A stretch of DNA of 64,000 nucleotides from Mesorhizobium sp. ZC-5 (lineage in GTDB: Bacteria > Pseudomonadota > Alphaproteobacteria > Rhizobiales > Rhizobiaceae). The stretch is taken from NCBI RefSeq assembly GCF_025753855.1, contig NZ_JAOWPT010000009.1, positions 1 to 64,000 of the forward strand. The letters run 5' to 3'. Under the pieces are notes generated by a model. It did no database searches. It was given only the letters and a program-made list of their open reading frames with translations, and was not told the DNA's origin. Both the position numbers and the translations under genes were made by a program. This document shows positions 1 to 64,000 of the stretch, piece by piece (the stretch's first letter is position 1; each line of letters opens with the position of its first letter).

Positions 1-2
1 AG

Positions 3-3000
3 AGCAATCCCGAACTGTTTACCTCACCGCGCGACCCCGATCTTATTCATCCCGGAGAAACCGTGGTGATCGAAGGCGCCACCAAGACCACCGTCAACGT
101 GACATTCAATGGCTATACGGTAACCGAGAATCCGGACGGCACCGTCACGGTTGCCAATCAAGAGTACGGCTATGAGGTAGAGCTCGAAGCCGGCAGCCTG
201 GAAGCGGATCTGGCCGGACTCTTGACGCAGGTCAATCCAAACAGCAGCGACCCCCAGGAGGCTCGCGAGGCCGAGACTGTCCTCAATACCCTCGATGGTG
301 TCTTCGCCAGCGAGGGCATTGAGCAAGAGGGAGCAGGCCTAGATCTCGAAGCTGTCGAGGGACTGGGAGAAGTGTCGGCGGCAACCCGCGAGGTGATCGA
401 GGAACACGGCGCCGGCCTCCTGGCCGAACCGGTGATAGATCAGGAGGGCGAGGTGCTCGACCTTTATGGCGAGCGTCCCCAGGGGGCTGGAGCGGATTGG
501 GTGCCTGTCGACTGGCAGGGCGTGGTGCGCTGGGTCCATCCGGATGTGGCGAAAGCCCTGATGGCGGATTCGGAAACCTTAGCGACAATCAGCGAACTTT
601 CCGCGGTCATCGATCAGTCTAATGCGCAAAGCGACGTTTATGCGCTCGACCCCGATCACGCCAGCGCTCAGGCCGGGGCCGAAGACACCCTGAATAAGGT
701 CTTGAACGCGCACGGCTACTCCATCGACTTCAAGGAGCCCGAGGGTTCGCTGGAGGACGCACGGGAGGCGCTGACCGCGGCCCAGACCGTTCTCGACGAT
801 GCAACCGAAGTGAGGAGCGCCTACGAAGAAGCGAGTTCGACGCTCGACGCGGCCATCGAAGCGAATCGCGAACTCGATCCTCCGATAGCCGCTCCGGATC
901 CAAACGCACCCCAGGCGATCGCGGAAGGCTCAAACATCCACACCGACGCCTACCAGCAGGAGGATTATGCAAACTCCCGGGCCGAACATGCCGAAGTCAA
1001 AGCCTTGTTTGGTGAGTACAACCGGCTGATCGCGGAAGGCGATTTGGGTTCGATCGAGCTTGCGATCACCCGTAACGAACAGGCCGGCGTCGACACACAA
1101 TCGCCCGATCATCAGAACCTGCTGAACCTGCGCGACCTGGCGCAGGATCGCGTCGCGCTGGGGCAAGCCAACGCGAATTACCTGCGCGCCGAGAGTGACC
1201 TGCGCAGCTTTGAAGCCGAGTCAGCTCGAATGATGCGGGAGATGTTCGACGAGTGGGCGGAGGGCAACTCCGGCGGCGGCGACGACATGTATGCGCGGGT
1301 CTATGTGACCGCCGACGGTCAGGCGATGATCGATTTGTATTACGATCGTGGGCAATATGTCGAGGAGTACAACATCGACCGCCCGGCGTCGCACCACTCC
1401 CGGTACGGCCAGTCGATCCGGCTGAGCGTGTTTGATCAAGATCTCAATCCGGAAGTGTCGCGCAATCCGCCGGGGTCGTGGATCGATAAGTCGCTGAATA
1501 CCGCCTGGAACGAGCATGTCGCAACCGGTGTTCCGGAGGGTAAATCGCTGAACAGCGCCTGGAACGAGCATCCAGAAGGTGTTCCCGAAGAGGTCGATAT
1601 CTACACGCATGGCCAGACATTCATCGCGGCACGTGAAAATGCTGCCGCGGATTTGAACGAGCTCATCGCATCGAACGCAGACACCGCGCTTGAGGGCTTG
1701 AACGAAGGCCTCACCGCAGCCAAGAGCCAGTTCGTGAGCGATCTCGCCGAGCATGGCCCAGGCACGACCGAATTGCCTGACGACGCCTTCCCGGACGGCG
1801 TCGAACCCGTGAGCATGAAATGGCGAGGTCAGACGATCATGATCTCGCCTGAAGGCAAGGAGCAGTTGGAGGCCGGCAATCTGGACGCGGTCATCGCGAG
1901 CGGAATACCGATTCAGGTGCAAATAGACGTGACGCCGGATGACGGCGAGTACAATCCCGAGAGTCGCTGGGTTGCACCGGAACTCGCGTTGAGCACGCTC
2001 GATTTAACTGCCATCAACACCGAGATCGGAAATATTGAGGTGTTCCGCGACCAGTTGAATGGAACCGCCGCGGGCCAGCGCGATACCGCCGAGAATACTG
2101 AAAATTATTACATGCCGAATTTGGTGCAGGATGAGCGCCTGGAAAACGACAGGCAAAACGTGCTGAATGCCGATTTCCAGCCCCAGTTCCAGAGCCTCTA
2201 CCAGAACGGCTTCGACGGCTCCTTCCATGCCCAGGAAGGCGATGATCTCGAACGGACCATCCGAGACTCGCTCGGCCTTGACGCCGAAAACGAGGATCAT
2301 TCCGATATCGTCGAATCCGTGGCAGAGGGAATCCGCGAGTTCGGTGGCGATACGCCGGAAGTCTCCAAGATCCCGATATTTTATGTCGACGAGAACGGCA
2401 CCAGCCAGACAACGCTGTTTGGCGTCCGCAACGACGAGGGCGAGACGGTCTATGTGGACATAACGGGCAAGCGCTACACGGATATAGAGGATTTTCGTCA
2501 CAACAACGAGCAGTTCAGCGATGACGGCCAGGTCGTCTACGCCAAGGATCTGGACATGACGCCGGGCGAAGACGGCCGGATCGAGATCGACGCCCAGCAG
2601 GCCCGCGTGCTCTCGGCTTGGGAATCCGCGATTGATCCGATCGTGGGCATCGGGACCGGCATCGCGACCGTCCTGTCCTTCACGCCGGCGGCGCCGATTG
2701 CGGCGCCGATCGCCCTGGCGGGTGGTGCCTATCTCGGCACGCGCGCGGTCATCAACCAGAATGAACACATCAGCCGTGGCGGGGACTGGGATGACACGCA
2801 GTCGATCATGAACCTCGCGAGTATAGCAACGACCGCCTTGCCGCTCGGCTCGAGCCTCCTGCGCACGGGCGGGCTTATTCGTGCAGGCATTCCGCGTGGA
2901 ACCGCCTTCATGGCGAGCATCGGAGGGATGAAAGCGACCAGTGCCTACGCCGACGACGTCGGCCGATACATGCAGTCAGGAGCCATCTCCAACCGCATTG

Positions 3001-6000
3001 CCTACGGCATCAACGCAACGACACTGGCCGCCGCTGTGCCGCTGGTCGGCGTTTCCGGTTACGACATCGTCGTCAATGGCGGTGAGATGAACGGGCTGCA
3101 GTTCGCCAATGCCGTACTCAATTTCGGCGCAGGTGTATTCGGCGCCGGTATGGGCATCAGGGGACTATCGGTCCGACCGGGATCCGGGCAAACCGGCGGC
3201 AACGGTCAGAACGCGCGGCACAGCACTTCCGACGGCCTGGTGCCAGACGGCGTGATCCCGCCGCCGAGTGATACGACGGGGCGGCCCGCGATCACCGCTG
3301 GAGACACAGGCCGACCGATGGTCGTGCATGAGCAAGGTCCCGACGGGGTGTACCGGCCCACGGACAAGGTGGTTTTCCACGACGCCGATCACCCGGTTAT
3401 CCAGGGCGAGACCGTTGTCCGCGAGGCGGCCGGCGCGTCGCAAGAGGGGACGCGTCAGCACCCGGACGGCGGGCCCACGCCACGCTCGCCCATGACGGAC
3501 GGGGACCGCGTGTCCGCACGCTTTGTCTGGGATTCGGAGAGCCGGACCTTCAGGCAAAGCCTCCCGGCGGGAAGCCGACCGATCGAATTGCCGGCCGCCG
3601 CTGAACGTCCGATGCTGACTGCCTCGCCGGCAACAAGCCGTACCTATGTTTCTCTGCAGAATTTGCGCCACCCGGATTTCCATACCAACGCCGAGCAGTT
3701 CGGCGCCGAATTGTACGGCGGTACCCCGCAGGTGTATTTCCCTGTGCCGGCCGATCCGACTGGTCCCAATCCGGTTCACGGGAGCGGCGGCAGATATGTC
3801 GATGTGGCGGTTGTTGATCCAGAAACCGGCCAAACCCTTGCCGTCGAGATTAAAGCGTACGGGCGCTGGACCAGCGAGGACGGCGAGCCCACCATGAGAA
3901 CTGTCGCCCTGACCGAACAGATACAAGAGCAGATCAACAAGGACATCGCGCTGAGAGGCGCTGTTCCTGGATACGAGCCGCGGTGGGTATTTCTGGGCGC
4001 GCCCCCGTCACCGGCTCTGCAGCGGGCGCTCGATGACGCGGGCATTATTGCAAATATCTGGCACCCTCCCATCAGCGGACCGGCGTCGCGGCGCGGCCTC
4101 GGCAACAACAGCAATCCACCCCTCCCAACCAGGACGCCCACACCTGACAATGGCGACAACCCGCGAACCTTCGTTGTGGACGCAAACGGCGTGACCACGC
4201 GGCGGGTTTTTGAGGCTGATCCAAATGGCGAGATTTCATTGGTTCATCCAGCCGGCGATTCACTGCACGGTCTCGACACGCAACATCTCCAAACACGGGA
4301 AGAAGCAGAGGTCGTGCTTGTCTACAGCGCGCTGGAGGCCGGGGACGCCCAGACGATCGCGAACCACGATGTCGATCCGCACGACACTATGCAACCCGTT
4401 GGCGAACGTTGGGGCGTTGCGGTCCGCGACATTGAGCCGGAGACACACGAGGTGCGCATCACGCAGGTGCATGAAAACGAGCTACTGTTCTTCGATCCTG
4501 TTACACGCCGGACCTTCGGCCGGTCTCAATATGACGGAACGCCGCCGTTGCAGTTCGAAGACGGCGCCCGCGTCTTTCACCGCGCGACCAATAGGGAATA
4601 CGTTTATAACGTTGAGCGGCAGCGTTTCGAGGCCCTTCAGCCTCCTGCTGATGCCCCGCTTTACTATAATGCCGACGCTAATGTCACGCTGGTGCGGCAG
4701 CCGGAGGGGAGCTTCGATCTGTTCGGCAGGGGAGACAACACCGCTGGTGTCGGCATCTGGAAACCCTCACAGAGAGACGCGGTGCATGAAGCGCCCGAAG
4801 GCTCCGACTGGCATTATGACGAAGCAACGAACCGCACCTACAGGCAAAATGAAAATGGAGAGCTTCAACGTCTGGCTCCGGAAAACGAGAATGGACTGGT
4901 ACACTACGACAAAACGAATAACGTCACCTATCTCGTCGTGCCACATTCAGGCGAGGTCGGCTTCTTCGGCAGGGGGGACAACCGCGTTCCGCAAGATTCT
5001 CCAAGCCGGGTACAGCGCGTGCGGCAGGCGATCAGCAACGTCCTTGGGGACAACCGCATAGGTGCGGCGGGGAGAATCAAAGCTCCCATCCCCGGGGATG
5101 TCGCCACCGGCCCCACGATTTCCTCCGTAGGCAGAGCTGTGGGAACAAAGACCGGCTTGGGCAAGCCGAACAAATCTGTCCGGGGTTGGGAATTCAAGAA
5201 TGCGCCGCTTAGCCCTTTGACCGGATATTTCGTACAGGAGGCATTTCAGTTCAAGGCCAGCACCTTTCAGAATGAGATCGAGACGATTCTGGCGGGGTAC
5301 CCCGAGGCGTCTCCGTTCAGGGGCGAGGCGGTCAGATGGCAGGAGATCGGGGCGTATGCAGACGATTCAAGCCGGACGGTCGTCGAATTGTCCGTGGCTC
5401 TCGAACTGCGAACCGGTGACGCGACGCGGCTTCAGTCGGGTGAAAGGGACTTCTTCGGTGCCCGCCGGGGGGTGGTGCGCGAACTCACTCACGGCATTCC
5501 CTTCAACAAGGTCATGTCGGAAACCAAGGTCAGCCTGCCGCTCTGGGCGCGGCTTATGATTCTGCAAAAGCTTGGTTATGACCCCGCGGCCATTCCGGAG
5601 GTTCTAGTAAACCCGCAGGAGCTTCCGCCTGAGGTGGCGGTGATCGCTCTGAGACCCGGCTTCGAGGATCGACCGGAAATCGAGATCGACGGTCTGCCCC
5701 AGGGAGCCAGGGTCTCCGAGCCCTTCGTCGAGCAGGTTCAGGCAGCGCTCGGGCAGAGCCGCATCCAGGTGCAACTGGTCACCGACGATCCAGCAGGGTT
5801 GATGCAGGCGCTGCAGGCCAACCCCGATCTGACCAGCATGCACGGGCTTCATGATCCGGAGCAAAGCCTGATCTTCGTGGATGGCAGCGTGCGCAGCGGA
5901 ATGCGTCTGTCGCGGGTGAAGGTCGATCCTGACCGCTTGCACATCACCGATCTAGCAGGCCGGCGGCGTAACGTCATGAACCCCTCGCAAATGAATCTGG

Positions 6001-6602
6001 ACGTGGTCTTTAACAGGCACCTCACAGTGGACCACTGGCTTAACCGAGCCTCCTGGCCGCTGAAAAATCGCTTAAGGGCAAGCGGCAAGCTGCCGCGAAG
6101 GATGCAACCGCAGCCGCACTACCATCCGGGGGAGGGGTTCTACCGGGCGATCCAACACGGCAATCCGAGGGCGGCGAGACGCGAGACGGTTTCCGTAACA
6201 CCGCTTAGCATACTGCGTACGTTGAGCGGTGAGATCCGTGTTGCACACAAGACCCGCAACACCCCCGATGCGACGCCGCGCATCCTTGGGGCAAGGCATG
6301 CACAGGACCTTAAGACTGTTACCATTATGCAGTCGCATGGCGGCGAGACCCAGGTTCAAGTCCCCAACTGGCTGGCCGACATTGTGAACAGGGGTCGGAC
6401 TGGCCACGGCGTGGTATGGCCCAAAGGCGGCACAAAGGCATTAACCCCCCTACTCGATAACTGGCAGGCCCATCCGGAACGCTCCGATTCGGTGAGGGAG
6501 TTCCGTCAGAACACCCTGAAGACGATCGGGGGCAGGGAAGGCAGCCACCTGTCTCCAGCACAGGTGTCCGCGATCATCGATTTCCTGTCGACGCAGGGAT
6601 GA
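3..6602 (+). CDS. Giant LysM-containing protein, C-terminal part (5' end outside window)
   Basis: The frame is open from base 3, upstream of the first GTG at 63, and those codons read like the end of a LysM domain (NPELF...DPDLIHPGETVVI), so the start lies left of the window and at least 2199 residues are visible. After LysM come Ala/Glu-rich, probably helical stretches (nt 720-890 and 1000-1240), a short tandem duplication (nt 1488-1590), hydrophobic Gly/Ala-rich segments (nt 2630-2760 and 2800-3160) resembling what I recall of DUF4781, and a PD-(D/E)XK-like stretch near nt 3640-4070 (VDVAVVD then AVEIKAYGRW). Two FGRGDN repeats sit 81 residues apart (nt 4719 and 4962). The last 500 residues are unrecognised. 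No signal peptide can be judged. Its neighbour on the right is convergent. Polymorphic-toxin-like or surface protein is an inference from architecture only. Confidence 0.85.
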   Translation, partial: SNPELFTSPRDPDLIHPGETVVIEGATKTTVNVTFNGYTVTENPDGTVTVANQEYGYEVELEAGSLEADLAGLLTQVNPNSSDPQEAREAETVLNTLDGVFASEGIEQEGAGLDLEAVEGLGEVSAATREVIEEHGAGLLAEPVIDQEGEVLDLYGERPQGAGADWVPVDWQGVVRWVHPDVAKALMADSETLATISELSAVIDQSNAQSDVYALDPDHASAQAGAEDTLNKVLNAHGYSIDFKEPEGSLEDAREALTAAQTVLDDATEVRSAYEEASSTLDAAIEANRELDPPIAAPDPNAPQAIAEGSNIHTDAYQQEDYANSRAEHAEVKALFGEYNRLIAEGDLGSIELAITRNEQAGVDTQSPDHQNLLNLRDLAQDRVALGQANANYLRAESDLRSFEAESARMMREMFDEWAEGNSGGGDDMYARVYVTADGQAMIDLYYDRGQYVEEYNIDRPASHHSRYGQSIRLSVFDQDLNPEVSRNPPGSWIDKSLNTAWNEHVATGVPEGKSLNSAWNEHPEGVPEEVDIYTHGQTFIAARENAAADLNELIASNADTALEGLNEGLTAAKSQFVSDLAEHGPGTTELPDDAFPDGVEPVSMKWRGQTIMISPEGKEQLEAGNLDAVIASGIPIQVQIDVTPDDGEYNPESRWVAPELALSTLDLTAINTEIGNIEVFRDQLNGTAAGQRDTAENTENYYMPNLVQDERLENDRQNVLNADFQPQFQSLYQNGFDGSFHAQEGDDLERTIRDSLGLDAENEDHSDIVESVAEGIREFGGDTPEVSKIPIFYVDENGTSQTTLFGVRNDEGETVYVDITGKRYTDIEDFRHNNEQFSDDGQVVYAKDLDMTPGEDGRIEIDAQQARVLSAWESAIDPIVGIGTGIATVLSFTPAAPIAAPIALAGGAYLGTRAVINQNEHISRGGDWDDTQSIMNLASIATTALPLGSSLLRTGGLIRAGIPRGTAFMASIGGMKATSAYADDVGRYMQSGAISNRIAYGINATTLAAAVPLVGVSGYDIVVNGGEMNGLQFANAVLNFGAGVFGAGMGIRGLSVRPGSGQTGGNGQNARHSTSDGLVPDGVIPPPSDTTGRPAITAGDTGRPMVVHEQGPDGVYRPTDKVVFHDADHPVIQGETVVREAAGASQEGTRQHPDGGPTPRSPMTDGDRVSARFVWDSESRTFRQSLPAGSRPIELPAAAERPMLTASPATSRTYVSLQNLRHPDFHTNAEQFGAELYGGTPQVYFPVPADPTGPNPVHGSGGRYVDVAVVDPETGQTLAVEIKAYGRWTSEDGEPTMRTVALTEQIQEQINKDIALRGAVPGYEPRWVFLGAPPSPALQRALDDAGIIANIWHPPISGPASRRGLGNNSNPPLPTRTPTPDNGDNPRTFVVDANGVTTRRVFEADPNGEISLVHPAGDSLHGLDTQHLQTREEAEVVLVYSALEAGDAQTIANHDVDPHDTMQPVGERWGVAVRDIEPETHEVRITQVHENELLFFDPVTRRTFGRSQYDGTPPLQFEDGARVFHRATNREYVYNVERQRFEALQPPADAPLYYNADANVTLVRQPEGSFDLFGRGDNTAGVGIWKPSQRDAVHEAPEGSDWHYDEATNRTYRQNENGELQRLAPENENGLVHYDKTNNVTYLVVPHSGEVGFFGRGDNRVPQDSPSRVQRVRQAISNVLGDNRIGAAGRIKAPIPGDVATGPTISSVGRAVGTKTGLGKPNKSVRGWEFKNAPLSPLTGYFVQEAFQFKASTFQNEIETILAGYPEASPFRGEAVRWQEIGAYADDSSRTVVELSVALELRTGDATRLQSGERDFFGARRGVVRELTHGIPFNKVMSETKVSLPLWARLMILQKLGYDPAAIPEVLVNPQELPPEVAVIALRPGFEDRPEIEIDGLPQGARVSEPFVEQVQAALGQSRIQVQLVTDDPAGLMQALQANPDLTSMHGLHDPEQSLIFVDGSVRSGMRLSRVKVDPDRLHITDLAGRRRNVMNPSQMNLDVVFNRHLTVDHWLNRASWPLKNRLRASGKLPRRMQPQPHYHPGEGFYRAIQHGNPRAARRETVSVTPLSILRTLSGEIRVAHKTRNTPDATPRILGARHAQDLKTVTIMQSHGGETQVQVPNWLADIVNRGRTGHGVVWPKGGTKALTPLLDNWQAHPERSDSVREFRQNTLKTIGGREGSHLSPAQVSAIIDFLSTQG
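1488..1590 (+). repeat. Tandem duplication inside the giant LysM gene
   Basis: Two imperfect copies encode SLNTAWNEHVATGVPEG and SLNSAWNEHPEGVPEE back to back, each copy about 50 bases. The frame is kept, so it is a coding duplication, probably by slippage. Confidence 0.7.
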
Positions 6603-6650
6603 GGGCGAGCAGGCAGCTTTTCACGCTGATCGGTTTGAGCCAGACGACGA

Positions 6651-6676
6651 GAAATTGGCGGTTGCTAGCCAATTTC
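6651..6676 (+). terminator. Hairpin after the giant gene
   Basis: GAAATTGGC and GCCAATTTC form a perfect 9-bp stem with an 8-base loop, 48 bases after the stop of the giant gene and before the convergent dppF-like gene. There is no T-run directly after the stem, so function as a terminator is inferred from position. The rest of the 6603-6825 spacer shows only a short direct repeat TTGCGACAGA (6765 and 6808). Confidence 0.45.
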
Positions 6677-6825
6677 ATTAGCCATCTGGCCCCGCCGTTA
6701 TGCTGAAGGGGTGCAGCCAGCGTCGGCAGACTGACACGTACGACCGTTGCGCCTTGCCGCTGATTGCGACAGAACCCTTGTAGCTGCCCGCACTTACCGA
6801 AGCGTTTTTTTGCGACAGAGCCGCA

Positions 6826-7872
6826 TCATATCGGTTCTCCGTGCTTGCCGGACCCGGCCGGTATAACCTGGGCACTCGACGCGGCGATGCCGCTTTGAGG
6901 CGCACGCACATGGCAGGCGGCCTGATGGTCGTCGCTGACAGCGACCAGCGGCGGCGGTACCTCCCGGCATATCGGCTGCGCCAGCGGGCAGCGAGTGACG
7001 AAGGCGCAGCCTTTCGGCGGATTGGATGGGCTCGGCAGGTCGCCTTTCAGCACGATGCGACGACGGTTGCGCTGCGCGGCCGGGTCGGGCAGCGGCACGG
7101 CGCTGAGAAGAGCCTCCGTATAGGGATGGATCGGCGTGGCAAAAACGTCTCCGGCCTTTCCGGTCTCGGCTATATGGCCGAGATACATGACGAAGACGCG
7201 GTCGGCGAAGTGGCGCACCACGGAAAGATCGTGGCTGATGAAAAGATAGGACAGGTGCAAGCGCTGCTGCAGGTCGAGCAGGAGGTTGAGGATCTGTGAG
7301 CGGATCGACACGTCGAGCGCCGAGACCGGCTCGTCGAGGATGAGCAGCTTCGGGTTGAGCGCCAGTGCGCGGGCTATGACGATGCGCTGGCGCTGGCCGC
7401 CGGAGAAGGCGTTCGGCCGGCGCGCCGCATGGCCGGGCTGCAGGCCGACCAGTTTCAGTAACTCGCCGACGCGCTGCTTGCGTTGCTTCGCATTGCCGAC
7501 GCCATGGATGGCGAGCGGTTCGGCGATGCTTTCGCCCACCGTCAGCTTCGGGTTGAGCGCCGAGACGGGATCCTGGAAGACGATCTGGACATCGCGGGAC
7601 AGGGCGCGCAGCGACTCGGCCTCGCCGTGAAAGATCGGCTTGCCCTCGAAGCTGATTGTGCCGCTGGTCGGGCGCTGCATACCGAGGATCGCTGCGCCAA
7701 GCGTCGACTTGCCGCAGCCGGATTCGCCGACCAGCGCGACGCTCTGGCCGACGGCGATGTCGAGATCGACGCCATCGACTGCCCTAATCCAGCCGACAGG
7801 GCGGCCGAATAGGCCGCCGCGGATGGGGAAATGCACCTTGAGATTACGCATGGCGAGCAGCGTTTCGCTCAC
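6826..7872 (-). CDS. Peptide ABC transporter ATP-binding protein (DppF/OppF type)
   Basis: A 348-residue ABC ATPase of the oligopeptide/dipeptide family, acting on the cytoplasmic side of the membrane. It has Walker A GESGCGKS, signature FSGGQRQR, Walker B LLILDEP and the C-terminal oligopeptide-type region with spaced cysteines (GCAFVTRCPL...C). I chose the GTG start because it overlaps the stop of the upstream dppD-like gene as GTGA and begins right at the conserved domain; the longer open frame to 8010 adds only Arg-rich shadow sequence of dppD. It is the last gene of the minus-strand operon starting with GntR at 16247. The substrate is unknown; peptides or gamma-glutamyl compounds are suggested by the co-transcribed gamma-glutamyltransferase. 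Confidence 0.93.
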   Translation of the reverse strand: MSETLLAMRNLKVHFPIRGGLFGRPVGWIRAVDGVDLDIAVGQSVALVGESGCGKSTLGAAILGMQRPTSGTISFEGKPIFHGEAESLRALSRDVQIVFQDPVSALNPKLTVGESIAEPLAIHGVGNAKQRKQRVGELLKLVGLQPGHAARRPNAFSGGQRQRIVIARALALNPKLLILDEPVSALDVSIRSQILNLLLDLQQRLHLSYLFISHDLSVVRHFADRVFVMYLGHIAETGKAGDVFATPIHPYTEALLSAVPLPDPAAQRNRRRIVLKGDLPSPSNPPKGCAFVTRCPLAQPICREVPPPLVAVSDDHQAACHVRAPQSGIAASSAQVIPAGSGKHGEPI

Positions 7873-8843
7873 AGCATCGCTCCTACCTTGTCGCTGTGCC
7901 AGCAGGCGGCGGCGCCAGCGTCGGCGCGCGGAGCCAAGGGTGGATGACGCTCGACGCATTGCCGGTCGGCCAAGGGGCAGCGCGGATTGAAGCGGCAGCC
8001 GGCGGGCCACTCGCCGATGTCCGGCACTGTACCCTCGATCGTCGGCAGCACCGTCTTGGGCGTGCCGTCGAGGCGCGGAATGGTGGACAAAAGCAGGCGT
8101 GCGTAAGGGTGTTCCTGCCGTGTGAAGATGGCATCCACCGGCGCCTCCTCGATGATGCGGCCTGCATACATCACCGCGACGCGGTCAGCCATGTCGGCTA
8201 CCACGCCCATGTCGTGCGTAATCAGCAGGATGGTGGTGCCGGTGGTGTCGCGCAGCCGTTTCATCAATTCCAGGATCTGCGCCTGGATGGTGACATCGAG
8301 GGCGGTGGTCGGCTCGTCGGCGATCAAGAGCTTCGGCCGGCAGATCAGCGCCATGGCGATCATGGCGCGCTGACACATGCCGCCCGAAAGCTCGAACGGA
8401 TATTGCTCGAAGCGCAGCGCGGGCTCCGGAATGCCGACCTCCTCCAGCATGGCGATGGCAACGCGGCGCGTCTCGGCGGAATCGAGATTCCTGTGAACGA
8501 TCAGGCTCTCCTCGATCTGGCGGCCGACCTTCATCAGCGGGTTCAGCGAGGCGACCGGCTCCTGGAAGATCATGGCGATGTCGTCGCCGCGCAGCTTGCG
8601 GCGCTTTTTTTCCGCTAGTGTCGTGAGGTCGACGTCGCCCAGCCTGATGCTACCGGATTCAAGCCTGGCCACCGCGGGGAGCAGGCCCATGACGGCGAAG
8701 GCGGTCATCGACTTGCCACAGCCGGATTCGCCGACGACCGACAGGATCTCGCCTTCGGCGACATGGAAGCCGACGCCGTCGACGACCGGCTGGCCGTGGA
8801 TGGTGACTTTCAGATCCTCGACGGTGAGGACATTTCTACTCAT
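7869..8843 (-). CDS. Peptide ABC transporter ATP-binding protein (DppD/OppD type)
   Basis: A 324-residue partner ATPase to the following dppF-like protein; such transporters use a heterodimer of the two. Walker A GESGCGKS, signature LSGGMCQR (a Cys where Arg or Gln is usual), Walker B LLIADEP, H-loop ITHDMG and the C-terminal cysteine motif (GCRFNPRCPL...C) are present. The ATG is set by ATGA overlap with the gamma-glutamyltransferase stop; the open frame continues upstream to 9617 but that part is antisense-frame shadow of ggt. The 3' end overlaps dppF by four bases, so the two are translationally coupled. Confidence 0.94.
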   Translation of the reverse strand: MSRNVLTVEDLKVTIHGQPVVDGVGFHVAEGEILSVVGESGCGKSMTAFAVMGLLPAVARLESGSIRLGDVDLTTLAEKKRRKLRGDDIAMIFQEPVASLNPLMKVGRQIEESLIVHRNLDSAETRRVAIAMLEEVGIPEPALRFEQYPFELSGGMCQRAMIAMALICRPKLLIADEPTTALDVTIQAQILELMKRLRDTTGTTILLITHDMGVVADMADRVAVMYAGRIIEEAPVDAIFTRQEHPYARLLLSTIPRLDGTPKTVLPTIEGTVPDIGEWPAGCRFNPRCPLADRQCVERHPPLAPRADAGAAACWHSDKVGAML

Positions 8844-10384
8844 GCGCCCTCGACCCCGACTGCCGCCCAGGGGTGGTTGGGATGCGCCATGCCGACATTT
8901 TCGCCGTCGACACGCATTACCGCCGACGGCACCGAGAAATTCACCGGGTAGAGCGTATCCTCGACGATCTCGAAGGGGAATTCCTCCGCCAGCCGCGTCG
9001 CCACGTCCGGCCGGGCCAGCCGGTTGACCCGGATGGTGACGCCGCTGGCGTCGATGCGCGGCACGTGCAGCGCATCTTCCAGCGACATGCCGAAGACCGC
9101 GAGGTAGGACAGAACCTGCACCAGCGCCGGCATGATCTGCCGCCCGCCGGCCGCGCCCAGCGCCAGGCGGGGCCTGCCGTCGACAGTGGCGACAAACGGG
9201 CACATGTTGGCGAGCGGGCGCACACCAGGCGCGATCGAATTGGGCTGGTTCGGTCGCGGATCGAACCACATGACGCCATTGTTGAGCAGGAAGCCGGTCG
9301 ACGGCAGCACCACTTTGGAGCCGAAGCGCGATAGAAGCGTGTTGGTGAGCGCGACCATGGTGCCGTCGCGATCGACCACGCTGACATGCGTGGTACAGCT
9401 TTCGCCGCTGGCGTGACCGAGCGTGCGCAGGCGCTTTTCCGAGGCGCGGCGAATGGCGCGGGCGAAGGCCAGCGCTGTCTGGCCGGAAAGACCATCGCCG
9501 CTCGGCTTCAAGGTCTTGTCCAGTTCCGACAGCGCATCGACCATCGTCGGCCCGCCCGACGGGCCGGGCATCGCGTGGATGCGCAGGCCGTGATAGTCGG
9601 TTTCGAACGGCTTGCACCAGCTGGGCGCATAATCACGCATCTCGTCGGCCGCAATGGGCGACCCGCCATCGCGAAGTTCGGCGACAATAAGACCGGCGGT
9701 CTCTCCCTCGTAGAAGTCGCGGGCGCCGGCGCAGGCAAGGCGTTCGAGCGTTTCCGCCTTGCGCAGCATCGGCAGGGTTGCCTTGCCGCTGCGTTCCGGA
9801 ACGCGCGGGGCGCGGCCTTCCCTCAGGAAAAGTTCGGACGATGCCGGAAAACGACCGAGCCCTTCGGCGTCGATCGCCAGGCAGAGCACCGTATACCAGT
9901 CGAGGACAAGGCCCTGCCTGGCGTGTTCGATCGCCGGCTGCAAGGCTTCCGCAAAGCTGATCGTGCCGAAGCGCTCAAGTGCTGCTGCCAGGCCCGCGAT
10001 GGTGCCGGGAACGCAGATCGAGCCATAGCCGATCAGGTTGCGGTCGCCTTGTACGGAGGGCCAGTCGAACCAGTCGCCGTCGCGGCCCTGGACGAGGGGA
10101 TAGTCGGCCGGGTCGAGGCGGCGCGGCGAGGTGACGTTGAAGTCGAGCGCATCGACCACGCCGGTGCGCCCGTCCGCCCTCAGCAGGAAGCCACCCCCGC
10201 CGATGCCCGACAGCCAGGGCTCGACGACACTCAGCGTCAGCGCGGTGGTAACCGCGGCGTCGATGGCATTGCCGCCACGCGCCAGCACGGCTGCGCCGGC
10301 CTCGGCGGCGAGCCAGTTCTGGCAGGCGACCAGCCCCTTGTCGGTCCGCCGCTCGAGTTTGCGTACTTTCCAGTGCTCACCCAT
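8840..10384 (-). CDS. ggt: Gamma-glutamyltransferase family protein
   Basis: A 514-residue Ntn-hydrolase of the gamma-glutamyltranspeptidase family, which self-cleaves before a Thr and hydrolyses or transfers gamma-glutamyl groups. The likely nucleophile is about Thr332 in the CTTHVSVVDRDG context, followed by the usual small-subunit motifs (PLANMCP, GAAGGRQIMP). No clear signal peptide is seen at the chosen ATG, so it may be cytoplasmic and act after uptake, unlike the periplasmic E. coli enzyme. The start is chosen because homology begins at once (residues 15-60, AAEAGAAVLARGGNAIDAAV) and it overlaps the upstream deacetylase by 8 bases. It sits inside a peptide-transporter operon, implying the imported substrate carries a gamma-glutamyl bond. 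Exact substrate is not known. Confidence 0.9.
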   Translation of the reverse strand: MGEHWKVRKLERRTDKGLVACQNWLAAEAGAAVLARGGNAIDAAVTTALTLSVVEPWLSGIGGGGFLLRADGRTGVVDALDFNVTSPRRLDPADYPLVQGRDGDWFDWPSVQGDRNLIGYGSICVPGTIAGLAAALERFGTISFAEALQPAIEHARQGLVLDWYTVLCLAIDAEGLGRFPASSELFLREGRAPRVPERSGKATLPMLRKAETLERLACAGARDFYEGETAGLIVAELRDGGSPIAADEMRDYAPSWCKPFETDYHGLRIHAMPGPSGGPTMVDALSELDKTLKPSGDGLSGQTALAFARAIRRASEKRLRTLGHASGESCTTHVSVVDRDGTMVALTNTLLSRFGSKVVLPSTGFLLNNGVMWFDPRPNQPNSIAPGVRPLANMCPFVATVDGRPRLALGAAGGRQIMPALVQVLSYLAVFGMSLEDALHVPRIDASGVTIRVNRLARPDVATRLAEEFPFEIVEDTLYPVNFSVPSAVMRVDGENVGMAHPNHPWAAVGVEGA

Positions 10385-11300
10385 CGGCTTGCCCAAATCT
10401 GCGCGGACCGATCGGCTGCGGAACAGCACCTTCGACACTGAAACGGCCGCTGTTCGGCGAATTCTTGTGATGGTCAGCGATTTCGTCGGCGGTCGCCACC
10501 CAGGCCGAGCTTTCGGCGGCAATAGCCTCCAGAAGCTTTTCCAGTAGCGCAATGCGCTGGGCGCGGCCGGAGATCCAGTCGTGCACAGTCAGCGTGAACA
10601 GGCCGCCGAAGCGGTGGAGGGTTCGCCATTCCGAGAGCCAGTCCTCCAGAACGGCGTGGCCAGACTGCAACGGCCACTTGTCGCGTCCGCCGCCTTCGAA
10701 CTTGAAGAAGATGGCGTCGTCGGTCGCCCATTGGACGGGGATTTCTGTCACGCCGTCGATCTCGTAAGGGTGGTCGAAGCCGGAGAGCGACGAATCGTAG
10801 GCGAGACCAATGCGTTTCACCTCGCGCAGCATATGCGGCGTCATCTCCCAGGCCGGCGAGCGGAATCCGACCGGGCGCACGCCGGCCTGCCGGACGAACA
10901 GGTCGAGGCTGGCCTCCAGCGCTTCGGTGAATTCGCGGTCGGAAACATCCGAGACGATCTCATGGAAATAGCCGTGCAGGCCGATCTCGTGGCCGGCGCC
11001 GACGATGGCGGGCAGGATTTCCGGCCAGGTCTCGGCGACAAAGCCAGGTACATAGAAACTTGCCTTGAAATCGTAGTGTCCGAAAAGGTCGAGCAAACGG
11101 TAGAGGCCCGTGCGCGGCCCGAACCGGCGGATTTCCATGCCGCCGAGGCGTTCGGGAACAGCATCGCGCAGTGACCACAGCAACGGCGAATGCGCGTCGA
11201 CATCGACGGACAGAAACGCCGCGGAGCGCTTGCCTTGCGGCCATTCATAAGCGGGCCACGGCGATTCTACCGCGTACCCTTTACCTGGAGAACTTGTCAT
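10377..11300 (-). CDS. Polysaccharide deacetylase family protein (PuuE/NodB-fold)
   Basis: A 307-residue protein of the carbohydrate esterase 4 fold. It has the first motif VDVDAH (Asp33, Asp35) and the metal-site histidines in GHEIGLHGYFH (His109, His113), then the SPAWEMTP stretch typical of the allantoinase-PuuE/peptidoglycan-deacetylase subgroup. No signal peptide, so a cytosolic C-N hydrolase acting on a small amide is more likely than a cell-wall enzyme. It overlaps ggt by 8 bases and lies 40 bases after the dehydrogenase gene, in the same operon. The ATG at 11300 begins the homology; the longer open frame is Arg-rich and not coding-like. Confidence 0.85.
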   Translation of the reverse strand: MTSSPGKGYAVESPWPAYEWPQGKRSAAFLSVDVDAHSPLLWSLRDAVPERLGGMEIRRFGPRTGLYRLLDLFGHYDFKASFYVPGFVAETWPEILPAIVGAGHEIGLHGYFHEIVSDVSDREFTEALEASLDLFVRQAGVRPVGFRSPAWEMTPHMLREVKRIGLAYDSSLSGFDHPYEIDGVTEIPVQWATDDAIFFKFEGGGRDKWPLQSGHAVLEDWLSEWRTLHRFGGLFTLTVHDWISGRAQRIALLEKLLEAIAAESSAWVATADEIADHHKNSPNSGRFSVEGAVPQPIGPRRFGQADG

Positions 11301-11340
11301 GCTGATTTCCTGTCCATCCTCGTGCGTCTTGCGCCGCCGC

Positions 11341-12132
11341 TCACAACGCCTTCTTCTTCGCCTGGAACACCGCCAGCGAACCGATCGAATTGCCGCCATC
11401 CACCGTCAGCGTGGCGCCGGTGACATAGCCGCCGGCTTCCGACGACACGTAAAGCACCGCGTTCGCCACATCCTTCGGCGAGGAGGGGCGGCCGAGCGGA
11501 ATCGTCGAGGTGACGGTGCGGACGTGCTCCTCGGGCAGAGGGCTTGTGTCGCTGCCGGCCATGAAGCCGGGCTCCACCGCGTTGACGCGGATGCCATACT
11601 CGGCAAGCTCCAGCGCAAAACCCTTGGTCAGGCGATCGAGCGCCGTTTTCGACACGCAATAGGGCACCACGGTGGTGCGCATCTTGCGCGCAGCGCCCGA
11701 GGAGATGTTGACGATCGAGCCGCCTTTGCCGGCCTCGATCATCTGCAGGGCGAAGAGGCGCGACAGGATGAAGGGCGCACGCAGGTTCACGCCCATGATG
11801 GCGTCCCAGTCCTCGACGTTGATATCGAGCAGGAAGCCGGACGGATAGATGCCGGCATTGTTGACGACGATGTCGGGCGCGCCCCAACGCTTCTTGACCT
11901 CGGCGGCGAAGGCCGAAAGCGCACCGGCATCCATCAGGTCGGCGGCAAGATGAAAGCTGTCGTCAGCGGCGCCCAATTTTTTGTTCAGGGCTGAGAGTTT
12001 TGCTTCGTCGCGGTCGGTCAGGCACAGAAACGCGCCGTGGTCGCGGAAAGCCTCGGCGATCCAGCCGCCGATGATGCCGCAGGCACCAGTGACGACGACC
12101 TTCTTGCCGGCGAATTCGTTTTCGAAGTTCAT
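11341..12132 (-). CDS. Short-chain dehydrogenase/reductase (SDR)
   Basis: A 263-residue classical SDR: the dinucleotide-binding glycine motif TGACGIIGG (residues 15-23), NNAG at 91-94, Ser144/145 and the catalytic YCVSK (Tyr158, Lys162) are all present, and it ends with the usual VTGATLTVDGG. It is an NAD(P)-dependent alcohol/carbonyl oxidoreductase in the cytosol. It sits 5 bases after the dppC-like gene in the GntR operon, so it likely acts on a product derived from the imported compound. Substrate cannot be told from sequence. Confidence 0.92.
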   Translation of the reverse strand: MNFENEFAGKKVVVTGACGIIGGWIAEAFRDHGAFLCLTDRDEAKLSALNKKLGAADDSFHLAADLMDAGALSAFAAEVKKRWGAPDIVVNNAGIYPSGFLLDINVEDWDAIMGVNLRAPFILSRLFALQMIEAGKGGSIVNISSGAARKMRTTVVPYCVSKTALDRLTKGFALELAEYGIRVNAVEPGFMAGSDTSPLPEEHVRTVTSTIPLGRPSSPKDVANAVLYVSSEAGGYVTGATLTVDGGNSIGSLAVFQAKKKAL

Positions 12133-12137
12133 GGATA

Positions 12138-13001
12138 CTACCTGGAACGTGGATCGAGACGGTCACGCGTGTAATCGCCGATCAGGTTGATGGAGAGAAC
12201 GAGAAGGAAGAGGGCGAGGCCGGGGAACGTGGCGATCCACCAGGCGGTCGCGACGTAGTTGCGCCCGACCGAAAGCATCGCGCCCCAGCTCGATGTCGGC
12301 GGTTGCACCCCAAGGCCGAGAAAGGACAGGCCTGCCTCGAACAGCACCATCAAGCCGAATTCCAGCGTGGCGACGACGATCAAAGGTCCGGCGATGTTGG
12401 GCAGGATGTGGCGTCCGAGCAGGCGCGGCCAGCCGGCGCCCATGAAGCGCGACAGGCGCACATAGGGCATGTTGGCGACCGACAGCGTCTGGCCATAGGC
12501 GACGCGCGCGTAACGGGGCCAGCGGGTGAACGCCAGCACGATGACGACGGTGTAGAGGCTGGGGCCTACCACCGCTACCGTGATGATGGCGAGCAGGATG
12601 GCCGGGATCGACAAGACGATGTCGACGATGCGCATGATGATGATCTCGATCCAGCCGCGGTAGAACGCGGCGACCATGCCAAGCAAGCTGCCGAAGATGC
12701 CGGAGAGCACGACCGAGGCGAAGGCGACCGAGAGCGAGACGCGCGCGCCGTAGATGACGCGGCTCAGCACGTCGCGGCCCAGTTCGTCGGAACCGAGTAG
12801 GTAGGTGACGCCGCGCGCGACGTGGCCCGGTGGCTTCAGGCGGGCGAGCAGGTTCTGCTGGTTGGGATCGAGTGGCGCGACATAGGGCGCAAATACTGTC
12901 ATCGCGACAAGCACCGCCAGCATGATTGCGAAGGGAACGATCGGCCAGGGGATACGCCTCGGGGCAATGGAAGCGCGGCGGGGCGCGGCAATCTCCGTCA
13001 T
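12138..13001 (-). CDS. Peptide ABC transporter permease (DppC type)
   Basis: A 287-residue inner-membrane permease with about six hydrophobic segments, the N-terminal DPNQQNLL...LLGSDELGRDVLSR signature of DppC/OppC proteins, and a cytoplasmic coupling loop (YVRLSRFMGAGWPRLLGRHILPN) for ATPase contact. It overlaps the dppB-like gene by four bases (ATGA) and pairs with that protein to form the channel. Confidence 0.94.
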   Translation of the reverse strand: MTEIAAPRRASIAPRRIPWPIVPFAIMLAVLVAMTVFAPYVAPLDPNQQNLLARLKPPGHVARGVTYLLGSDELGRDVLSRVIYGARVSLSVAFASVVLSGIFGSLLGMVAAFYRGWIEIIIMRIVDIVLSIPAILLAIITVAVVGPSLYTVVIVLAFTRWPRYARVAYGQTLSVANMPYVRLSRFMGAGWPRLLGRHILPNIAGPLIVVATLEFGLMVLFEAGLSFLGLGVQPPTSSWGAMLSVGRNYVATAWWIATFPGLALFLLVLSINLIGDYTRDRLDPRSR

Positions 13002-13927
13002 GCCGTGTCTCCGCCGACGCGGATGCGCGGATCGATCAGGCTGTAGAGCAGGTCGGCGATGAGGTTGAGAACGATTGCGGTGACGGAGCCGAGCAGGACC
13101 ACGCCCTGCACGACGAGGAAGTCGCGCGCATTGATGGCCTGCACTGTGAGCTGCCCGAGGCCCGGCCAGGCGAACACCGTCTCGGTGATGACGGCGCCGG
13201 CGAGCAGGTTGGCGATTTCCAGGGCGCCGACCGAGACGACCGGGATCGAGGCATTGCGCAGCAGGTGACGCATGACGATACGGCGCATAGGCAGACCCTT
13301 GGCGTGACCGGTGCGCACATAGTCTTTCTCCAGTTCGTCGAGCACAGCGGTACGCGAAACGCGGGCGAAGGTTGCCATCGACAGCATGCCGAGCGCGATC
13401 GAAGGCATGATCAGGCTCGCCGGCTCGCGCGCGCCGGACGGCGGCAGCCAGCCCAGCCAGACGGCGAAGACGAGGATCATCAGAATGGCGCTCCAGAAGG
13501 TCGGCATGGACTGGCAGGCGAGCACCAGCGCCATCATCGGCCTGACCTCGGGCTTGTCGCGCCGCACCGCCATCAGCACACCCAGCGGTATGCCGATGCC
13601 GAAGGCGACCACCAGCGCGCCACCGGCCAGCATCAGCGTGTAGGGGAGGCGGCTCCAGATCAGCGTTGTGACGTCGACGTTCTGAACGAAGGAACGGCCG
13701 AGATCAAAGGAGAGCAGGTTGCGCATGAAGTCGAGATATTGCACGACCAGCGGCCGGTCGAAGCCCAGCGAATGGCGCAGCGCGTCGATGTCGGCCTGGG
13801 TCGCGTTCTGCGGAACCAGCAACAGGGTCGGGTCACCCGAAAGACGCTGCAGGAAGAAGATCAGCGTGATGACGCCCATCACCGCAATGATGGCCTGGAG
13901 GGTCCGTTTCAGGAAAAACGCCGACAC
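12998..13927 (-). CDS. Peptide ABC transporter permease (DppB type)
   Basis: A 309-residue inner-membrane permease of the DppB/OppB type. It opens with the family pattern FLKRTLQAI...LQRLSGDPTLLLVP, has the coupling helix region VRTGHAKGLPMRRIVMRHLLRN, and ends in DLLYSLIDPRIR. It lies 27 bases after the binding-protein gene and is translationally coupled to dppC. Confidence 0.94.
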   Translation of the reverse strand: MSAFFLKRTLQAIIAVMGVITLIFFLQRLSGDPTLLLVPQNATQADIDALRHSLGFDRPLVVQYLDFMRNLLSFDLGRSFVQNVDVTTLIWSRLPYTLMLAGGALVVAFGIGIPLGVLMAVRRDKPEVRPMMALVLACQSMPTFWSAILMILVFAVWLGWLPPSGAREPASLIMPSIALGMLSMATFARVSRTAVLDELEKDYVRTGHAKGLPMRRIVMRHLLRNASIPVVSVGALEIANLLAGAVITETVFAWPGLGQLTVQAINARDFLVVQGVVLLGSVTAIVLNLIADLLYSLIDPRIRVGGDTA

Positions 13928-13954
13928 CAGCTGCGTTCCGTTCTTTCCTGGGCC

Positions 13955-15463
13955 TCAGTCGGCCCAGCTCATGCGATTGAGGAACATGCTCTCATTCGCG
14001 GTCGGCTGCCACTTCAGTCCGTTCGCGGCGCCATAGATGGCGGCGGCCTGATAGAGCGGGACCAGCGGCACGTCCGAGGCGATAAATTCGCTGACCTTCT
14101 TGTAGGCGTCGAGCCGGGCCTTTTCGTCCAGCGTGTTGCGGGCCGTATCGAGCAGCTTGTCGATGTCGGGATTCTGAAGCGACGACCACGAACTTGACGA
14201 ATGCAGCAGCGGGAACAGCACGCCGTCTACATCCTGGCAGGCGCACGACCAACGGCCGAAGGAGATCATGGGCTGCTTGTCGGGATCGCTCTGCACATGC
14301 TTCAGATAGGTCGCCATGTCGGTGAGCTGCAGATCGACCGGAAGGCCGACGTCGGTGAGCATCTGGGCGATGGCCTGCACGATGCGCTGGTCGAAGGTGG
14401 GCGAGGTGGCGAAGGCGAGATGGGTGCCGGAAACGCCGGCTTCGGCAATCAGCTTCTTCGCCAGTTCAGGATCGTAAGCACTGCCCGTGATGCCTTCGAC
14501 ATAGCCGAAATGCGAGGGCGTAGCCATCTGGTCGGCGGGCTTGTCAAAGCCACCGAGGATGCCATCCACCAGTCCCTGCTTGTCGATGGCATGGGCGACC
14601 GCCTGGCGCACGCGTACGTCGTTGAATGGCGGAAGCGTCGGATTGAGCTTCACATAGGCGACCCGCTCGGTGAGCGCGATGAGCGGCTTGGCCGCGCTCG
14701 AGCCCTTGAGCTGGGCTGCGAGGTCCGAATCCAGGCTGACCACGAGGTCGGCAGCACCTGACTGCAGGTCGGCGACGCGGGTGGCGGCATCCGGCACGGC
14801 GCGGAATTCGGCGATGGTGAAGGTGCCTCTGTCGGCCCAGTAGTCGTCGTTACGCGCGAGCGTGACAGAAACGCCGCGCTGCCACTTGTCGAACTTGTAG
14901 GGGCCGGACCCGATCGGCGCGAGGTTGAAGGCGTCGTCGCCGACCTTTTCGACCACATGCTTGGGCACGACGGAGAGCTTGACGAGCTGCGCCAGCAGCA
15001 CCGGATAGGCGCCGTCGGTCTTGAGCGTGACCTCGTGCTCGCCGGTCACTTCGGCGGAGGTGATCTTGTTGAACTGGCCAAGCTGCGGGCTGGCGAATTT
15101 GGGATCGATGATACGCTTGACGCTGAAAGCGACGTCCTCGGCCGTCAGCGGGGCGCCATCATGGAACTTCACGTCGTCGCGGATTGTGAAGACGACCTCG
15201 GTGTCGGAGGCGTATTTCCAAGCGGTGGCGATCTGCGGGACAATCTTGCCGTCGTCGTCGCGGGTGAGCATGTTGTCGAAGATATTGCGGTAGACGTAGT
15301 AGCTGTCAGGATTCCACTGCTTTTGCGGATCGAGCGACGACGGCTCGCTGACGAGATCGACGATCAGTGCATCCTTTGCGTGGGCGGTCGTGCCGATAAG
15401 CGGCGATGCAAACAGTGCAAGACACAGTGAGGCGGCGGCAAGCAGGCGATCGATCCTAGGCAT
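13955..15463 (-). CDS. Peptide/nickel-type ABC substrate-binding protein (SBP_bac_5)
   Basis: A 502-residue periplasmic binding protein with a signal peptide (hydrophobic segment followed by TTAHA-KD) and the family body: EPSSLDPQKQWNPDS near the mature N terminus, then KFHDGAPLTAEDVAFSVKR. It supplies ligand to the permeases just downstream. Its gene start overlaps the GntR gene end by 8 bases, so regulator and transporter are one transcript. A divergently placed paralog of identical length (502 residues) at 16563 aligns along its whole length with many identical blocks (e.g. FRAVPDAATRVA, HSSS-W), suggesting duplication and possibly two ligands for one permease. Confidence 0.93.
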   Translation of the reverse strand: MPRIDRLLAAASLCLALFASPLIGTTAHAKDALIVDLVSEPSSLDPQKQWNPDSYYVYRNIFDNMLTRDDDGKIVPQIATAWKYASDTEVVFTIRDDVKFHDGAPLTAEDVAFSVKRIIDPKFASPQLGQFNKITSAEVTGEHEVTLKTDGAYPVLLAQLVKLSVVPKHVVEKVGDDAFNLAPIGSGPYKFDKWQRGVSVTLARNDDYWADRGTFTIAEFRAVPDAATRVADLQSGAADLVVSLDSDLAAQLKGSSAAKPLIALTERVAYVKLNPTLPPFNDVRVRQAVAHAIDKQGLVDGILGGFDKPADQMATPSHFGYVEGITGSAYDPELAKKLIAEAGVSGTHLAFATSPTFDQRIVQAIAQMLTDVGLPVDLQLTDMATYLKHVQSDPDKQPMISFGRWSCACQDVDGVLFPLLHSSSSWSSLQNPDIDKLLDTARNTLDEKARLDAYKKVSEFIASDVPLVPLYQAAAIYGAANGLKWQPTANESMFLNRMSWAD

Positions 15464-16247
15464 CGTCGAGTGTCCCTGTTCTGGTTGAGCTTTTTGTTTG
15501 CTTCGAAGAAGCGGCTGTCGGGCTTCTTTTCAGCGGCACACGCCGGCCGGCAGGCTTGCCGACAGCTGCTTCCGATTCCAGGAATCGGGCAAGCAGAAAC
15601 GTTTCCAGGGCCGCGACGGCGTTTGTGACCTCTTGCGCCGCTTCGACGTGGCGGCCGACGACCAGAGCCCGGATCAAGCCCGGCCGGTCCGCCGGCGCGA
15701 GCCGCGCCGGGCCGCGCGCCTCGAAGAAGTGAACCAGGCGCCCGGAACGGTCCCACAGGTCGCGCAGCCAGCCGGCGATCACAGGCATGCCGAGACGATC
15801 GGCCAACAGATCGAGCAGGTCGCGCTCGCAACGGCGGATGGTCGGCAGCACATCGCCGCCCGGATCGTCGCGCTGCGCCAGTGCGACATGCATGTCGGCC
15901 AGCCGCTCCAGCCGCACGCGATCCCCTTCGCCAACGACCACCGAGCCGAGAAGCGGCTCCAGCCGGCGACGGGCCGAGACGACCTCGCGGATTTCGCCGG
16001 CGGAGATCGGAGAAACCGACCAGCCGCTGCGGGCGCTGGCCGATACAAAACCTGCTGCCTGCAAACGGGTCAGAGCCGCCCTGACGGCGCCGCGGCCAAG
16101 TGCGAACTCCTGCGCCAGGCGAGCTTCCGAAAGGCGCTCACCGGGAGCCAGCACGCAGTGGACGATCGCGCTTCTCAGCGCGCGCTCGGCGGCTTCGCCC
16201 TTGCCGCCGGTCGGTGCGGGCGATGCGTATGCGTCGTTGTCGAGCAT
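15456..16247 (-). CDS. GntR-family transcriptional regulator
   Basis: A 263-residue regulator: an N-terminal winged helix (residues about 18-80; ALRSAIVHCVLAPGERLSEARLAQEF then GAVRAALTRLQAAGFV) and a helical C-terminal ligand domain of the FCD/VanR type. The ATG at 16247 is favoured over the longer open frame because AGGAGG lies 5 bases before it. It heads the minus-strand operon and lies divergent to the second binding-protein gene; the 315-base spacer between them holds the large dyad and heptad repeats, so it probably controls both directions. The C-terminal tail (Lys/Ser/Thr-rich) is unusual and likely disordered. Confidence 0.9.
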   Translation of the reverse strand: MLDNDAYASPAPTGGKGEAAERALRSAIVHCVLAPGERLSEARLAQEFALGRGAVRAALTRLQAAGFVSASARSGWSVSPISAGEIREVVSARRRLEPLLGSVVVGEGDRVRLERLADMHVALAQRDDPGGDVLPTIRRCERDLLDLLADRLGMPVIAGWLRDLWDRSGRLVHFFEARGPARLAPADRPGLIRALVVGRHVEAAQEVTNAVAALETFLLARFLESEAAVGKPAGRRVPLKRSPTAASSKQTKSSTRTGTLDDA

Positions 16248-16378
16248 AATCCTCCTTCCTTCCACCGAAAGCCCGGACCGACGCATCGGCGTCTTGCCAG
16301 TCAGCCGAACCGTGCGGGAATGCATCATTCAAGGGAGACCTGAACGATGATCGGGGATTCACGATTGCATCCCTGCCG

Positions 16379-16432
16379 CTGACATGTCAATCTTGAAAAC
16401 TGGTGCTCCAGATACTTCAATTGAGATGTCAG
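16379..16432. promoter_or_regulatory. Large imperfect dyad in the divergent spacer
   Basis: Outer arms CTGACAT and ATGTCAG are perfect; inside, TCAAT / ATTGA, TTGAA / TTCAA and CTGG / CCAG also pair around a TGCT centre, so arms of about 25 bases match at roughly 20 positions. It lies 132 bases from the GntR start and 131 from the binding-protein start. It could be an operator for the GntR protein or an RNA hairpin. Confidence 0.6.
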
Positions 16433-16474
16433 ATGTCAGATGTCAGATGTCAGATGGCGGATGGAGGATGGAGG
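16426..16474 (+). repeat. Seven in-phase heptad repeats in a leader
   Basis: Four copies of ATGTCAG run directly into ATGGCGG and two ATGGAGG, keeping a 7-base phase for 49 bases. The first copy is the right arm of the dyad at 16379-16432. The array lies 89 bases before the ATG of the binding-protein gene, in a stretch with no coding sequence. Confidence 0.85.
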
Positions 16475-16562
16475 ATGCCTGTCGTCCGTCCGCACCGGGG
16501 AGCGCAGACACTGTTTCCACGCAGGGCATCGGCGCTGGAAAGTCCAACTGGGAGGAATAGTC

Positions 16563-18071
16563 ATGAGAGCACGCAGATTGATGTTCGCCGCCTTGATGGG
16601 CGCGGCGGCCGCGTTCACGCTTCCGTCGTCGTCGGCATTCGCCAAGGACATGCTGGTGATCGATTTCGTCGGTGAGCCGAACTCGCTCGATCCGCATGTC
16701 CAGTGGAACCCCGATAGCTTCAACGTCTACCGCAACATCTTCGATAACCTCATCACGCGCGACGACGAAGGCAAGATCGCCCCGCAGATCGCGACGGAGT
16801 GGAAATATCTTTCCGACACCGAGGTCGAGTTCAAAATCCGCGGCGACGTGAAATTCCACGACGGCAAGCCGCTGACAGCCGACGACGTCGTCTTCTCGAT
16901 CAAGCGCATCACCGATCCCACCTTCGCCAGCCCGCAGCTCAGCCAGTTCGACCAGATCACCGATGCGGTCGCGAAAGACCCGACCACGGTGGTCGTCACC
17001 ACCCAGGGGCCGTATCCGGTTCTGCTGGCACAACTGACCAAGCTTTCTATCGTGCCCAAGCATGTCGTCGAGACCGAATCCAAGGACGCGTTCAACCTGC
17101 ACCCGGTCGGCAGCGGCCCGTACGAATTCGACCATTGGACGCGCGGCGTCGAGGTGGTGGTGACACGCAACGACGACTATTGGGGGCAGAAAGGGGCCTT
17201 CCCGAAGGTCTCGTTCCGGGCGGTTCCCGATGCGGCAACACGCGTTGCCAACCTGCTTGCCGGAACCAGCGATCTGGTCACCAACATCGACAGCGACCTC
17301 GCCAACCAGGTCAAGGCCTCCAGCGAGGCCAAGGTGGTCTCCGCGCGCACCGAGCGCGTCGCCTACTTCGCCATGAACGTTAGCAAGCCGCCGCTCGACG
17401 ACCCGCGCGTGCGACTGGCGATAGCCGAGGCGATCGACAAGGAGGGCATCGTCAACGGCATTTTGGGAGGCTATGAGCGCACGGTTCCAGAACTCTCCTC
17501 TCCAGCGCATGTCGGCTGGGTGGAGGGGATCGAGGCTCCGGCCTATGACCTGGCAAAAGCCAAGGAACTCGTCGCCGAGGTTGGCGACAAGGCCAAGCTG
17601 GAGTTCTCCATCTTGACCGCGCCCGTCTACGACCAGCGCGTCGTCCAGGCGATCCAGCAAATGCTCGCCGATGTCGGCCTTAACCCCAAGATCGAGATGA
17701 CAGACATGGGCAATTGGCTGCAGCGCATGCAATCGGGGCCGGACAGCATTCCCCAGTCGGCCTTCAGCCGCTGGTCGTGCGGTTGCCAGGACGCGGACGG
17801 CATCATGTACCCGATCCTGCATTCTTCCAGCGGCTGGGCCAACATCAAGGACGCCGAGGTCGACAAGGCGCTCGACGCGGCCCGCTCGACGATCGACACG
17901 GACAAGCGCATCGCATTGTACAAGACCGTGCACGAGATCGTGGCGAAGCAGAACTACGTGATCCCGCTCTACCAGGCCTCGGTGATCTACGGCGCTGCCA
18001 AGGGCGTCGAATTCACGCCGACGCCGAACGAGAACATCTTCGTCAACCGTATCGGCTGGTCCGGCGAATAG
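16563..18071 (+). CDS. Peptide-type ABC substrate-binding protein, paralog
   Basis: A 502-residue periplasmic binding protein with signal peptide (SSSAFA-KD cleavage) and the SBP_bac_5 pattern (EPNSLDPHVQWNPDS, KFHDGKPLTADDVVFSIKR). It closely resembles the binding protein at 13955-15463 over the full length. GGGAGGA lies about 8 bases before the ATG, fixing the start; the longer open frame crosses the heptad repeats. No permease or ATPase genes follow; a strong hairpin at 18082 ends the unit. It probably shares the permease of the divergent operon. Confidence 0.92.
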   Translation: MRARRLMFAALMGAAAAFTLPSSSAFAKDMLVIDFVGEPNSLDPHVQWNPDSFNVYRNIFDNLITRDDEGKIAPQIATEWKYLSDTEVEFKIRGDVKFHDGKPLTADDVVFSIKRITDPTFASPQLSQFDQITDAVAKDPTTVVVTTQGPYPVLLAQLTKLSIVPKHVVETESKDAFNLHPVGSGPYEFDHWTRGVEVVVTRNDDYWGQKGAFPKVSFRAVPDAATRVANLLAGTSDLVTNIDSDLANQVKASSEAKVVSARTERVAYFAMNVSKPPLDDPRVRLAIAEAIDKEGIVNGILGGYERTVPELSSPAHVGWVEGIEAPAYDLAKAKELVAEVGDKAKLEFSILTAPVYDQRVVQAIQQMLADVGLNPKIEMTDMGNWLQRMQSGPDSIPQSAFSRWSCGCQDADGIMYPILHSSSGWANIKDAEVDKALDAARSTIDTDKRIALYKTVHEIVAKQNYVIPLYQASVIYGAAKGVEFTPTPNENIFVNRIGWSGE

Positions 18072-18081
18072 CCAAGAGAGT

Positions 18082-18117
18082 GCGCAAGAGCCGGGCAGTT
18101 GCCTGGCTCTTGCGCAG
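18082..18117. terminator. Strong bidirectional hairpin
   Basis: TGCGCAAGAGCC and GGCTCTTGCGCA form a perfect 12-bp stem, extended by GGGCA/TGCCT with one G-T pair around a 2-base loop. It lies 10 bases after the binding-protein stop and 25 bases from the end of the convergent racemase gene. No T-run on either side is long, but stem strength and position fit a shared terminator. Confidence 0.75.
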
Positions 18118-18141
18118 GTGTCCACGGCTCCATGCCATTCC

Positions 18142-18864
18142 TCAGCCGGCCTGTGTCGAAGCCTGCCGTGCGATCGCCGAGACGAGCACGTCGAGGGAAT
18201 CAATCACTTCGATATCGGCGTCTAAACCGTTGACGAGCAGGGAAAGTTCGGTGCAGGCGACGACCAGCAGGTCGAGATCGACGGACAGAAGCTGCCGGGC
18301 AAGACGATTGAAGTCATCGTGCAAATCCAGATCGCGACCGGCCTTGACCGCCTTGATGAGGCGCAGGACCTGTTCCTGCTCCGCGCGCCGAGGATAGCGC
18401 GTTTCGATACCATAAGCTTCGAAAGCGCGCTCATAGAGCCCAAGCTGAAGGACGGCCGTGGAGGCCAGCATGCCAACGCGCCGATGCTTCAACGGTCTGC
18501 TTGCGGTTTCTCCGGCGGTGAGCGTGACCATGTCGAGCAAGGGGATGGTGATGGACGCCTCGATGTCGCCGGCATACGCATGGGCGGTATTGCAGGCGAT
18601 TGCAAGCAAGGTGGCGCCCGCCGCTTCCAGGTTTCTGGCCATGCGCACCAGTTCGTCCACGGGGCTCGGGCCGGTGCGTTCGATCAGGGCCTGGATGCGC
18701 GACGGAACCTTCGGGTTCTGGTCGATGAGCATATGGATGTGATCGGCGTCGTCGATGGCCGGTGTCGCTTCCATGACGCGACGCATCAGATCGATTGTTG
18801 CCGCCGGCCCCATGCCGCCGAGTATACCGACGACTGGATGGGCAGGCGGGAAATGGGAGCTCAT
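18142..18864 (-). CDS. Aspartate/glutamate racemase family protein
   Basis: A 240-residue PLP-independent amino-acid racemase. Both catalytic cysteines are visible: Cys91 in ACNTAH and Cys204 in ACTELS, with the N-terminal GILGGMGP motif. It interconverts L and D forms, probably of aspartate or glutamate, in the cytosol. ATG at 18864 is preferred with GAGG 3 bases upstream; a TTG three codons earlier is possible. It follows the PLP-enzyme gene by 15 bases, likely one operon handling D-amino acids. Confidence 0.88.
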   Translation of the reverse strand: MSSHFPPAHPVVGILGGMGPAATIDLMRRVMEATPAIDDADHIHMLIDQNPKVPSRIQALIERTGPSPVDELVRMARNLEAAGATLLAIACNTAHAYAGDIEASITIPLLDMVTLTAGETASRPLKHRRVGMLASTAVLQLGLYERAFEAYGIETRYPRRAEQEQVLRLIKAVKAGRDLDLHDDFNRLARQLLSVDLDLLVVACTELSLLVNGLDADIEVIDSLDVLVSAIARQASTQAG

Positions 18865-18879
18865 GTTCCTCAATGCCTG

Positions 18880-19887
18880 TCAAGCGTTGGTCAGGAAATC
18901 CGTCGGGTAGCCGAACAGCCCGGCCGATCCGCCGGTATGGAGGAAAACGATCGTCTCGCCCTTTTTGAAGAAACCCTTCTTCACCAGATCGATCAGTCCG
19001 GCCATGCCTTTGCCGGAATAGACCGGGTCGAGCAGAATGGCATCGGTGCGCGCCAGAGTGCGGATTGCCTCGATCGTGTTTGCGGCGGGGAATCCGTAGC
19101 CTTCACCGATGTAGTCGCAATTGGCGACGATGTCCGCGCGCTTGACGGTGCCGGGAATGCCAAGTTTCTCGGCGGTCCGCGAGGCCAGCGCGAACACGTT
19201 CTCTTCCTGCTTGGCTTTCGGCGCGCGCACGCCGATGCCGAGCACCGGCACGCCGCTGTTGATGCCGGCCAAGCCGGCTACCAGTCCGGCCTGGGTTCCG
19301 GCACTACCGGTGGCATGCACGACGTGGTCGATCTTGAGGCCTATGGTGTTCGCCTGGTAGATCAGCTCGATGGCGGCGTTGACATAACCCAGCGCGCCGG
19401 TCGGGTTCGAGCCACCGCCCGGTATCGTGTAAACCTTGTGGCCTTCGGCGCGCAGCCGCTCCGCGAGCTTTTCCATTTCGCCATTCATGTCGGGATTGGC
19501 CGGAGAGCGTTCCAGCTTCGCACCGTGCAGGCGGTCGAGCAGTACGTTGCCATTCTCCTTGTAATCGAAGTCGGTCTTGCCGGTGCGATCCTCCAACAGG
19601 AGATGGCAGGCGAGCCCAAGCTTCGCCGCCGCCGCCGCGGTCTGGCGCGCATGATTCGACTGCGTGGCACCTTGCGTAATGACGGTGTCCGCACCCTCGG
19701 CGATGGCTTCCGCCATCAGAAACTCCAGCTTGCGCGTCTTGTTGCCACCGGTCGAAAGGCCGGTGCAGTCGTCGCGCTTGATCCAGATTTCCGGGCCGTT
19801 CAGTTCCTTCGTCAAATTGTCGAGCTTTTCGAGAGGCGTCGGCAGGTGGCCGAGTGTGACGCGGGGATAACGGGCGAGGTTCATCAT
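18880..19887 (-). CDS. PLP-dependent D-cysteine desulfhydrase / L-cysteate sulfo-lyase homolog
   Basis: A 335-residue member of the ACC deaminase / D-cysteine desulfhydrase branch of fold-type II PLP enzymes. PLP Lys50 is in GGNKTRK, the QSNHARQ motif holds the second catalytic positions, and [10 protein letters not shown] is the phosphate cup. The opening ([18 protein letters not shown]) matches what I recall for CuyA/DcyD proteins better than AcdS. It would release ammonia and pyruvate with sulfide or sulfite from D-cysteine or L-cysteate. Two adjacent ATGs are possible starts. True ACC deaminase cannot be excluded without alignment. Confidence 0.8.
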
Positions 19888-19947
19888 CGGGCTGGGTCTT
19901 TCTGTCCTGTGGAAGTCTGGGCGGCCGGAACGACTGGCGGGTCGCCG

Positions 19948-20276
19948 CTAGAGCGGGTGCTTCAGGGGTCCGTCACCGCGGTCTTGGCGAACACCGGGAG
20001 TTCGACACCATAGGTCAGCCGGCAGAATTCTTGGATTTCGGCATCTGTGCCAGGTTCCTGATCGGCGAAGTCATTGGCCGGAAAACCGAGCACCATGAGG
20101 CCCCGGTCGCGATACGACCGGTCGAGCGCCTCCAACCCATCATACTGCTTGGTGAAGCCGCATTTGGAGGCGACGTTGACGATTAGCGGTACCTCGTCGG
20201 CACATTCACCAAGGCTTATGGTCAAGCCGTCGGCGCAGTTGAACGGAATGTCACATATCGAGGCTGTCATAAGCAA
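19948..20276 (-). pseudogene. Glutathione peroxidase, frameshifted and truncated
   Basis: The 104-codon frame 19962-20276 is a normal glutathione peroxidase N-terminal part, with active-site Cys39 in NVASKCGFT and the second motif GFPANDFADQEPGT, but it stops at about 104 residues where the family is near 160. Just before that stop, the neighbouring frame continues GPLKHPL, the expected GP..HPLY motif, and then meets TAG (19948-19950). So a one-base indel near 19965 followed by a nonsense codon and loss of the tail explains the truncation. The missing C-terminal part includes a catalytic Trp region, so it is probably inactive. Confidence 0.75.
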
Positions 20277-20488
20277 AATTCCTTGCGGGCAGGATCACCT
20301 CCGTACATTGGTGGCTTCGTCGTTCCCGTCAAGGAAAGCTATTTCCGCGGCGGCAAATCTGTATGACCCAATTGGTTGACCTCGACGTGGAACTGCGCGT
20401 CCCAGGCCGGATCTCTACACATCACCATTGCGTCCCGGGTTAGTCGTCAGTCGCCGCTTTGACAGCCCGCCTTGAACCGTTCTGCCGG

Positions 20489-20792
20489 GTTGTCATGCAG
20501 AATGCCGAGACGCTAGCCTGCTGCTCGCCGACCCAGATCGTCCTCCGGGCTGCCCATACGGGGTCTTCATCTGCAATGCCGACATAAAGACCGGATCGCC
20601 GGCCGAATTCACGCTCGGCGCGCGAGCCCAGGACAGATGGCGCGCCGCCACGGCTTGCCATGACGCTCATCCAATGTGAACGCCTTGAACGTGCCGGATG
20701 CGCAGGCTGCCTATGAATCCATGATGCCGCTGTCGGGCGCGTCGACTGGCCATGCCAGCGTCTTCAACCACGGCGCTGGATGGCAAGCTTAG
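20489..20792 (+). pseudogene. MttB-family (trimethylamine methyltransferase-like) remnant
   Basis: Three frames in sequence carry pieces of an MttB-type protein: VVMQNAETLA (from 20489), PYGVFICNADIKTGSPAEF (from 20554), then ARRHGLP-stop-RSSNVNA (20640-20684) and DAQAAYESMM...FNHGAGWQ ending at TAG 20790. The in-frame TGA at 20661 sits where the family has an aromatic residue between GLP and RSSN. At least two frameshifts and two stops make it dead. Nothing recognisable precedes it in 20277-20488. It lies next to the broken glutathione peroxidase, so this is a decay zone. Confidence 0.65.
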
Positions 20793-20984
20793 CTGCTTCT
20801 GCCCTCTGCAAATGTTACGGTAACGTACTCGCCGCCGGTTTCCTCCAGGCGCAAGGATGCGTTGGAAATTGCGTATGGCGGCTCAGGGTGTTTGGTGACT
20901 GTCCCACTGACCCGCTCGAAGCTGTCATTAAAGCTCGCAGTGGCCGTACAACACGGCCGCTGAGGACCAACAAAGCCGAAAGCC

Positions 20985-23471
20985 ATGGATATGAACAAAC
21001 TGGGTGTCTTGTTGTTCACGGTAACGGTCGCTGCCACCCCGGCATGGGCCGGTGCCGCAGTCACGACCGAAAACGTCAACTTTCGGGAAGGGCCGGGCAC
21101 CAGCTACAAGAGTCTGGGCACCATTCCCAATGGCTCGCAGGTCGAACTCAGCGAATGCGACGCCGGCGGCACTTGGTGCGCCATCGCTTACGGCGGCAAA
21201 AACGGCTTCGTCAGCGGCAAATATCTGAGCGAGGCCGATACGGAGAGGCCAGGCTGGCCCCGGAGCTATACCACCGACGAAGGCGCTGAGATCGTTCTTT
21301 ATCAACCGCAGGTCACGGACTGGAAAAATTTCATGGCCCTGACGGCCCTGGTTGCGACGGAATACAAGACGGCTAAAGACAGCAAGCCCATCTTCGGCGT
21401 CATCGGCCTGACCGGAGACACCGTTGTCGACAAGCAATCCGGCGAGGTCGTCGTCAGCAATATTAAGACCACCGAATTGAATTTCTCGGCGCTGGACCGA
21501 AACCAGATCACCGATCTTGCGCTCGATGTCGGCAAGCTGCTGCCGACCGGACCCATCACGCTGACCGAGGAAAGGATGACCGCAAGCCTGGCCGACTACA
21601 AGCGGATGAATGACGTCTCGGGGCTGAAATCCGATCCGCCCCCGATTTTCGTCAGCAAGACCGCAGCGATCCTGGTCCAGACCGACGGGAAGGCAGTCGC
21701 CGCTCCGGTCAAGGGTGTCGAAGGGCTATCCTTCGTGGTGAACACTAACTGGGACCTCTTCAAGCTCGACGCCGAGGGCAGCTATTACCTGCGCGACGAA
21801 AAATCCTGGCTGACAGCAAAGAGCCTCGACGCCGCGTGGCAGCCTGTCATGAACCTGCCCAACGCATTTTCGAAACTGCCGGACGACGAGAACTGGAAAG
21901 ATGCCCGGGCAGCCATTCCGCCTACGGTTCCGGAAGGAGGCAAGACGCCGGAAGTGATCTATTCGGACAGGCCGGCCGAACTCATCCAATTCGACGGCGA
22001 GCCGGTCCTGAAGCCGGTCCCGGGCACGGATCTCGAATGGGCGTCCAATAGCGAAAGCGACGTTTTCTACCGGAAGGCGGACGGAAAATGGTACACGCTT
22101 CTCTCTGGGCGCTGGTTTTCATCCGCCTCGCTTGACGGCCCATGGGTCTTCGCGACGCCAAACTTGCCCGAGGATTTCCAGAATATCCCTGAGGATGCCC
22201 CGTATTACACCGTCCGCTCGTCAGTCCCGGGAACGTCGGAGAACGCCGAAGCCCGTCTGAAGGCGAGTATCCCGGAGATGGCACGTGTCTCGACGGATGG
22301 TTCGGTCAAGGTCGATGTCGTCTACAGCGGCGCCCCCAAATTCGAACCGATCGAGGACACCTCGCTGCGCTATGCGGTCAACACCAATGAACAGGTCATC
22401 CAGGTCGGAGCCAAATATTATGTTCTGAAGGACGGCGTCTGGTTTGTCGGGGGCTCTCCCGCTGGTCCGTTCGTAGTGGCGACCGCCGTACCTGACGAGG
22501 TCTACAAGATCCCGCCGTCTTCGCCCGTCTACAATGTCACCTACGTTCGCGTTTACAGGACCGAGAAGGATGCCGTCTGGTTGGGCTACACGATGGGCTA
22601 CCTGGGCGCCTATCTTGCCTGGGATGCGCTCGTCTATGGCACCGGCTGGAATTATGTCGACTATTGGGACTATGGCTGGCATCACGGATACTGGCCTTAT
22701 TATCCACGACCGGTGACCTACGGCGTCGGCGCTTTCTACAATCCGGTCCGCGGCACGTTTGGCCGCTACGGTTATGCCTACGGCCCCTATCGCGGGGTGG
22801 CCGGCGGCGCTGCCTACAACCCACGCACCGGAACCTATATTCGCGGCGGCGTCGCGGAAGGCCCACGAGGCGAGCGCGGCTTCATTGCCGCCTACAACCC
22901 GCGCACCGGCAACGCCGCGGTGGCTCGCGGGGGTCACAATGTCTATGGCTCGTGGGGCACGGCGGGGGTCAAGCATGGCTCCGACTGGGCGCGCGTCCGT
23001 GGCGGAATGACTACCGCGGGCGGCGAAGGCGTCCGCTGGCGCACCTCGGACGGGGACCACGGCTTCGTCACGCAGGGCAAGGGCGGCGACATCTATGCCG
23101 GTCGCGACGGCAACGTCTACCGCCGCCAGGATGACCAGTGGCAGAGGCACAACGGCGGCGATTGGTCGCCGGTCGAAAGCCCCTCGAACGACAACCTCAA
23201 GAAGACCGGCGGGCATTTTACCGACAATCGCCCCGATGCCGCCAACAAGGCCAATGAACGGCCCGAGACAAGCCAAATATTGCCGCAACGCAACGAAGCG
23301 CGGGCTCGCCAGCAGGCGCCCGAACATCTGGGTATCGATCGGGCAGGTCGCCAGATCGGCAATCAGCGGGCGCTCGAACGCCGCACGATGGAACGTTCGC
23401 CGGTCAGACGCATCCCCGAGTTTCACGGTGGTGGCAATTTTGGGGGAGGTGGCGGTTTGCGCCGCCGTTGA
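20985..23471 (+). CDS. Secreted SH3b-domain repeat protein
   Basis: An 828-residue exported protein: signal peptide (residues 1-22, ending TPAWA), a bacterial SH3 domain at about 25-85 (VNFREGPGTSYKSLG...GWCAIAYGGKNGFVSGKYL pattern), then three related blocks of about 95 residues (roughly 220-320, 325-430, 445-530) each with an aromatic-rich W/Y-tract and a (L/V)P-ending. A Tyr/Trp/Gly-rich segment (about 540-640) with two YNPRTG motifs follows, then a polar tail ending in Gly/Arg. Similar rhizobial proteins are called carbohydrate-binding or SH3 domain proteins. SH3b suggests cell-wall binding. Function is unknown. A second ATG lies two codons in. Confidence 0.85.
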   Translation: MDMNKLGVLLFTVTVAATPAWAGAAVTTENVNFREGPGTSYKSLGTIPNGSQVELSECDAGGTWCAIAYGGKNGFVSGKYLSEADTERPGWPRSYTTDEGAEIVLYQPQVTDWKNFMALTALVATEYKTAKDSKPIFGVIGLTGDTVVDKQSGEVVVSNIKTTELNFSALDRNQITDLALDVGKLLPTGPITLTEERMTASLADYKRMNDVSGLKSDPPPIFVSKTAAILVQTDGKAVAAPVKGVEGLSFVVNTNWDLFKLDAEGSYYLRDEKSWLTAKSLDAAWQPVMNLPNAFSKLPDDENWKDARAAIPPTVPEGGKTPEVIYSDRPAELIQFDGEPVLKPVPGTDLEWASNSESDVFYRKADGKWYTLLSGRWFSSASLDGPWVFATPNLPEDFQNIPEDAPYYTVRSSVPGTSENAEARLKASIPEMARVSTDGSVKVDVVYSGAPKFEPIEDTSLRYAVNTNEQVIQVGAKYYVLKDGVWFVGGSPAGPFVVATAVPDEVYKIPPSSPVYNVTYVRVYRTEKDAVWLGYTMGYLGAYLAWDALVYGTGWNYVDYWDYGWHHGYWPYYPRPVTYGVGAFYNPVRGTFGRYGYAYGPYRGVAGGAAYNPRTGTYIRGGVAEGPRGERGFIAAYNPRTGNAAVARGGHNVYGSWGTAGVKHGSDWARVRGGMTTAGGEGVRWRTSDGDHGFVTQGKGGDIYAGRDGNVYRRQDDQWQRHNGGDWSPVESPSNDNLKKTGGHFTDNRPDAANKANERPETSQILPQRNEARARQQAPEHLGIDRAGRQIGNQRALERRTMERSPVRRIPEFHGGGNFGGGGGLRRR

Positions 23472-23672
23472 GGCGTTTCTCTGGAGCTGTCACGTTGTTT
23501 CGGCAAGAATGTTTCGATCGTTGCAGGGAATGAGCCGTTACGTCCAGCGCTGACACAGCCGCCGTCGATAGTTGATCGATCGTCCCGTGCAGGGCAGAGT
23601 CAAACAAGGTGACAGCACCGGGCGGTCGCATCCGTTTCCGTTTGACTCCGGCCGGAATACTTGCAAGTTTGA

Positions 23673-23690
23673 TGTCTCAATAATGAGACA
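23673..23690. promoter_or_regulatory. Operator-like dyad before the ABC operon
   Basis: TGTCTCAATAATGAGACA is a perfect 7-bp inverted repeat around ATAA. It matches the dyad at 27893 at 15 of 18 bases. It overlaps the most likely ATG (23683) of the ATPase gene, so binding would block initiation. Confidence 0.7.
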
Positions 23691-24483
23691 AATCGGCGTG
23701 CAGTCAAGAAATTTGAAACAGCAATCTGAACCATCGGCTCTTGTTGGCGTGGATTCGCTGACGAAAGTCTATCGAACGCGAGAAGGCTCGAAGGTCGAGG
23801 CTCTCTCGCCGGTGACACTCGACGTGCACTACGGCGAATTCCTCAGCTTGATCGGTCCGTCCGGCTGCGGCAAGTCGACGCTGCTCAGGTTGCTCGCCGG
23901 ACTCGAGGAACCAACCGATGGAACGATCCGCTGGCGGGACGGTGCGCCGTCGCGGGGAACGGATATCGGCTTCGTTTTCCAGGAGCCGGTTCTTCTTCCC
24001 TGGCTTAGCATCCACGACAACGTGCGCTTTCCGCTCGACGTGTTCGGCGTCGCCAGGGCCGAGGCGAACGCACGCGCAACAGACATGCTGGCACTGGTCG
24101 GGTTAAAGGACTTCGGCAGAGCTCTTCCCAAGGAACTCTCGGGAGGCATGCGCCAGAGGGCTTCGATTGCTCGCGCTCTGGTCTATCGCCCCCGACTGGT
24201 GCTCATGGACGAACCATTCGGCGCTCTCGATCTTCTGACCCGGGACCGGATGAACGATGAGTTGCTCCGGATCAAGGCCGAGACATCCGCCACGGTCGTC
24301 TTCGTCACGCATTCGATCGACGAAGCGGTTTATCTATCCGACCGCGTCGCTGTCATGTCCCCCCGCCCCGGCCGGATCAGCGCGCTCCACACGCTCGATC
24401 TTGGCTCCGACCGCAGCGAGATGCTCAAGGACACCCCCGATTTCCACCGTTGGCTGTCTCTTCTGCGGCGGGAACTGAGATGA
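23683..24483 (+). CDS. NitT/TauT-family ABC transporter ATP-binding protein
   Basis: A 266-residue ATPase of the SsuB/TauB/NrtD type: Walker A GPSGCGKS, Q-loop VFQEPVLLPWLS, signature LSGGMRQR, Walker B LVLMDEPFGALD, H-loop VTHSIDEA. The start is uncertain: ATG 23683 lies inside the dyad and has no Shine-Dalgarno sequence; GTG 23698 or a later codon could be used, since conserved sequence begins near LVGVDSLTKVY. Its stop overlaps the next gene as ATGA. It powers the transporter formed with the two permeases at 24480 and 27086 and the binding protein at 26034. Confidence 0.88.
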   Translation: MRQIGVQSRNLKQQSEPSALVGVDSLTKVYRTREGSKVEALSPVTLDVHYGEFLSLIGPSGCGKSTLLRLLAGLEEPTDGTIRWRDGAPSRGTDIGFVFQEPVLLPWLSIHDNVRFPLDVFGVARAEANARATDMLALVGLKDFGRALPKELSGGMRQRASIARALVYRPRLVLMDEPFGALDLLTRDRMNDELLRIKAETSATVVFVTHSIDEAVYLSDRVAVMSPRPGRISALHTLDLGSDRSEMLKDTPDFHRWLSLLRRELR

Positions 24484-25232
24484 GCACTCGTTCACTGCGT
24501 GCGCTCTTCATGCTTGCAACGCCGTTGCTGCTCATTGCGATATGGTGGAGTTACGTTCGTCTTTTCGACGTTCCCCGTTTCGTGCTTCCGGCCCCGTCGG
24601 ATGTTTGGTGGGCGTCTTTTGCACTTTTCCGCGACGGGACGATCTGGCCGCATTTGGCACACACGCTCGGTATCATTGCGGCCGGTTTCGGCATTGGATC
24701 AGCCCTTGGTTTCGCGCTCGGCTTCGTGCTTGGCAAGAGCCCACGCCTCGAGCGGATTGTGGGACCGTATCTGTTCTTCTTCCAGACGGCTCCCAAGATC
24801 GCCCTGGCGCCCCTGTTCATTCTCTGGTTCGGCCTCGGGCTTACCTCCCAGATCGTGCTCGTCGTATCCTTGGTCTTCTTCCCCGTCATGGCAGGCACGA
24901 TCCTCGGACTTCGCTCCGTACCAGTCAATTTCGGGTTCCTCGGTGACGTCCTCAATCTCTCAAAGCGGGATCGCTTGGTGCGGATCGAGTTGCCTTCGGC
25001 AGTTCCGGAGATTTTCGCTGGATTGAAGGTAGGCGCGGTGCAGGCAACGATTGGCGCGATCCTTGCCGAATGGCTGTCTGGCGCCCAGGGGCTCGGCTAT
25101 CTCATGGTGTTCGCCGGTACAACCTATAAAGCGCCGATGCTCTTCGCGATGGTCCTGATCACATCGCTTCTTGGGATTCTTATCTACCAGACTGTGGCCG
25201 GACTGGAGAAATGGCTGCTTTCATGGCGATGA
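24480..25232 (+). CDS. NitT/TauT-family ABC transporter permease (first)
   Basis: A 250-residue inner-membrane permease with about six transmembrane segments, including the family stretch FFFQTAPKIALAPLFILWFG and the coupling loop (LNLSKRDRLVRIELPSAVPEIFAGL). ATG overlaps the ATPase stop. A second permease of the same family at 27086 implies a heterodimeric channel, as in some transporters for pyrimidine-like or riboflavin-like ligands. Confidence 0.92.
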   Translation: MSTRSLRALFMLATPLLLIAIWWSYVRLFDVPRFVLPAPSDVWWASFALFRDGTIWPHLAHTLGIIAAGFGIGSALGFALGFVLGKSPRLERIVGPYLFFFQTAPKIALAPLFILWFGLGLTSQIVLVVSLVFFPVMAGTILGLRSVPVNFGFLGDVLNLSKRDRLVRIELPSAVPEIFAGLKVGAVQATIGAILAEWLSGAQGLGYLMVFAGTTYKAPMLFAMVLITSLLGILIYQTVAGLEKWLLSWR

Positions 25233-26011
25233 TGGACAGATCCGCAGCTTGGCCGTGGCGCGGGGGGCGGCCTCCACATCTGCCGCGTCCAGAGACGGTG
25301 CCGAAAGCGTTTCTGCTGCCCGGCGATCCCGCACGCGTCGACTTCGCATCCTCGGTGCTCCACGACTTCGTCATCGTGGGCCAGAATCGGGAGTTCCGCA
25401 TGGGCTGCGGTTATCTTGGCGATGTTCTCATAGGCGTCTGCTCCACGGGCATTGGCGGGGCATCGGCAGAAATCGCCACGGTCGAACTTGCCGGCATGGG
25501 GGCGAAATTCCTGATCCGCACTGGCGGTTGCGGCGCGTTGTCGGAAGATCTCGCTCTCGGGGATTTTCTCATCATCGATGAGGCAGTACGCAACAGTGGC
25601 GTAGCCGCTATCTATGCGCCGGATGCGGATATGCCGGTCTGCGCCGACACCGAGATCAGTGAAGCCCTGGTTCAGGCATGCGGCTTTCTTGGAGTTCCGG
25701 CCCGGCGCGGCCGGTGCCTGACGGCGGACGGCTATTACCGCGCGCAGGGCCGGCCGGTTTTCGCAGCAGGGCAGGGAAATTCGTCCCTGCTGGACGAGTT
25801 CGCGGCCGCGGGTGCCGATGCCGTTGAGATGGAGTCCGAGGTGATCCTCGCAGTTGCTGCGGTCTGCGGCGTACGGGCCGGGGCGGTTCTTGCGGTTCAT
25901 GCGCATCGGCGAAGCGATGGCTGGCTCGAAGATTATGAGAAGACACAGCACGACCTAATCAGCATCGGTGCGCAAAGTGCGGCGCACCTGATCAAGGCGC
26001 CGAACCCATAA
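25211..26011 (+). CDS. Nucleoside phosphorylase (uridine/purine phosphorylase family)
   Basis: A 266-residue PNP_UDP_1 family enzyme: phosphate-binding LLPGDPARV, the STGIGGASAEIA loop, RTGGCGAL and the nucleoside-binding motif VEMESEVI. It would split a nucleoside with phosphate into base and ribose-1-phosphate in the cytosol. The start at 25211 overlaps the permease end by 22 bases with GGAG just upstream; ATG codons at 25223, 25229 and 25232 are alternatives. The C-terminal half lacks the usual charged base-specificity segment of E. coli Udp as far as I can tell, so uridine is only a guess. Location in a transporter operon next to pyrimidine genes supports a pyrimidine nucleoside. Confidence 0.82.
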   Translation: MAAFMAMMDRSAAWPWRGGRPPHLPRPETVPKAFLLPGDPARVDFASSVLHDFVIVGQNREFRMGCGYLGDVLIGVCSTGIGGASAEIATVELAGMGAKFLIRTGGCGALSEDLALGDFLIIDEAVRNSGVAAIYAPDADMPVCADTEISEALVQACGFLGVPARRGRCLTADGYYRAQGRPVFAAGQGNSSLLDEFAAAGADAVEMESEVILAVAAVCGVRAGAVLAVHAHRRSDGWLEDYEKTQHDLISIGAQSAAHLIKAPNP

Positions 26012-26033
26012 CAAACCGACAGAGGAGAAAGTC

Positions 26034-27038
26034 ATGCAGATCCACGGAAGGCTCAACGTAGTATGGATCGTCCCGCTGCTAATGATGACGTTGTTCGTTG
26101 GCGCCATCACCGCCAGGGCCGACGAGAAGGTGACCATACAGATCGACGGCGCGGCAGTACCCTATTATCTGCCGTTGTACGTCGCCCAGAAGGAAGGCTA
26201 CTTCAAGGAACAGGGATTGGAGGTTGAATTCCTCTATGCCAATGCCGCCGACATCCTGAACAATGTCGCGGCAGGAAATGTCCAGTTTGGCTTTCCGAAC
26301 GGTGATGCGGTCATCTCTGCCCGCGCCAACGGCATTCCCGTGAAGGTTGTCCACTCGACTTATCAGCGCGGGATCGGTGCAGTGCTGTTCAAGGATGCAA
26401 GCGGCATCAAGTCTCCGGCCGACCTCGTCGGCAAGAAGGTGGCCGTGACCAGCTATGGAAGCCCGAACTATATCCAGCTTCAGGTCATGATGAGCCAGGC
26501 CGGCAAGTCGATTGATGATGTGAAAGTCGAGATCGTTGGAACCGGGGCGATCCTCGATGCGCTGAAGTCCGACCAGGTGGATGCCATCGTCTTCTCGATG
26601 CTACGCTACTATGCGTTGAAGGCCGAAGGCTTGGACGTTGGTATGATCGCCGCAGACGATTTTCTTCCGAGCCACGGTAACGTGCTCGTCACTTCGGAAG
26701 ATTATCTCGCCTCTAATTCCCAGCAAGTGAAGGGTTTTGTCACCGCCCTCGACAAGGCGCTGAAGCATATTGTCGAGGGTGATGCCGGAAAGGAAGTCCA
26801 GATGGCGATAAGGGACTACGCGCCAACCTTTGCGCCGCAGGAGAAGGTGGTAACCGAAATCATCAAGGAGGTCTTCATTAAGACCCTCTGGCAGAGCACA
26901 GATACCGAGAAGAACGGGTTCGGCTACGGAAATGTCGAATCGTGGCAGAAGACGATCGATGTCGCCGCCGAATACAAAGCAATACCGGAATCGTTTCCGG
27001 CCGCCGACCTCGTGGTCGAAAAGCCCTCAGACCTCTGA
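26034..27038 (+). CDS. NMT1/THI5-like ABC substrate-binding protein
   Basis: A 334-residue periplasmic binding protein with a signal peptide (cleavage near ITARA-DE) and the NMT1 pattern VPYYLPLYVAQKEGYFKEQGL...VQFGFPNGDAVISARANGIPVK. The family binds thiamine precursors, riboflavin, taurine-like or pyrimidine ligands. AGAGGAGA lies 7 bases before the ATG. It sits between the phosphorylase and second permease, within one operon. Confidence 0.92.
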   Translation: MQIHGRLNVVWIVPLLMMTLFVGAITARADEKVTIQIDGAAVPYYLPLYVAQKEGYFKEQGLEVEFLYANAADILNNVAAGNVQFGFPNGDAVISARANGIPVKVVHSTYQRGIGAVLFKDASGIKSPADLVGKKVAVTSYGSPNYIQLQVMMSQAGKSIDDVKVEIVGTGAILDALKSDQVDAIVFSMLRYYALKAEGLDVGMIAADDFLPSHGNVLVTSEDYLASNSQQVKGFVTALDKALKHIVEGDAGKEVQMAIRDYAPTFAPQEKVVTEIIKEVFIKTLWQSTDTEKNGFGYGNVESWQKTIDVAAEYKAIPESFPAADLVVEKPSDL

Positions 27039-27085
27039 TTTGCATGGCGCTCCGATCTCAAGACCGGAGCGCCCGGAGACACCGG

Positions 27086-27850
27086 ATGCGCGCCGTCATT
27101 TCATTCGCGATATTTGTTGCACTGTGGTGGCTGGCGGTGGCACTGCTCGGAGTACCGGAATATCTCGTGCCGTCGCCTCCGGCACTCGCAGCGAAATTCT
27201 GGTTCCTGACAACGCAGGCAGGCCTGTTTAGCCACATTCCAGTAACATTGATGGAGATCGTGATCGGATTTGTCATCGGGACGGCGGCTGGCATCGCAAT
27301 CGCGGTACTGTTCGTCCGGCTGCCAATGTTCGAAATTGTTCTCGATCCTGTCATTATTTTTGTCCAGACGGCCCCCAAGATCGCTATTGCTCCGCTGCTC
27401 CTGCTCTGGCTAGGGCTCGGGGCGTCGCCGAAGATCGTTCTGGTGGCCATTGTCACCTTCTTCCCAGTGCTGTCCAACATGCTGAGCGCGTTGCGCTCGA
27501 TCGACCCCAATATGCTCGCGCTGGCGAAGATACTGCGCTTGAATGGATGGAGGCGGCTCTGGCGGATCGAACTCCCGCAATCGCTGCCACTGCTGTTCAC
27601 AGGCATGAAAGTAGGCGTCACGCTGGCTGTCACTGCGGCAGTCATCGGCGAACTCATGGGCGCACGCGCCGGGCTTGGCTATCTGCTCAGCCTTGGGCAA
27701 GAAACCGCCGACATCGGGCTCGTGCTTGTCAGCGTTCTTCTGTTGTCATTGCTTGGCTATGGGCTCTTCCTGGCTGTCGATCAGGCAGAGCGCAGAATGT
27801 TGAGATGGCATGAAAGCGCCGTTGCGCGCGATCGCCTTTTGCTCGAATAG
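27086..27850 (+). CDS. NitT/TauT-family ABC transporter permease (second)
   Basis: A 254-residue inner-membrane permease paralogous to the one at 24480 (shared FVQTAPKIAIAPLLLLWLG and IELPQSLPLLFTGMKVG blocks). GGAGA lies 8 bases before the ATG at 27086; the longer open frame to 26942 overlaps the binding-protein gene and is not coding-like. Six hydrophobic segments are visible. It probably forms the channel together with the first permease. Confidence 0.92.
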   Translation: MRAVISFAIFVALWWLAVALLGVPEYLVPSPPALAAKFWFLTTQAGLFSHIPVTLMEIVIGFVIGTAAGIAIAVLFVRLPMFEIVLDPVIIFVQTAPKIAIAPLLLLWLGLGASPKIVLVAIVTFFPVLSNMLSALRSIDPNMLALAKILRLNGWRRLWRIELPQSLPLLFTGMKVGVTLAVTAAVIGELMGARAGLGYLLSLGQETADIGLVLVSVLLLSLLGYGLFLAVDQAERRMLRWHESAVARDRLLLE

Positions 27851-27892
27851 GAGTCCGCACGGCACTTTGCATACTTCTGCAACTGCGATAAT

Positions 27893-27910
27893 CGTCTAAA
27901 TAATGAGACG
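27893..27910. promoter_or_regulatory. Operator-like dyad before the XRE gene
   Basis: CGTCTAAATAATGAGACG matches the 23673 dyad at 15 of 18 bases with the same GTCT-N6-TGAGAC spacing. It ends 24 bases before the XRE start, so autoregulation is likely. Confidence 0.68.
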
Positions 27911-27933
27911 GTTAACCGCGCCGGAGAGCTACG

Positions 27934-28863
27934 ATGACAAGCCAGTTCGAGGAAATCGGTCGACGTCTGAAAGCATACAGAATGGGTCGGGACCTCACCG
28001 CGGATGCGATCGCCGACGAGTTGGGTATCTCGCGCGCCGCAGTCTATCGCATCGAAACCGGCGGCGTGGTCAAGATCGAGACGCTCGAAAGGCTGGCCAA
28101 TGTGCTCAATACGACCGTGGCGTCCCTGCTTGGTGCGGGCGTGGAATATTATGCCAATCCGATCAGCTATTTCGAGCGCATGCGTCAGGTCGAGGGTGAA
28201 GCTGACCAGGTGGTGGCGCATTTCCCTCCCTTGTCCTACCTGCTGACCTCGGACGCGTTTCCGAAATACCTCAAGCGGACGCTTCTGGAATCCCTGCCCC
28301 CCCACATCTCTGCCAAGAGCGCTGAGCAGGAGATAGACACCATCATTTCCATCCTTGACGAGCGCAAGCAAGCAAGCCAGCGGCGGCGGTTGAGCGTCGT
28401 GAATTTCGTCAATTTGCTGGAGATCGAGCGCTGGCTGAAACTTGGAATCGTTGGCCGGTTCGACTTGTCCGGCACAGAACTTGGCGAGCGTCGCAAGGCC
28501 GCCCGCCTCGAGGTAGAGCACCTGATCACTTTGATTGAAAGCGAGCCGATGGGCATTCAGATCGGATTGATCGAGGAGGTTCTTCCGAATACCGCCTTCC
28601 AGCTGTTCCGCACCGCGGATAAGACCTATCTGGGCGTCAGTCCATTCCGTCTAGGCGGCGATCTGCCCAATATCCGCTCGGGCGTCGCGATGATGACTGC
28701 CGACATCGAGCCGGTGCGGCTCTACGAGACACTCGTCGAGAATTTGTGGCGACGTGCGCGCAAGGGCAGGGAAGCCGCCACCCTGTTGCACACCGTGCTG
28801 GATCGATCAGGCATTGCCGCTACGGCTAGGTCGACCAAGCGACGGAGTTCAAGGACAGCCTAA
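27934..28863 (+). CDS. XRE-family transcriptional regulator
   Basis: A 309-residue regulator with an N-terminal helix-turn-helix of the Cro/CI type (residues about 6-62; RRLKAY...TADAIADELGISRAAVYRIETG). The large C-terminal part (from about 85) is unrecognised and is probably the effector or oligomerisation domain. It lies 83 bases after the ABC permease gene with a dyad in the spacer, and faces pyrE tail to tail. Position and shared dyads make it the likely regulator of the ABC operon and, more tentatively, the pyr/TRAP genes. Confidence 0.9.
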   Translation: MTSQFEEIGRRLKAYRMGRDLTADAIADELGISRAAVYRIETGGVVKIETLERLANVLNTTVASLLGAGVEYYANPISYFERMRQVEGEADQVVAHFPPLSYLLTSDAFPKYLKRTLLESLPPHISAKSAEQEIDTIISILDERKQASQRRRLSVVNFVNLLEIERWLKLGIVGRFDLSGTELGERRKAARLEVEHLITLIESEPMGIQIGLIEEVLPNTAFQLFRTADKTYLGVSPFRLGGDLPNIRSGVAMMTADIEPVRLYETLVENLWRRARKGREAATLLHTVLDRSGIAATARSTKRRSSRTA

Positions 28864-28870
28864 GCTGTCC
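28853..28870. terminator. Hairpin spanning the XRE stop, shared with pyrE
   Basis: GGACAGC and GCTGTCC form a perfect 7-bp stem with loop CTAA; the XRE stop codon TAA is inside the loop. pyrE ends 3 bases further on the other strand, so it could serve both transcripts. Confidence 0.55.
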
Positions 28871-28872
28871 AC

Positions 28873-29577
28873 TCAGGCTTCGTTGCCGAAATCCGAAATT
28901 CCGCCATGGGCAGCTGACCATTTGGCAGGTTCGTTGAGAAACTGCTCAACCTCAGCCAGAATCTTCGGCTCGAAGTGACCGCTCGATTTCGCGACCTCCA
29001 GTACATGCCACCACGTGGTAAGATAATGGAGGTGAACGCCAAGCTCGTCCATCAGTTCGCGGCTCTTGGGGAAGATGTCGTAGTAGAACAGTACGAAGCA
29101 ATGGTCGACGTTGGCGCCTGCGTTGCGTAGAGCTTGGCAGAAATTGATCTTGCTACGTCCGTCGGTGGCCAGGTCCTCGACCAGCAGGGTGCGTGCGCCA
29201 GCTGCGACTTCGCCCTCGATCTGGGCGTTGCGGCCAAACCCCTTGGCCTTTTTCCTTACATATTGCATCGGCAGCATAAGCCGATCGGAAATCCAGGCGG
29301 CGAACGGGATGCCAGCGGTTTCACCTCCCGCGACGCTGTCGATAGATTCATAGCCGATGTCCCGCACAATGGTGGCAGCCGCAAAGTCGATCAGCGATGA
29401 TCTCAGCCGCGGGTAGGAAATGATCTTTCGGCAATCGATGTAGACCGGGCTCGCCCAGCCGGATGTGAAGAAAAATGGCTTCTCGTCATAGAAGTGGACG
29501 GCCTTGATTTCGAGCAGCATCTTGGCTGCCTCCTTGGCGATCGTCTCTTTGTCGACAGGCGTATAGAGGCTGGGCAT
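28873..29577 (-). CDS. pyrE: Orotate phosphoribosyltransferase
   Basis: A 234-residue OPRT that joins orotate and PRPP to OMP in the cytosol. It has the N-terminal [18 protein letters not shown] block of rhizobial Pyr[11 protein letters not shown], the flexible-loop [15 protein letters not shown] and the PRPP motif [13 protein letters not shown]. The PRPP motif carries Arg where Gly is more usual, and a typical housekeeping rhizobial PyrE has TTAGGS here, so this is likely a second, specialised copy. GGAGAACG lies before ATG 29577, fixing the start. It is divergent from pyrK with a palindrome-rich spacer. Confidence 0.92.
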
Positions 29578-29756
29578 CGGTCGTTCTCCACCAGGTGTGC
29601 GTCGGCGACCACCGGCATGGTGGTGTCGAGTTTGGGCGCTTGTCGGATGCAAACGGCCCCTTCTGTCGGTGATGGGCCTGCTCGTCAATCCTTGTTATCC
29701 CGCGGTACAGAATTCTCCACCGTAAAAGATGCCCGTTTCGATTCAAATCCTCATCA

Positions 29757-29774
29757 TTGCGACAACTGTCGCAA
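29757..29774. promoter_or_regulatory. Perfect palindrome in the pyrE/pyrK divergent spacer
   Basis: TTGCGACAACTGTCGCAA is an 8-bp perfect inverted repeat with a 2-base centre. A related GCGAC-G-GTCGC dyad is at 29829-29839, just before the pyrK ATG. Their role as operators is inferred. Confidence 0.6.
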
Positions 29775-29785
29775 AAAAGAGACTA

Positions 29786-29803
29786 AGTCTTGCAATTGAG
29801 ATT
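29786..29803. promoter_or_regulatory. Weak match to the XRE-locus dyad
   Basis: GTCT-N6-TGAGA (29787-29801) keeps the spacing seen at 23673 and 27893 but matches only 10 of 18 bases overall. It could be chance. Confidence 0.3.
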
Positions 29804-29828
29804 GCCTTGTGTAAGGCTGTCTTTTTTC

Positions 29829-29839
29829 GCGACGGTCGC
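29829..29839. promoter_or_regulatory. Small dyad just upstream of pyrK
   Basis: GCGACGGTCGC, 3 bases before the pyrK ATG, preceded by a T-run as in the inverse of the 29757 palindrome. It occupies the place of a Shine-Dalgarno sequence, so protein or RNA structure here could limit translation. Confidence 0.4.
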
Positions 29840-29842
29840 AGG

Positions 29843-30688
29843 ATGCTCCAGAATTTGACGCTGACTAACCACGATGCACAAGAGGACTGGCGGCCCACTG
29901 TCTCGACCGAAACTGCTGTTGTGCTCAGCAACAAGGCAGTCAACGGTGAATATCGGCGGCTGGTGATGTCCTGCAGCGCGCTCGCCGCCTCGGCCGAGCC
30001 GGGCCAATTCTTCCAGCTTCTTTGTCCGGAATCTGCCGGCGAAAAGCCGTTTTTGCGCCGGCCCATGAGCGTGTACGGAATGCGAAAGGCACCGCCGGAA
30101 GTCGAATTCCTGTACAAGGTGACTGGGGCAGGCACGCGCGGACTTGAAACCCTGGTTCAGGGCGATCCTCTCGATATCTTCGGCCCTCTCGGTGTCGGTT
30201 TCAAACTCGACCTGTCATGGCGCAGCATCGCGCTTGTCGGCCGCGGAGCCGGGCTGGCGACACTGGCACCGCTCGCATCAATGGCCGCCCAAGCCGGCAT
30301 TCATGTCACCGCGATCCTGAGCGCGCGACGCCCGGACCTTTTGGTTTCCGCCGATCTGTTTCGGAACTGCGGCGCCGATGTCGTTGGCGTGACGGATTCA
30401 GAAGCCACCAGCGGTCCAGCGAACGTCGAGAAGATCCTTCGCGGGCTGATCGCCGGCCGGGGCTGCGATGCCTTTTTCACCTGCGGCTCCAGCCGCCTGA
30501 TGCGGGTCCTGCAGCGGCTCGCAGCGGAATTCGGCCTCGTCGGTCAGATCGCGATGGAGCAGCAGATGGCCTGCGGTATCGGGCTTTGCCATTGCTGCGT
30601 GCGCGACTTCAACATGAACGGTGACATCGTCAGCCGCCGCGTCTGCTGGGACGGCCCGGTCTTCGACCTCGCGGAGGCTATGCCGTGA
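29843..30688 (+). CDS. pyrK: Dihydroorotate dehydrogenase electron-transfer subunit
   Basis: A 281-residue PyrK-type iron-sulfur flavoprotein that passes electrons between PyrD and NAD. Flavin-binding FLRRPMSVYG (70-79), nucleotide-binding VGRGAGLATLAP, and [2Fe-2S] ligands Cys244, Cys249, Cys252 and Cys268 are all present (C-x4-C-x2-C-x15-C). The ATG at 29843 begins the homology; the 38 codons of open frame before it cross the palindromes. Its stop overlaps pyrD as GTGA. A PyrK means the adjacent PyrD is NAD-linked (class 1B), unlike the quinone-linked class 2 enzyme usual in alphaproteobacteria. Confidence 0.92.
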   Translation: MLQNLTLTNHDAQEDWRPTVSTETAVVLSNKAVNGEYRRLVMSCSALAASAEPGQFFQLLCPESAGEKPFLRRPMSVYGMRKAPPEVEFLYKVTGAGTRGLETLVQGDPLDIFGPLGVGFKLDLSWRSIALVGRGAGLATLAPLASMAAQAGIHVTAILSARRPDLLVSADLFRNCGADVVGVTDSEATSGPANVEKILRGLIAGRGCDAFFTCGSSRLMRVLQRLAAEFGLVGQIAMEQQMACGIGLCHCCVRDFNMNGDIVSRRVCWDGPVFDLAEAMP

Positions 30689-31635
30689 GCGTCGACCTGT
30701 CCGTCACTGTCGGAACGCTGAGGTTACGCAACCCGGTCATGCCGGCATCAGGCACATTCGCTGAAGGCCTCGATAATGTCGTCGACTTCGAGAAGCTGGG
30801 TGCGCTTGTCACAAAGACCATTACGCACGAACTGCGAACGGGCAACCCGCTGCCCAGGGTTGTCGAGCAGCCTAGCGGGCTGATCAACTCGATCGGGATT
30901 CCGTCAAAGGGGCTCGATCACTTTGTGGAACATATGCTGCCGCTTTACGCGCGCTATTCCACGCCGCTTGTTGTCAGCATTTCGGCTCCGACCGTGGAGG
31001 GTTTCGCCAACCTTGCCAGGGCAGTCTCCATCCCTGGTGTTGCCGCCATCGAAGCGAACATCTCCTGCCCCAATATCGAAGAGGATGGGAAAGCTTTTGC
31101 GATGACACCGGAATCGACGGAGCGCGTGACGTCGGCGTTAAGGAGCTCAACCGGACTTCCGCTATGGGTGAAACTCACACCCAATACCGGCGATATCGCT
31201 GCTGTCGCTCGTTCAGCCGAAAGGGCAGGAGCGAACGCCCTGGTGGTCGCGAACACGATCCTTGCGATGGCAATCGACCTGAAGACCTTCAGGCCAAGCC
31301 TCGGCAACATTCTGGGAGGCCTGTCAGGGCCGGCAGTGAAGCCGATCATCCTTCGACAAGTCTATCAGTGCGCAAAGGTTGTCGCGATACCGGTCATAGG
31401 ATGCGGCGGCATCGCCACTGCCAAGGATGCGGCGGAATTTATGCTGGCTGGCGCGACAGCGGTGCAGGTGGGTACCGCCACATTCATCCAGCCTGATGCC
31501 ATGGTTCGGATAATCGATGGAATAAAGCAGTTCTGTCTGCACCGGGACATCCCGAGAGCAAGTGATCTCGTTGGCGGACTGGTCGTGGAGGAGAGCGACG
31601 AGCCGGACATGGCCTGGATGGAGCCGGCGCAATGA
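30685..31635 (+). CDS. pyrD: Dihydroorotate dehydrogenase, catalytic subunit class 1B
   Basis: A 316-residue class 1B enzyme: FMN-site NPVMPASGTF, active-site Cys128 in EANISCPN (class 2 enzymes have Ser), KLTPN, and GCGGIATAKDAAEFMLAGATAVQVGT pattern in two halves. It interconverts dihydroorotate and orotate with PyrK and NAD in the cytosol. The direction is open: class 1B enzymes serve biosynthesis in Gram-positives and orotate breakdown in orotate-fermenting clostridia. GTG start is set by the GTGA overlap with pyrK; the stop overlaps the amidohydrolase gene as ATGA. Confidence 0.92.
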   Translation: MSVDLSVTVGTLRLRNPVMPASGTFAEGLDNVVDFEKLGALVTKTITHELRTGNPLPRVVEQPSGLINSIGIPSKGLDHFVEHMLPLYARYSTPLVVSISAPTVEGFANLARAVSIPGVAAIEANISCPNIEEDGKAFAMTPESTERVTSALRSSTGLPLWVKLTPNTGDIAAVARSAERAGANALVVANTILAMAIDLKTFRPSLGNILGGLSGPAVKPIILRQVYQCAKVVAIPVIGCGGIATAKDAAEFMLAGATAVQVGTATFIQPDAMVRIIDGIKQFCLHRDIPRASDLVGGLVVEESDEPDMAWMEPAQ

Positions 31636-32921
31636 CCGCGTCCGCAATCCGCGAGCCGCACGCCAGGCCGGCAGAATTCGCCAGGCTTACGCAGTTGTTC
31701 GAACGACTGAAGCGCTCGGCATTCGACGGTATTGGCATCAGCCGGCTTGCCTACAGTGACAAGGAATCCGAAGCGCTGGACATCATTGAGGCCGAAGCTT
31801 TGCAGATAGGGCTGACCACCGAGCGGGACGCTGCCGCCAATCTCGTTGCCACGTTGCCCGGTACGAACGAAAACCTGCCGTTCATTGCATGCGGTTCCCA
31901 TCTCGATTCGGTGCCGCAGGGAGGAAATTATGACGGCGCCGCCGGCGTCGTGGCCGCACTCATGGTGCTCGCCCGGATGAAGCAGGAGAACATCCGCCCG
32001 CGCCGGACCGTTAAACTGTTTGCTCTTCGCGGCGAGGAGAGTGCCCGGTTTGGCAAACCTTATCTCGGCTCGAGCTGCCTGTTTGGAGCGCTAAAGCCTT
32101 CCGACCTGCGGATCGCGGCGCAGAATGATAGTCGTTTGCTCGGGGACTGTATGCGCACGGTCGGCGTTGAAGTCGACAGAATCGCCCGTGGGGAAGCCCT
32201 TCTCGAGCCAAGTTCGATCGCTGCCTGGATCGAGCTCCATATCGAACAGGGCCCGGTCCTCATCGCACGCAATCTGCCCGTTGGCATCGTAACTGGCATT
32301 CGCGGCAATATCCGGCACCGCGCGGTCGAGTGCGTCGGCGAGGCGGGCCATTCGGGCGCGGTGCCGCGCTGGCTACGTCATGATGCAGTCTTTGGCATGT
32401 GCGATCTGATCGCGAATCTTGATTCGCATTGGCGTACGCTACTCGAACGCGGTCATGACCTCGTGCTCACCTCCGGCATCGTATCAACCGACTCGGAGGT
32501 GAACGCCATAGCCCGTATTCCCGAGATCGTCCGATTTGCGTTCGAGATACGCAGCCAGAGCAGGGCCACCTTGGAGGCGGCTTACAATCTGTTTTTGTCC
32601 GAGTGCGCCGCTGTCTCCAAGGAGCGCGGTGTTGCATTTCGCTTTGACGAAAGGGTCGAGGCGGCCGGGGCAGCGATGGACAAGGGTTGGGTGGAGCGGT
32701 TAACCACGGCGGCAGCAGCACTCGGTCTGCCGTCGGAAACCATTCCGAGCGGTGCCGGCCATGACGCGGCGGTGTTCGCGAACGCCGGTGTTCCTAGCGC
32801 CATGATCTTTGTGCGCAACCAGAATGGTTCCCACAACCCGCGCGAAGCGATGGAAATATCGGACCTGATCGCTGGTGTGGATGTGATGCACGCAGCAATC
32901 CGCGAGGCAGCGATGCAATGA
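31632..32921 (+). CDS. M20 N-carbamoyl-amino-acid amidohydrolase, putative ureidosuccinase
   Basis: A 429-residue metallohydrolase of the allantoate / N-carbamoyl-amino-acid / beta-ureidopropionase group. Metal ligands include His90 and Asp101 (SHLDSVPQGGNYDGAAG), Glu135/136 in RGEESARF, His in ELHIEQGPVL, and the C-terminal GAGHDA. It hydrolyses a carbamoyl-amine to amine, CO2 and ammonia. Between pyrD and pyrC the natural substrate would be N-carbamoyl-L-aspartate (ureidosuccinate), giving L-aspartate; this is inference from order. N-carbamoyl-beta-alanine (reductive uracil path) is the main alternative, but no PydA or dihydropyrimidinase gene is nearby. ATGA overlaps couple it on both sides. 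Confidence 0.85.
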   Translation: MTASAIREPHARPAEFARLTQLFERLKRSAFDGIGISRLAYSDKESEALDIIEAEALQIGLTTERDAAANLVATLPGTNENLPFIACGSHLDSVPQGGNYDGAAGVVAALMVLARMKQENIRPRRTVKLFALRGEESARFGKPYLGSSCLFGALKPSDLRIAAQNDSRLLGDCMRTVGVEVDRIARGEALLEPSSIAAWIELHIEQGPVLIARNLPVGIVTGIRGNIRHRAVECVGEAGHSGAVPRWLRHDAVFGMCDLIANLDSHWRTLLERGHDLVLTSGIVSTDSEVNAIARIPEIVRFAFEIRSQSRATLEAAYNLFLSECAAVSKERGVAFRFDERVEAAGAAMDKGWVERLTTAAAALGLPSETIPSGAGHDAAVFANAGVPSAMIFVRNQNGSHNPREAMEISDLIAGVDVMHAAIREAAMQ

Positions 32922-34015
32922 GCCCGGAAAGCATCTTCGGCCAGCTTGAGATACCGGCCATCCGGAGCCTCACGATGAGGCGCCCCGACGACTGGCATGT
33001 TCACCTGCGCGACGGCGACATGATGAAAGCGATCCTGCCCTTCACAACCGCACAGTTCGCTCGCGCAATCGTCATGCCCAACCTTATGCCGCCGATCGTT
33101 ACCACCGCCGCCGCCGAGGCTTACCGGGAGAGGATACTGATGGCGAGGCCGGCAGGCTTGGATTTCCAGCCGTTGATGACGTGCTATCTCACGGATGCGA
33201 CGCTGCTGGACGATGTCGAAGACGGTTTTCGTCGTGAGATCTGGGTGGCGTGCAAGCTCTATCCAGCGGGGGCCACGACAAATGCCGCCCATGGGGTCAC
33301 GGATCTTGCCAGGATCGCACCGGTGCTGGAGCGAATGGAAAGGATCGGCATGCCGCTCCTCGTCCATGGCGAGGTGACTGATCCGGATATCGATATCTTC
33401 GACCGCGAGAGCGTCTTCATCGATAAGGTCCTGATCCCGCTCATGAGGCGGCACCCCGGCCTGAAGATTGTTCTCGAACACGTGACGACGGAGGAAGGCA
33501 TCGCAGCCGTGCGTGAGAACGCCCCCCGGCTTGCGGCTACCATAACGCCGCATCACCTTTTGCTGAATCGCACATCGCTCTTCCAAGGCGGCCTGCGCCC
33601 CCATTACTACTGCCTGCCTGTCGCCAAGCGTGAACGCCATCGCCAGGCTCTCAGAAAGGCCGCCACGTCGGGAGACGCATGCTTCTTCCTGGGCACCGAC
33701 TCTGCCCCGCATCTGCGGGAGGCAAAGCAGGCCGAGTGCTGTTCTGCAGGCATATTCTGTGGCGCGACCGCACTTCAGACCTACGCGCAGGTGTTCGAGG
33801 AAGAGGACGCCCTGGATCAGTTGGAAGCCTTCGCTACGGTCAACGGTCCGCAGTTTTACGGGTTGCCGCTCAATGCTGGCACAATCACGCTCGAGCGGTC
33901 GGACGATGTTGTGGATTGCGCGATCGAGATAGGTGGAAGCGACGTTGTCACATTTCGCGGCGGCGAAAGGCTCGCATGGTCGATTAAGGAAGTTGCCAGG
34001 CCAGACAACACTTAG
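32918..34015 (+). CDS. pyrC: Dihydroorotase, E. coli type (class II)
   Basis: A 365-residue zinc amidohydrolase interconverting dihydroorotate and N-carbamoyl-L-aspartate. Ligands are in place: His27 and His29 in WHVHLRDG, carbamylated Lys113 in ACKLYPAGATTN, His150 and His188, and the catalytic Asp261 in GTDSAPH. It has about 20 extra N-terminal residues compared with E. coli PyrC. Start is fixed by ATGA overlap with the amidohydrolase. Rhizobia usually carry other dihydroorotase types for biosynthesis, so this is likely an extra copy for the locus. Confidence 0.92.
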   Translation: MSPESIFGQLEIPAIRSLTMRRPDDWHVHLRDGDMMKAILPFTTAQFARAIVMPNLMPPIVTTAAAEAYRERILMARPAGLDFQPLMTCYLTDATLLDDVEDGFRREIWVACKLYPAGATTNAAHGVTDLARIAPVLERMERIGMPLLVHGEVTDPDIDIFDRESVFIDKVLIPLMRRHPGLKIVLEHVTTEEGIAAVRENAPRLAATITPHHLLLNRTSLFQGGLRPHYYCLPVAKRERHRQALRKAATSGDACFFLGTDSAPHLREAKQAECCSAGIFCGATALQTYAQVFEEEDALDQLEAFATVNGPQFYGLPLNAGTITLERSDDVVDCAIEIGGSDVVTFRGGERLAWSIKEVARPDNT

Positions 34016-34024
34016 GAGTCGTAT

Positions 34025-34393
34025 ATGAGTAACAACCGACCCGTTCTTCCCCTGAGCGATGCCAGATGGCAGCGTGATCTCGCTAAACTTGGCGATTGGT
34101 TGGCCACCCAGAAGGGAGGTGTCGGGACCTTTTATGAGTTTCAGCGAAGAACCTCGGCGTTGCGGTTGGAACATCAAGGTCACGCAGCGCTCCTCAGGCT
34201 TCTTGGCGATATGGCTGGGCGGTTTGCCGATACATTTGATGGCGAGCCGCTGGACGTTTCCGTTGCAAGCGATGCTCTCGAAACGTTGGCTAGCCACTTG
34301 AGACGGGTAGCCGCTTTGAAGCCTGATTTGTGGGAGGATTATCTAGGGCTGCTCAACTTGGTCGGGATCACAGAACTCGTCCCTGACTGTTGA
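34025..34393 (+). CDS. Unknown 122-residue protein in the pyr operon
   Basis: A small soluble, probably all-helical protein (SDARWQRDLAKLGDWLATQ... and ETLASHLRRVAAL). No motif recognised, no signal or membrane segment. It starts 9 bases after pyrC with GGAG nearby (AGGAGTCGTAT then ATG), and is followed by a hairpin, so it belongs to the pyrK-D-amidase-C transcript. Could be an adaptor, inhibitor or enzyme subunit; function unknown. Confidence 0.75.
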   Translation: MSNNRPVLPLSDARWQRDLAKLGDWLATQKGGVGTFYEFQRRTSALRLEHQGHAALLRLLGDMAGRFADTFDGEPLDVSVASDALETLASHLRRVAALKPDLWEDYLGLLNLVGITELVPDC

Positions 34394-34398
34394 ACTGC

Positions 34399-34424
34399 GT
34401 GTCTGCCGGGGGCCGGGCAGACAC
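34399..34424 (+). terminator. GC-rich hairpin after the pyr genes
   Basis: GTGTCTGCC and GGCAGACAC form a perfect 9-bp stem with an 8-base G-rich loop, 6 bases after the small gene's stop. It separates the pyr genes from the TRAP genes, which may have their own promoter (34425-34489 is AT-rich). No T-run. Confidence 0.55.
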
Positions 34425-34452
34425 GATTGACTCGGTAATCTTATTGTGGATT

Positions 34453-34470
34453 AATCTCAAAAAATAGACA
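34453..34470. promoter_or_regulatory. Degenerate XRE-type dyad before dctP
   Basis: AATCTCAAAAAATAGACA matches the 23673 dyad at 13 of 18 bases with equal spacing, 20 bases before the dctP ATG. Weak: the spacer is A-rich. Confidence 0.35.
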
Positions 34471-34489
34471 ATGATAAGAGGGCGAACTG

Positions 34490-35515
34490 ATGATATCCCG
34501 TAGAAAAATTCTGAAATCGGCTGCCACAGCAGCGGCCGCCGGGCTGATGCCGAATATCGCTTTCGGCCAAGCGGCCAAATACGCCGCCAAGATCGCGCAT
34601 CTGGAGGCGCCAACACAGCCTCGTCACAAAGGCCTGGAGAAGGTCAGTGCGCTAGTGAAAGAGCGTACGGATGGTGAGGTGGAATTTACGATCTATCCGC
34701 TTTCACAGTTGGGCAATGCGCGGCAGATGATTGAGGGGACTCAGTTCGGGGCGATTGAATGCACCGTTCAGCCTGCTGCGTTTCTTGGTGGGTTCAATCC
34801 CGTCGTTTCGGTCCTCGACGTTCCTTATCTCTTTCCGTCGGATCGCCTAATTTCCCAGAAGCTGCGAGACGGACCATTTGGCCAAGCCCTGCTTGACAGC
34901 TTCGACAGCCGCGGTCTGCACGCCCTCACTGAGTGGCCGAATGGACGCAAGAGCCTGACATCGAACAAGCCGCTCGACAATCTCGAGGATCTGGCAGGTC
35001 AGAAATTCCGCGTCATGGATTCAAAGATTCTGATCGACCAGTTTGCCGCCGTCGGCGCGACTGCGGTCGCAATCAACTTCAGTGAGCTCTACACATCCCT
35101 GCAGACCGGCCTCGTGGATGGTCAGGAAAACCCGCTGGACACCATTACGACCATGAAATTCCACGAGGTCCAGAAGAACCTCGTAGTCACCGAACACGGC
35201 GCGATGGAGGATTTCGTCCTGTTCAATCCAGCTTGGTGGACGACGCTGCCCGATGGTCACAAGGCGATCATTGCAAAAACCTTCGATGAGGTTCGGCCCG
35301 AAGTCGAGAAGATGAAGGAAGAGGCGATGGAGAAGTCTCTCGAAATCATCAAAGGTGCAAATGTCAACGTGCGCATTACGGATGAAGCCGAGCGCAAAAA
35401 ACTGCGCGACGCGACGGTGGCCAAGGCTCGCGATGCCTATCAGGCCCTTGCCGGCGTCGAAGGCGAACAGGTGCTGAAGATCTACGATTCCGAGATCAAG
35501 AAGCTCGCCGGCTGA
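34490..35515 (+). CDS. dctP: TRAP transporter substrate-binding protein
   Basis: A 341-residue DctP-family periplasmic protein with a Tat-like signal (RRKILK, then hydrophobic, AFGQA). The conserved carboxylate-binding Arg is in GQKFRVMDS, and DGQENPLDTI is the family marker. TRAP proteins bind organic carboxylates through that Arg. AGAGGG lies before the ATG. Downstream of dihydroorotase genes, orotate or a related ureido acid is a plausible ligand. Its stop and the dctQ ATG overlap (TGATG). Confidence 0.92.
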   Translation: MISRRKILKSAATAAAAGLMPNIAFGQAAKYAAKIAHLEAPTQPRHKGLEKVSALVKERTDGEVEFTIYPLSQLGNARQMIEGTQFGAIECTVQPAAFLGGFNPVVSVLDVPYLFPSDRLISQKLRDGPFGQALLDSFDSRGLHALTEWPNGRKSLTSNKPLDNLEDLAGQKFRVMDSKILIDQFAAVGATAVAINFSELYTSLQTGLVDGQENPLDTITTMKFHEVQKNLVVTEHGAMEDFVLFNPAWWTTLPDGHKAIIAKTFDEVRPEVEKMKEEAMEKSLEIIKGANVNVRITDEAERKKLRDATVAKARDAYQALAGVEGEQVLKIYDSEIKKLAG

Positions 35516-36036
35516 TGGGAGGCCGGATCGTCGCTCTCCTGAGGCGGGTGCAGACTTTGCAGGGGGTATTGCTCGGTCTGCTGATGCTATCCATGACGTT
35601 CGGTTACACTGCGAACGTTCTGGTGCGCGAGGTCATACCATCACTTGCTCCCCGTCTCGCCTGGATCGACGAGATCTCACTGTTTGGCCTGGTTTGGATC
35701 GTTTTTCTGGCGCTTGGTCTCGGCCTTGAGTCGGGTCGCCACATCGGCATGCGAATGCTTCTGTCGCGCATGCCATCTCCAACGCGCAGGATCGCTAAGG
35801 CCGCCATCAACATGCTCGGCCTCCTCATCAGCGTGTACATGGTGAAGGTCGGTCTCGAGATCACGTTGTTCGTCGCCCGCAGCGGCCAGGCAAGCCCGAC
35901 ACTCGGCATCTCAGTGGCTTGGCTCTACTGGGTCGTTCCGGTTGGGTTCATGCTGCTGGCGCTGCAGTATTTTGTTGAACTGCTGGGCTGGTCAGATCGC
36001 TTCGAGCGCGAGATCGATCCCATGCATCACCTGTAA
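35515..36036 (+). CDS. dctQ: TRAP transporter small permease
   Basis: A 173-residue inner-membrane protein with four hydrophobic segments and the DctQ pattern (IDEISLFGLVWIVFLALGLGLESGRHIGM). It couples the binding protein to the large permease. The start overlaps the dctP stop by one base. Confidence 0.9.
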   Translation: MGGRIVALLRRVQTLQGVLLGLLMLSMTFGYTANVLVREVIPSLAPRLAWIDEISLFGLVWIVFLALGLGLESGRHIGMRMLLSRMPSPTRRIAKAAINMLGLLISVYMVKVGLEITLFVARSGQASPTLGISVAWLYWVVPVGFMLLALQYFVELLGWSDRFEREIDPMHHL

Positions 36037-36043
36037 TGGTCAC

Positions 36044-37321
36044 ATGGTAGTCCTGCTTTTTCTTCTTGCGGTCATGCTGCTGGCCATTGGCGCCGAGATA
36101 TTCCTCGTTCTCGGCGCTCCAGCAATCCTGACGAAGTACCTCTTCTATCCTACCATGCCCGATCTGATCATCGGACAGCGCCTGGTGGGCGGCGTGGAGG
36201 TGGTCACGTTGCTGGCGATCCCGTTTTTCATCTTCGCCGCGGATCTGATGGCGAGGGGCCGTATGGCAGCCCAACTCGCAGGGTTGTTTCGCGCGCTGGT
36301 CGGACACAGACAGGGCGGCCTTGGGCATTCAACCGTCGTCACTTGCATGGTGTTCGGAGCTGCTGCCGGTTCAGCGCCGGCCACCGTCGCAGCCATGGGC
36401 CGCGTTGCCTTTCCTGAATTACGGCGGTCCGGCTTCAGCGACCGCTTCAGCCTGGGGCTCATCGCGTCAAGTGCGGAATGTGCGCTCCTAATCCCCCCTT
36501 CAATCACCTTCGTCGTCTATAGCTGGCTTACCGGCACATCGATCGCGGCACTCTTTGCCGCAGGCATGGTAGTCGGCATCGTGCTCGGCTTGGGGTTCAT
36601 GGTGCTTGTTGCGCTGACGGCCTACCGACAGGGAATTCCGGGGGCGCCGAGGCTGGCGTGGAACGAACGTTGGTCTGCCTTCGTCGACGCCTTCTGGGCC
36701 CTGCTGATGCAGGTCATTATCCTCGTTGGCATTTTCAGCGGAGTATTCACGGCGACCGAAGCCGCGGCTGTTTCCGCCGTTTATGCGGTCATAGTAGAGG
36801 TTTTTATCTTCCGTTCGCTTTCCTGGCGCGACGTCTTCTCTGTTGCGCGAGATAGCTCGATCTCAACCGGCGTCATTTTCATCTTGCTCGCCATGGGTGC
36901 GCTGCTTGCTTACTTCATCACGCTCGCGGGCTTTGACCGGACATTGCTGGCGTTAATCCAAGAAAACAACGTGAACTGGGTCGTGTTCATGATGGGGGTC
37001 AACGTTCTGTTCCTATTGTGTGGGATGTTTCTGGATCCGAATTCGATCATGGTGATCTTCCTGCCGACCTTGTTCCCCGTCGCAACCGCCTTGGGGATCG
37101 ATCCCATCCATTTTGGTATGGTCGTGACGTTGAACGTCTGTACCGGAATGATTATGCCGCCCATCGGATTGGATCTGGCAGTGACGTCGGCTACGCTCAA
37201 TCGGCCGGTGGAAGATGTGGTCAGAGGAATCGGCCCCTTCATCACCGTCAATATCCTGGTGCTGATCCTTGTCAGCTATGTTCCCTGGTTGTCGACCTTC
37301 CTTCCAAATCTGATGTTTTAG
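36044..37321 (+). CDS. dctM: TRAP transporter large permease
   Basis: A 425-residue DctM permease with about twelve membrane segments. Family landmarks are visible: IPFFIFAADLMARG, FGAAAGSAPATVAAMGRVAFPE, LIPPSITFVVY and GMFLDPNSIMVIFLPT. ATG 36044 follows the dctQ stop by 7 bases; the longer open frame overlaps dctQ and is a shadow. It uses an ion gradient to import the dctP ligand. Confidence 0.93.
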   Translation: MVVLLFLLAVMLLAIGAEIFLVLGAPAILTKYLFYPTMPDLIIGQRLVGGVEVVTLLAIPFFIFAADLMARGRMAAQLAGLFRALVGHRQGGLGHSTVVTCMVFGAAAGSAPATVAAMGRVAFPELRRSGFSDRFSLGLIASSAECALLIPPSITFVVYSWLTGTSIAALFAAGMVVGIVLGLGFMVLVALTAYRQGIPGAPRLAWNERWSAFVDAFWALLMQVIILVGIFSGVFTATEAAAVSAVYAVIVEVFIFRSLSWRDVFSVARDSSISTGVIFILLAMGALLAYFITLAGFDRTLLALIQENNVNWVVFMMGVNVLFLLCGMFLDPNSIMVIFLPTLFPVATALGIDPIHFGMVVTLNVCTGMIMPPIGLDLAVTSATLNRPVEDVVRGIGPFITVNILVLILVSYVPWLSTFLPNLMF

Positions 37322-37665
37322 CGAGGAAGACGAGAGTCAGCGGCGCCGACCACGGGCTTTCGCTTGCTGATGTAGAACAGGTCGACGTCGGTGCGGAGTT
37401 GCAGCCGCAACACATCGCGCAGGGCACGTTTTGTCACCAGTGCGTAAGCCTGGGCGCGATTGGCGTCTCCCTCATCGGCGGCGAGTTGGAACGCATCTGC
37501 CAGGCCCTCAAGAGATACGCCTGACGCGTGTGGAGGCCCCACGGTTTGTCCGGGTCGTAGAAGCGGCCTTTGCAGTCTTCGGCTTTGACCTGTTCCCATT
37601 ATTGTCGACCAATTTCGGGACAGAGCGCCAAGGCTTTGGATTCTGTGCTCATGACTCGCTGCCAT
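37318..37665 (-). CDS. Possible small hypothetical protein or remnant
   Basis: A 115-codon minus-strand frame in the otherwise empty 443-base spacer 37322-37764. The C-terminal half (LADAFQLAADEGDANRAQAYALVTKRALRD) has coding-like codon third positions and looks helical; the N-terminal half is Arg/Gly/Pro-rich and not convincing. It overlaps the dctM stop by 4 bases. It may be the tail of a lost gene. The rest of the spacer shows nothing I can name. Confidence 0.3.
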   Translation of the reverse strand: MAASHEHRIQSLGALSRNWSTIMGTGQSRRLQRPLLRPGQTVGPPHASGVSLEGLADAFQLAADEGDANRAQAYALVTKRALRDVLRLQLRTDVDLFYISKRKPVVGAADSRLPR

Positions 37666-37764
37666 AGAGGGTTAAGCTCAAAAGTCGTTTAATCTGAGCA
37701 TTGCCCTGGGCGATTCTGGCGCCATGACGCGCTGCAGCCGGTCCAACTGGAAGGGAAGGCAGAG

Positions 37765-39315
37765 ATGTCCACCGTGAATGCGGCCCCAAAAACGGCGATG
37801 CAAAGATTTCTCGACGGCGTCGAGAAAGTCGGGAACATGGTTCCCCACCCGGTTGTCATCTTTCTGATCCTGATTGCAATCGTCATCGCGCTATCAGCTT
37901 TGTTAAGCGCTTTCGGCGCCGCGGTGACGTTCGAGCGCATCAATGCGGAGACACATGAGATTGAAACCGCGACCACCGAGATCCGCAGTCTACTGAATGC
38001 GGATGGCATACGCTTCCTGTATGCGTCGCTCATTCCAAACTTCATGAGCTTTACGGCGGTCGGACTGATGATCGCAGCGATGATCGGAGCCGGCGTGGCG
38101 GAGGAATCGGGGCTGGTCACGGCGCTGATCCGAAAGCTCGTGATCGTGTCTCCGGCCTGGGCGCTCACCTACATCCTGTCCTTTGTCGGTATCCTCTCGA
38201 GCATCGCTGCGGATGCGGGCTATCTGGTGCTGATCCCTCTTGCCGGTGTCGCCTACCTGGCGGTCGGGCGTAATCCGCTCGCGGGCCTGGCTCTGGGCTT
38301 TGCCGCCGTGGCCGGCGCCTTCACCGTCAACATGCTGATCAAGCCGCTCGATGCGGTCCTCGTCGAATTCACCAACGACGCCGCCCGTCTCGTCGACCCC
38401 GACAGTTCGATCGGACTCGCCTCGAATATCTGGTTCTCGATCGTATCGGTTATCTTCCTGACCGTGGTTGTGGCGTTCATCACCGATCGCATGATTGCGC
38501 CCCGCCTGGGCGCCTACGATCCCGCATTGGCAGCCGAAGGCACGACCACCGAACAGGGCGCAACGCTCTCCGAGCTGGAATCTCGCGGCCTGCGCTACGC
38601 TGGGCTCGGCCTAATCGGCCTGATCATCGTCTTCTGCTTCCTGACGATCCCGTCATGGGGGCCGCTGCGCAACCCCGATACCGGCGAATTAATCGGCAAC
38701 TCGCCGTTCATGAACGGCCTGATCGCGCTGATCATGCTGATCTTCCTGGTGACCGGCTGGTGCTACGGCATCGGCGCCGGCACGCTGCGCACTTTGACGG
38801 AAGTCATCGGGGCGATCGAGAAGTCGATCAAGAACATGGGCGGCACGATCTTCCTGTTCTTCGTGCTGAGCCAGTTCGTTGCCTATTTCACCTATACCAA
38901 TATCGGCACGGTGATGGCGCTGAGCCTGTCGGGTGCCCTGCAGGCGGCCAATATCGGCGCGTTGCCGCTGCTGCTCGGCTTCATCGTCGTGGTGGCGATC
39001 ATCGATCTGCTGCTGACCGGCGCCATTGCAAAGTGGGCGATCTTCGCGCCCGTCTTCGTCCCGCTTCTGATGAAGCTCGGTGTCGAGCCGGAGGCGGTGC
39101 TGGCGGCCTATCGCGTCGGCGATTCGCCGATGAACGCGATCACCCCGCTGAATGCCTATTTCGCGCTCGTCGTTGGCTTCATGCAAAGATACGACAGGAA
39201 CGCTGGCGTCGGCACCGTAGTGGCGCTGATGCTGCCCTATGTCGTGTGGATGTTCGTTCTGTGGACGGTATTGTTCGCGGTCTGGCAGATGCTCGGCCTG
39301 CCCTGGGGGCTGTGA
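37765..39315 (+). CDS. AbgT-family transporter
   Basis: A 516-residue inner-membrane transporter with about twelve hydrophobic segments of the AbgT family, which moves p-aminobenzoyl-glutamate or antibiotics out or in. Landmarks: RFLDGVEKVGNMVPHPVVIF near the N terminus, EESGLVTALIRK, and DSPMNAITPLNAYFAL near the C terminus. AAGGGAAGG lies before the ATG. A peptidase gene follows 44 bases on, echoing the abgT/abgAB arrangement in E. coli, so import and hydrolysis of an acyl- or aroyl-amino acid is likely. Confidence 0.92.
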   Translation: MSTVNAAPKTAMQRFLDGVEKVGNMVPHPVVIFLILIAIVIALSALLSAFGAAVTFERINAETHEIETATTEIRSLLNADGIRFLYASLIPNFMSFTAVGLMIAAMIGAGVAEESGLVTALIRKLVIVSPAWALTYILSFVGILSSIAADAGYLVLIPLAGVAYLAVGRNPLAGLALGFAAVAGAFTVNMLIKPLDAVLVEFTNDAARLVDPDSSIGLASNIWFSIVSVIFLTVVVAFITDRMIAPRLGAYDPALAAEGTTTEQGATLSELESRGLRYAGLGLIGLIIVFCFLTIPSWGPLRNPDTGELIGNSPFMNGLIALIMLIFLVTGWCYGIGAGTLRTLTEVIGAIEKSIKNMGGTIFLFFVLSQFVAYFTYTNIGTVMALSLSGALQAANIGALPLLLGFIVVVAIIDLLLTGAIAKWAIFAPVFVPLLMKLGVEPEAVLAAYRVGDSPMNAITPLNAYFALVVGFMQRYDRNAGVGTVVALMLPYVVWMFVLWTVLFAVWQMLGLPWGL

Positions 39316-39359
39316 GAGTCCGTGCGGCAAGCTGAAGCGATCAACGTTCAACTGACAGG

Positions 39360-40571
39360 ATGAATATGATGAGCACCTCCTCTATTCCCCTCGACGTAGC
39401 CGGTGCGGAAGCGCACCTGATGCAGTTCCTTTCGGTCGAGGGCGTCACCGGCTCCGAGGCCAATATCGCGGCGGCCGTCAGTGACGCGTTGAAAGCCGTG
39501 GGCGTGCCGGCTTCGGCAATCCGCTTCGATGACGCCAATACGCGCATCCCATTGCCGACCGAGACCGGCAATCTCATCGTGGATCTGCCCGGAACGCGCA
39601 ACGGACCGAGGCTGCTCTTCTCGACCCACCTGGACACCGTGCCGCTGTGTGCCGGGGCGAAGCCTCGAAAAGAAGGCGATCGCATCGTCTCCGACGGCAC
39701 GACAGCACTTGGAGGCGACGCCCGCACTGGAGTTGCCCTTCTGGTGGTGCTTGCCGAGACGCTTATCAAGCACAAACTGCCGCATCCGCCGATCACGCTG
39801 CTTTTCACGGTACGGGAGGAGAGTGGGCTTCATGGAGCGCGCGAGCTGAATCCCGCCGAACTCGGCGGCCCGACCATGTGCATCAATGTCGATGGCCAGC
39901 TCGCTTCGGACCTGATCATAGGCGCGGTTGGGCAGGAAAACTGGGAAGTTGAGATCAAGGGCCGTGCTTCTCATGCCGGCGTTGCGCCCGAGAAGGGCAT
40001 ATCGGCAACGCTGGTCGGAGCCATTGCCCTGGCGGAGGCGCAGAACGCGGGCTGGTTCGGCAAAGTCGTCAAGCCTGACGGCCGCGGAACCAGCAATGTC
40101 GGGATTTTTGGCGGAAAGGACGGAAAGCCTGCAGGCGATGCAACCAACGTCGTCACCGACTACGCCTTCATCAAGGGAGAGGCACGTAGCCCTGAAGCAT
40201 CGTTCGCCAAGGCAATTGCCAAAGGATATGAAGAGGCGTTCACAAAGGCAAAAGCTGCGGTCACCGACCATGAAGGTGACACGGCTCAGGTCAAATACAG
40301 CCACGTTACGTCCTATCCGCCGTTCAAGCTCGACGAAAACAGCCCGGTAGTGAAGCGCGCGATCAAGGCGCTGGGCATTCTCGGTATCGAGCCGAAGACC
40401 TTATTCTCGAATGGCGGCCTCGACGCCAACTGGCTCGACAAACATGGCATCCCCACCATCACCATCGGTGCGGGCCAGGCCGAGATCCATACGATCAAGG
40501 AATATGTGAACCTTGCCGAGTACGAGAAAGGCTGCCGTCTCGGCATACTTATGGCAACATTGGAAGACTAG
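39360..40571 (+). CDS. M20-family peptidase (peptidase T-like)
   Basis: A 403-residue M20 metallopeptidase: first motif STHLDTVPL, second LGGDARTGVA, REESGLHGA with catalytic Glu pair, and C-terminal His in GAGQAEIHT. Resembles peptidase T and the PepT-like group. It would hydrolyse a dipeptide or N-acyl amino acid brought in by AbgT. ATG 39360 or 39369 are both possible. Forms an operon with abgT. Confidence 0.88.
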   Translation: MNMMSTSSIPLDVAGAEAHLMQFLSVEGVTGSEANIAAAVSDALKAVGVPASAIRFDDANTRIPLPTETGNLIVDLPGTRNGPRLLFSTHLDTVPLCAGAKPRKEGDRIVSDGTTALGGDARTGVALLVVLAETLIKHKLPHPPITLLFTVREESGLHGARELNPAELGGPTMCINVDGQLASDLIIGAVGQENWEVEIKGRASHAGVAPEKGISATLVGAIALAEAQNAGWFGKVVKPDGRGTSNVGIFGGKDGKPAGDATNVVTDYAFIKGEARSPEASFAKAIAKGYEEAFTKAKAAVTDHEGDTAQVKYSHVTSYPPFKLDENSPVVKRAIKALGILGIEPKTLFSNGGLDANWLDKHGIPTITIGAGQAEIHTIKEYVNLAEYEKGCRLGILMATLED

Positions 40572-40660
40572 CAGTCATGCCGCGGCCCGGCGGCAGTCGG
40601 TTCGGATGTCGGCGATAAAATCTGGGTGGCTCGAACAAGGGCCGGTGAGGAACGAAGCGA

Positions 40661-42496
40661 TTGAGCCCCATAGCATACACCGCCATCATCATCGCGGCCG
40701 TCGTCGTCCTCTTCGTCTGGAACAGGTTGCCTGTCGTCGTTGTCGCGATGGCGACCGCGACGGCGTTGTGGGCAACCGGCGTGCTTACGATTGATCAGGC
40801 CCTCGGGGGCTTTGGTGATCCCGCGGTACTCTTCATAGCCTCCCTCTTCATTGTCAGCGCGGGACTCGACGTGACCGGCGTCACCGCCTGGGCTGGGCAG
40901 CTTCTGATCCGTGGCGCGGGCGAAGAGAGCCGCACTCGCCTGCTGATGCTAACGATGAGCATGGTCGCGGTCCTTACGGCGCTGATCAGCGTCAATGGTG
41001 CCGTTGCAGCACTCCTGCCGGTGGTGGTCGTCATCGCCGTCCGTCTGAAGCGAAATTCGGCGCAGTTGCTCATGCCGCTCGTTTTTTCCGCGCATGCCGG
41101 TTCGAAGCTCGCCCTGACGGGTTCGCCAGTGAACGTCTTGGCCTCGGATGCGGGCAGCGACGCTGGCGTGGGCGGCTTCGGCTTCTTCGAATTCGCGCTT
41201 GTTGGCCTGCCACTGCTGGCAGGAACGATGGCGATCATCATATTGTTCGGAAAGCGGCTCCTGCCCGAACGCAATGGCGCGACCATGCCTGCGGACTTCA
41301 GCCGCCATGCGAAGACGCTCGTCGAACAATACGGCCTTGCCAGTGGCGTCTACCAGATGCGGGTGCGCGCAAGTTCGCCCTTTATCGGTGTGCCCGCATC
41401 CGCGATCGAGTTGGCCGCCTATCCCGAACTGCGCCTCGTCGCCGTTCAGGAGGGCGAAACGGCCAGCCCCCTGCGCAGACCTGCCATCGCCGAGGGCGAT
41501 CACCTTCTGCTGCGCGGCGACGCGGAGTCGGCCGCCGCGTTCGCTGCGGACAAACACCTTGCGTTCAGCGAGGCGGCGGCGCCCGGCCACGGAGAGGGCA
41601 CGCTGTTCAACCGCAGTTCGGGTCTCGCGGAGGTGGTGATCCCGCCACGCTCCGGCCTTATCGGCCAGAACGTTTTCCCTGGAATGGTCACCGAGAGCGG
41701 TGACCTGATCGTCCTTGCGGTGCAGCGCGCCGGAGCGGAGATTGCCGCCACCAACGCAACACGTGATGCAGGAGGTATTGTGTTGCAGGCCGGCGACACG
41801 ATGCTCTTGCAGGGAACGTGGAAAGCTCTCGACCAACGCCTCCAGGACCCGGATGTCCTGGTTGTCAATTCGCCCGAACTGGTGCGTCGTCAGGCGGTGC
41901 CGATGGGGCCGGGTGCCCGCCAGGCCGTTGCCATTCTGGTGGCGATGGTCGTGCTCCTCGCCACGGGCATCGTTCCGCCGGCGGTAGCCGGCCTGCTCGC
42001 TGCCGGAGCGATCGTCCTGTCGAGGATCATGAGCGTCGAGCAATCCTACCGCGCCATCGATTGGACGACGGTGATCCTGGTCGGAGCGATGATGCCGCTG
42101 TCCACCGCCATGGTCCAAACGGGCGCCGCGAAACTGATGGCGGAGCAGTTGGTGTCGCTTGTCGGCGACGCCGGGCCTATCGCCCTGCTCGCCGGCCTGT
42201 TCGTGTTGACTGCCATAATGGGGCAACTCATCAGCAACACCGCGACCGCTCTCATCGTCATCCCGATCGGGGTGGCGGCTGCGGCAACCATGGGTATTTC
42301 GCCCCGCCCGGTGCTTATGAGCACGGCGGTCGCCGCGGCGGCGGCTTTCCTTACTCCCATTGCAACCCCAACCAACCTGATGGTCATGGGACCCGGCGGT
42401 TACGCCTTCGGCGATTATTGGAAGCTTGGTCTACCGTTGCTGCTCTGGTTCTTTGTCGTGGCTGTGTTCATAGTGCCGTTGATCTGGCGATTCTGA
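40661..42496 (+). CDS. SLC13-family permease with TrkA-C domains
   Basis: A 611-residue transporter: hydrophobic segments at residues 1-190 and 430-611 flank two RCK/TrkA-C-like soluble domains (about 220-390). The two PATPTNLM/TGSPVNVL-type loops (GSPVNVL at ~150, TPIATPTNLM at ~570) mark the DASS/SLC13 fold. The substrate is an anion, perhaps dicarboxylate or sulfate. Start is TTG at 40661 with GAGG 9 bases upstream, an unusual start; no ATG gives the first helix in full. It lies 89 bases after the peptidase gene. Confidence 0.88.
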   Translation: MSPIAYTAIIIAAVVVLFVWNRLPVVVVAMATATALWATGVLTIDQALGGFGDPAVLFIASLFIVSAGLDVTGVTAWAGQLLIRGAGEESRTRLLMLTMSMVAVLTALISVNGAVAALLPVVVVIAVRLKRNSAQLLMPLVFSAHAGSKLALTGSPVNVLASDAGSDAGVGGFGFFEFALVGLPLLAGTMAIIILFGKRLLPERNGATMPADFSRHAKTLVEQYGLASGVYQMRVRASSPFIGVPASAIELAAYPELRLVAVQEGETASPLRRPAIAEGDHLLLRGDAESAAAFAADKHLAFSEAAAPGHGEGTLFNRSSGLAEVVIPPRSGLIGQNVFPGMVTESGDLIVLAVQRAGAEIAATNATRDAGGIVLQAGDTMLLQGTWKALDQRLQDPDVLVVNSPELVRRQAVPMGPGARQAVAILVAMVVLLATGIVPPAVAGLLAAGAIVLSRIMSVEQSYRAIDWTTVILVGAMMPLSTAMVQTGAAKLMAEQLVSLVGDAGPIALLAGLFVLTAIMGQLISNTATALIVIPIGVAAAATMGISPRPVLMSTAVAAAAAFLTPIATPTNLMVMGPGGYAFGDYWKLGLPLLLWFFVVAVFIVPLIWRF

Positions 42497-42621
42497 GCTG
42501 GCACGACACGCTTGGATAGAACTGACGGTTAACGATCGGGCAATCGCTTTGGCTTTGAAAATGAAAATTAACGGCCAGAGGTAGCGATGTCCGGTATTTG
42601 CCTGCAACGGCGGCCATACCA

Positions 42622-43659
42622 ATGAACGCCCGCACGGTTTCGGTGCCGCTAGGCATCATCTGCGCAATTCTACTGCTGGCCGGTCTCTATTTCGCGGATG
42701 CGATCTTTGCGCCAGTTGCCTGTGCTCTCTTCATCATCGCAATCGTCTGGCCTCTTCAGGAGCGACTGCAGACGCGTCTGCCGCAACTTCTGGCATTGGC
42801 CATTGTCGTAGCACTGATCGTGCTGGTCTTCATCGTGTTCGCGTCCGTCGTCGCATGGGGCTTCGGTCGGATCGGACGTTCGCTCATCGCGGAGACGCCT
42901 CGGCTGCAAGGACTCTACGAACAGGCGACCGCCTGGCTGGAGACGCATGGGATCGCCGTTGCCGGCCTGTGGGCCGAGCACTTCAACATGCGCTGGATCG
43001 TGGGAGCGATGCAGGGCGTTTCGGCCCGGCTGAATACGATGATCTCATTCTGGATCGTGGTGCTGATCTACGTGCTGCTCGGCCTGCTCGAGGTCGGCCC
43101 GCTGGCACGCAAGATTCCCGGCATCGTCAGCAGCGAGGCCGCGCGCGTCTTGATCGCTGGCGGCGAGCAGACCGCCGCCAAGCTGCGCCGGTATTTGTGG
43201 ATCAGGACGATCATGAGTGTTGCAACGGGCGGTATGGTCTACGTGTTTGCCCTGGCGCTCGGTCTGCAGCTTGCGGCGGAGTGGGGCGTCATCGCCTTTA
43301 CTTTGAATTTCATCCCCTTCGTCGGCCCGTTCATCGCAACGCTGCTGCCGACCTTCTACGCGCTGGCGCAGTTCGAATCCCTATATTCCGCCCTGTTCGT
43401 TTTTGCCTGTCTCAATCTCATCCAGTTCGCGATCGGCAGTTATGTGGAGCCGCGCGTGGCGGGCAAGGCGTTGGCGATGTCGCCCTTTCTCGTGCTGTTC
43501 TCTGTCTTCCTGTGGATGTTCCTCTGGGGGCTGTTCGGTGCCTTTATCGGAGTTCCGATAGCGATCGCCGTGCTGACCTTCTGCGCCCAGTCTCCCGCGA
43601 CCAAATGGCTTGCCCAGCTGTTGGGGGCGCCGGAGGATGAAGTGAAAGACCGTCGGTAG
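42622..43659 (+). CDS. AI-2E family transporter (PerM/TqsA)
   Basis: A 345-residue membrane protein with paired helices at each end and the family block FTLNFIPFVGPFIATLLPT and YVEPRVAGKALAMSP. The group includes exporters of AI-2 and sodium/proton antiporters; the true substrate is unknown here. ATG 42622 begins the protein; an upstream TTG at 42598 is possible. Confidence 0.85.
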   Translation: MNARTVSVPLGIICAILLLAGLYFADAIFAPVACALFIIAIVWPLQERLQTRLPQLLALAIVVALIVLVFIVFASVVAWGFGRIGRSLIAETPRLQGLYEQATAWLETHGIAVAGLWAEHFNMRWIVGAMQGVSARLNTMISFWIVVLIYVLLGLLEVGPLARKIPGIVSSEAARVLIAGGEQTAAKLRRYLWIRTIMSVATGGMVYVFALALGLQLAAEWGVIAFTLNFIPFVGPFIATLLPTFYALAQFESLYSALFVFACLNLIQFAIGSYVEPRVAGKALAMSPFLVLFSVFLWMFLWGLFGAFIGVPIAIAVLTFCAQSPATKWLAQLLGAPEDEVKDRR

Positions 43660-43696
43660 TAGGTTGGGAACGGGCGACGGTAACCGGCTCCGATAA

Positions 43697-44035
43697 TCAA
43701 CCCTTAGAGCCGTTCCGGATTAGGCCGAGAACGGCCGTCAGGATGGCGCCGCCGAGCAGCCCCGACACGCCGACCCCGATCAGCACGGTTGGTGTAAGTC
43801 CGCCGATCCCGTGCATAACTGAATCGGCGGCAGTTTCAACGTGTCCCACCAGGTGACCAATGCCGGGGATTTGCGCCGCGGCGAAGGTCAAGGCAAAACC
43901 TCCGACCATCCCGGCCAGGACGCTTGTGATCTTGGCAAGTCCAAGGCCGGACCACCACCACCGTACAGCGAGTGCGCCCGCCGCCCCGCAAAGCATTTCG
44001 ATGGCGATTGCGATAACGGTTTCGGTCGGGGACAT
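43697..44035 (-). CDS. Small membrane protein, unknown
   Basis: A 112-residue protein with three or four hydrophobic segments rich in Gly/Ala (CGAAGALAVRWWW, GMVGGFALTFAAA, IGVGVSGLLGGAILTAVLG). Convergent with the AI-2E gene, 37 bases away. No family recognised. The 352-base spacer 44036-44387 before the next gene holds no convincing gene; the dyads at its right end are listed separately. Confidence 0.6.
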   Translation of the reverse strand: MSPTETVIAIAIEMLCGAAGALAVRWWWSGLGLAKITSVLAGMVGGFALTFAAAQIPGIGHLVGHVETAADSVMHGIGGLTPTVLIGVGVSGLLGGAILTAVLGLIRNGSKG

Positions 44036-44352
44036 CCGCCACTTTCTCCCAGAATCGGACGAGCGGAAACAATCACCAGGACTCCCGCAGCGGTAAGCTA
44101 CGACGTGAGCCGCCTCTGCACTTTATGGTGTCCATTGCTTGAAGAAACGGGCAAGGAATCCAGCTGTTGTGCCGCGTGTCCCTTTTTCCGGTGGGTCTGG
44201 GAGTTGATTGGCTGACCCTTGACCCCGTTGCAACTCTGGCGACGGTGATGCCGCCCGATGAGACCGGCCGCTGGTTTTCCGGAACGCCTTAGAAACCCGT
44301 CAACCGTTTCGACCCCGGTCTTGACGCGAGCATCAAATTGCGATGGATTGAA

Positions 44353-44379
44353 CCAATATCAAATTGGCCCAAACCAATT
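44353..44379. promoter_or_regulatory. Overlapping dyads before the second GntR gene
   Basis: CCAAT-N5-ATTGG (44353-44367) overlaps AATTGG-N6-CCAATT (44362-44379). They lie 9 bases before the GntR ATG. A 13-base near-repeat CGATGGATYGAAC flanks them at 44341 and 44386. GntR/FadR proteins usually bind such A/T-rich dyads, so autoregulation is likely. Confidence 0.55.
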
Positions 44380-44387
44380 AAACTTCG

Positions 44388-45143
44388 ATGGATCGAACTC
44401 AAGACAATTCGAATTTCGCGTTGGAGCAATTGAGGGCGCTATTGCGCTCTGAAAAACTGAGCACGGATGGCCGCCTTCCCACCGAGCGTGCGCTTTCGGA
44501 CAGGCTGGGTGTAAGCCGTCGCGCGGTTCGCCGGGCCTTGGATGTCCTCGAGGCGGAAGGCATGGTGTGGCGCCGCCAGGGCTCGGGCACCTACGCCGGA
44601 CCAAGGCCGCAGAGCTGGAGCCAGTTCGAAGCGATCGCTTCCGGCACCAACCTCATGGAGATCATGGAGGTTCGCTTGCGCGTCGAGCCTCAACTGGCGC
44701 AACTCGCTGCGGTACGCGCCAATGCCGACGATGTCGGGCGCATGTACGATCTCGCTGCCAGGATTTCCAACAGCGTCGATGCCGATGGCCAGGAACTCTG
44801 GGACGGTGCATTGCATAGGCTCATTGCACAAAGTGCCGGCAACCAGTTTTTCCTGAATATATTCGACGTCATCAATCGGGTGCGCCAGGACGATCTGTGG
44901 CGGTCGATCCGCGAGCTCGCCCGCGAGCTCAGCCACACACATCGCGTCAGTCACGATCAGCACAAGGCGATCGTTGACGCCATCGCTGCCCGCGATCCGA
45001 TGCGTGCTGGGGAAGCAATGCGCCGGCATCTGCTGACGTTGCAGGAGAGCTTGGTCCGTGTGACCTCGCTCGATCATCAGGACGGACCGGACGTGGGAGC
45101 GTCAGTCTCCGCCCATTGCTTGGATGAAATGTCAAATGCCTGA
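44388..45143 (+). CDS. GntR-family regulator, FadR/FCD type
   Basis: A 251-residue regulator: winged helix at about 8-72 (RLPTERALSDRLGVSRRAVRRAL) and FCD ligand domain (about 90-225; RLRVEPQLAQLAAVRA, HRLIAQSAGN, SHDQHKAIVDAIAARD) with the His residues that bind metal in many members. It lies directly before the transporter operon and likely controls it in response to an imported acid. No Shine-Dalgarno sequence is visible before the ATG, so translation may start near the 5' end of the mRNA. Confidence 0.9.
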   Translation: MDRTQDNSNFALEQLRALLRSEKLSTDGRLPTERALSDRLGVSRRAVRRALDVLEAEGMVWRRQGSGTYAGPRPQSWSQFEAIASGTNLMEIMEVRLRVEPQLAQLAAVRANADDVGRMYDLAARISNSVDADGQELWDGALHRLIAQSAGNQFFLNIFDVINRVRQDDLWRSIRELARELSHTHRVSHDQHKAIVDAIAARDPMRAGEAMRRHLLTLQESLVRVTSLDHQDGPDVGASVSAHCLDEMSNA

Positions 45144-45168
45144 AAAACAACAAAAAGGGGAATTCGAT

Positions 45169-46683
45169 ATGAAACGCATCACCATGCCACTTGTCGCCAG
45201 CGTAGTTGCCGGAGTTGTCCTGGCTTTTCCTGCTTTTGCCGCTGAGTTGAAGATAGGCCTGCAGGACGATCCCGATGTGCTCGACCCGGCACAGTCGCGC
45301 ACCTTCGTGGGGCGCATCGTCTACACCGCGATGTGCGACAAGCTGGTTGATGTCAGCCCGGACCTGAAGCTCGTGCCGCAGCTTGCCACCGAATGGACAT
45401 GGTCGGACGACGGCAAGCAATTGACCATGAAATTGCGCGAGGGCGTAAAGTTTCACGACGGCACCGATTTCAATGCCGACGCGGTCGTCGCCACGATCGA
45501 GCGAAATTTGACGCTTCCGGAATCGCGGCGGAAAAGCGAGCTCGCTTCTGTAGAAAAGATCGAAGCCACAGGCCCTCTCGAGGTCAAATTCACTCTGAAG
45601 AGTGCGGATGCGACCTTGGTCGCCCAGTTGTCGGATCGCGCGGGCATGATCGTTTCGCCCACCGCGGCGAAAGAACTCGGCGCCGATTTCGGCAGCAAGC
45701 CTGTCTGCGCTGGCCCGTTCAAATTCGTCGAGCGTGTCCAGAACGATAAGATCGTCTTGGAAAAATTCGCCGACTACTGGGACAAGGACAACATCTTCCT
45801 CGACAAGGTAACCTATTTGCCGATCCCGGACTCGACCGTTCGTCTGGCAAATCTGCAATCCGGCGATCTCGATTTTGTGGAACGGCTGGCGCCGAGCGAT
45901 GCGGGCACCGCAAAGGCGGACGCTAACCTGACCTACGCCGACGTGGTCAACCTCGGCTACATGTCGATGTACATCAATGTCGGCAACGGTCCGCGCGCCG
46001 ACAATCCGCTCGGCAAGGACAAACGTCTGCGTCAGGCCTTTTCGCTGGCGATAGACCGCGAAGCCATCGCCAAGGTCGCTTTTGAGGGTACGGCAGTGGC
46101 CGGCAACCAGCCCTTCCCGCCCAGTAGCCCATGGTTCAACAAATCCCTTCCGGTGTTGGGGCGCGATGTCGAGAAGGCCAAGGCGCTCATGAAGGAGGCG
46201 GGGGTCGACCGTCTGCCGGTCGAACTCGGCGCCTCGAACAGCCCCATCGTCATGCAGGTGATGCAGATGATACAGGCGATGGTCTCCGAAGCCGGGTTTG
46301 ACGTCAGCCTGAAAACAACCGAATTCGCCACGCTGCTCGACGAACAGACCGCGGGGAATTACCAAGCTGCCCGAACCGATTGGTCGGGGCGCGTCGACCC
46401 GGATGGCAATATTCACCAGTTCGTAACCTGCAAGGGCGGCATCAACGACACGAAATATTGCAACCCAGAAGTCGACAAACTGCTCGACGAGGCGCGTCAG
46501 AGCACCGACGAGGCGGTTCGCAAACAGAAATACGATGCCGCGACAGCGATCCTGAACGATGAACTGCCGATCATTTACTTCGGCCATCAGAGCTGGATCT
46601 GGGCCTTCAAGAAAAGCGTGACGGGTTTCGTGCCGTCGCCTGACGGGATGATCCGCCTGGTTGGCGTCAAGAACGCCGGCTGA
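45169..46683 (+). CDS. Peptide-type ABC substrate-binding protein
   Basis: A 504-residue SBP_bac_5 protein with a signal peptide (cleavage near PAFA-AE) and DDPDVLDPAQSRTFVG and KFHDGTDFNADAVVATIER patterns. AAGGGG lies 8 bases before ATG 45169; the open frame to 45124 overlaps the regulator. It serves the dppBC and fused ATPase genes that follow. It is only distantly similar to the two binding proteins at 13955 and 16563. Confidence 0.93.
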   Translation: MKRITMPLVASVVAGVVLAFPAFAAELKIGLQDDPDVLDPAQSRTFVGRIVYTAMCDKLVDVSPDLKLVPQLATEWTWSDDGKQLTMKLREGVKFHDGTDFNADAVVATIERNLTLPESRRKSELASVEKIEATGPLEVKFTLKSADATLVAQLSDRAGMIVSPTAAKELGADFGSKPVCAGPFKFVERVQNDKIVLEKFADYWDKDNIFLDKVTYLPIPDSTVRLANLQSGDLDFVERLAPSDAGTAKADANLTYADVVNLGYMSMYINVGNGPRADNPLGKDKRLRQAFSLAIDREAIAKVAFEGTAVAGNQPFPPSSPWFNKSLPVLGRDVEKAKALMKEAGVDRLPVELGASNSPIVMQVMQMIQAMVSEAGFDVSLKTTEFATLLDEQTAGNYQAARTDWSGRVDPDGNIHQFVTCKGGINDTKYCNPEVDKLLDEARQSTDEAVRKQKYDAATAILNDELPIIYFGHQSWIWAFKKSVTGFVPSPDGMIRLVGVKNAG

Positions 46684-46739
46684 CGGACAGCGGCCGCGCG
46701 GCGAAATCGCCTGCGCGGCCGTCCCGGATCGGAAAGCCC

Positions 46740-47687
46740 ATGTACGCCTTTATCGCCAAACGACTGCTGGTCGCTGTGCCGACCCTGCTGATCATCTCGA
46801 TATTCGTCTTTTCGCTGCAAAAGCTGTTGCCGGGTGATCCCATTTTGGCGATGGCCGGCGAGGAACGTGATCCGCAGGTGCTCGAATATCTGCGCGAGAA
46901 ATATCGGCTGAACGACCCGGTAGCGTATCAGTATGTCGCCTGGCTCGGTTCCGCGCTGCAGGGCGATCTGGGCATATCGTTGCGCACCAATCAGCCCGTG
47001 CTCCATCTTATCGCGCAGAAATTGCCGCCAACGATCCAACTCGCGGTGATGTCGATGGTCTTCGCCATATTGGTGGGGGTGCCTATGGGCATTCTGGCGG
47101 CGACGCGCAAGAACACGGTGTTCGACTACGTCGCCAGCATTGTCGCGTTGTCAGGTCTCTCGATACCCAATTTCTGGCTCGGGATCATGCTGATCTTGCT
47201 CGTATCCGTGCAACTCGGATGGCTGCCGGCTTCGGGCTATGAATCCATCTTTGTCGATCCGGTGAAGTCCATCAAGACCATGCTCATGCCATCCTTCGTG
47301 CTCGGCACGGGCCTGGCGGCCACGCTGATGCGCCATACCCGCTCGGCGATGATCGGCGTGCTGACTTCGGACTACATCCGGACTGCCCGTGCAAAAGGCC
47401 TTCCCGAGCGCGCGGTGGTGCTTGAGCACAGTTTCCGCAACGCGCTGCTGCCAATCATCACCCTGGGTGCGCTGCTGTTCGGCGAATTGCTGGCAGGCGC
47501 GGTTCTGACGGAACAGATTTTCACGATACCCGGCTTCGGCAAGCTGATTGTCGACGCTGTATTCAACCGCGACTATGCCGTCGTTCAGGGTGTCGTTCTG
47601 TGCACTGCCGTCGGCTTCATCCTCATGAACCTCATCGCCGACATTCTTTACGTGCTCCTGAATCCGCGTATGAGGGCCGCGCTGTGA
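46740..47687 (+). CDS. Peptide ABC transporter permease (DppB type)
   Basis: A 315-residue inner-membrane permease: AFIAKRLLVAVPTLL start, QKLLPGDPI, coupling loop IRTARAKGLPERAVVLEHSFRN, end LYVLLNPRMR. Follows the binding protein by 56 bases, GGAAAG before the ATG, GTGA overlap with dppC. Confidence 0.94.
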   Translation: MYAFIAKRLLVAVPTLLIISIFVFSLQKLLPGDPILAMAGEERDPQVLEYLREKYRLNDPVAYQYVAWLGSALQGDLGISLRTNQPVLHLIAQKLPPTIQLAVMSMVFAILVGVPMGILAATRKNTVFDYVASIVALSGLSIPNFWLGIMLILLVSVQLGWLPASGYESIFVDPVKSIKTMLMPSFVLGTGLAATLMRHTRSAMIGVLTSDYIRTARAKGLPERAVVLEHSFRNALLPIITLGALLFGELLAGAVLTEQIFTIPGFGKLIVDAVFNRDYAVVQGVVLCTAVGFILMNLIADILYVLLNPRMRAAL

Positions 47688-48562
47688 CGGCCCTCGATCA
47701 AACTGTCCCGATCGCCGGTGCGGCGCAACGTTCGCACAGCCGTGCATGGCGCAAGTTCAGGGCGAACAAGGGTGCGCTGGCAGGTCTCGGCATTATCCTG
47801 TTCTTCGCATTGCTCGCCATCGCTGCGCCGGCTTTGCCGATTGTCGATCCCAACGCGACGGACTGGGCGGCGGTCCGTCAGCCTCCTTCGCCCGCACATT
47901 GGCTCGGCACAGATGAAATCGGCCGCGATCTGCTGTCGCGCATGATCTGGGGTACGCGAGCATCCCTCATGGCTGGTGCTTTCTCGGTGGCTATCGCCGT
48001 GTTGGCAGGCGTCCCGTTCGGGCTGGTCGCGGGTTATTTTGGCGGCTGGGCGGACATGGTGATTTCCCGGATAACCGAAGCTTTCCTTGCAATGCCGTTC
48101 CTGATCACGGCAATAGCGCTTGCCGCATTTCTTGGACCGAGCCTGACCAATGCAATGATCGCGATAGGTTTCTCGGCCATGCCGATCTTCGTGCGGTTGA
48201 CGCGAGGCCAGGTGCTGGCCGTCAAGACGGAAGACTATGTCGAAGGCGCACGTGCCATCGGCCTGCGTCATTCCCGCATTCTCCTGCGCTACATCCTGCC
48301 CAATGTCTTCGCGCCGATCCTCGTGCAGGCGACACTTACGGTGGCTACGGCCATCATAGCCGAGGCCAGTCTCTCCTTCCTCGGTCTTGGCCAGCAGCCT
48401 CCGGCGCCGAGTTGGGGAGCCATGCTCAACGTTGCCAAGAACTTCATGTCTCAGGCACCCTGGATGGCGTGGTGGCCCGGCGCCGCCATCTTCCTGGTTG
48501 TCATGGGCTTCAATTTGTTGGGCGACGGCCTGCGCGATGCGCTCGACCCTCGCGAAAGTTAG
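47684..48562 (+). CDS. Peptide ABC transporter permease (DppC type)
   Basis: A 292-residue permease with VDPNATDWAAV and HWLGTDEIGRDLLSR signatures and coupling loop VEGARAIGLRHSRILLRYILPN. The GTG start is chosen for the GTGA overlap with dppB; the longer open frame is shadow of dppB. Confidence 0.93.
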   Translation: MTALDQTVPIAGAAQRSHSRAWRKFRANKGALAGLGIILFFALLAIAAPALPIVDPNATDWAAVRQPPSPAHWLGTDEIGRDLLSRMIWGTRASLMAGAFSVAIAVLAGVPFGLVAGYFGGWADMVISRITEAFLAMPFLITAIALAAFLGPSLTNAMIAIGFSAMPIFVRLTRGQVLAVKTEDYVEGARAIGLRHSRILLRYILPNVFAPILVQATLTVATAIIAEASLSFLGLGQQPPAPSWGAMLNVAKNFMSQAPWMAWWPGAAIFLVVMGFNLLGDGLRDALDPRES

Positions 48563-48583
48563 AAACCTGCAGTTGGACATCAG

Positions 48584-50368
48584 ATGACCGCATTCACAAC
48601 CCGTCCGGAAATCCTTGGCACGTTCGGTGTCGTCGCCTCCACTCATTGGATCGCGTCCGCGGTCGGCATGAGCATTCTGGAGCGTGGCGGCAATGCGTTC
48701 GACGCTGCCGTCGCGACCGGTTTTGTCTTGCAAGTCGTGGAGCCGCATCTATGCGGACCGGGCGGCGATTTGCCCGCACTGATCTATTCCAAGCGCAATG
48801 ATAAGATTGAGGTGATTTGTGCCCAGGGGCCGGCACCGGCCGGCGCGACGATCGATCATTATCGCACCGAGGGGCTTTCTCTTATCCCCGGCGACGGATT
48901 GCTTGCCACGGTCATCCCCGGCGCATTCGACGGCTGGATGCTGTTGCTGCGCGATTATGGCACGATGAGCGTTCGCGACGTGCTGGAACCGGCGATCCAT
49001 TACTGCGAGCAAGGTCATCCCGCCTTGCCGCGTGTCGCCAACACGATCGGCGGCTTGGCCGATTTCTTCCGCGAGGAATGGCCGACATCTTTCGAAACCT
49101 GGCTGCCGGGTAGCGTTGCGCCGCAACCGTACGGCAACCTGCGTAACCCGACACTCGGCGAAACCTGGAGACGCATCGTCGCCGAGGCTGAATCCGTTAG
49201 TGGACGCGAGCGGCAGATAGAAAAAGCCCGGGACGCATTCTATCGCGGCTTCGTCAGCGAGGCGATCGATCGTTACGTGACGAATACCGCAGTGAAGGAT
49301 GCCAGCGGGCAACGCCACAAGGGTGTCCTCACGGCGACCGACATGGCCAACTGGTCGGCAACGGTCGAGAAGCCCTCGGTCGTCGATTATCACGGCTGGA
49401 CAGTCGCCAAGACGGGGCCTTGGGGGCAAGGACCTGTGCTCCTTCAGTCGCTGGCGATTCTCGAAGGAATGGATATCGGGTCCATGGACCCTTGCGGTGA
49501 CGAATTCGTGCACGTCGTCACCGAGGCCATGAAATTAGCCTTCGCGGACCGCGAGGTTTATTACGGTGATCCGAATTTCGGCGAGATTCCAATCGAACTG
49601 CTGTTGTCGCCCGCTTATGCCAGCGAGCGCCGCAAGCTGATTGGTGGCAACGCTTCCTACGATCTTCGCCCCGGCAAGCTTTCCGGTTTCGAGGATCAGG
49701 TGGATCGGACCATGCGGCTGCTCGATGCATCATCCGCCACCGGCGCCGTCTATGAACCGACCATGGCACACCTGTCGGAAAAGCGCGGTGACACGGTCCA
49801 CATCGACGTCATCGACCGTCATGGCAACATGATTTCCGTGACCCCGTCCGGCGGCTGGTTGCAGTCGTCGCCAACCATTCCCGGGCTTGGCTTCTGCCTG
49901 AATTCGCGTGCCCAGATGTTCTGGCTCGAGCCCGGTCTGCCGACATCGCTCGCTCCGGGAAAGCGCCCTCGTACGACGCTTACGCCGTCATTGGCGTTTC
50001 ATGAGGACGGTACCCGCCTCGCGTTCGGTACGCCGGGAGGCGATCAGCAGGACCAGTGGCAGCTCTCCTTTTTCCTGCGGCGGGTTCACCACGTGTCGAA
50101 CCTGCAGGCTGCGATCGATGCGCCGCTCTTTCACACGTCGCATTTCCCGAGCTCGTTCCACCCGCGCAGCCGCGAGCCGGGCAGCTTGATGGCAGAAGAA
50201 AATTTCGACCCTCGGGTGCTGGAGGCACTGCGCGCACGCGGCCATCGGCTCACAGTGGCCGAGCCATGGTCGGTTGGCCGTCTCACTGCCGCCGGCCGGG
50301 ATGCTGACGGACTGCTGCGCGCCGCCGCGACGCCGCGGCTTATGCAGGCTTATGCGGTGGGACGATGA
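48584..50368 (+). CDS. ggt: Gamma-glutamyltransferase family protein (second copy)
   Basis: A 594-residue Ntn-hydrolase. N-terminal ASAVGMSILERGGNAFDAAVA, probable nucleophile Thr404 in GDTVHIDVIDRHGNM, and small-subunit GFCLNSRAQMFWLEPG and GTPGGDQQDQW. It lacks a clear signal peptide. It is about 80 residues longer than the copy at 8840 and differs strongly, so the two are not a recent duplication. Here Gly-Asp rather than Cys-Thr precedes the nucleophile. It is placed between transporter permeases and DUF1028, so hydrolysis of the imported ligand is likely. Confidence 0.9.
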   Translation: MTAFTTRPEILGTFGVVASTHWIASAVGMSILERGGNAFDAAVATGFVLQVVEPHLCGPGGDLPALIYSKRNDKIEVICAQGPAPAGATIDHYRTEGLSLIPGDGLLATVIPGAFDGWMLLLRDYGTMSVRDVLEPAIHYCEQGHPALPRVANTIGGLADFFREEWPTSFETWLPGSVAPQPYGNLRNPTLGETWRRIVAEAESVSGRERQIEKARDAFYRGFVSEAIDRYVTNTAVKDASGQRHKGVLTATDMANWSATVEKPSVVDYHGWTVAKTGPWGQGPVLLQSLAILEGMDIGSMDPCGDEFVHVVTEAMKLAFADREVYYGDPNFGEIPIELLLSPAYASERRKLIGGNASYDLRPGKLSGFEDQVDRTMRLLDASSATGAVYEPTMAHLSEKRGDTVHIDVIDRHGNMISVTPSGGWLQSSPTIPGLGFCLNSRAQMFWLEPGLPTSLAPGKRPRTTLTPSLAFHEDGTRLAFGTPGGDQQDQWQLSFFLRRVHHVSNLQAAIDAPLFHTSHFPSSFHPRSREPGSLMAEENFDPRVLEALRARGHRLTVAEPWSVGRLTAAGRDADGLLRAAATPRLMQAYAVGR

Positions 50369-50372
50369 GCCG

Positions 50373-51128
50373 ATGACCTATTCGATTGTCGCCCGCGACC
50401 CGCAGACAGGGCATTTGGGCATCGCCGTCGCGAGCCGTTTCTTTGCCGTCGGCGGTCTCGTGCCGCATATGCGCGGTGGCGTCGGCGCCGTCGCCACGCA
50501 GGCATTCGTCAATCCGCTTTATGGCATCGACGGTCTCGCCTTGCTGGCCGAAGGCCGCGCTCCCGCCGACATCGTGACCGAACTGACCACCGGGGACGAA
50601 GGCCATGGCAACCGTCAATTCCATCTGATCGACGCCGAAGGTCGCAATGCGGCGTTCACGGGCGAGAAATGCATCGATTGGGCCGGGCACCTGATCGGTG
50701 AGGGTGTATCCGTTGCCGGCAATATGTTGACAGGCGAAGCCGTCATCGCCGACACGCTGGCAGCCTATCAGGCTGGTTCAGACAAACCCTTTGCCAAGCG
50801 GCTTCTCGACGCCATGCAAGCCGGTGAGGATGCGGGAGGCGACAAACGCGGAAAGCAGTCGGCTGCGTTGGCGATCTTTCGGGACCAGGACTATCCATGG
50901 CTCAGCATCCGTTCCGACGATCACGCCGATCCGTTGGCGGAATTGCGCCGGCTCTATGCTGTTGCTGGCGAACGATACCTCTACGTCGCTGAAACGATGG
51001 CGACGCGCGCCAATCCGAACGGCATGCTGGACCGTCGCGAGATCGACGAGAAGATTGCGGCGCTTGAAAAGGCGCGCATCGCCGAAGGCCGCCCATCGGC
51101 ATCGTTCGGCACTCCGCTGAAGATATGA
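50373..51128 (+). CDS. DUF1028 family protein
   Basis: A 251-residue protein of DUF1028, a putative Ntn-hydrolase-like family: MTYSIVARDPQTGHLGIAVASRFFAVG, GVGAVATQAFVNP, and GNMLTGEAVI are typical. Members are often next to gamma-glutamyltransferase or peptide transporters, as here. The short N terminus before the first strand would fit processing to a catalytic Thr or Ser, but that is not shown. It starts 4 bases after ggt stop and ends 6 bases before the ATPase gene. Confidence 0.88.
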   Translation: MTYSIVARDPQTGHLGIAVASRFFAVGGLVPHMRGGVGAVATQAFVNPLYGIDGLALLAEGRAPADIVTELTTGDEGHGNRQFHLIDAEGRNAAFTGEKCIDWAGHLIGEGVSVAGNMLTGEAVIADTLAAYQAGSDKPFAKRLLDAMQAGEDAGGDKRGKQSAALAIFRDQDYPWLSIRSDDHADPLAELRRLYAVAGERYLYVAETMATRANPNGMLDRREIDEKIAALEKARIAEGRPSASFGTPLKI

Positions 51129-51134
51129 GGTAGC

Positions 51135-52961
51135 ATGAAGGTGGGCGAGCAGCCGGCAGGGCCGGTCCTTTCAGTCAGTGGGTTGACGACATCCTTCCTC
51201 GTCGATGGCCAATGGAAGCCGGTTCTTCACGACGTCGGCTTTGAGGTCTTTCCACGTGAGACCGTGGCTATCGTTGGCGAAAGCGGTTCAGGCAAGAGTG
51301 TTACTTCGCTGTCGGTCATGCGGCTACTCGCCAAAGGATCGAGCCGCATCGAAGGCAAGGTTCTGCTCAACGGCAAGGATGTGCTGAGGCTCAGCGACGC
51401 GGACATGCGTCGGGTGCGCGGCAATGACGCCGCGATGATCTTCCAGGAGCCGATGACCAGCCTCAATCCGGTCTTCACGATCGGTAGGCAGATCTCCGAA
51501 GCGCTGATCTGGCATCGCCGCATCGCCAAATCGGAGGCTCGAACCGAGACGATCCGGCTTCTGGAAAAGGTCCGCATTCCCAACGCCGCCTCGCGTTTCG
51601 ATGAATATCCGCATCAATTTTCGGGCGGTATGCGTCAGAGGGTGATGATCGCGATGGCGTTGGCATGCCGACCGAAACTGCTCATCGCCGACGAGCCGAC
51701 CACGGCGCTCGACGTGACCATCCAGGGTCAGATTCTCGACCTTATCAAGACGCTGCAGGATGAAGAGGGAATGTCGGTTCTCTTTATCACCCACGACATG
51801 GGGGTGGTCGCCGAGATCGCCGACCGAACCATCGTCATGTACCGCGGCGAAGCTGTCGAAGCCGGTGCGACCGAGGAAATTTTTCATCGCGGCAAACACC
51901 CTTATACGCGTGCGCTTCTGTCCGCGGTGCCACGCCTGGGGTCGATGACCAATTGCAAAAGGCCGCTGCCCTTTCCCGTCGTCGACATGGCGACCGGCAG
52001 CATCAGCGAACCGCGCGAAATCAGTGAAACGGTCGAAAGGGAGCACTCACCGATCCTGGCAGTACGCAATCTCTGCAAACGGTTCGATTTTCGTCGCGGA
52101 ATTTTCGGTGGCAAAGCCGGCGCGGTGCATGCCGTCGAGAATGTTTCCTTCGATCTGTTGCAAGGCGAGACGCTGGCCATCGTGGGTGAATCCGGCTGCG
52201 GCAAGTCGACGACAGGCCGAGCCATCACCCGCCTGGTCGAACCTGATTCCGGTAGTGTCCACCTCGAGGGCGACGATTTCTTGGCACTCGATCCGGCTTC
52301 GCTGCGTGCCAGGCGCAGCAGCATCCAAATGGTCTTCCAGGATCCGTTCGCCAGCCTCAATCCGCGCATGACCATCGGCGCCACCATAGCGGAGCCGCTG
52401 CTGGAACACGGTATCGTTGAACGCGGCGAGGCGCAGGAGCGCGTTGCCGCGCTGCTGCAGCGCGTCGGGCTTACCCCGGACATGGTAGCCCGCTATCCGC
52501 ATGAATTCTCCGGTGGCCAGCGCCAACGCATCGCCATTGCCCGCGCGCTGGCACTCGACCCCAAGGTCATCGTCGCCGACGAAAGCGTGTCCGCGCTGGA
52601 TGTTTCGATCAAGGCTCAGATTTGCAATCTGCTCATGGACATACAGGAGAGCTTGCGGCTCGCCTTCGTCTTCATCTCACATGACATGGCGGTGGTCGAA
52701 CGCATCAGCCACCGCGTTGCGGTGATGTATCTTGGCGAAATCGTCGAGATCGGGCCGCGCCAGGCCATCCTTGAGGATCCTCGACATGATTATACAAAAA
52801 AGCTGCTATCCGCGGTTCCCGTTCCCGACCCCTCACGCCGCGGCATCCGCAGGAATGCGGCCGTCGAAGAATTAAGCAATCCCGTTCGACCAGTGGGTTA
52901 TGTGGCACCCGTACGGGAATATCGCGAGGTGGCCGCAGGCCATCTCGTGATGAGGAACTGA
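51135..52961 (+). CDS. Fused DppD-DppF ABC ATPase
   Basis: A 608-residue protein with two complete ABC domains, GsiA-like. Domain 1 (about 10-270): GESGSGKS, FSGGMRQR, LLIADEPTTALD. Domain 2 (about 300-570): [28 protein letters not shown]. The second Walker B has Glu-Ser in place of Glu-Pro, common in this family. It replaces separate DppD and DppF proteins seen in the other cluster. It closes the operon that starts at 44388. Confidence 0.95.
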   Translation: MKVGEQPAGPVLSVSGLTTSFLVDGQWKPVLHDVGFEVFPRETVAIVGESGSGKSVTSLSVMRLLAKGSSRIEGKVLLNGKDVLRLSDADMRRVRGNDAAMIFQEPMTSLNPVFTIGRQISEALIWHRRIAKSEARTETIRLLEKVRIPNAASRFDEYPHQFSGGMRQRVMIAMALACRPKLLIADEPTTALDVTIQGQILDLIKTLQDEEGMSVLFITHDMGVVAEIADRTIVMYRGEAVEAGATEEIFHRGKHPYTRALLSAVPRLGSMTNCKRPLPFPVVDMATGSISEPREISETVEREHSPILAVRNLCKRFDFRRGIFGGKAGAVHAVENVSFDLLQGETLAIVGESGCGKSTTGRAITRLVEPDSGSVHLEGDDFLALDPASLRARRSSIQMVFQDPFASLNPRMTIGATIAEPLLEHGIVERGEAQERVAALLQRVGLTPDMVARYPHEFSGGQRQRIAIARALALDPKVIVADESVSALDVSIKAQICNLLMDIQESLRLAFVFISHDMAVVERISHRVAVMYLGEIVEIGPRQAILEDPRHDYTKKLLSAVPVPDPSRRGIRRNAAVEELSNPVRPVGYVAPVREYREVAAGHLVMRN

Positions 52962-53117
52962 AGTTCAAGGATTGAGATGTGGTTTGCCCTTTCCTGAGAA
53001 TATGAACTGAATCGAAGCTGCGAGCGAACCAAACTCTGACCCGCCGCTTACAGTTACGGGGGCAACTCCGGCATCGCATTCGTCCTGGATTTCCAGATGT
53101 CTGCTTCGACAAAATAC

Positions 53118-53133
53118 GATGATAAAAATCATC
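53118..53133. promoter_or_regulatory. Small dyad before the MaoC-like gene
   Basis: GATGATAAAAATCATC is a perfect 6-bp inverted repeat with 4-base centre, 35 bases before the ATG at 53168 in the 206-base spacer after the ATPase gene. Confidence 0.4.
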
Positions 53134-53167
53134 CCGTCGTGCGATGGACAGTACAGGAGATATTCTG

Positions 53168-54031
53168 ATGAGTTTGGATCGATCCGAAAACCGGTTTGCC
53201 GACTGGATCGGAAGAGTTGAGGAGTGTCGCGACGTCGTGTCTGTCGAGCGACTCCGCAGGTTCTCCGCGATATTTGACGAGGATCCGGCTATTCCGGACT
53301 TCGGAAACACGGCACCTCCGCTCTCGCACTGGACCCTATTTCTGCCGACCGCGCGTCAATCGGAACTGGGCGAGGACGGCCATGCCAAACGCGGGGGTTT
53401 TCTTCCACCAGTCAACCACCTCCCGCGACGCATGTGGGCGGGGGGACGGATCGATTTCTTCTCTCCGCTGCGGGTAGGAATGTCGGTGGTCCGTCACTCG
53501 GAGATCATGAGTGTGAAGGAGCGCGATGGAAGCCTCGGGCCACTGATCTTCGTGACTCTCCGTCATGAAATCCGGGAGGAGGGCGGATCTGAACCCTTGC
53601 TCGTCGAAGACCACGACATCGTCTATCGGGGTGCCGAGGCGTTTGCCGCCAAGCGGTTGACGCCAGCCGAGACCAAGGCGGATTGGGAAAGTTCGATAGT
53701 GCCGGATGAAACGTTGCTATTCCGCTATTCCGCGCTGACATTTAACGGCCACCGCATCCACTACGACCGGAGATATGTGACGACCGTCGAGGGTTATCCG
53801 GGGTTGGTCGTGCACGGGCCACTGATCGCCACGCTGCTCGTCAACCTTCTTCGGGCCAACAGTTCAAACTCGGCGTTGAAGGCCTTCTCTTTCCGTGCGG
53901 TTTCACCTGTTTTCGATGGCGCCCGGATGTTCGTTCGCGGCACCGTGCCGGACGCGGAGGGCAGGGCCAAGCTTTGGGCGGCCAACGCGGAGAACGGTCT
54001 TGCGATGCAAGCGGAAGCGCAACTGGCGTGA
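53168..54031 (+). CDS. MaoC-like / FAS1-type dehydratase (mesaconyl-C4-CoA hydratase family)
   Basis: A 287-residue hot-dog-fold hydratase/dehydratase. The first half is the FAS1-like N-terminal domain (LPPVNHLPRRMWAGGRIDFFSPLRVG), the second holds the active-site segment FRYSALTFNGHRIHYDRRY (Asn-His) and the GLVVHGPL block. It would hydrate an enoyl- or mesaconyl-CoA-type thioester in the cytosol. AGGAGA precedes the ATG by 8 bases. It precedes an acyl-CoA dehydrogenase by 80 bases, likely co-transcribed. Confidence 0.88.
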   Translation: MSLDRSENRFADWIGRVEECRDVVSVERLRRFSAIFDEDPAIPDFGNTAPPLSHWTLFLPTARQSELGEDGHAKRGGFLPPVNHLPRRMWAGGRIDFFSPLRVGMSVVRHSEIMSVKERDGSLGPLIFVTLRHEIREEGGSEPLLVEDHDIVYRGAEAFAAKRLTPAETKADWESSIVPDETLLFRYSALTFNGHRIHYDRRYVTTVEGYPGLVVHGPLIATLLVNLLRANSSNSALKAFSFRAVSPVFDGARMFVRGTVPDAEGRAKLWAANAENGLAMQAEAQLA

Positions 54032-54110
54032 GCGGGTCCCTTGGACTACATCCTTGATGCCGCGCCATACTACGTGCGCGCGTTAACCGCGCCATCGAAA
54101 GCAGGCATAG

Positions 54111-55274
54111 ATGCAGACCACCGGCGGTGACAATTACCTTGAGATACGCGACGCCATTCGTGTGCTTTGCGCGGAATTCCCGGCGGAGTACCACCGCAAG
54201 GTCGACGAGGCTCGAGGCTATCCCGACGAATTCGTCGACGCCCTGACACGAGCGGGGTGGATGGCTGCGCTCATCCCGGAGCAATACGGTGGCTCCGGTC
54301 TCGGATTGACGGAAGCTTCGGTCATCATGGAAGAGATCAACCGGTCCGGCGGCAATTCGGGTGCCTGCCATGGCCAGATGTACAACATGAATACCTTGGT
54401 TCGCCATGGCTCGGAAGAGCAGCGGCAACGCTATTTGCCGAAAATCGCGAGCGGTGAGCTTCGCCTGCAGTCAATGGGTGTTACCGAGCCTACCACCGGC
54501 ACCGATACGACCGGCATCAAGACCACAGCCCGGAAGAAGGGGGATCGCTACGTTATCAATGGCCAGAAAGTATGGATTTCCCGCATCCAACACTCGGATT
54601 TGATGGTCCTGCTCGCCCGCACGACGCCGCTTGATCAGGTCAAGAAAAAAACGGAAGGCATGTCGATCTTTATCGTCGATCTCAAGGAGGCGGCGGGGAA
54701 GGGCATGACAGTTCGGCCTATTCGCAACATGGTCAATCATGAGACGAATGAGCTGTTCTTCGACGACCTGGAGATTCCCGAGGAGAACCTGATCGGCGAG
54801 GAAGGCCAAGGGTTCAAATATATCCTGACAGGCCTGAACGCCGAGCGTACGTTGATCGCAGCGGAATGTATCGGCGATGGATATTGGTTCATCGAGAAAG
54901 TGTCGGATTACGTCAAGGAACGCACCGTCTTCGGCCGGCCAATAGGCCAAAACCAAGGTGTACAGTTCCCCATCGCCGAAAGCTATGTGGAGATCGAGGC
55001 CGCCAATCTGATGCGCTACGAGGCCTGTCGTCTCTACGACGCGGGGGAACCTTGTGGCGCGCAGGCCAACATGGCGAAATATCTTGCTGCCAAGGCCTCG
55101 TGGGAGGCGGCAAACGCATGCATCCAGTTCCATGGCGGTTTTGGGTTTGCTTGCGACTACGATATCGAGCGCAAATTCCGCGAGACCCGCCTGTACCAGG
55201 TCGCGCCGATCTCCACGAACCTCATTCTGAGCTATGTCGCCGAGCATGTCCTTGGGCTGCCACGGTCGTTCTGA
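54111..55274 (+). CDS. Acyl-CoA dehydrogenase
   Basis: A 387-residue FAD flavoenzyme of the acyl-CoA dehydrogenase family: IPEQYGGSGLG, MGVTEPTTGTDTTGIKTTA FAD-contact loop, KVWISRIQHSD, and the C-terminal QFHGGFGFACDYDIER. It introduces a double bond into an acyl-CoA and feeds electrons to ETF. Substrate unknown. It pairs with the dehydratase just upstream, as in short acyl-CoA catabolism. Confidence 0.93.
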   Translation: MQTTGGDNYLEIRDAIRVLCAEFPAEYHRKVDEARGYPDEFVDALTRAGWMAALIPEQYGGSGLGLTEASVIMEEINRSGGNSGACHGQMYNMNTLVRHGSEEQRQRYLPKIASGELRLQSMGVTEPTTGTDTTGIKTTARKKGDRYVINGQKVWISRIQHSDLMVLLARTTPLDQVKKKTEGMSIFIVDLKEAAGKGMTVRPIRNMVNHETNELFFDDLEIPEENLIGEEGQGFKYILTGLNAERTLIAAECIGDGYWFIEKVSDYVKERTVFGRPIGQNQGVQFPIAESYVEIEAANLMRYEACRLYDAGEPCGAQANMAKYLAAKASWEAANACIQFHGGFGFACDYDIERKFRETRLYQVAPISTNLILSYVAEHVLGLPRSF

Positions 55275-55312
55275 TGGCGATCGTCAAACGCCGTAGTGCG
55301 TACAGAGCCAAA

Positions 55313-55345
55313 AGCCGGTTCTGTATCTTTGACACATCCGGCTTG
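55313..55345 (+). terminator. Weak hairpin after the acyl-CoA dehydrogenase
   Basis: AAGCCGG and CCGGCTT are 7-bp arms with a 19-base loop, 39 bases after the stop and followed by CCCTTTCCCC. The rest of the 55275-55474 spacer is AT-rich and likely holds the lysR promoter. Confidence 0.35.
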
Positions 55346-55474
55346 CCCTTTCCCCAATAAAGCGACTGCAAGCTATGCGAGTGTTCAAGCCGCGTGGAAT
55401 ATCCTTCCGCCTTTCATGCTTATTTTGGATTGTATTCCATTGCTCATTCAAAAATTGCATGATTAACTTATAAG

Positions 55475-56449
55475 ATGGAGCTAAAGCAGCTTGAAGCATT
55501 TCTTGCCGTTTTTTCCGCGGGCAGCATCACCGCAGCAGCCCGCCTGCTCGACCGCTCGCAACCGGCGGTGAGCCGATTGATCCAGGAACTTGAAAGCGAC
55601 ATCGGCTTCGAACTGCTACACCGGAACGGCCCCCGCATAACCCCGACCGAGCGCGGCATCCGCTTCCACGAGGAGGCCGAGCGCCTCCTCACCGGAATCG
55701 GCCGGCTGCACGAACGTGCCAGGGCTATTGCGACCGAAGAGGCCGTGCCGATCGAGATCGTCGCCATTCCCGCCTTCGCTGCCGGCTTCGTGCCGAAAGC
55801 GCTCACCAGCATGCCGCAGCACGCTTTGCCGTCACGGCTTCACGTGCGGAGCGCACCGGCCGAGTCCGGCATCCAGTCGGTTCTCGCCCGCACGGCCGAT
55901 CTCTGTGTCGTATCGCTGCCGGCCGAGCAGCCAGGACTGGAAACGCATCTCCTCGCTCAGGCGCCCTGCGTCGTGGCGCTCGCAACTTCTGATCCTCTGG
56001 CCAGGAAGGATGTCATCGCCATCACTGATCTGGAGGGACGGAGCCTGATCACCATGGCCAATCCGTTCCGCCTTCGGCGCCGCGTCGACCAAGCCATCGA
56101 GGCGCATAGCGTCAACGCGGCAAGGGTGATCGATACCAATGCAGCCGTGGTCGCGATGCAATTGACCGCCTGCGGTGCGGGGGTCGCCATCATCGAACCG
56201 GTGACTGCCTATGGAGTGTCGCTGAAGGGGGTGGAAATCCGCCCACTCGACGTCGATATTCCATTTCTGTGGGGGGTATTCTCTGCGGTCTCGCGTCCGC
56301 TCCCGGAAACCGCGCGGGCCTTTATCGATCAATTCATCAAGACGACCGTTTCGGCGATCCCCGGTCTGGTTCAGCACGATCCGCGCAGGACTGACCTGGT
56401 GACGGAGGCAATCTTCGGCGGTACCCGGCACAGGGCAGGGGTGACTTGA
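55475..56449 (+). CDS. LysR-family transcriptional regulator
   Basis: A 324-residue LTTR with winged helix at residues 2-62 (FLAVFSAGSITAAARLLDRSQPAVSRLIQELE) and a ligand-binding domain (about 88-300; EIVAIPAFAAGFVPKAL...LLAQAPCVVALATSDPLA). It is transcribed in the same direction as the following catabolic genes, not divergent, and its stop overlaps the next ATG (TGATG), so it is co-transcribed with the operon it probably controls. Confidence 0.92.
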   Translation: MELKQLEAFLAVFSAGSITAAARLLDRSQPAVSRLIQELESDIGFELLHRNGPRITPTERGIRFHEEAERLLTGIGRLHERARAIATEEAVPIEIVAIPAFAAGFVPKALTSMPQHALPSRLHVRSAPAESGIQSVLARTADLCVVSLPAEQPGLETHLLAQAPCVVALATSDPLARKDVIAITDLEGRSLITMANPFRLRRRVDQAIEAHSVNAARVIDTNAAVVAMQLTACGAGVAIIEPVTAYGVSLKGVEIRPLDVDIPFLWGVFSAVSRPLPETARAFIDQFIKTTVSAIPGLVQHDPRRTDLVTEAIFGGTRHRAGVT

Positions 56450-57945
56450 TGAGCGTCGTCGCCACGGACAGAGCCGCTGGACTGACTGCGTTGCGCGAAC
56501 GGCTTCAAAACGACCTCAGTCTGCTGGAATTGCCCGGCAAGGCGTGGATGCCGCCTCGTGCGGCGAACGGCGAGCGTGTCCATGACATCGTCATCGTCGG
56601 CGGCGGCATGTGCGGACTGGTCGCCCATTTCGCGCTCCAGTGCGGCGGCATGCGCAATGTGCGCATCTTCGATCGCAATCCGGAGGGACGCGAAGGGCCG
56701 TGGATCACCTATGCGCGCATGGAGACGCTGCGCTCGCCGAAGCAACTTGCCGGCCCCGCCTTCGGTATTGGAGCATTGACCTTCCGTGCCTGGTTCACCG
56801 CGCAGTTCGGCGAGGCCGCCTGGGACGCACTCGACAAGATTCCCCGCCCGATGTGGATGGATTATCTGCGGTGGTACCGCAAAGTGCTTGGCATACCGGT
56901 CGAGAATGAGGTGGAGGTCGCTTCGATCCTGCCCGAAGGTGACTATCTGCGCCTCGCCCTTTCCGGCAGCGGCGCGAAGGAGGCGTCGATTCTCGCCCGC
57001 AAGGTGATCATGGCCACCGGCCGGGAGGGTACCGGCACTCCCAACATTCCTTCCTTCGTCGACGGTTTGCCGAAATCGTGCTGGGCGCATTCGTCCGAGG
57101 ATATCGATTTCAGCGCTCTCAAGGGTAAGCGCGTTTTGGTGATCGGCGTCGGTGCGTCCGCTGTCGACAATTCGGCCGAGGCGCTCGAGGCGGGGGCTGC
57201 GGAGGTCCGTCATCTCATCCGTCGCAAGGAAATGCCGACCATCAACAAGATGATGGGCATCGGCTCGTTCGGATTTCTCAGCGGCTTCCCGGAACTGCCG
57301 GATGAGTGGCGCTGGCGTTTCATGCACTACTCTTTCGTCACGCAAACGCCGTCGCCGCGCGGTTCGACGCTGCGCGTCAGCCGCCACAAGAACGCGTACT
57401 TCCATTTTGGCAAAGCTATAGGACGGGTCGAGAGATCGGGCGGCGAACTCCTGATTGAAACCAGCGATGGGAGTCGCCTGGCAACGGATTTCCTCATTCT
57501 CGGCACCGGCTTCATGGTCGATCCGCTCGCCCGCTCCGAGATGCCAGGTTATGCCGGCGAGATCCTGCTGTGGAAGGATCGCTACACGCCGCCAGAAGAT
57601 ACGCAAAACCGCGAACTCGCGAATTTTCCATATCTGGACGCTGATTTCGCATTCCAGGAAAGAACGCCGGGCAATGCACCGTGGCTCAAGCACATACACT
57701 GCTTCAACTACGGCGCGACCGCCAGCCTCGGCAAGGTCAGCGGGGACATCCCTGGCATCAGCGAAGGGGCGCAGTGGCTCGCACGCGGACTGGCAGCGAG
57801 GTTCTATGCGGAAGACGTCGCCATCCACTGGCAAGGCATGCTCGACTACGACAAGCCGGAACTCCTGGGTGACGAATGGACGGCCTCGGAAATCGAGGAG
57901 ACGACCGACGGCGGTGCTCTGCAGGCCGCGGGCAAAGGAGGCTGA
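56449..57945 (+). CDS. NAD(P)/FAD-dependent monooxygenase-like oxidoreductase
   Basis: A 498-residue flavoprotein of the FMO/Baeyer-Villiger/N-hydroxylating type. FAD motif VGGGMCGL (51-58), NADPH-type motif VIGVGASAVDN (about 231-241) preceded by CWAHSSEDIDF, which resembles the BVMO-like fingerprint but lacks its exact form. ATGTGF-like FLILGTGFMV is the third site. It probably oxygenates or oxidises a small amine or ketone. ATG 56449 overlaps the lysR stop; TTG 56446 is possible. First enzyme of the operon. Confidence 0.85.
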   Translation: MSVVATDRAAGLTALRERLQNDLSLLELPGKAWMPPRAANGERVHDIVIVGGGMCGLVAHFALQCGGMRNVRIFDRNPEGREGPWITYARMETLRSPKQLAGPAFGIGALTFRAWFTAQFGEAAWDALDKIPRPMWMDYLRWYRKVLGIPVENEVEVASILPEGDYLRLALSGSGAKEASILARKVIMATGREGTGTPNIPSFVDGLPKSCWAHSSEDIDFSALKGKRVLVIGVGASAVDNSAEALEAGAAEVRHLIRRKEMPTINKMMGIGSFGFLSGFPELPDEWRWRFMHYSFVTQTPSPRGSTLRVSRHKNAYFHFGKAIGRVERSGGELLIETSDGSRLATDFLILGTGFMVDPLARSEMPGYAGEILLWKDRYTPPEDTQNRELANFPYLDADFAFQERTPGNAPWLKHIHCFNYGATASLGKVSGDIPGISEGAQWLARGLAARFYAEDVAIHWQGMLDYDKPELLGDEWTASEIEETTDGGALQAAGKGG

Positions 57946-57952
57946 CGGGAAT

Positions 57953-58453
57953 ATGTCCGCACTTGCAAGCAACGACGTGGTGACCGAACAGTCCAGGGTA
58001 CTCCCCGGCGAGGCTGCCCACGAAGCTCTGGTCGCCCGCGCCGAGGTCGTTGCGATGACGCAGGCCACGCACGACGCGGCACTGAAACCCAAGGATCCGG
58101 GTGGTCTGTCGCACGCCGAACGGGCAGCGCTTGCAAGCCGCATCGCCAGGCTGAACGCCGATGCCGGACTTGCCGCGCACTACGAGACACTCATGCATGA
58201 AGCAGTCGCGTCCGCTGAGGTGGAATGCATCGCGGACCCGGCCTTCAAGGGCAGCGGCCGCATCGGTGCGCTCATCGCCTACACCGACCTTGCATCGACG
58301 GCGCCAAAGGACGTTGGGCCGAGCGATATCGAGGCGCTGAAGCAGGCCGGCGTCGGCGACGCCGACATTGTTCGCCTCGCCGAACTCAACGCTTTCCTGG
58401 CCTACCAGGTGAGGCTGATCGCCGGACTGAAACTGTTGAGAGGCCAGGGATGA
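57953..58453 (+). CDS. CMD-domain (AhpD-like) protein, small
   Basis: A 166-residue helical protein resembling the carboxymuconolactone-decarboxylase fold but without the CxxC pair: it has LSHAERAALASRIARLN and DIVRLAELNAFLAYQVRL. Without cysteines it is unlikely to be a peroxidase by itself; it may partner the next protein. Stop overlaps the next gene as ATGA. Confidence 0.72.
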   Translation: MSALASNDVVTEQSRVLPGEAAHEALVARAEVVAMTQATHDAALKPKDPGGLSHAERAALASRIARLNADAGLAAHYETLMHEAVASAEVECIADPAFKGSGRIGALIAYTDLASTAPKDVGPSDIEALKQAGVGDADIVRLAELNAFLAYQVRLIAGLKLLRGQG

Positions 58454-59052
58454 GCGGGGTGCTGCACGAATTCACGACGCAAGTTCCCGAATGGCGGCCG
58501 CGTGTGAAGCCGATCGAGCTCGCCAATGCGACGCCGGAACAACTTGAGGCGTTGCAGGTAACGCCATCCAACACCCAAGTGTCCGACTACGTGCTGGTGC
58601 TCGCCAACGACGTCGAGACGCTCAAGGTACGCTCGCCGCTGTTCAACGCCATCATGTACGGACGCGGCGGACTGTCTCGCGCGGAGCGTGAACTCGGGGC
58701 GGTCGGCGCCTCCATCGTCAACCGCTGCATTTACTGCGCTGCGGTCCATGCCAGCCGCCACAACCAACTGACGAAGGATGAAACCGTTATCGCGAAGATA
58801 TTCGCCGACGGCGAGAACGCTGAAATCGAAGAACGGCAAGCCGCAATATTGAACTTCGCTGTCCGGCTGTCGCGCGCACCAAGCGAGGCAGACCCCGAGG
58901 ATATGCGGAGATTGCGAAATGCCGGGCTCTCAGATGAGGAAATCCTCGACCTGATCCTGTCGGCGTCACTGTTCGGCTGGGCGAACCGGCTGATGCACAC
59001 ACTCGGCGATCCGGTTGCCAGGGACGACGCGAACGGCGGGAGTGGACGATAG
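58450..59052 (+). CDS. Alkylhydroperoxidase AhpD-family peroxidase-related protein
   Basis: A 200-residue protein with the CxxC active site, Cys93 and Cys96 in RCIYCAAVHASRH (with His100), typical of the uncharacterised peroxidase-related branch of the CMD family. It could reduce peroxides or act in a decarboxylation-like step. ATGA overlap with the previous gene and direct abutment to the next. Confidence 0.88.
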   Translation: MSGVLHEFTTQVPEWRPRVKPIELANATPEQLEALQVTPSNTQVSDYVLVLANDVETLKVRSPLFNAIMYGRGGLSRAERELGAVGASIVNRCIYCAAVHASRHNQLTKDETVIAKIFADGENAEIEERQAAILNFAVRLSRAPSEADPEDMRRLRNAGLSDEEILDLILSASLFGWANRLMHTLGDPVARDDANGGSGR

Positions 59053-60192
59053 ATGGCGGGCGCGAGTGACATGGGTATGAACGACAAGGGCGTGACGGTC
59101 GGCATTGTTGGTGCGGGTGCGATTGCATTCGGTGCTGCCGCCTTCCTAGAGAACGCCGGCCACAAGCCCATATTGTGGTCGCCTTCGGGTGAGGGGACCA
59201 AGCGGCTGGCGACCGGGGAAAAGCTTATCGCCAAGGGTGCGATCGAGGGTACGTTCCAGCCCGGCGTCGCGTCGTCGGCGACGGATCTGGCTGAACGTTC
59301 GGACGTTCTGATGATCGCCCTGCCGGGCTATGGCCACAAGGGCGTGATGGATGCGGTAGCGCCATATATCCGCGGCGATCAGGTCGTGCTCATCAGTTCG
59401 CATGCCTCCTTCGGTGCGCTTTATCTTTCCAGGCTGCTGGCCCGGCGCGGCATTGTCGTTCCGATCGTCGCCTGGGGTACGACGGTCACGACGGGGCGCC
59501 GACCGAGCCCGGTCGAAGCGAGCGTCAACACGGTGCGCAGCAAGGTCGACATCTGCACGGTACCGGCTTCGCGCAGCGCGGAAGGCCTGACCGTTTGCCG
59601 CAAGCTGTTCGGGGACCGGTTCGTGCAACGCGAAGGGTTGCTGGCGATCGCGCTCAGCAACCTCAATCCGCAGAACCACCTTGGTATCGCACTCTGCAAC
59701 ATGACTCGCATGGAGCACGGCGAAAACTGGGGGCAGGGGCTCAACGTCACCCCAAATGTCGGGCGGCTTCTCGAAGCACTCGACCGGGAGCGGCTGGCCA
59801 TCGCCGAAGTATTGGGGTTGTCGGTGCGGACGATTTTCGAGCACTTCCACCTGTCTTTCCATGTGCCGGTGGACAATATTTCGAACATGAACCAGCAGAT
59901 GCACCGCGAGGGACGCGGCGGCGTCGGCCCCGCCACGGCAGATTCGCGCTACGTGACCGAGGACGTGCCCTACGGGCTGCTTGCCACCGTCAAGCTCGGG
60001 ACGCTGACAGGCAGGCACGCCAAGTTGCACCAGGCCGGGGTCGAGATCTTTTCGGCCTTGTACGGGCGGGATTTCTTTTCCGAGAACGAACTGCTCGGCG
60101 CGCTGGACCTGGACTCGATGTCGCTCGACGAACTGAAGACGCTGTCACGCGAAGGATATGCCGCGCCTGTTCGACAGCAGATGGAAATGTAA
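59053..60192 (+). CDS. Opine dehydrogenase family protein (NAD/NADP octopine/nopaline dehydrogenase)
   Basis: A 379-residue Rossmann enzyme: GIVGAGAIAFGAA (residues 17-29) nucleotide site and a C-terminal helical domain with SNLNPQNHLGIALCNMTR and HVPVDNISNMNQQ like octopine/nopaline dehydrogenases. These make or split N-(carboxyalkyl) amino acids from amino acid and 2-oxo acid with NAD(P)H. It starts right after the AhpD-like gene stop. The enzyme in this operon may act in the breakdown direction on an imported opine-like amine. Ketopantoate-reductase-like activity cannot be excluded. Confidence 0.85.
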   Translation: MAGASDMGMNDKGVTVGIVGAGAIAFGAAAFLENAGHKPILWSPSGEGTKRLATGEKLIAKGAIEGTFQPGVASSATDLAERSDVLMIALPGYGHKGVMDAVAPYIRGDQVVLISSHASFGALYLSRLLARRGIVVPIVAWGTTVTTGRRPSPVEASVNTVRSKVDICTVPASRSAEGLTVCRKLFGDRFVQREGLLAIALSNLNPQNHLGIALCNMTRMEHGENWGQGLNVTPNVGRLLEALDRERLAIAEVLGLSVRTIFEHFHLSFHVPVDNISNMNQQMHREGRGGVGPATADSRYVTEDVPYGLLATVKLGTLTGRHAKLHQAGVEIFSALYGRDFFSENELLGALDLDSMSLDELKTLSREGYAAPVRQQMEM

Positions 60193-60216
60193 TTCGATGC
60201 AATGGGAGAAACGGAA

Positions 60217-61326
60217 ATGACAAGAATTATCGCCAACAGACGTGCATTCATCAAAACGACTGCGGCGGGAGCCGCAATGCTTGCTGCGCCCACGATCTTT
60301 CGCAGCACGCCAGCTCGCGCGGCAGGCGTCGTGAATGTCTGGACGTACGCAAACTTCCTGCCGCCGGAATTCAAGGAGGAGTTCCAGAAGGAAACCGGCA
60401 TCCAGATCCAGGAACGCCTGGTGGACGACCAGGGAAAGCAATTCAACCTTCTGACTGCCGAGCAGCCAAATCCAACCGTGGACATCGTGACCGTCGCCGG
60501 CCATCGCTTCCTGCAGTTCATCGACGCGGGACTCCTGGCGCCGATCGACACCGCCCGGCTGAAAAACTGGGGCAATATCAACCCGGTGTTCTCGGAAAGC
60601 GACTGGGCGATCATCAAGGACCAGAAGTGGGGCACGCCGATCCTGTCGGGCGCGGAAGTACTTGCCTACAACACGGAGGCGGTGACTCCGGAAGAGGCCA
60701 AAAGCTGGGACGCCATGTTCGACAAGAAGTATGAGGGCCAGACGGCCTACATCATCCAGGACATGATGTCGGTCATGATGCTCTACAAGGGTTATGACGG
60801 AAACATGGTCAAGTACATGAACGATCCGGCGAAGGCGGCGGAGATCGTCAAGGAAGTCCGCGACTTCATGATCGCGAACAAGTCGATGGTGCGCAAATTC
60901 TACGATTCCGGTGCGGAAATCCAGCAGATGTTCGTCAACCAGGATGTCGTCCTGGCGCATGCCTGGAACGGCCCGATCTCCAAGCTCATCATGGATGGCA
61001 TGCCGGTCGCCATGACTATCCCGAAGGAAGGCTCCTACGGCTTCGTCTACACCTTCAACATTCCAAAGAACGCACCGAACGCCGACAACGCGTATACGCT
61101 GCTCGACGCGCTGCTGGCGCGGCCGGAGATCGGAGCCAACATGACACGGACATCCGGGTTCATCTCGACCATCAAGGGCGCCGGCGACCACCTCAACGAT
61201 CTGGAGAAGAAGGCATCCTCCTTCAGTGAGGAAGAGCTTGCCGGTCTGCAGTTCTTCCGCGCGGAAGCAAACGACATGAAATACAAACTCGTCGATCCGG
61301 CGGTCGAAGAAATCAAGGCCGCCTGA
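60217..61326 (+). CDS. Polyamine-type ABC substrate-binding protein (PotD family)
   Basis: A 369-residue extracellular solute-binding protein with a Tat-like signal (RRAFIKTT...STPARA). VNVWTYANFLPPEF near the mature start and SEVLAYNTE-type loop (GAEVLAYNTEAV) fit the spermidine/putrescine group. GGGAGAAACGG precedes the ATG. It precedes PotB-, PotC- and PotA-like genes. Ligand may be a polyamine, opine or other small cation. Confidence 0.9.
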   Translation: MTRIIANRRAFIKTTAAGAAMLAAPTIFRSTPARAAGVVNVWTYANFLPPEFKEEFQKETGIQIQERLVDDQGKQFNLLTAEQPNPTVDIVTVAGHRFLQFIDAGLLAPIDTARLKNWGNINPVFSESDWAIIKDQKWGTPILSGAEVLAYNTEAVTPEEAKSWDAMFDKKYEGQTAYIIQDMMSVMMLYKGYDGNMVKYMNDPAKAAEIVKEVRDFMIANKSMVRKFYDSGAEIQQMFVNQDVVLAHAWNGPISKLIMDGMPVAMTIPKEGSYGFVYTFNIPKNAPNADNAYTLLDALLARPEIGANMTRTSGFISTIKGAGDHLNDLEKKASSFSEEELAGLQFFRAEANDMKYKLVDPAVEEIKAA

Positions 61327-61448
61327 ACGAACTTTGTCGGCTGGTCTCGCCGTCCGGCCGACAATCTCCGACCGGCCATCGGTACATGGCCGGTCTCGCC
61401 TGTAACTTGGCTTCCGGTAGCCAGCAGCCGGGCAGACAGGAATGTTTG

Positions 61449-62435
61449 ATGATACAGACCGATACGCAGCGCGCCGATGAACGGGACACAGTGCCGCTTT
61501 CGACGCGGCGCAGCTTCTGGGGCGCCGTTATGGCCAACGGCGCTTATGGCTCAGCCACCGGTTTGTTGTTCAAGAGCCAACGCAGGCAATTCCTGCTTCT
61601 GGCAAGCGTTCCCATACTCTGGATATTGTTCGCCAATGTCGGGCCGATCCTGCAGATGGTCAGGATCAGTTTCCTCGATTCCTACCCGCCGATGGCCGGC
61701 TACCAGCCGCAACTTACACTGAGCAACTGGAACAATTTCTTCGCCGAAAGTATCTTTATCGTCCCGTATTTCCGAACGCTGGCCTATTCGGTCGTATTCA
61801 CGGTTGCGACGCTGATCATCACCTATCCGGTTGCGTATTTCCTGGCCAAGCATGTGAAGCGCAGCAATCAGTTGCTGTTCCTGCTTCTGCTTTTGATCCC
61901 GTTCTGGGTCGGCGAAATCGTGCGCACCTATGCCATTATGATCCTGCTCGGCAACAATGGTGCGGTGAACCTCGTGCTGAAGTCACTGGGACTGATCGAG
62001 CGACCTATCCCGTTCATGTACACGAGTTTCTCACTCGGCGTCGGCATCGTCTATCTGACCGCGCTTTATATGCTGCTGCCGCTCTATTCGGCGCTGGAAA
62101 AGATTCCCAACACCTACCTGGAGGCCGCCGCCGACCTTGGCGCTGGCGCCTGGACGCGCTTCAGGAGGGTTACACTACCGCTTTCCAAGGAAGGTATCGC
62201 TTCCGGCTGCACCCTGGTTTTCCTGATTTCGACCGGATACTACGCCGCGCCTGTGCTGCTTGGTGGGCCGAGCACGACCGTCTTTGCCGAAACGATCGCG
62301 GGCTTCTTCCACGTCGCTGGCGATCAATGGCCGACGGGTGCAGCCTTCTCCACCATCATGCTGATCAGTGCGCTGGCAATCACAGGGGTTTTCCTCAAGC
62401 TGATGGGCCGCAGCGGACGGGGATTGATGCAATGA
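61449..62435 (+). CDS. ABC permease, PotB type
   Basis: A 328-residue permease with about seven hydrophobic segments, a longer N-terminal tail than PotB, and coupling loop YLEAAADLGAGAWTRFRRVTLP. ATG 61449 follows AGGAATG; ATGA overlap with the next gene. Pairs with the PotC-type permease. Confidence 0.92.
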   Translation: MIQTDTQRADERDTVPLSTRRSFWGAVMANGAYGSATGLLFKSQRRQFLLLASVPILWILFANVGPILQMVRISFLDSYPPMAGYQPQLTLSNWNNFFAESIFIVPYFRTLAYSVVFTVATLIITYPVAYFLAKHVKRSNQLLFLLLLLIPFWVGEIVRTYAIMILLGNNGAVNLVLKSLGLIERPIPFMYTSFSLGVGIVYLTALYMLLPLYSALEKIPNTYLEAAADLGAGAWTRFRRVTLPLSKEGIASGCTLVFLISTGYYAAPVLLGGPSTTVFAETIAGFFHVAGDQWPTGAAFSTIMLISALAITGVFLKLMGRSGRGLMQ

Positions 62436-63223
62436 GCAGAAACACCCGCATCCTGATGTCGGTGATCTACTGGGCGTTCGTCGTCTACCTTTTCGTGCCG
62501 CTGGTGCTGATGGTCACCATGGGTTTCAAGGATTCCAAATTCATCGGCTTTCCGATCCGCGGCTGGACGCTCGACTGGTATTCGGAAATATTCCGCAGCG
62601 CGGAGGTGTTGGGCGCATTCGGCTATACGATGGCGATCGCGCTTTCCACGACATTTCTTTCCCTGGTAATCGGTACCTGGATCGCCGCATTCCTCGGCCC
62701 CCACAAGTTCCGCGGCAAGCTTCTCGTCTTTGCGCTGGCCTGCATGCCGGCCGTCATCCCGGGTATCATTTCCGCGATTTCCCTGCGGATTTATATCCAG
62801 TTCCTGCAGATCGACACGGGCATGGCGGCGATCATTCTCGGGCACACCATCCACAATGTGCCGTTCGTCGCCCTCGTGGTTATGGCGCGCCTCGCCACGC
62901 TGCCCAAAAGCCATATCGAAGCGGCGCGTGATCTCGGCGCTGACCAGCTCGTCGCGTTTTCGCGTGTCACATTGCCTTATCTCAAGCCGGCGCTGATCGG
63001 TGCCGGCGTATTCTGCATGCTGTTGAGCTTCGACGATTTCGTCCGCTCCTTCTTCCTGGGCAGCTATCAGCCGACCCTGCCGGTGCTGATCTTCGCCAAG
63101 TTGCGCTCGGGCATGTCGCCGGAGATCAACGCCATCTCGACCGTAGTGCTTGTCATCACGGCCATCTTGGGCATCTGGGCTGAGCGCTCGATGCGTAGGA
63201 TGAACAAGGGGACCTCTGTATGA
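62432..63223 (+). CDS. ABC permease, PotC type
   Basis: A 263-residue permease of the PotC type: [19 protein letters not shown] start, [21 protein letters not shown] coupling loop. ATG set by overlap with the PotB-type stop; stop overlaps the ATPase gene start. Confidence 0.92.
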
Positions 63224-64000
63224 GCCACGACGCGCAAACCATCGTCCATATCGAAAACATGACGAAGAGATTCGGCAACGTGGCCGCGGTCGATGGCCTC
63301 GACCTCAAAATCCGGGCTGGCGAATTCGTGACGTTCCTAGGCCCGTCGGGCTGCGGCAAGACAACGACGCTTCGTGTGCTGGGTGGGTTCGAAATCCCCA
63401 CTGAAGGGCGCATCATCCTTGACGGTGCAGACGTCACCCGACTGCCGCCTAACCGGCGCAACGTCAACATGGTGTTTCAGGATTACGCGCTTTTCCCGCA
63501 TATGACCGTCGGTCAGAACATCGCCTTCGGCCTGGAACTCAAGGGCAAGACAAAGGCGGAAATTGATGCCCGGACCCGGGAGTTGCTGGAGTTCCTTCAG
63601 CTCGGAGGTTTTCGCGACCGCACGCCCGACCAGCTTTCCGGCGGCCAGCGTCAGCGTGTGGCGCTGGCGCGGGCCCTGGCTCCCGACCCGAAGCTCCTGC
63701 TGCTGGATGAGCCGCTAGGCGCGCTCGATGCAAAACTCAGGGGGCAGGTGCAGGTCGAACTCAAGGATATCCAGAAGCGCACCGGAAAAACCTTTGTTTT
63801 CGTCACCCACGACCAGGAGGAGGCGTTGACCATGTCCGATCGGATCATCGTCATGAACGGCGGCAAGGTCGAGCAGGACGGTACGCCCGAGGATCTCTAT
63901 TTCCGTCCGCAAAGCCGGTTTGTCGCCGAATTCATCGGCGAGACCAACCTCATTAGCGGGACGGTGCGCGGCATGGAAAATGGCTCCGTTCTGATCAACT
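63220..64000 (+). CDS. ABC ATP-binding protein, PotA type (cut by window end)
   Basis: The first 260 residues of a spermidine/putrescine-type ATPase: Walker [10 protein letters not shown]-loop [12 protein letters not shown], signature LSGGQRQR, Walker [13 protein letters not shown] and H-loop VTHDQEEA; the C-terminal TOBE domain is just beginning ([12 protein letters not shown]). No stop is reached before base 64000. ATGA overlap with the potC-like gene shows the operon continues past the window. Confidence 0.92.

Follow-up and report, generated by a model that had tools for sequence, protein, structure and literature searches.

A very probable orotate utilisation locus in Mesorhizobium sp. 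ZC-5, whose pyrE seems to have replaced the native copy

The window, a stretch of 64,000 nucleotides from Mesorhizobium sp. ZC-5 (contig NZ_JAOWPT010000009.1), harbours pyrK, pyrD, an amidase gene, pyrC, a small ORF and dctPQM on one strand, with pyrE divergent and a gene for an HTH protein next to it (Table 1). All of the genes listed by the earlier note were found where it had placed them. Adjacent genes overlap by 4 bases at pyrK/pyrD, pyrD/amidase and amidase/pyrC, and by 1 base at dctP/dctQ. Scanning by consensus from position 29550 onwards gave no excess of promoters (2 found vs. 2.6 expected from shuffles), and the terminator scan gave 7 hits (6.9 expected from shuffles). The neighbouring ABC transporter set with its nucleoside phosphorylase is outside the operon itself and is possibly a nucleoside-supply module. 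PNP and NMT1 homologues were present in 5 of the 62 core named loci (defined below), and they also adjoin the cluster in loci L053, L055 and L057.

Table 1. Features of the orotate locus and its surroundings (positions in the window)
Feature	Position	Strand	Basis
HTH regulator (XRE type)	27934..28863	+	Pfam HTH_31 and HTH_3 above cut-off
pyrE, orotate phosphoribosyltransferase (OPRT)	28873..29577	-	NF001729 388.7 bits vs. cut-off 245; reading frame 28873-29688, ATG probably at 29577
Divergent control region, pyrE/pyrK	29578..29842		Limits from likely start codons
pyrK, electron-transfer subunit, class 1B dihydroorotate dehydrogenase	29843..30688	+	PF10418 42.1 bits vs. 23.9; reading frame 29729-30688, ATG probably at 29843
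pyrD, class 1B dihydroorotate dehydrogenase catalytic subunit	30685..31635	+	NF005574 342.5 vs. 269; TIGR01037 300.6 vs. 270
M20 carbamoyl-amidase, candidate ureidosuccinase	31632..32921	+	TIGR01879 291.8 vs. 204
pyrC, dimeric (E. coli-type, type II) dihydroorotase	32918..34015	+	TIGR00856 432.8 vs. 292.95; HVH motif
Small ORF, unnamed five-helix family	34025..34393	+	No family above cut-off
dctP, TRAP solute-binding protein, probably for orotate	34490..35515	+	TIGR00787 223.5 vs. 175.05
dctQ, TRAP small permease	35515..36036	+	Place, and relatives in which a homologue sits between dctP and dctM
dctM, TRAP large permease	36044..37321	+	TIGR00786 377.2 vs. 268.45; reading frame 35942-37321, start probably 36044
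ABC transporter set with nucleoside phosphorylase (25211-26011)	23572..27850	+	Neighbour, outside the operon

The class 1B PyrD-PyrK pair and the E. coli-type PyrC proposed earlier were borne out by NF005574/TIGR01037, PF10418 and TIGR00856. PyrD belongs to the class 1 family, its best PDB matches being the Lactococcus-type PyrD chains 5ue9 and 1ep1, and the gene overlapping pyrD encodes a PyrK partner with the Fe-S domain, the combination on which the class 1B assignment is founded. PyrK reached none of the NCBIfam PyrK equivalog cut-offs (best 120.3 bits vs. 314), although its Fe-S domain PF10418 passed. PyrC combines its TIGR00856 score with the HxH metal motif, as expected of a dimeric dihydroorotase. 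DctQ had no NCBIfam match.

The nearest solved relative of DctP, and its best match by both sequence and fold, was 4NN3 (Desal_2161; 425.6 bits, 60% identity, TM 0.94 by target), which was solved with orotic acid bound according to PMC11668362. Membership of the DctP family together with an orotate-bound closest relative points to a putative orotate TRAP system, and the substrate of the window DctP is probably orotate. Lys154 and Arg174 were conserved in 93/93 distinct relatives, while position 76, Asn in the window protein, was Asn in only 59/93. Desal_2161 shares the same Asn/Lys features, but the known system is a binding protein solved alone. Two other Desulfovibrio loci have the order dctPQM-amidase-pyrC-pyrE, with pyrKD absent from the run.

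Clostridial orotate breakdown (Clostridium / Zymobacterium oroticum) employs class 1B dihydroorotate dehydrogenase, dihydroorotase and ureidosuccinase, in that order. C. oroticum is listed under class 1B in PMC10395836. The same order of reactions is expected here, and we consider it very probable that the locus serves orotate utilisation, by TRAP import and breakdown to aspartate. Orotate, a precursor of pyrimidines, would be imported by the TRAP transporter and reduced to dihydroorotate by PyrK-PyrD with NADH, and PyrC would open the ring to give N-carbamoyl-L-aspartate. The amidase would then release aspartate, CO2 and ammonia; as this step would be irreversible, it would pull the reversible PyrKD and PyrC steps toward breakdown. 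PyrE would provide an alternative branch from orotate to OMP, and the HTH protein is the likely regulator of the locus. The uptake and breakdown operon of the earlier note is thus supported by the closeness of DctP to an orotate-bound structure, by a class 1B PyrD with PyrK and by the amidase kept alongside in many genomes.

Conservation was analysed in the best 80 DctP relatives kept from named genomes (named loci), of which the 62 with pyrK, pyrD and amidase beside the TRAP genes are core loci by definition. In the same family, pyrK, pyrD, amidase, dctP and the HTH gene occurred together in 17/17 other loci, chosen for holding this DctP. The gene grouping is not due to chance, since the genes are kept together in these 17 loci and in 62/80 of the named ones. 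The HTH homologue was also present in 56/62 core loci. The dimeric-type PyrC was absent from 33/62 core loci and, therefore, ring opening must come from elsewhere there. Against the breakdown reading, the set was not seen beside the TRAP genes in 15/80 named loci (three end within the cluster, whereas in five the flanks on either side extend for nearly 10 kb); generic amidases only were found in 6 of the 12 searched genomes of such loci, and inspection by eye of the genes neighbouring seven TRAP-only loci revealed no shared alternative path.

Transporters without the set would suit a locus for scavenging orotate for pyrimidine salvage, with TRAP and PyrE central and the other enzymes limiting overflow. 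PyrE is indeed encoded in 53/62 core loci, and orotate entering via DctA is a known pyrimidine source for E. coli and Salmonella (PMC13328217). Salvage as the main function is nevertheless unlikely, given that the core loci, by their definition, keep the PyrK, PyrD and amidase that would destroy carbamoyl-aspartate, and that PyrE is missing in 9/62 of them and from the Klebsiella set described below. Orotate breakdown is the reading followed here.

The amidase is a member of the hydantoinase/carbamoylase M20 family (TIGR01879), but it fell below the equivalog cut-offs for AllC (allantoate deiminase, 220.3 vs. 597.75) and ErtE (carbamoyl-glutamate hydrolase, 290.6 vs. 520). Its subfamily is marked by R224, N226, R228, R/K246 and R295 (extra conserved Arg/Lys), Arg295 being replaced by Ile in 3/76 members. 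Gene context and these residues make the window enzyme a candidate N-carbamoyl-L-aspartate hydrolase (ureidosuccinase, EC 3.5.1.7). Similarity to ErtE was dropped as a sign of an acidic substrate because the ErtE score of the uracil-cluster amidase on C4 (339.4) exceeds that of the window amidase. The models hit by all 52 subfamily members scanned bear the names allantoate amidohydrolase or Zn-dependent hydrolase. Such names would fit an enzyme whose substrate is a different carbamoyl compound (carbamoyl-beta-alanine, allantoate or a hydantoin-derived product), in a locus degrading a related ring, for instance dihydrouracil or a substituted hydantoin. This is quite improbable: the amidase meets no equivalog cut-off, it adjoins PyrD and an orotate-type DctP, and uracil breakdown is served by a separate amidase at C4:508510, beside PreA, PreT and dihydropyrimidinase in a complete cluster, so that a uracil-pathway role is not the simplest reading for the window enzyme.

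A housekeeping class 2 pyrD, for which the earlier note had proposed a search, is present elsewhere in the genome, and therefore pyrKD is extra, as predicted. A second dihydroorotase was only partly confirmed: two class I homologues exceeded the TIGR00857 cut-off, but the HxH motif is missing from the pyrB-linked one, the other has QVH, and no other dimeric PyrC was found in the genome. The QVH-bearing homologue also occurs in two genomes of the same genus that yielded no DctP of this kind, which argues that it is functional. Taken with pyrB on C3, outside the cluster, and the separate uracil amidase, the class 2 pyrD and the class I homologues mean that the pyrK-pyrD-amidase set is extra to the housekeeping genes.

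The situation of pyrE is different from that of pyrD. The native pyrE, kept by two same-genus genomes, is internally deleted in this genome; an assembly gap was ruled out, as the sequence is contiguous without N across the site. The window pyrE was the only OPRT found (single match), no TIGR01367-type PyrE scored above the cut-off in the genome, and the window PyrE nests among the PyrE proteins of operon loci. Mesorhizobium sp. L-8-3, by contrast, retains both types of OPRT. In ZC-5 the cluster copy has apparently taken the place of the native gene in pyrimidine synthesis and, because no other OPRT was found besides the deleted native gene, it probably also serves de novo synthesis. The earlier view of pyrE as a mere salvage branch in a dispensable set consequently fails at this gene: a second copy exists for pyrD and, with the caveat above, for the dihydroorotase, but not for pyrE, and a sole pyrE was an outcome named in advance as counting against that view. 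An extra operon for pyrimidine synthesis, with NAD+ in place of quinone, would explain the biosynthetic names pyrK, pyrD, pyrC and pyrE and the probable synthetic work of the cluster pyrE after loss of the native one, but it is extremely unlikely in a cluster without pyrB or carAB, with an amidase that would consume the intermediate, a transporter whose nearest structure binds orotate, and a PyrC that more than half of the core loci lack.

The small protein, predicted as five helices (model pLDDT 90.5), gave 67 family matches in operon loci and is present in 51/62 core loci; no family, sequence or fold match was found for it. In a single case, L044, it shares a reading frame with the amidase. 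A toxin assignment (Pfam Ntox27, 18.3 bits vs. cut-off 24) was rejected, as 1/50 members match, and XXXCH_domain was matched by 5/50 members (best E 0.0027). We give a low probability to a broader scenario in which an acquired orotate island brought the pyrE that displaced the host OPRT, so that a breakdown cluster carries an essential synthesis step, and in which the small protein is a new factor that acts with the amidase and prevents the loss to the breakdown enzymes of the carbamoyl-aspartate, dihydroorotate and orotate that the cell produces for its own nucleotides.

The predicted pathway is a variant of the known orotate breakdown, new in form. It differs from the clostridial one in being proteobacterial and in the genes that accompany it, namely those for a TRAP importer, PyrE, an HTH regulator and the small protein. 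Reductive uracil breakdown (PreTA, dihydropyrimidinase, beta-ureidopropionase) similarly reduces, opens the ring and removes the carbamoyl group with homologous dehydrogenase and amidase families, but is encoded separately on C4, where residues 246 and 294 of the amidase are Met and Asn. Among the papers listed by searches of an open-access library, none was seen to describe such an orotate gene set in aerobes. The paper on the 4NN3 structure, reportedly Vetting 2015, may already discuss Desal_2161 and the genes around it. Plasmids of Klebsiella, of which some come from milk, carry a cousin cluster (MFS-pyrK-pyrD-amidase-pyrC-HTH-small) beside lacY-lacZ. Its pyrK, class 1B pyrD, amidase, pyrC, HTH regulator and small protein are homologous to those of the window, but it is plasmid-borne, an MFS transporter replaces TRAP and no pyrE was present in the stretches opened. 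Its place beside lac suggests orotate use together with lactose, for example in milk.

The importer, three enzymes, regulator and small protein form a portable set, seen in several groups of Proteobacteria, with Celeribacter and Nitratireductor among the carriers. The work also puts forward a sequence family as a candidate for carbamoyl-aspartate hydrolase; at present its members hit models that carry the names allantoate amidohydrolase or Zn-dependent hydrolase. As the cluster-borne pyrE appears to be the sole OPRT, classing a locus of this kind as accessory would lead to wrong predictions of essentiality.

All of the genes that the earlier note had named at this locus were found in the window. 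On the plus strand, 4-base overlaps join pyrK to pyrD, pyrD to an M20 carbamoyl-amidase gene and the amidase gene to pyrC; a small ORF of 122 codons starts nine bases after pyrC and is followed by dctP, dctQ and dctM. Curated models assign PyrD to class 1B and PyrC to the dimeric type. pyrE is divergent from pyrK, their likely start codons lying about 265 bases apart, and has a helix-turn-helix (HTH) regulator gene on its far side. This regulator gene is preceded by genes for an ABC transporter and a nucleoside phosphorylase, which adjoin the locus; the top model for the phosphorylase was uridine phosphorylase, yet below its cut-off (139.7 vs. 280.3). ABC/phosphorylase sets of a similar kind flank the orotate operon in three extracted stretches (L053, L055 and L057); in two of them another HTH gene of the same family accompanies the set. 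An AbgT-family transporter gene and a PepT-like M20 peptidase gene directly follow the locus, possibly for uptake of an acylated amino acid with no relation to orotate.

Coordinates of features in the window, elsewhere in its genome (contig C3) and in other genomes
Feature	Position	Remark
Very large protein	window 63-6602	single open frame, 2179 codons
ABC transporter set with nucleoside phosphorylase	window 23572-27850	
Likely start codons of the divergent pyrE and pyrK	window 29577 and 29843	
AbgT-family transporter and PepT-like M20 peptidase	window 37765-40571	
Native pyrE deletion site	C3:158380-158650 (L191)	both flanks syntenic with two same-genus genomes
Class I dihydroorotase homologue	C3:177048	NF006559, 807.6 vs. 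482; motif QVH
Class I dihydroorotase homologue	C3:509840 (L008)	over cut-off; beside a pyrB-like gene; no HxH motif
Fused amidase/small-protein frame	L044:4603-6570 (genome G061)	656 codons stop to stop
PyrE 72% identical to that of the window	G018 C14:13092 (L059)	two in-frame TGA stops; perhaps a decayed copy

The top PDB sequence match of DctP was 4nn3 (425.6 bits vs. 181.9 for the runner-up), which was also the best fold match of its AlphaFold model (mean pLDDT 83.1; 60% identity, TM 0.94 by target length). According to the cited passage of PMC11668362, 4NN3 carried bound orotic acid, an Asn replaces the acidic residue of related structures and a Lys replaces their second Arg. That passage gives no numbering for the window's DctP, in which, by our reading of the alignment, the equivalents would be Asn76 and Lys154. 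Lys154 and Arg174 were kept in 93/93 distinct DctP relatives, while position 76 was Asn in 59, Gln in 21 and another residue in 13. Orotic acid also appears among the TRAP ligands listed in PMC5812351.

DctP matches at E<=1e-60 were present in 18 of 199 same-family genomes, including that of the window. The remaining 17 loci were extracted and their gene content scored with HMMs made from them: dctP, pyrK, class 1B pyrD, the amidase gene and the HTH gene were present in all 17, the small gene in 15, pyrE in 11 and pyrC in 10. L053 and L057 lack some genes because both start at a contig end. An alignment of the 18 DctP proteins was then used as query against named genomes, and the best 80 of 529 loci were retained, from Rhizobiales, Rhodobacterales, Burkholderiales and other taxa. 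Among these 80, pyrK, class 1B pyrD and the amidase gene accompanied dctP in 62; the set was partial in three (a short Devosia contig and two Desulfovibrio loci that read dctPQM-amidase-pyrC-pyrE) and was not seen in 15. The 62 core loci from these best 80 all had dctQ and dctM, with the HTH gene in 56, pyrE in 53, the small gene in 51 and pyrC in 29. In 55 of the 62, the TRAP genes precede pyrK and share its strand.

Three of the 15 set-less loci (L111, L146 and L159) end inside the cluster, but five (L115, L127, L150, L151 and L178) lack the set despite nearly 10 kb of sequence on each side. The amidase profile, run on 12 of the 15 corresponding genomes, found an operon-type amidase elsewhere in three (577-644 bits), an intermediate one in three (446-462 bits) and generic amidases only in six (184-252 bits). 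Therefore, this TRAP family is not always accompanied by the breakdown genes, and the TRAP-only loci count a little against the main orotate reading. The absence of this PyrC from 33 of the 62 core loci and of this PyrE from nine is a further point against it.

PyrD and PyrC met their curated cut-offs, and PyrK passed only an Fe-S domain model. The amidase exceeded the cut-off of a broad family model and reached no equivalog cut-off. All 52 scanned members matched the allantoate amidohydrolase and Zn-dependent hydrolase models at E<=1e-30, the window's protein falling slightly below both cut-offs (396.6 vs. 399 and 407 vs. 461). R224, N226, R228 and R249 were invariant across 76 distinct operon amidases, position 246 was Arg in 67 and Lys in nine, and position 295 was Arg in 72, Lys in one and Ile in three. 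In contrast, the solved relatives 3n5f, 1z2l, 5tp4 and 5thw, as well as the carbamoyl amidase of the uracil-breakdown cluster of the same genome (contig C4), align Met at 246 and Asn at 294, where the operon amidases have Ser, Thr or Ala. The extra basic groups would suit a substrate that, like carbamoyl-aspartate, bears two carboxylates.

The small protein was modelled confidently as five helices (pLDDT 90.5). Its profile gave 67 matches in operon loci at >=18 bits; a single-sequence search found it in 11/199 genomes, nine of them weakly (E 5e-6 to 0.01), and several weak matches sit inside the cluster or next to a pyrE. Fifty aligned small proteins had no invariant column and one nearly invariant Phe; no Pfam or NCBIfam family matched more than five of them, and PDB searches gave no relative by sequence (best E 0.18) and none by fold at E<=0.001. 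In one genome the amidase and the small protein share an open frame, and the 84 frames with an amidase and 67 small-protein matches include no other such case; this hints that the two cooperate, but could be a lost stop codon.

By tblastn, the amidase matched 89 plasmid records. Klebsiella accounts for 53 of these, and there the arrangement is MFS, then pyrK-pyrD1B-amidase-pyrC-HTH-small. Whereas the window locus has TRAP and pyrE, the Klebsiella set has an MFS transporter and no pyrE in the inspected stretches. Since a small-protein homologue occurs in this TRAP-less set (42 and 67.5 bits), the small protein probably goes with the enzymes rather than the transporter. Megablast with the Klebsiella stretch returned 55 records, all Klebsiella at >=99% identity, 53 covering at least 80% of the query; no match was found in the E. 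coli genomes of the collection. lacY and lacZ adjoin the set in all five inspected stretches (L212, L215-L218). Cow's milk is rich in orotate. As a raw count, milk was the stated source of 9 of the 53 records with at least 80% coverage, and many others were human clinical or wastewater. Related sets lie on Roseomonas and Nitratireductor plasmids, some without an adjacent TRAP.

The earlier note had suggested a search for further copies of pyrD, dihydroorotase and pyrE in the genome, which would make this set dispensable. A class 2 pyrD was present on contig C20 (TIGR01036, 373.2 vs. 200). For dihydroorotase the outcome was mixed: two class I homologues were found on C3, and no second dimeric PyrC was found in the genome. 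The homologue beside the pyrB-like gene is probably a non-catalytic partner of PyrB; the other is 90% and 83% identical to homologues in the same-genus genomes G147 and G059, neither of which has a DctP of the window's type at E<=1e-60. The reductive uracil cluster on C4 includes PreA (729.1 vs. 335) and, as we read its ORFs, PreT, an aminotransferase, the carbamoyl amidase and dihydropyrimidinase.

No second pyrE was found: the window's PyrE matched only itself in the genome at E<=0.01. This type occurs in 97/199 family genomes at E<=1e-20. G059 and G147 are outside these 97 and carry a TIGR01367-type PyrE (227.6 and 218.9 bits; cut-off 150.25), for which the window's genome had no match above cut-off. 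In G147 the native pyrE has, by our reading, a rel/spoT-like gene on one side and, on the other, a short ORF and then an acpS-like gene. Both flanks align to C3 at 83-88%, but the interval is about 620 bases in G147 vs. about 120 in the window's genome, where short pieces resembling the pyrE start and last codons remain, and the 9 kb extracted around the site contains no N. The native TIGR01367-type pyrE was therefore internally deleted.

When 95 PyrE hits were placed in a tree, with identical sequences merged, the window's PyrE fell in a 13-leaf clade (support 0.997) with 11 operon-locus PyrE and one from another genome. G098 and G172, of one genus (100% and 99% complete), each have a single window-type PyrE, within the operon, and no TIGR01367-type match, so dependence on the cluster pyrE may have more than one origin. 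G064, with the closest operon, retains both types. G018, which holds the PyrE with in-frame stops, has no DctP of the window's type at E<=1e-60.

Gene content, conservation and the native pyrE loss were observed; we infer the substrates, direction and control of the pathway. Orotate would enter via the TRAP transporter and undergo NADH-linked reduction, ring opening and an irreversible hydrolysis to aspartate, with PyrE diverting a branch toward UMP. The pathway itself is of a known kind. As far as searches of an open-access library show, novelty seems to lie in the presence of this gene set in aerobes, in the amidase subfamily as a candidate ureidosuccinase, in the small protein and in the replacement of the native pyrE by that of the cluster.
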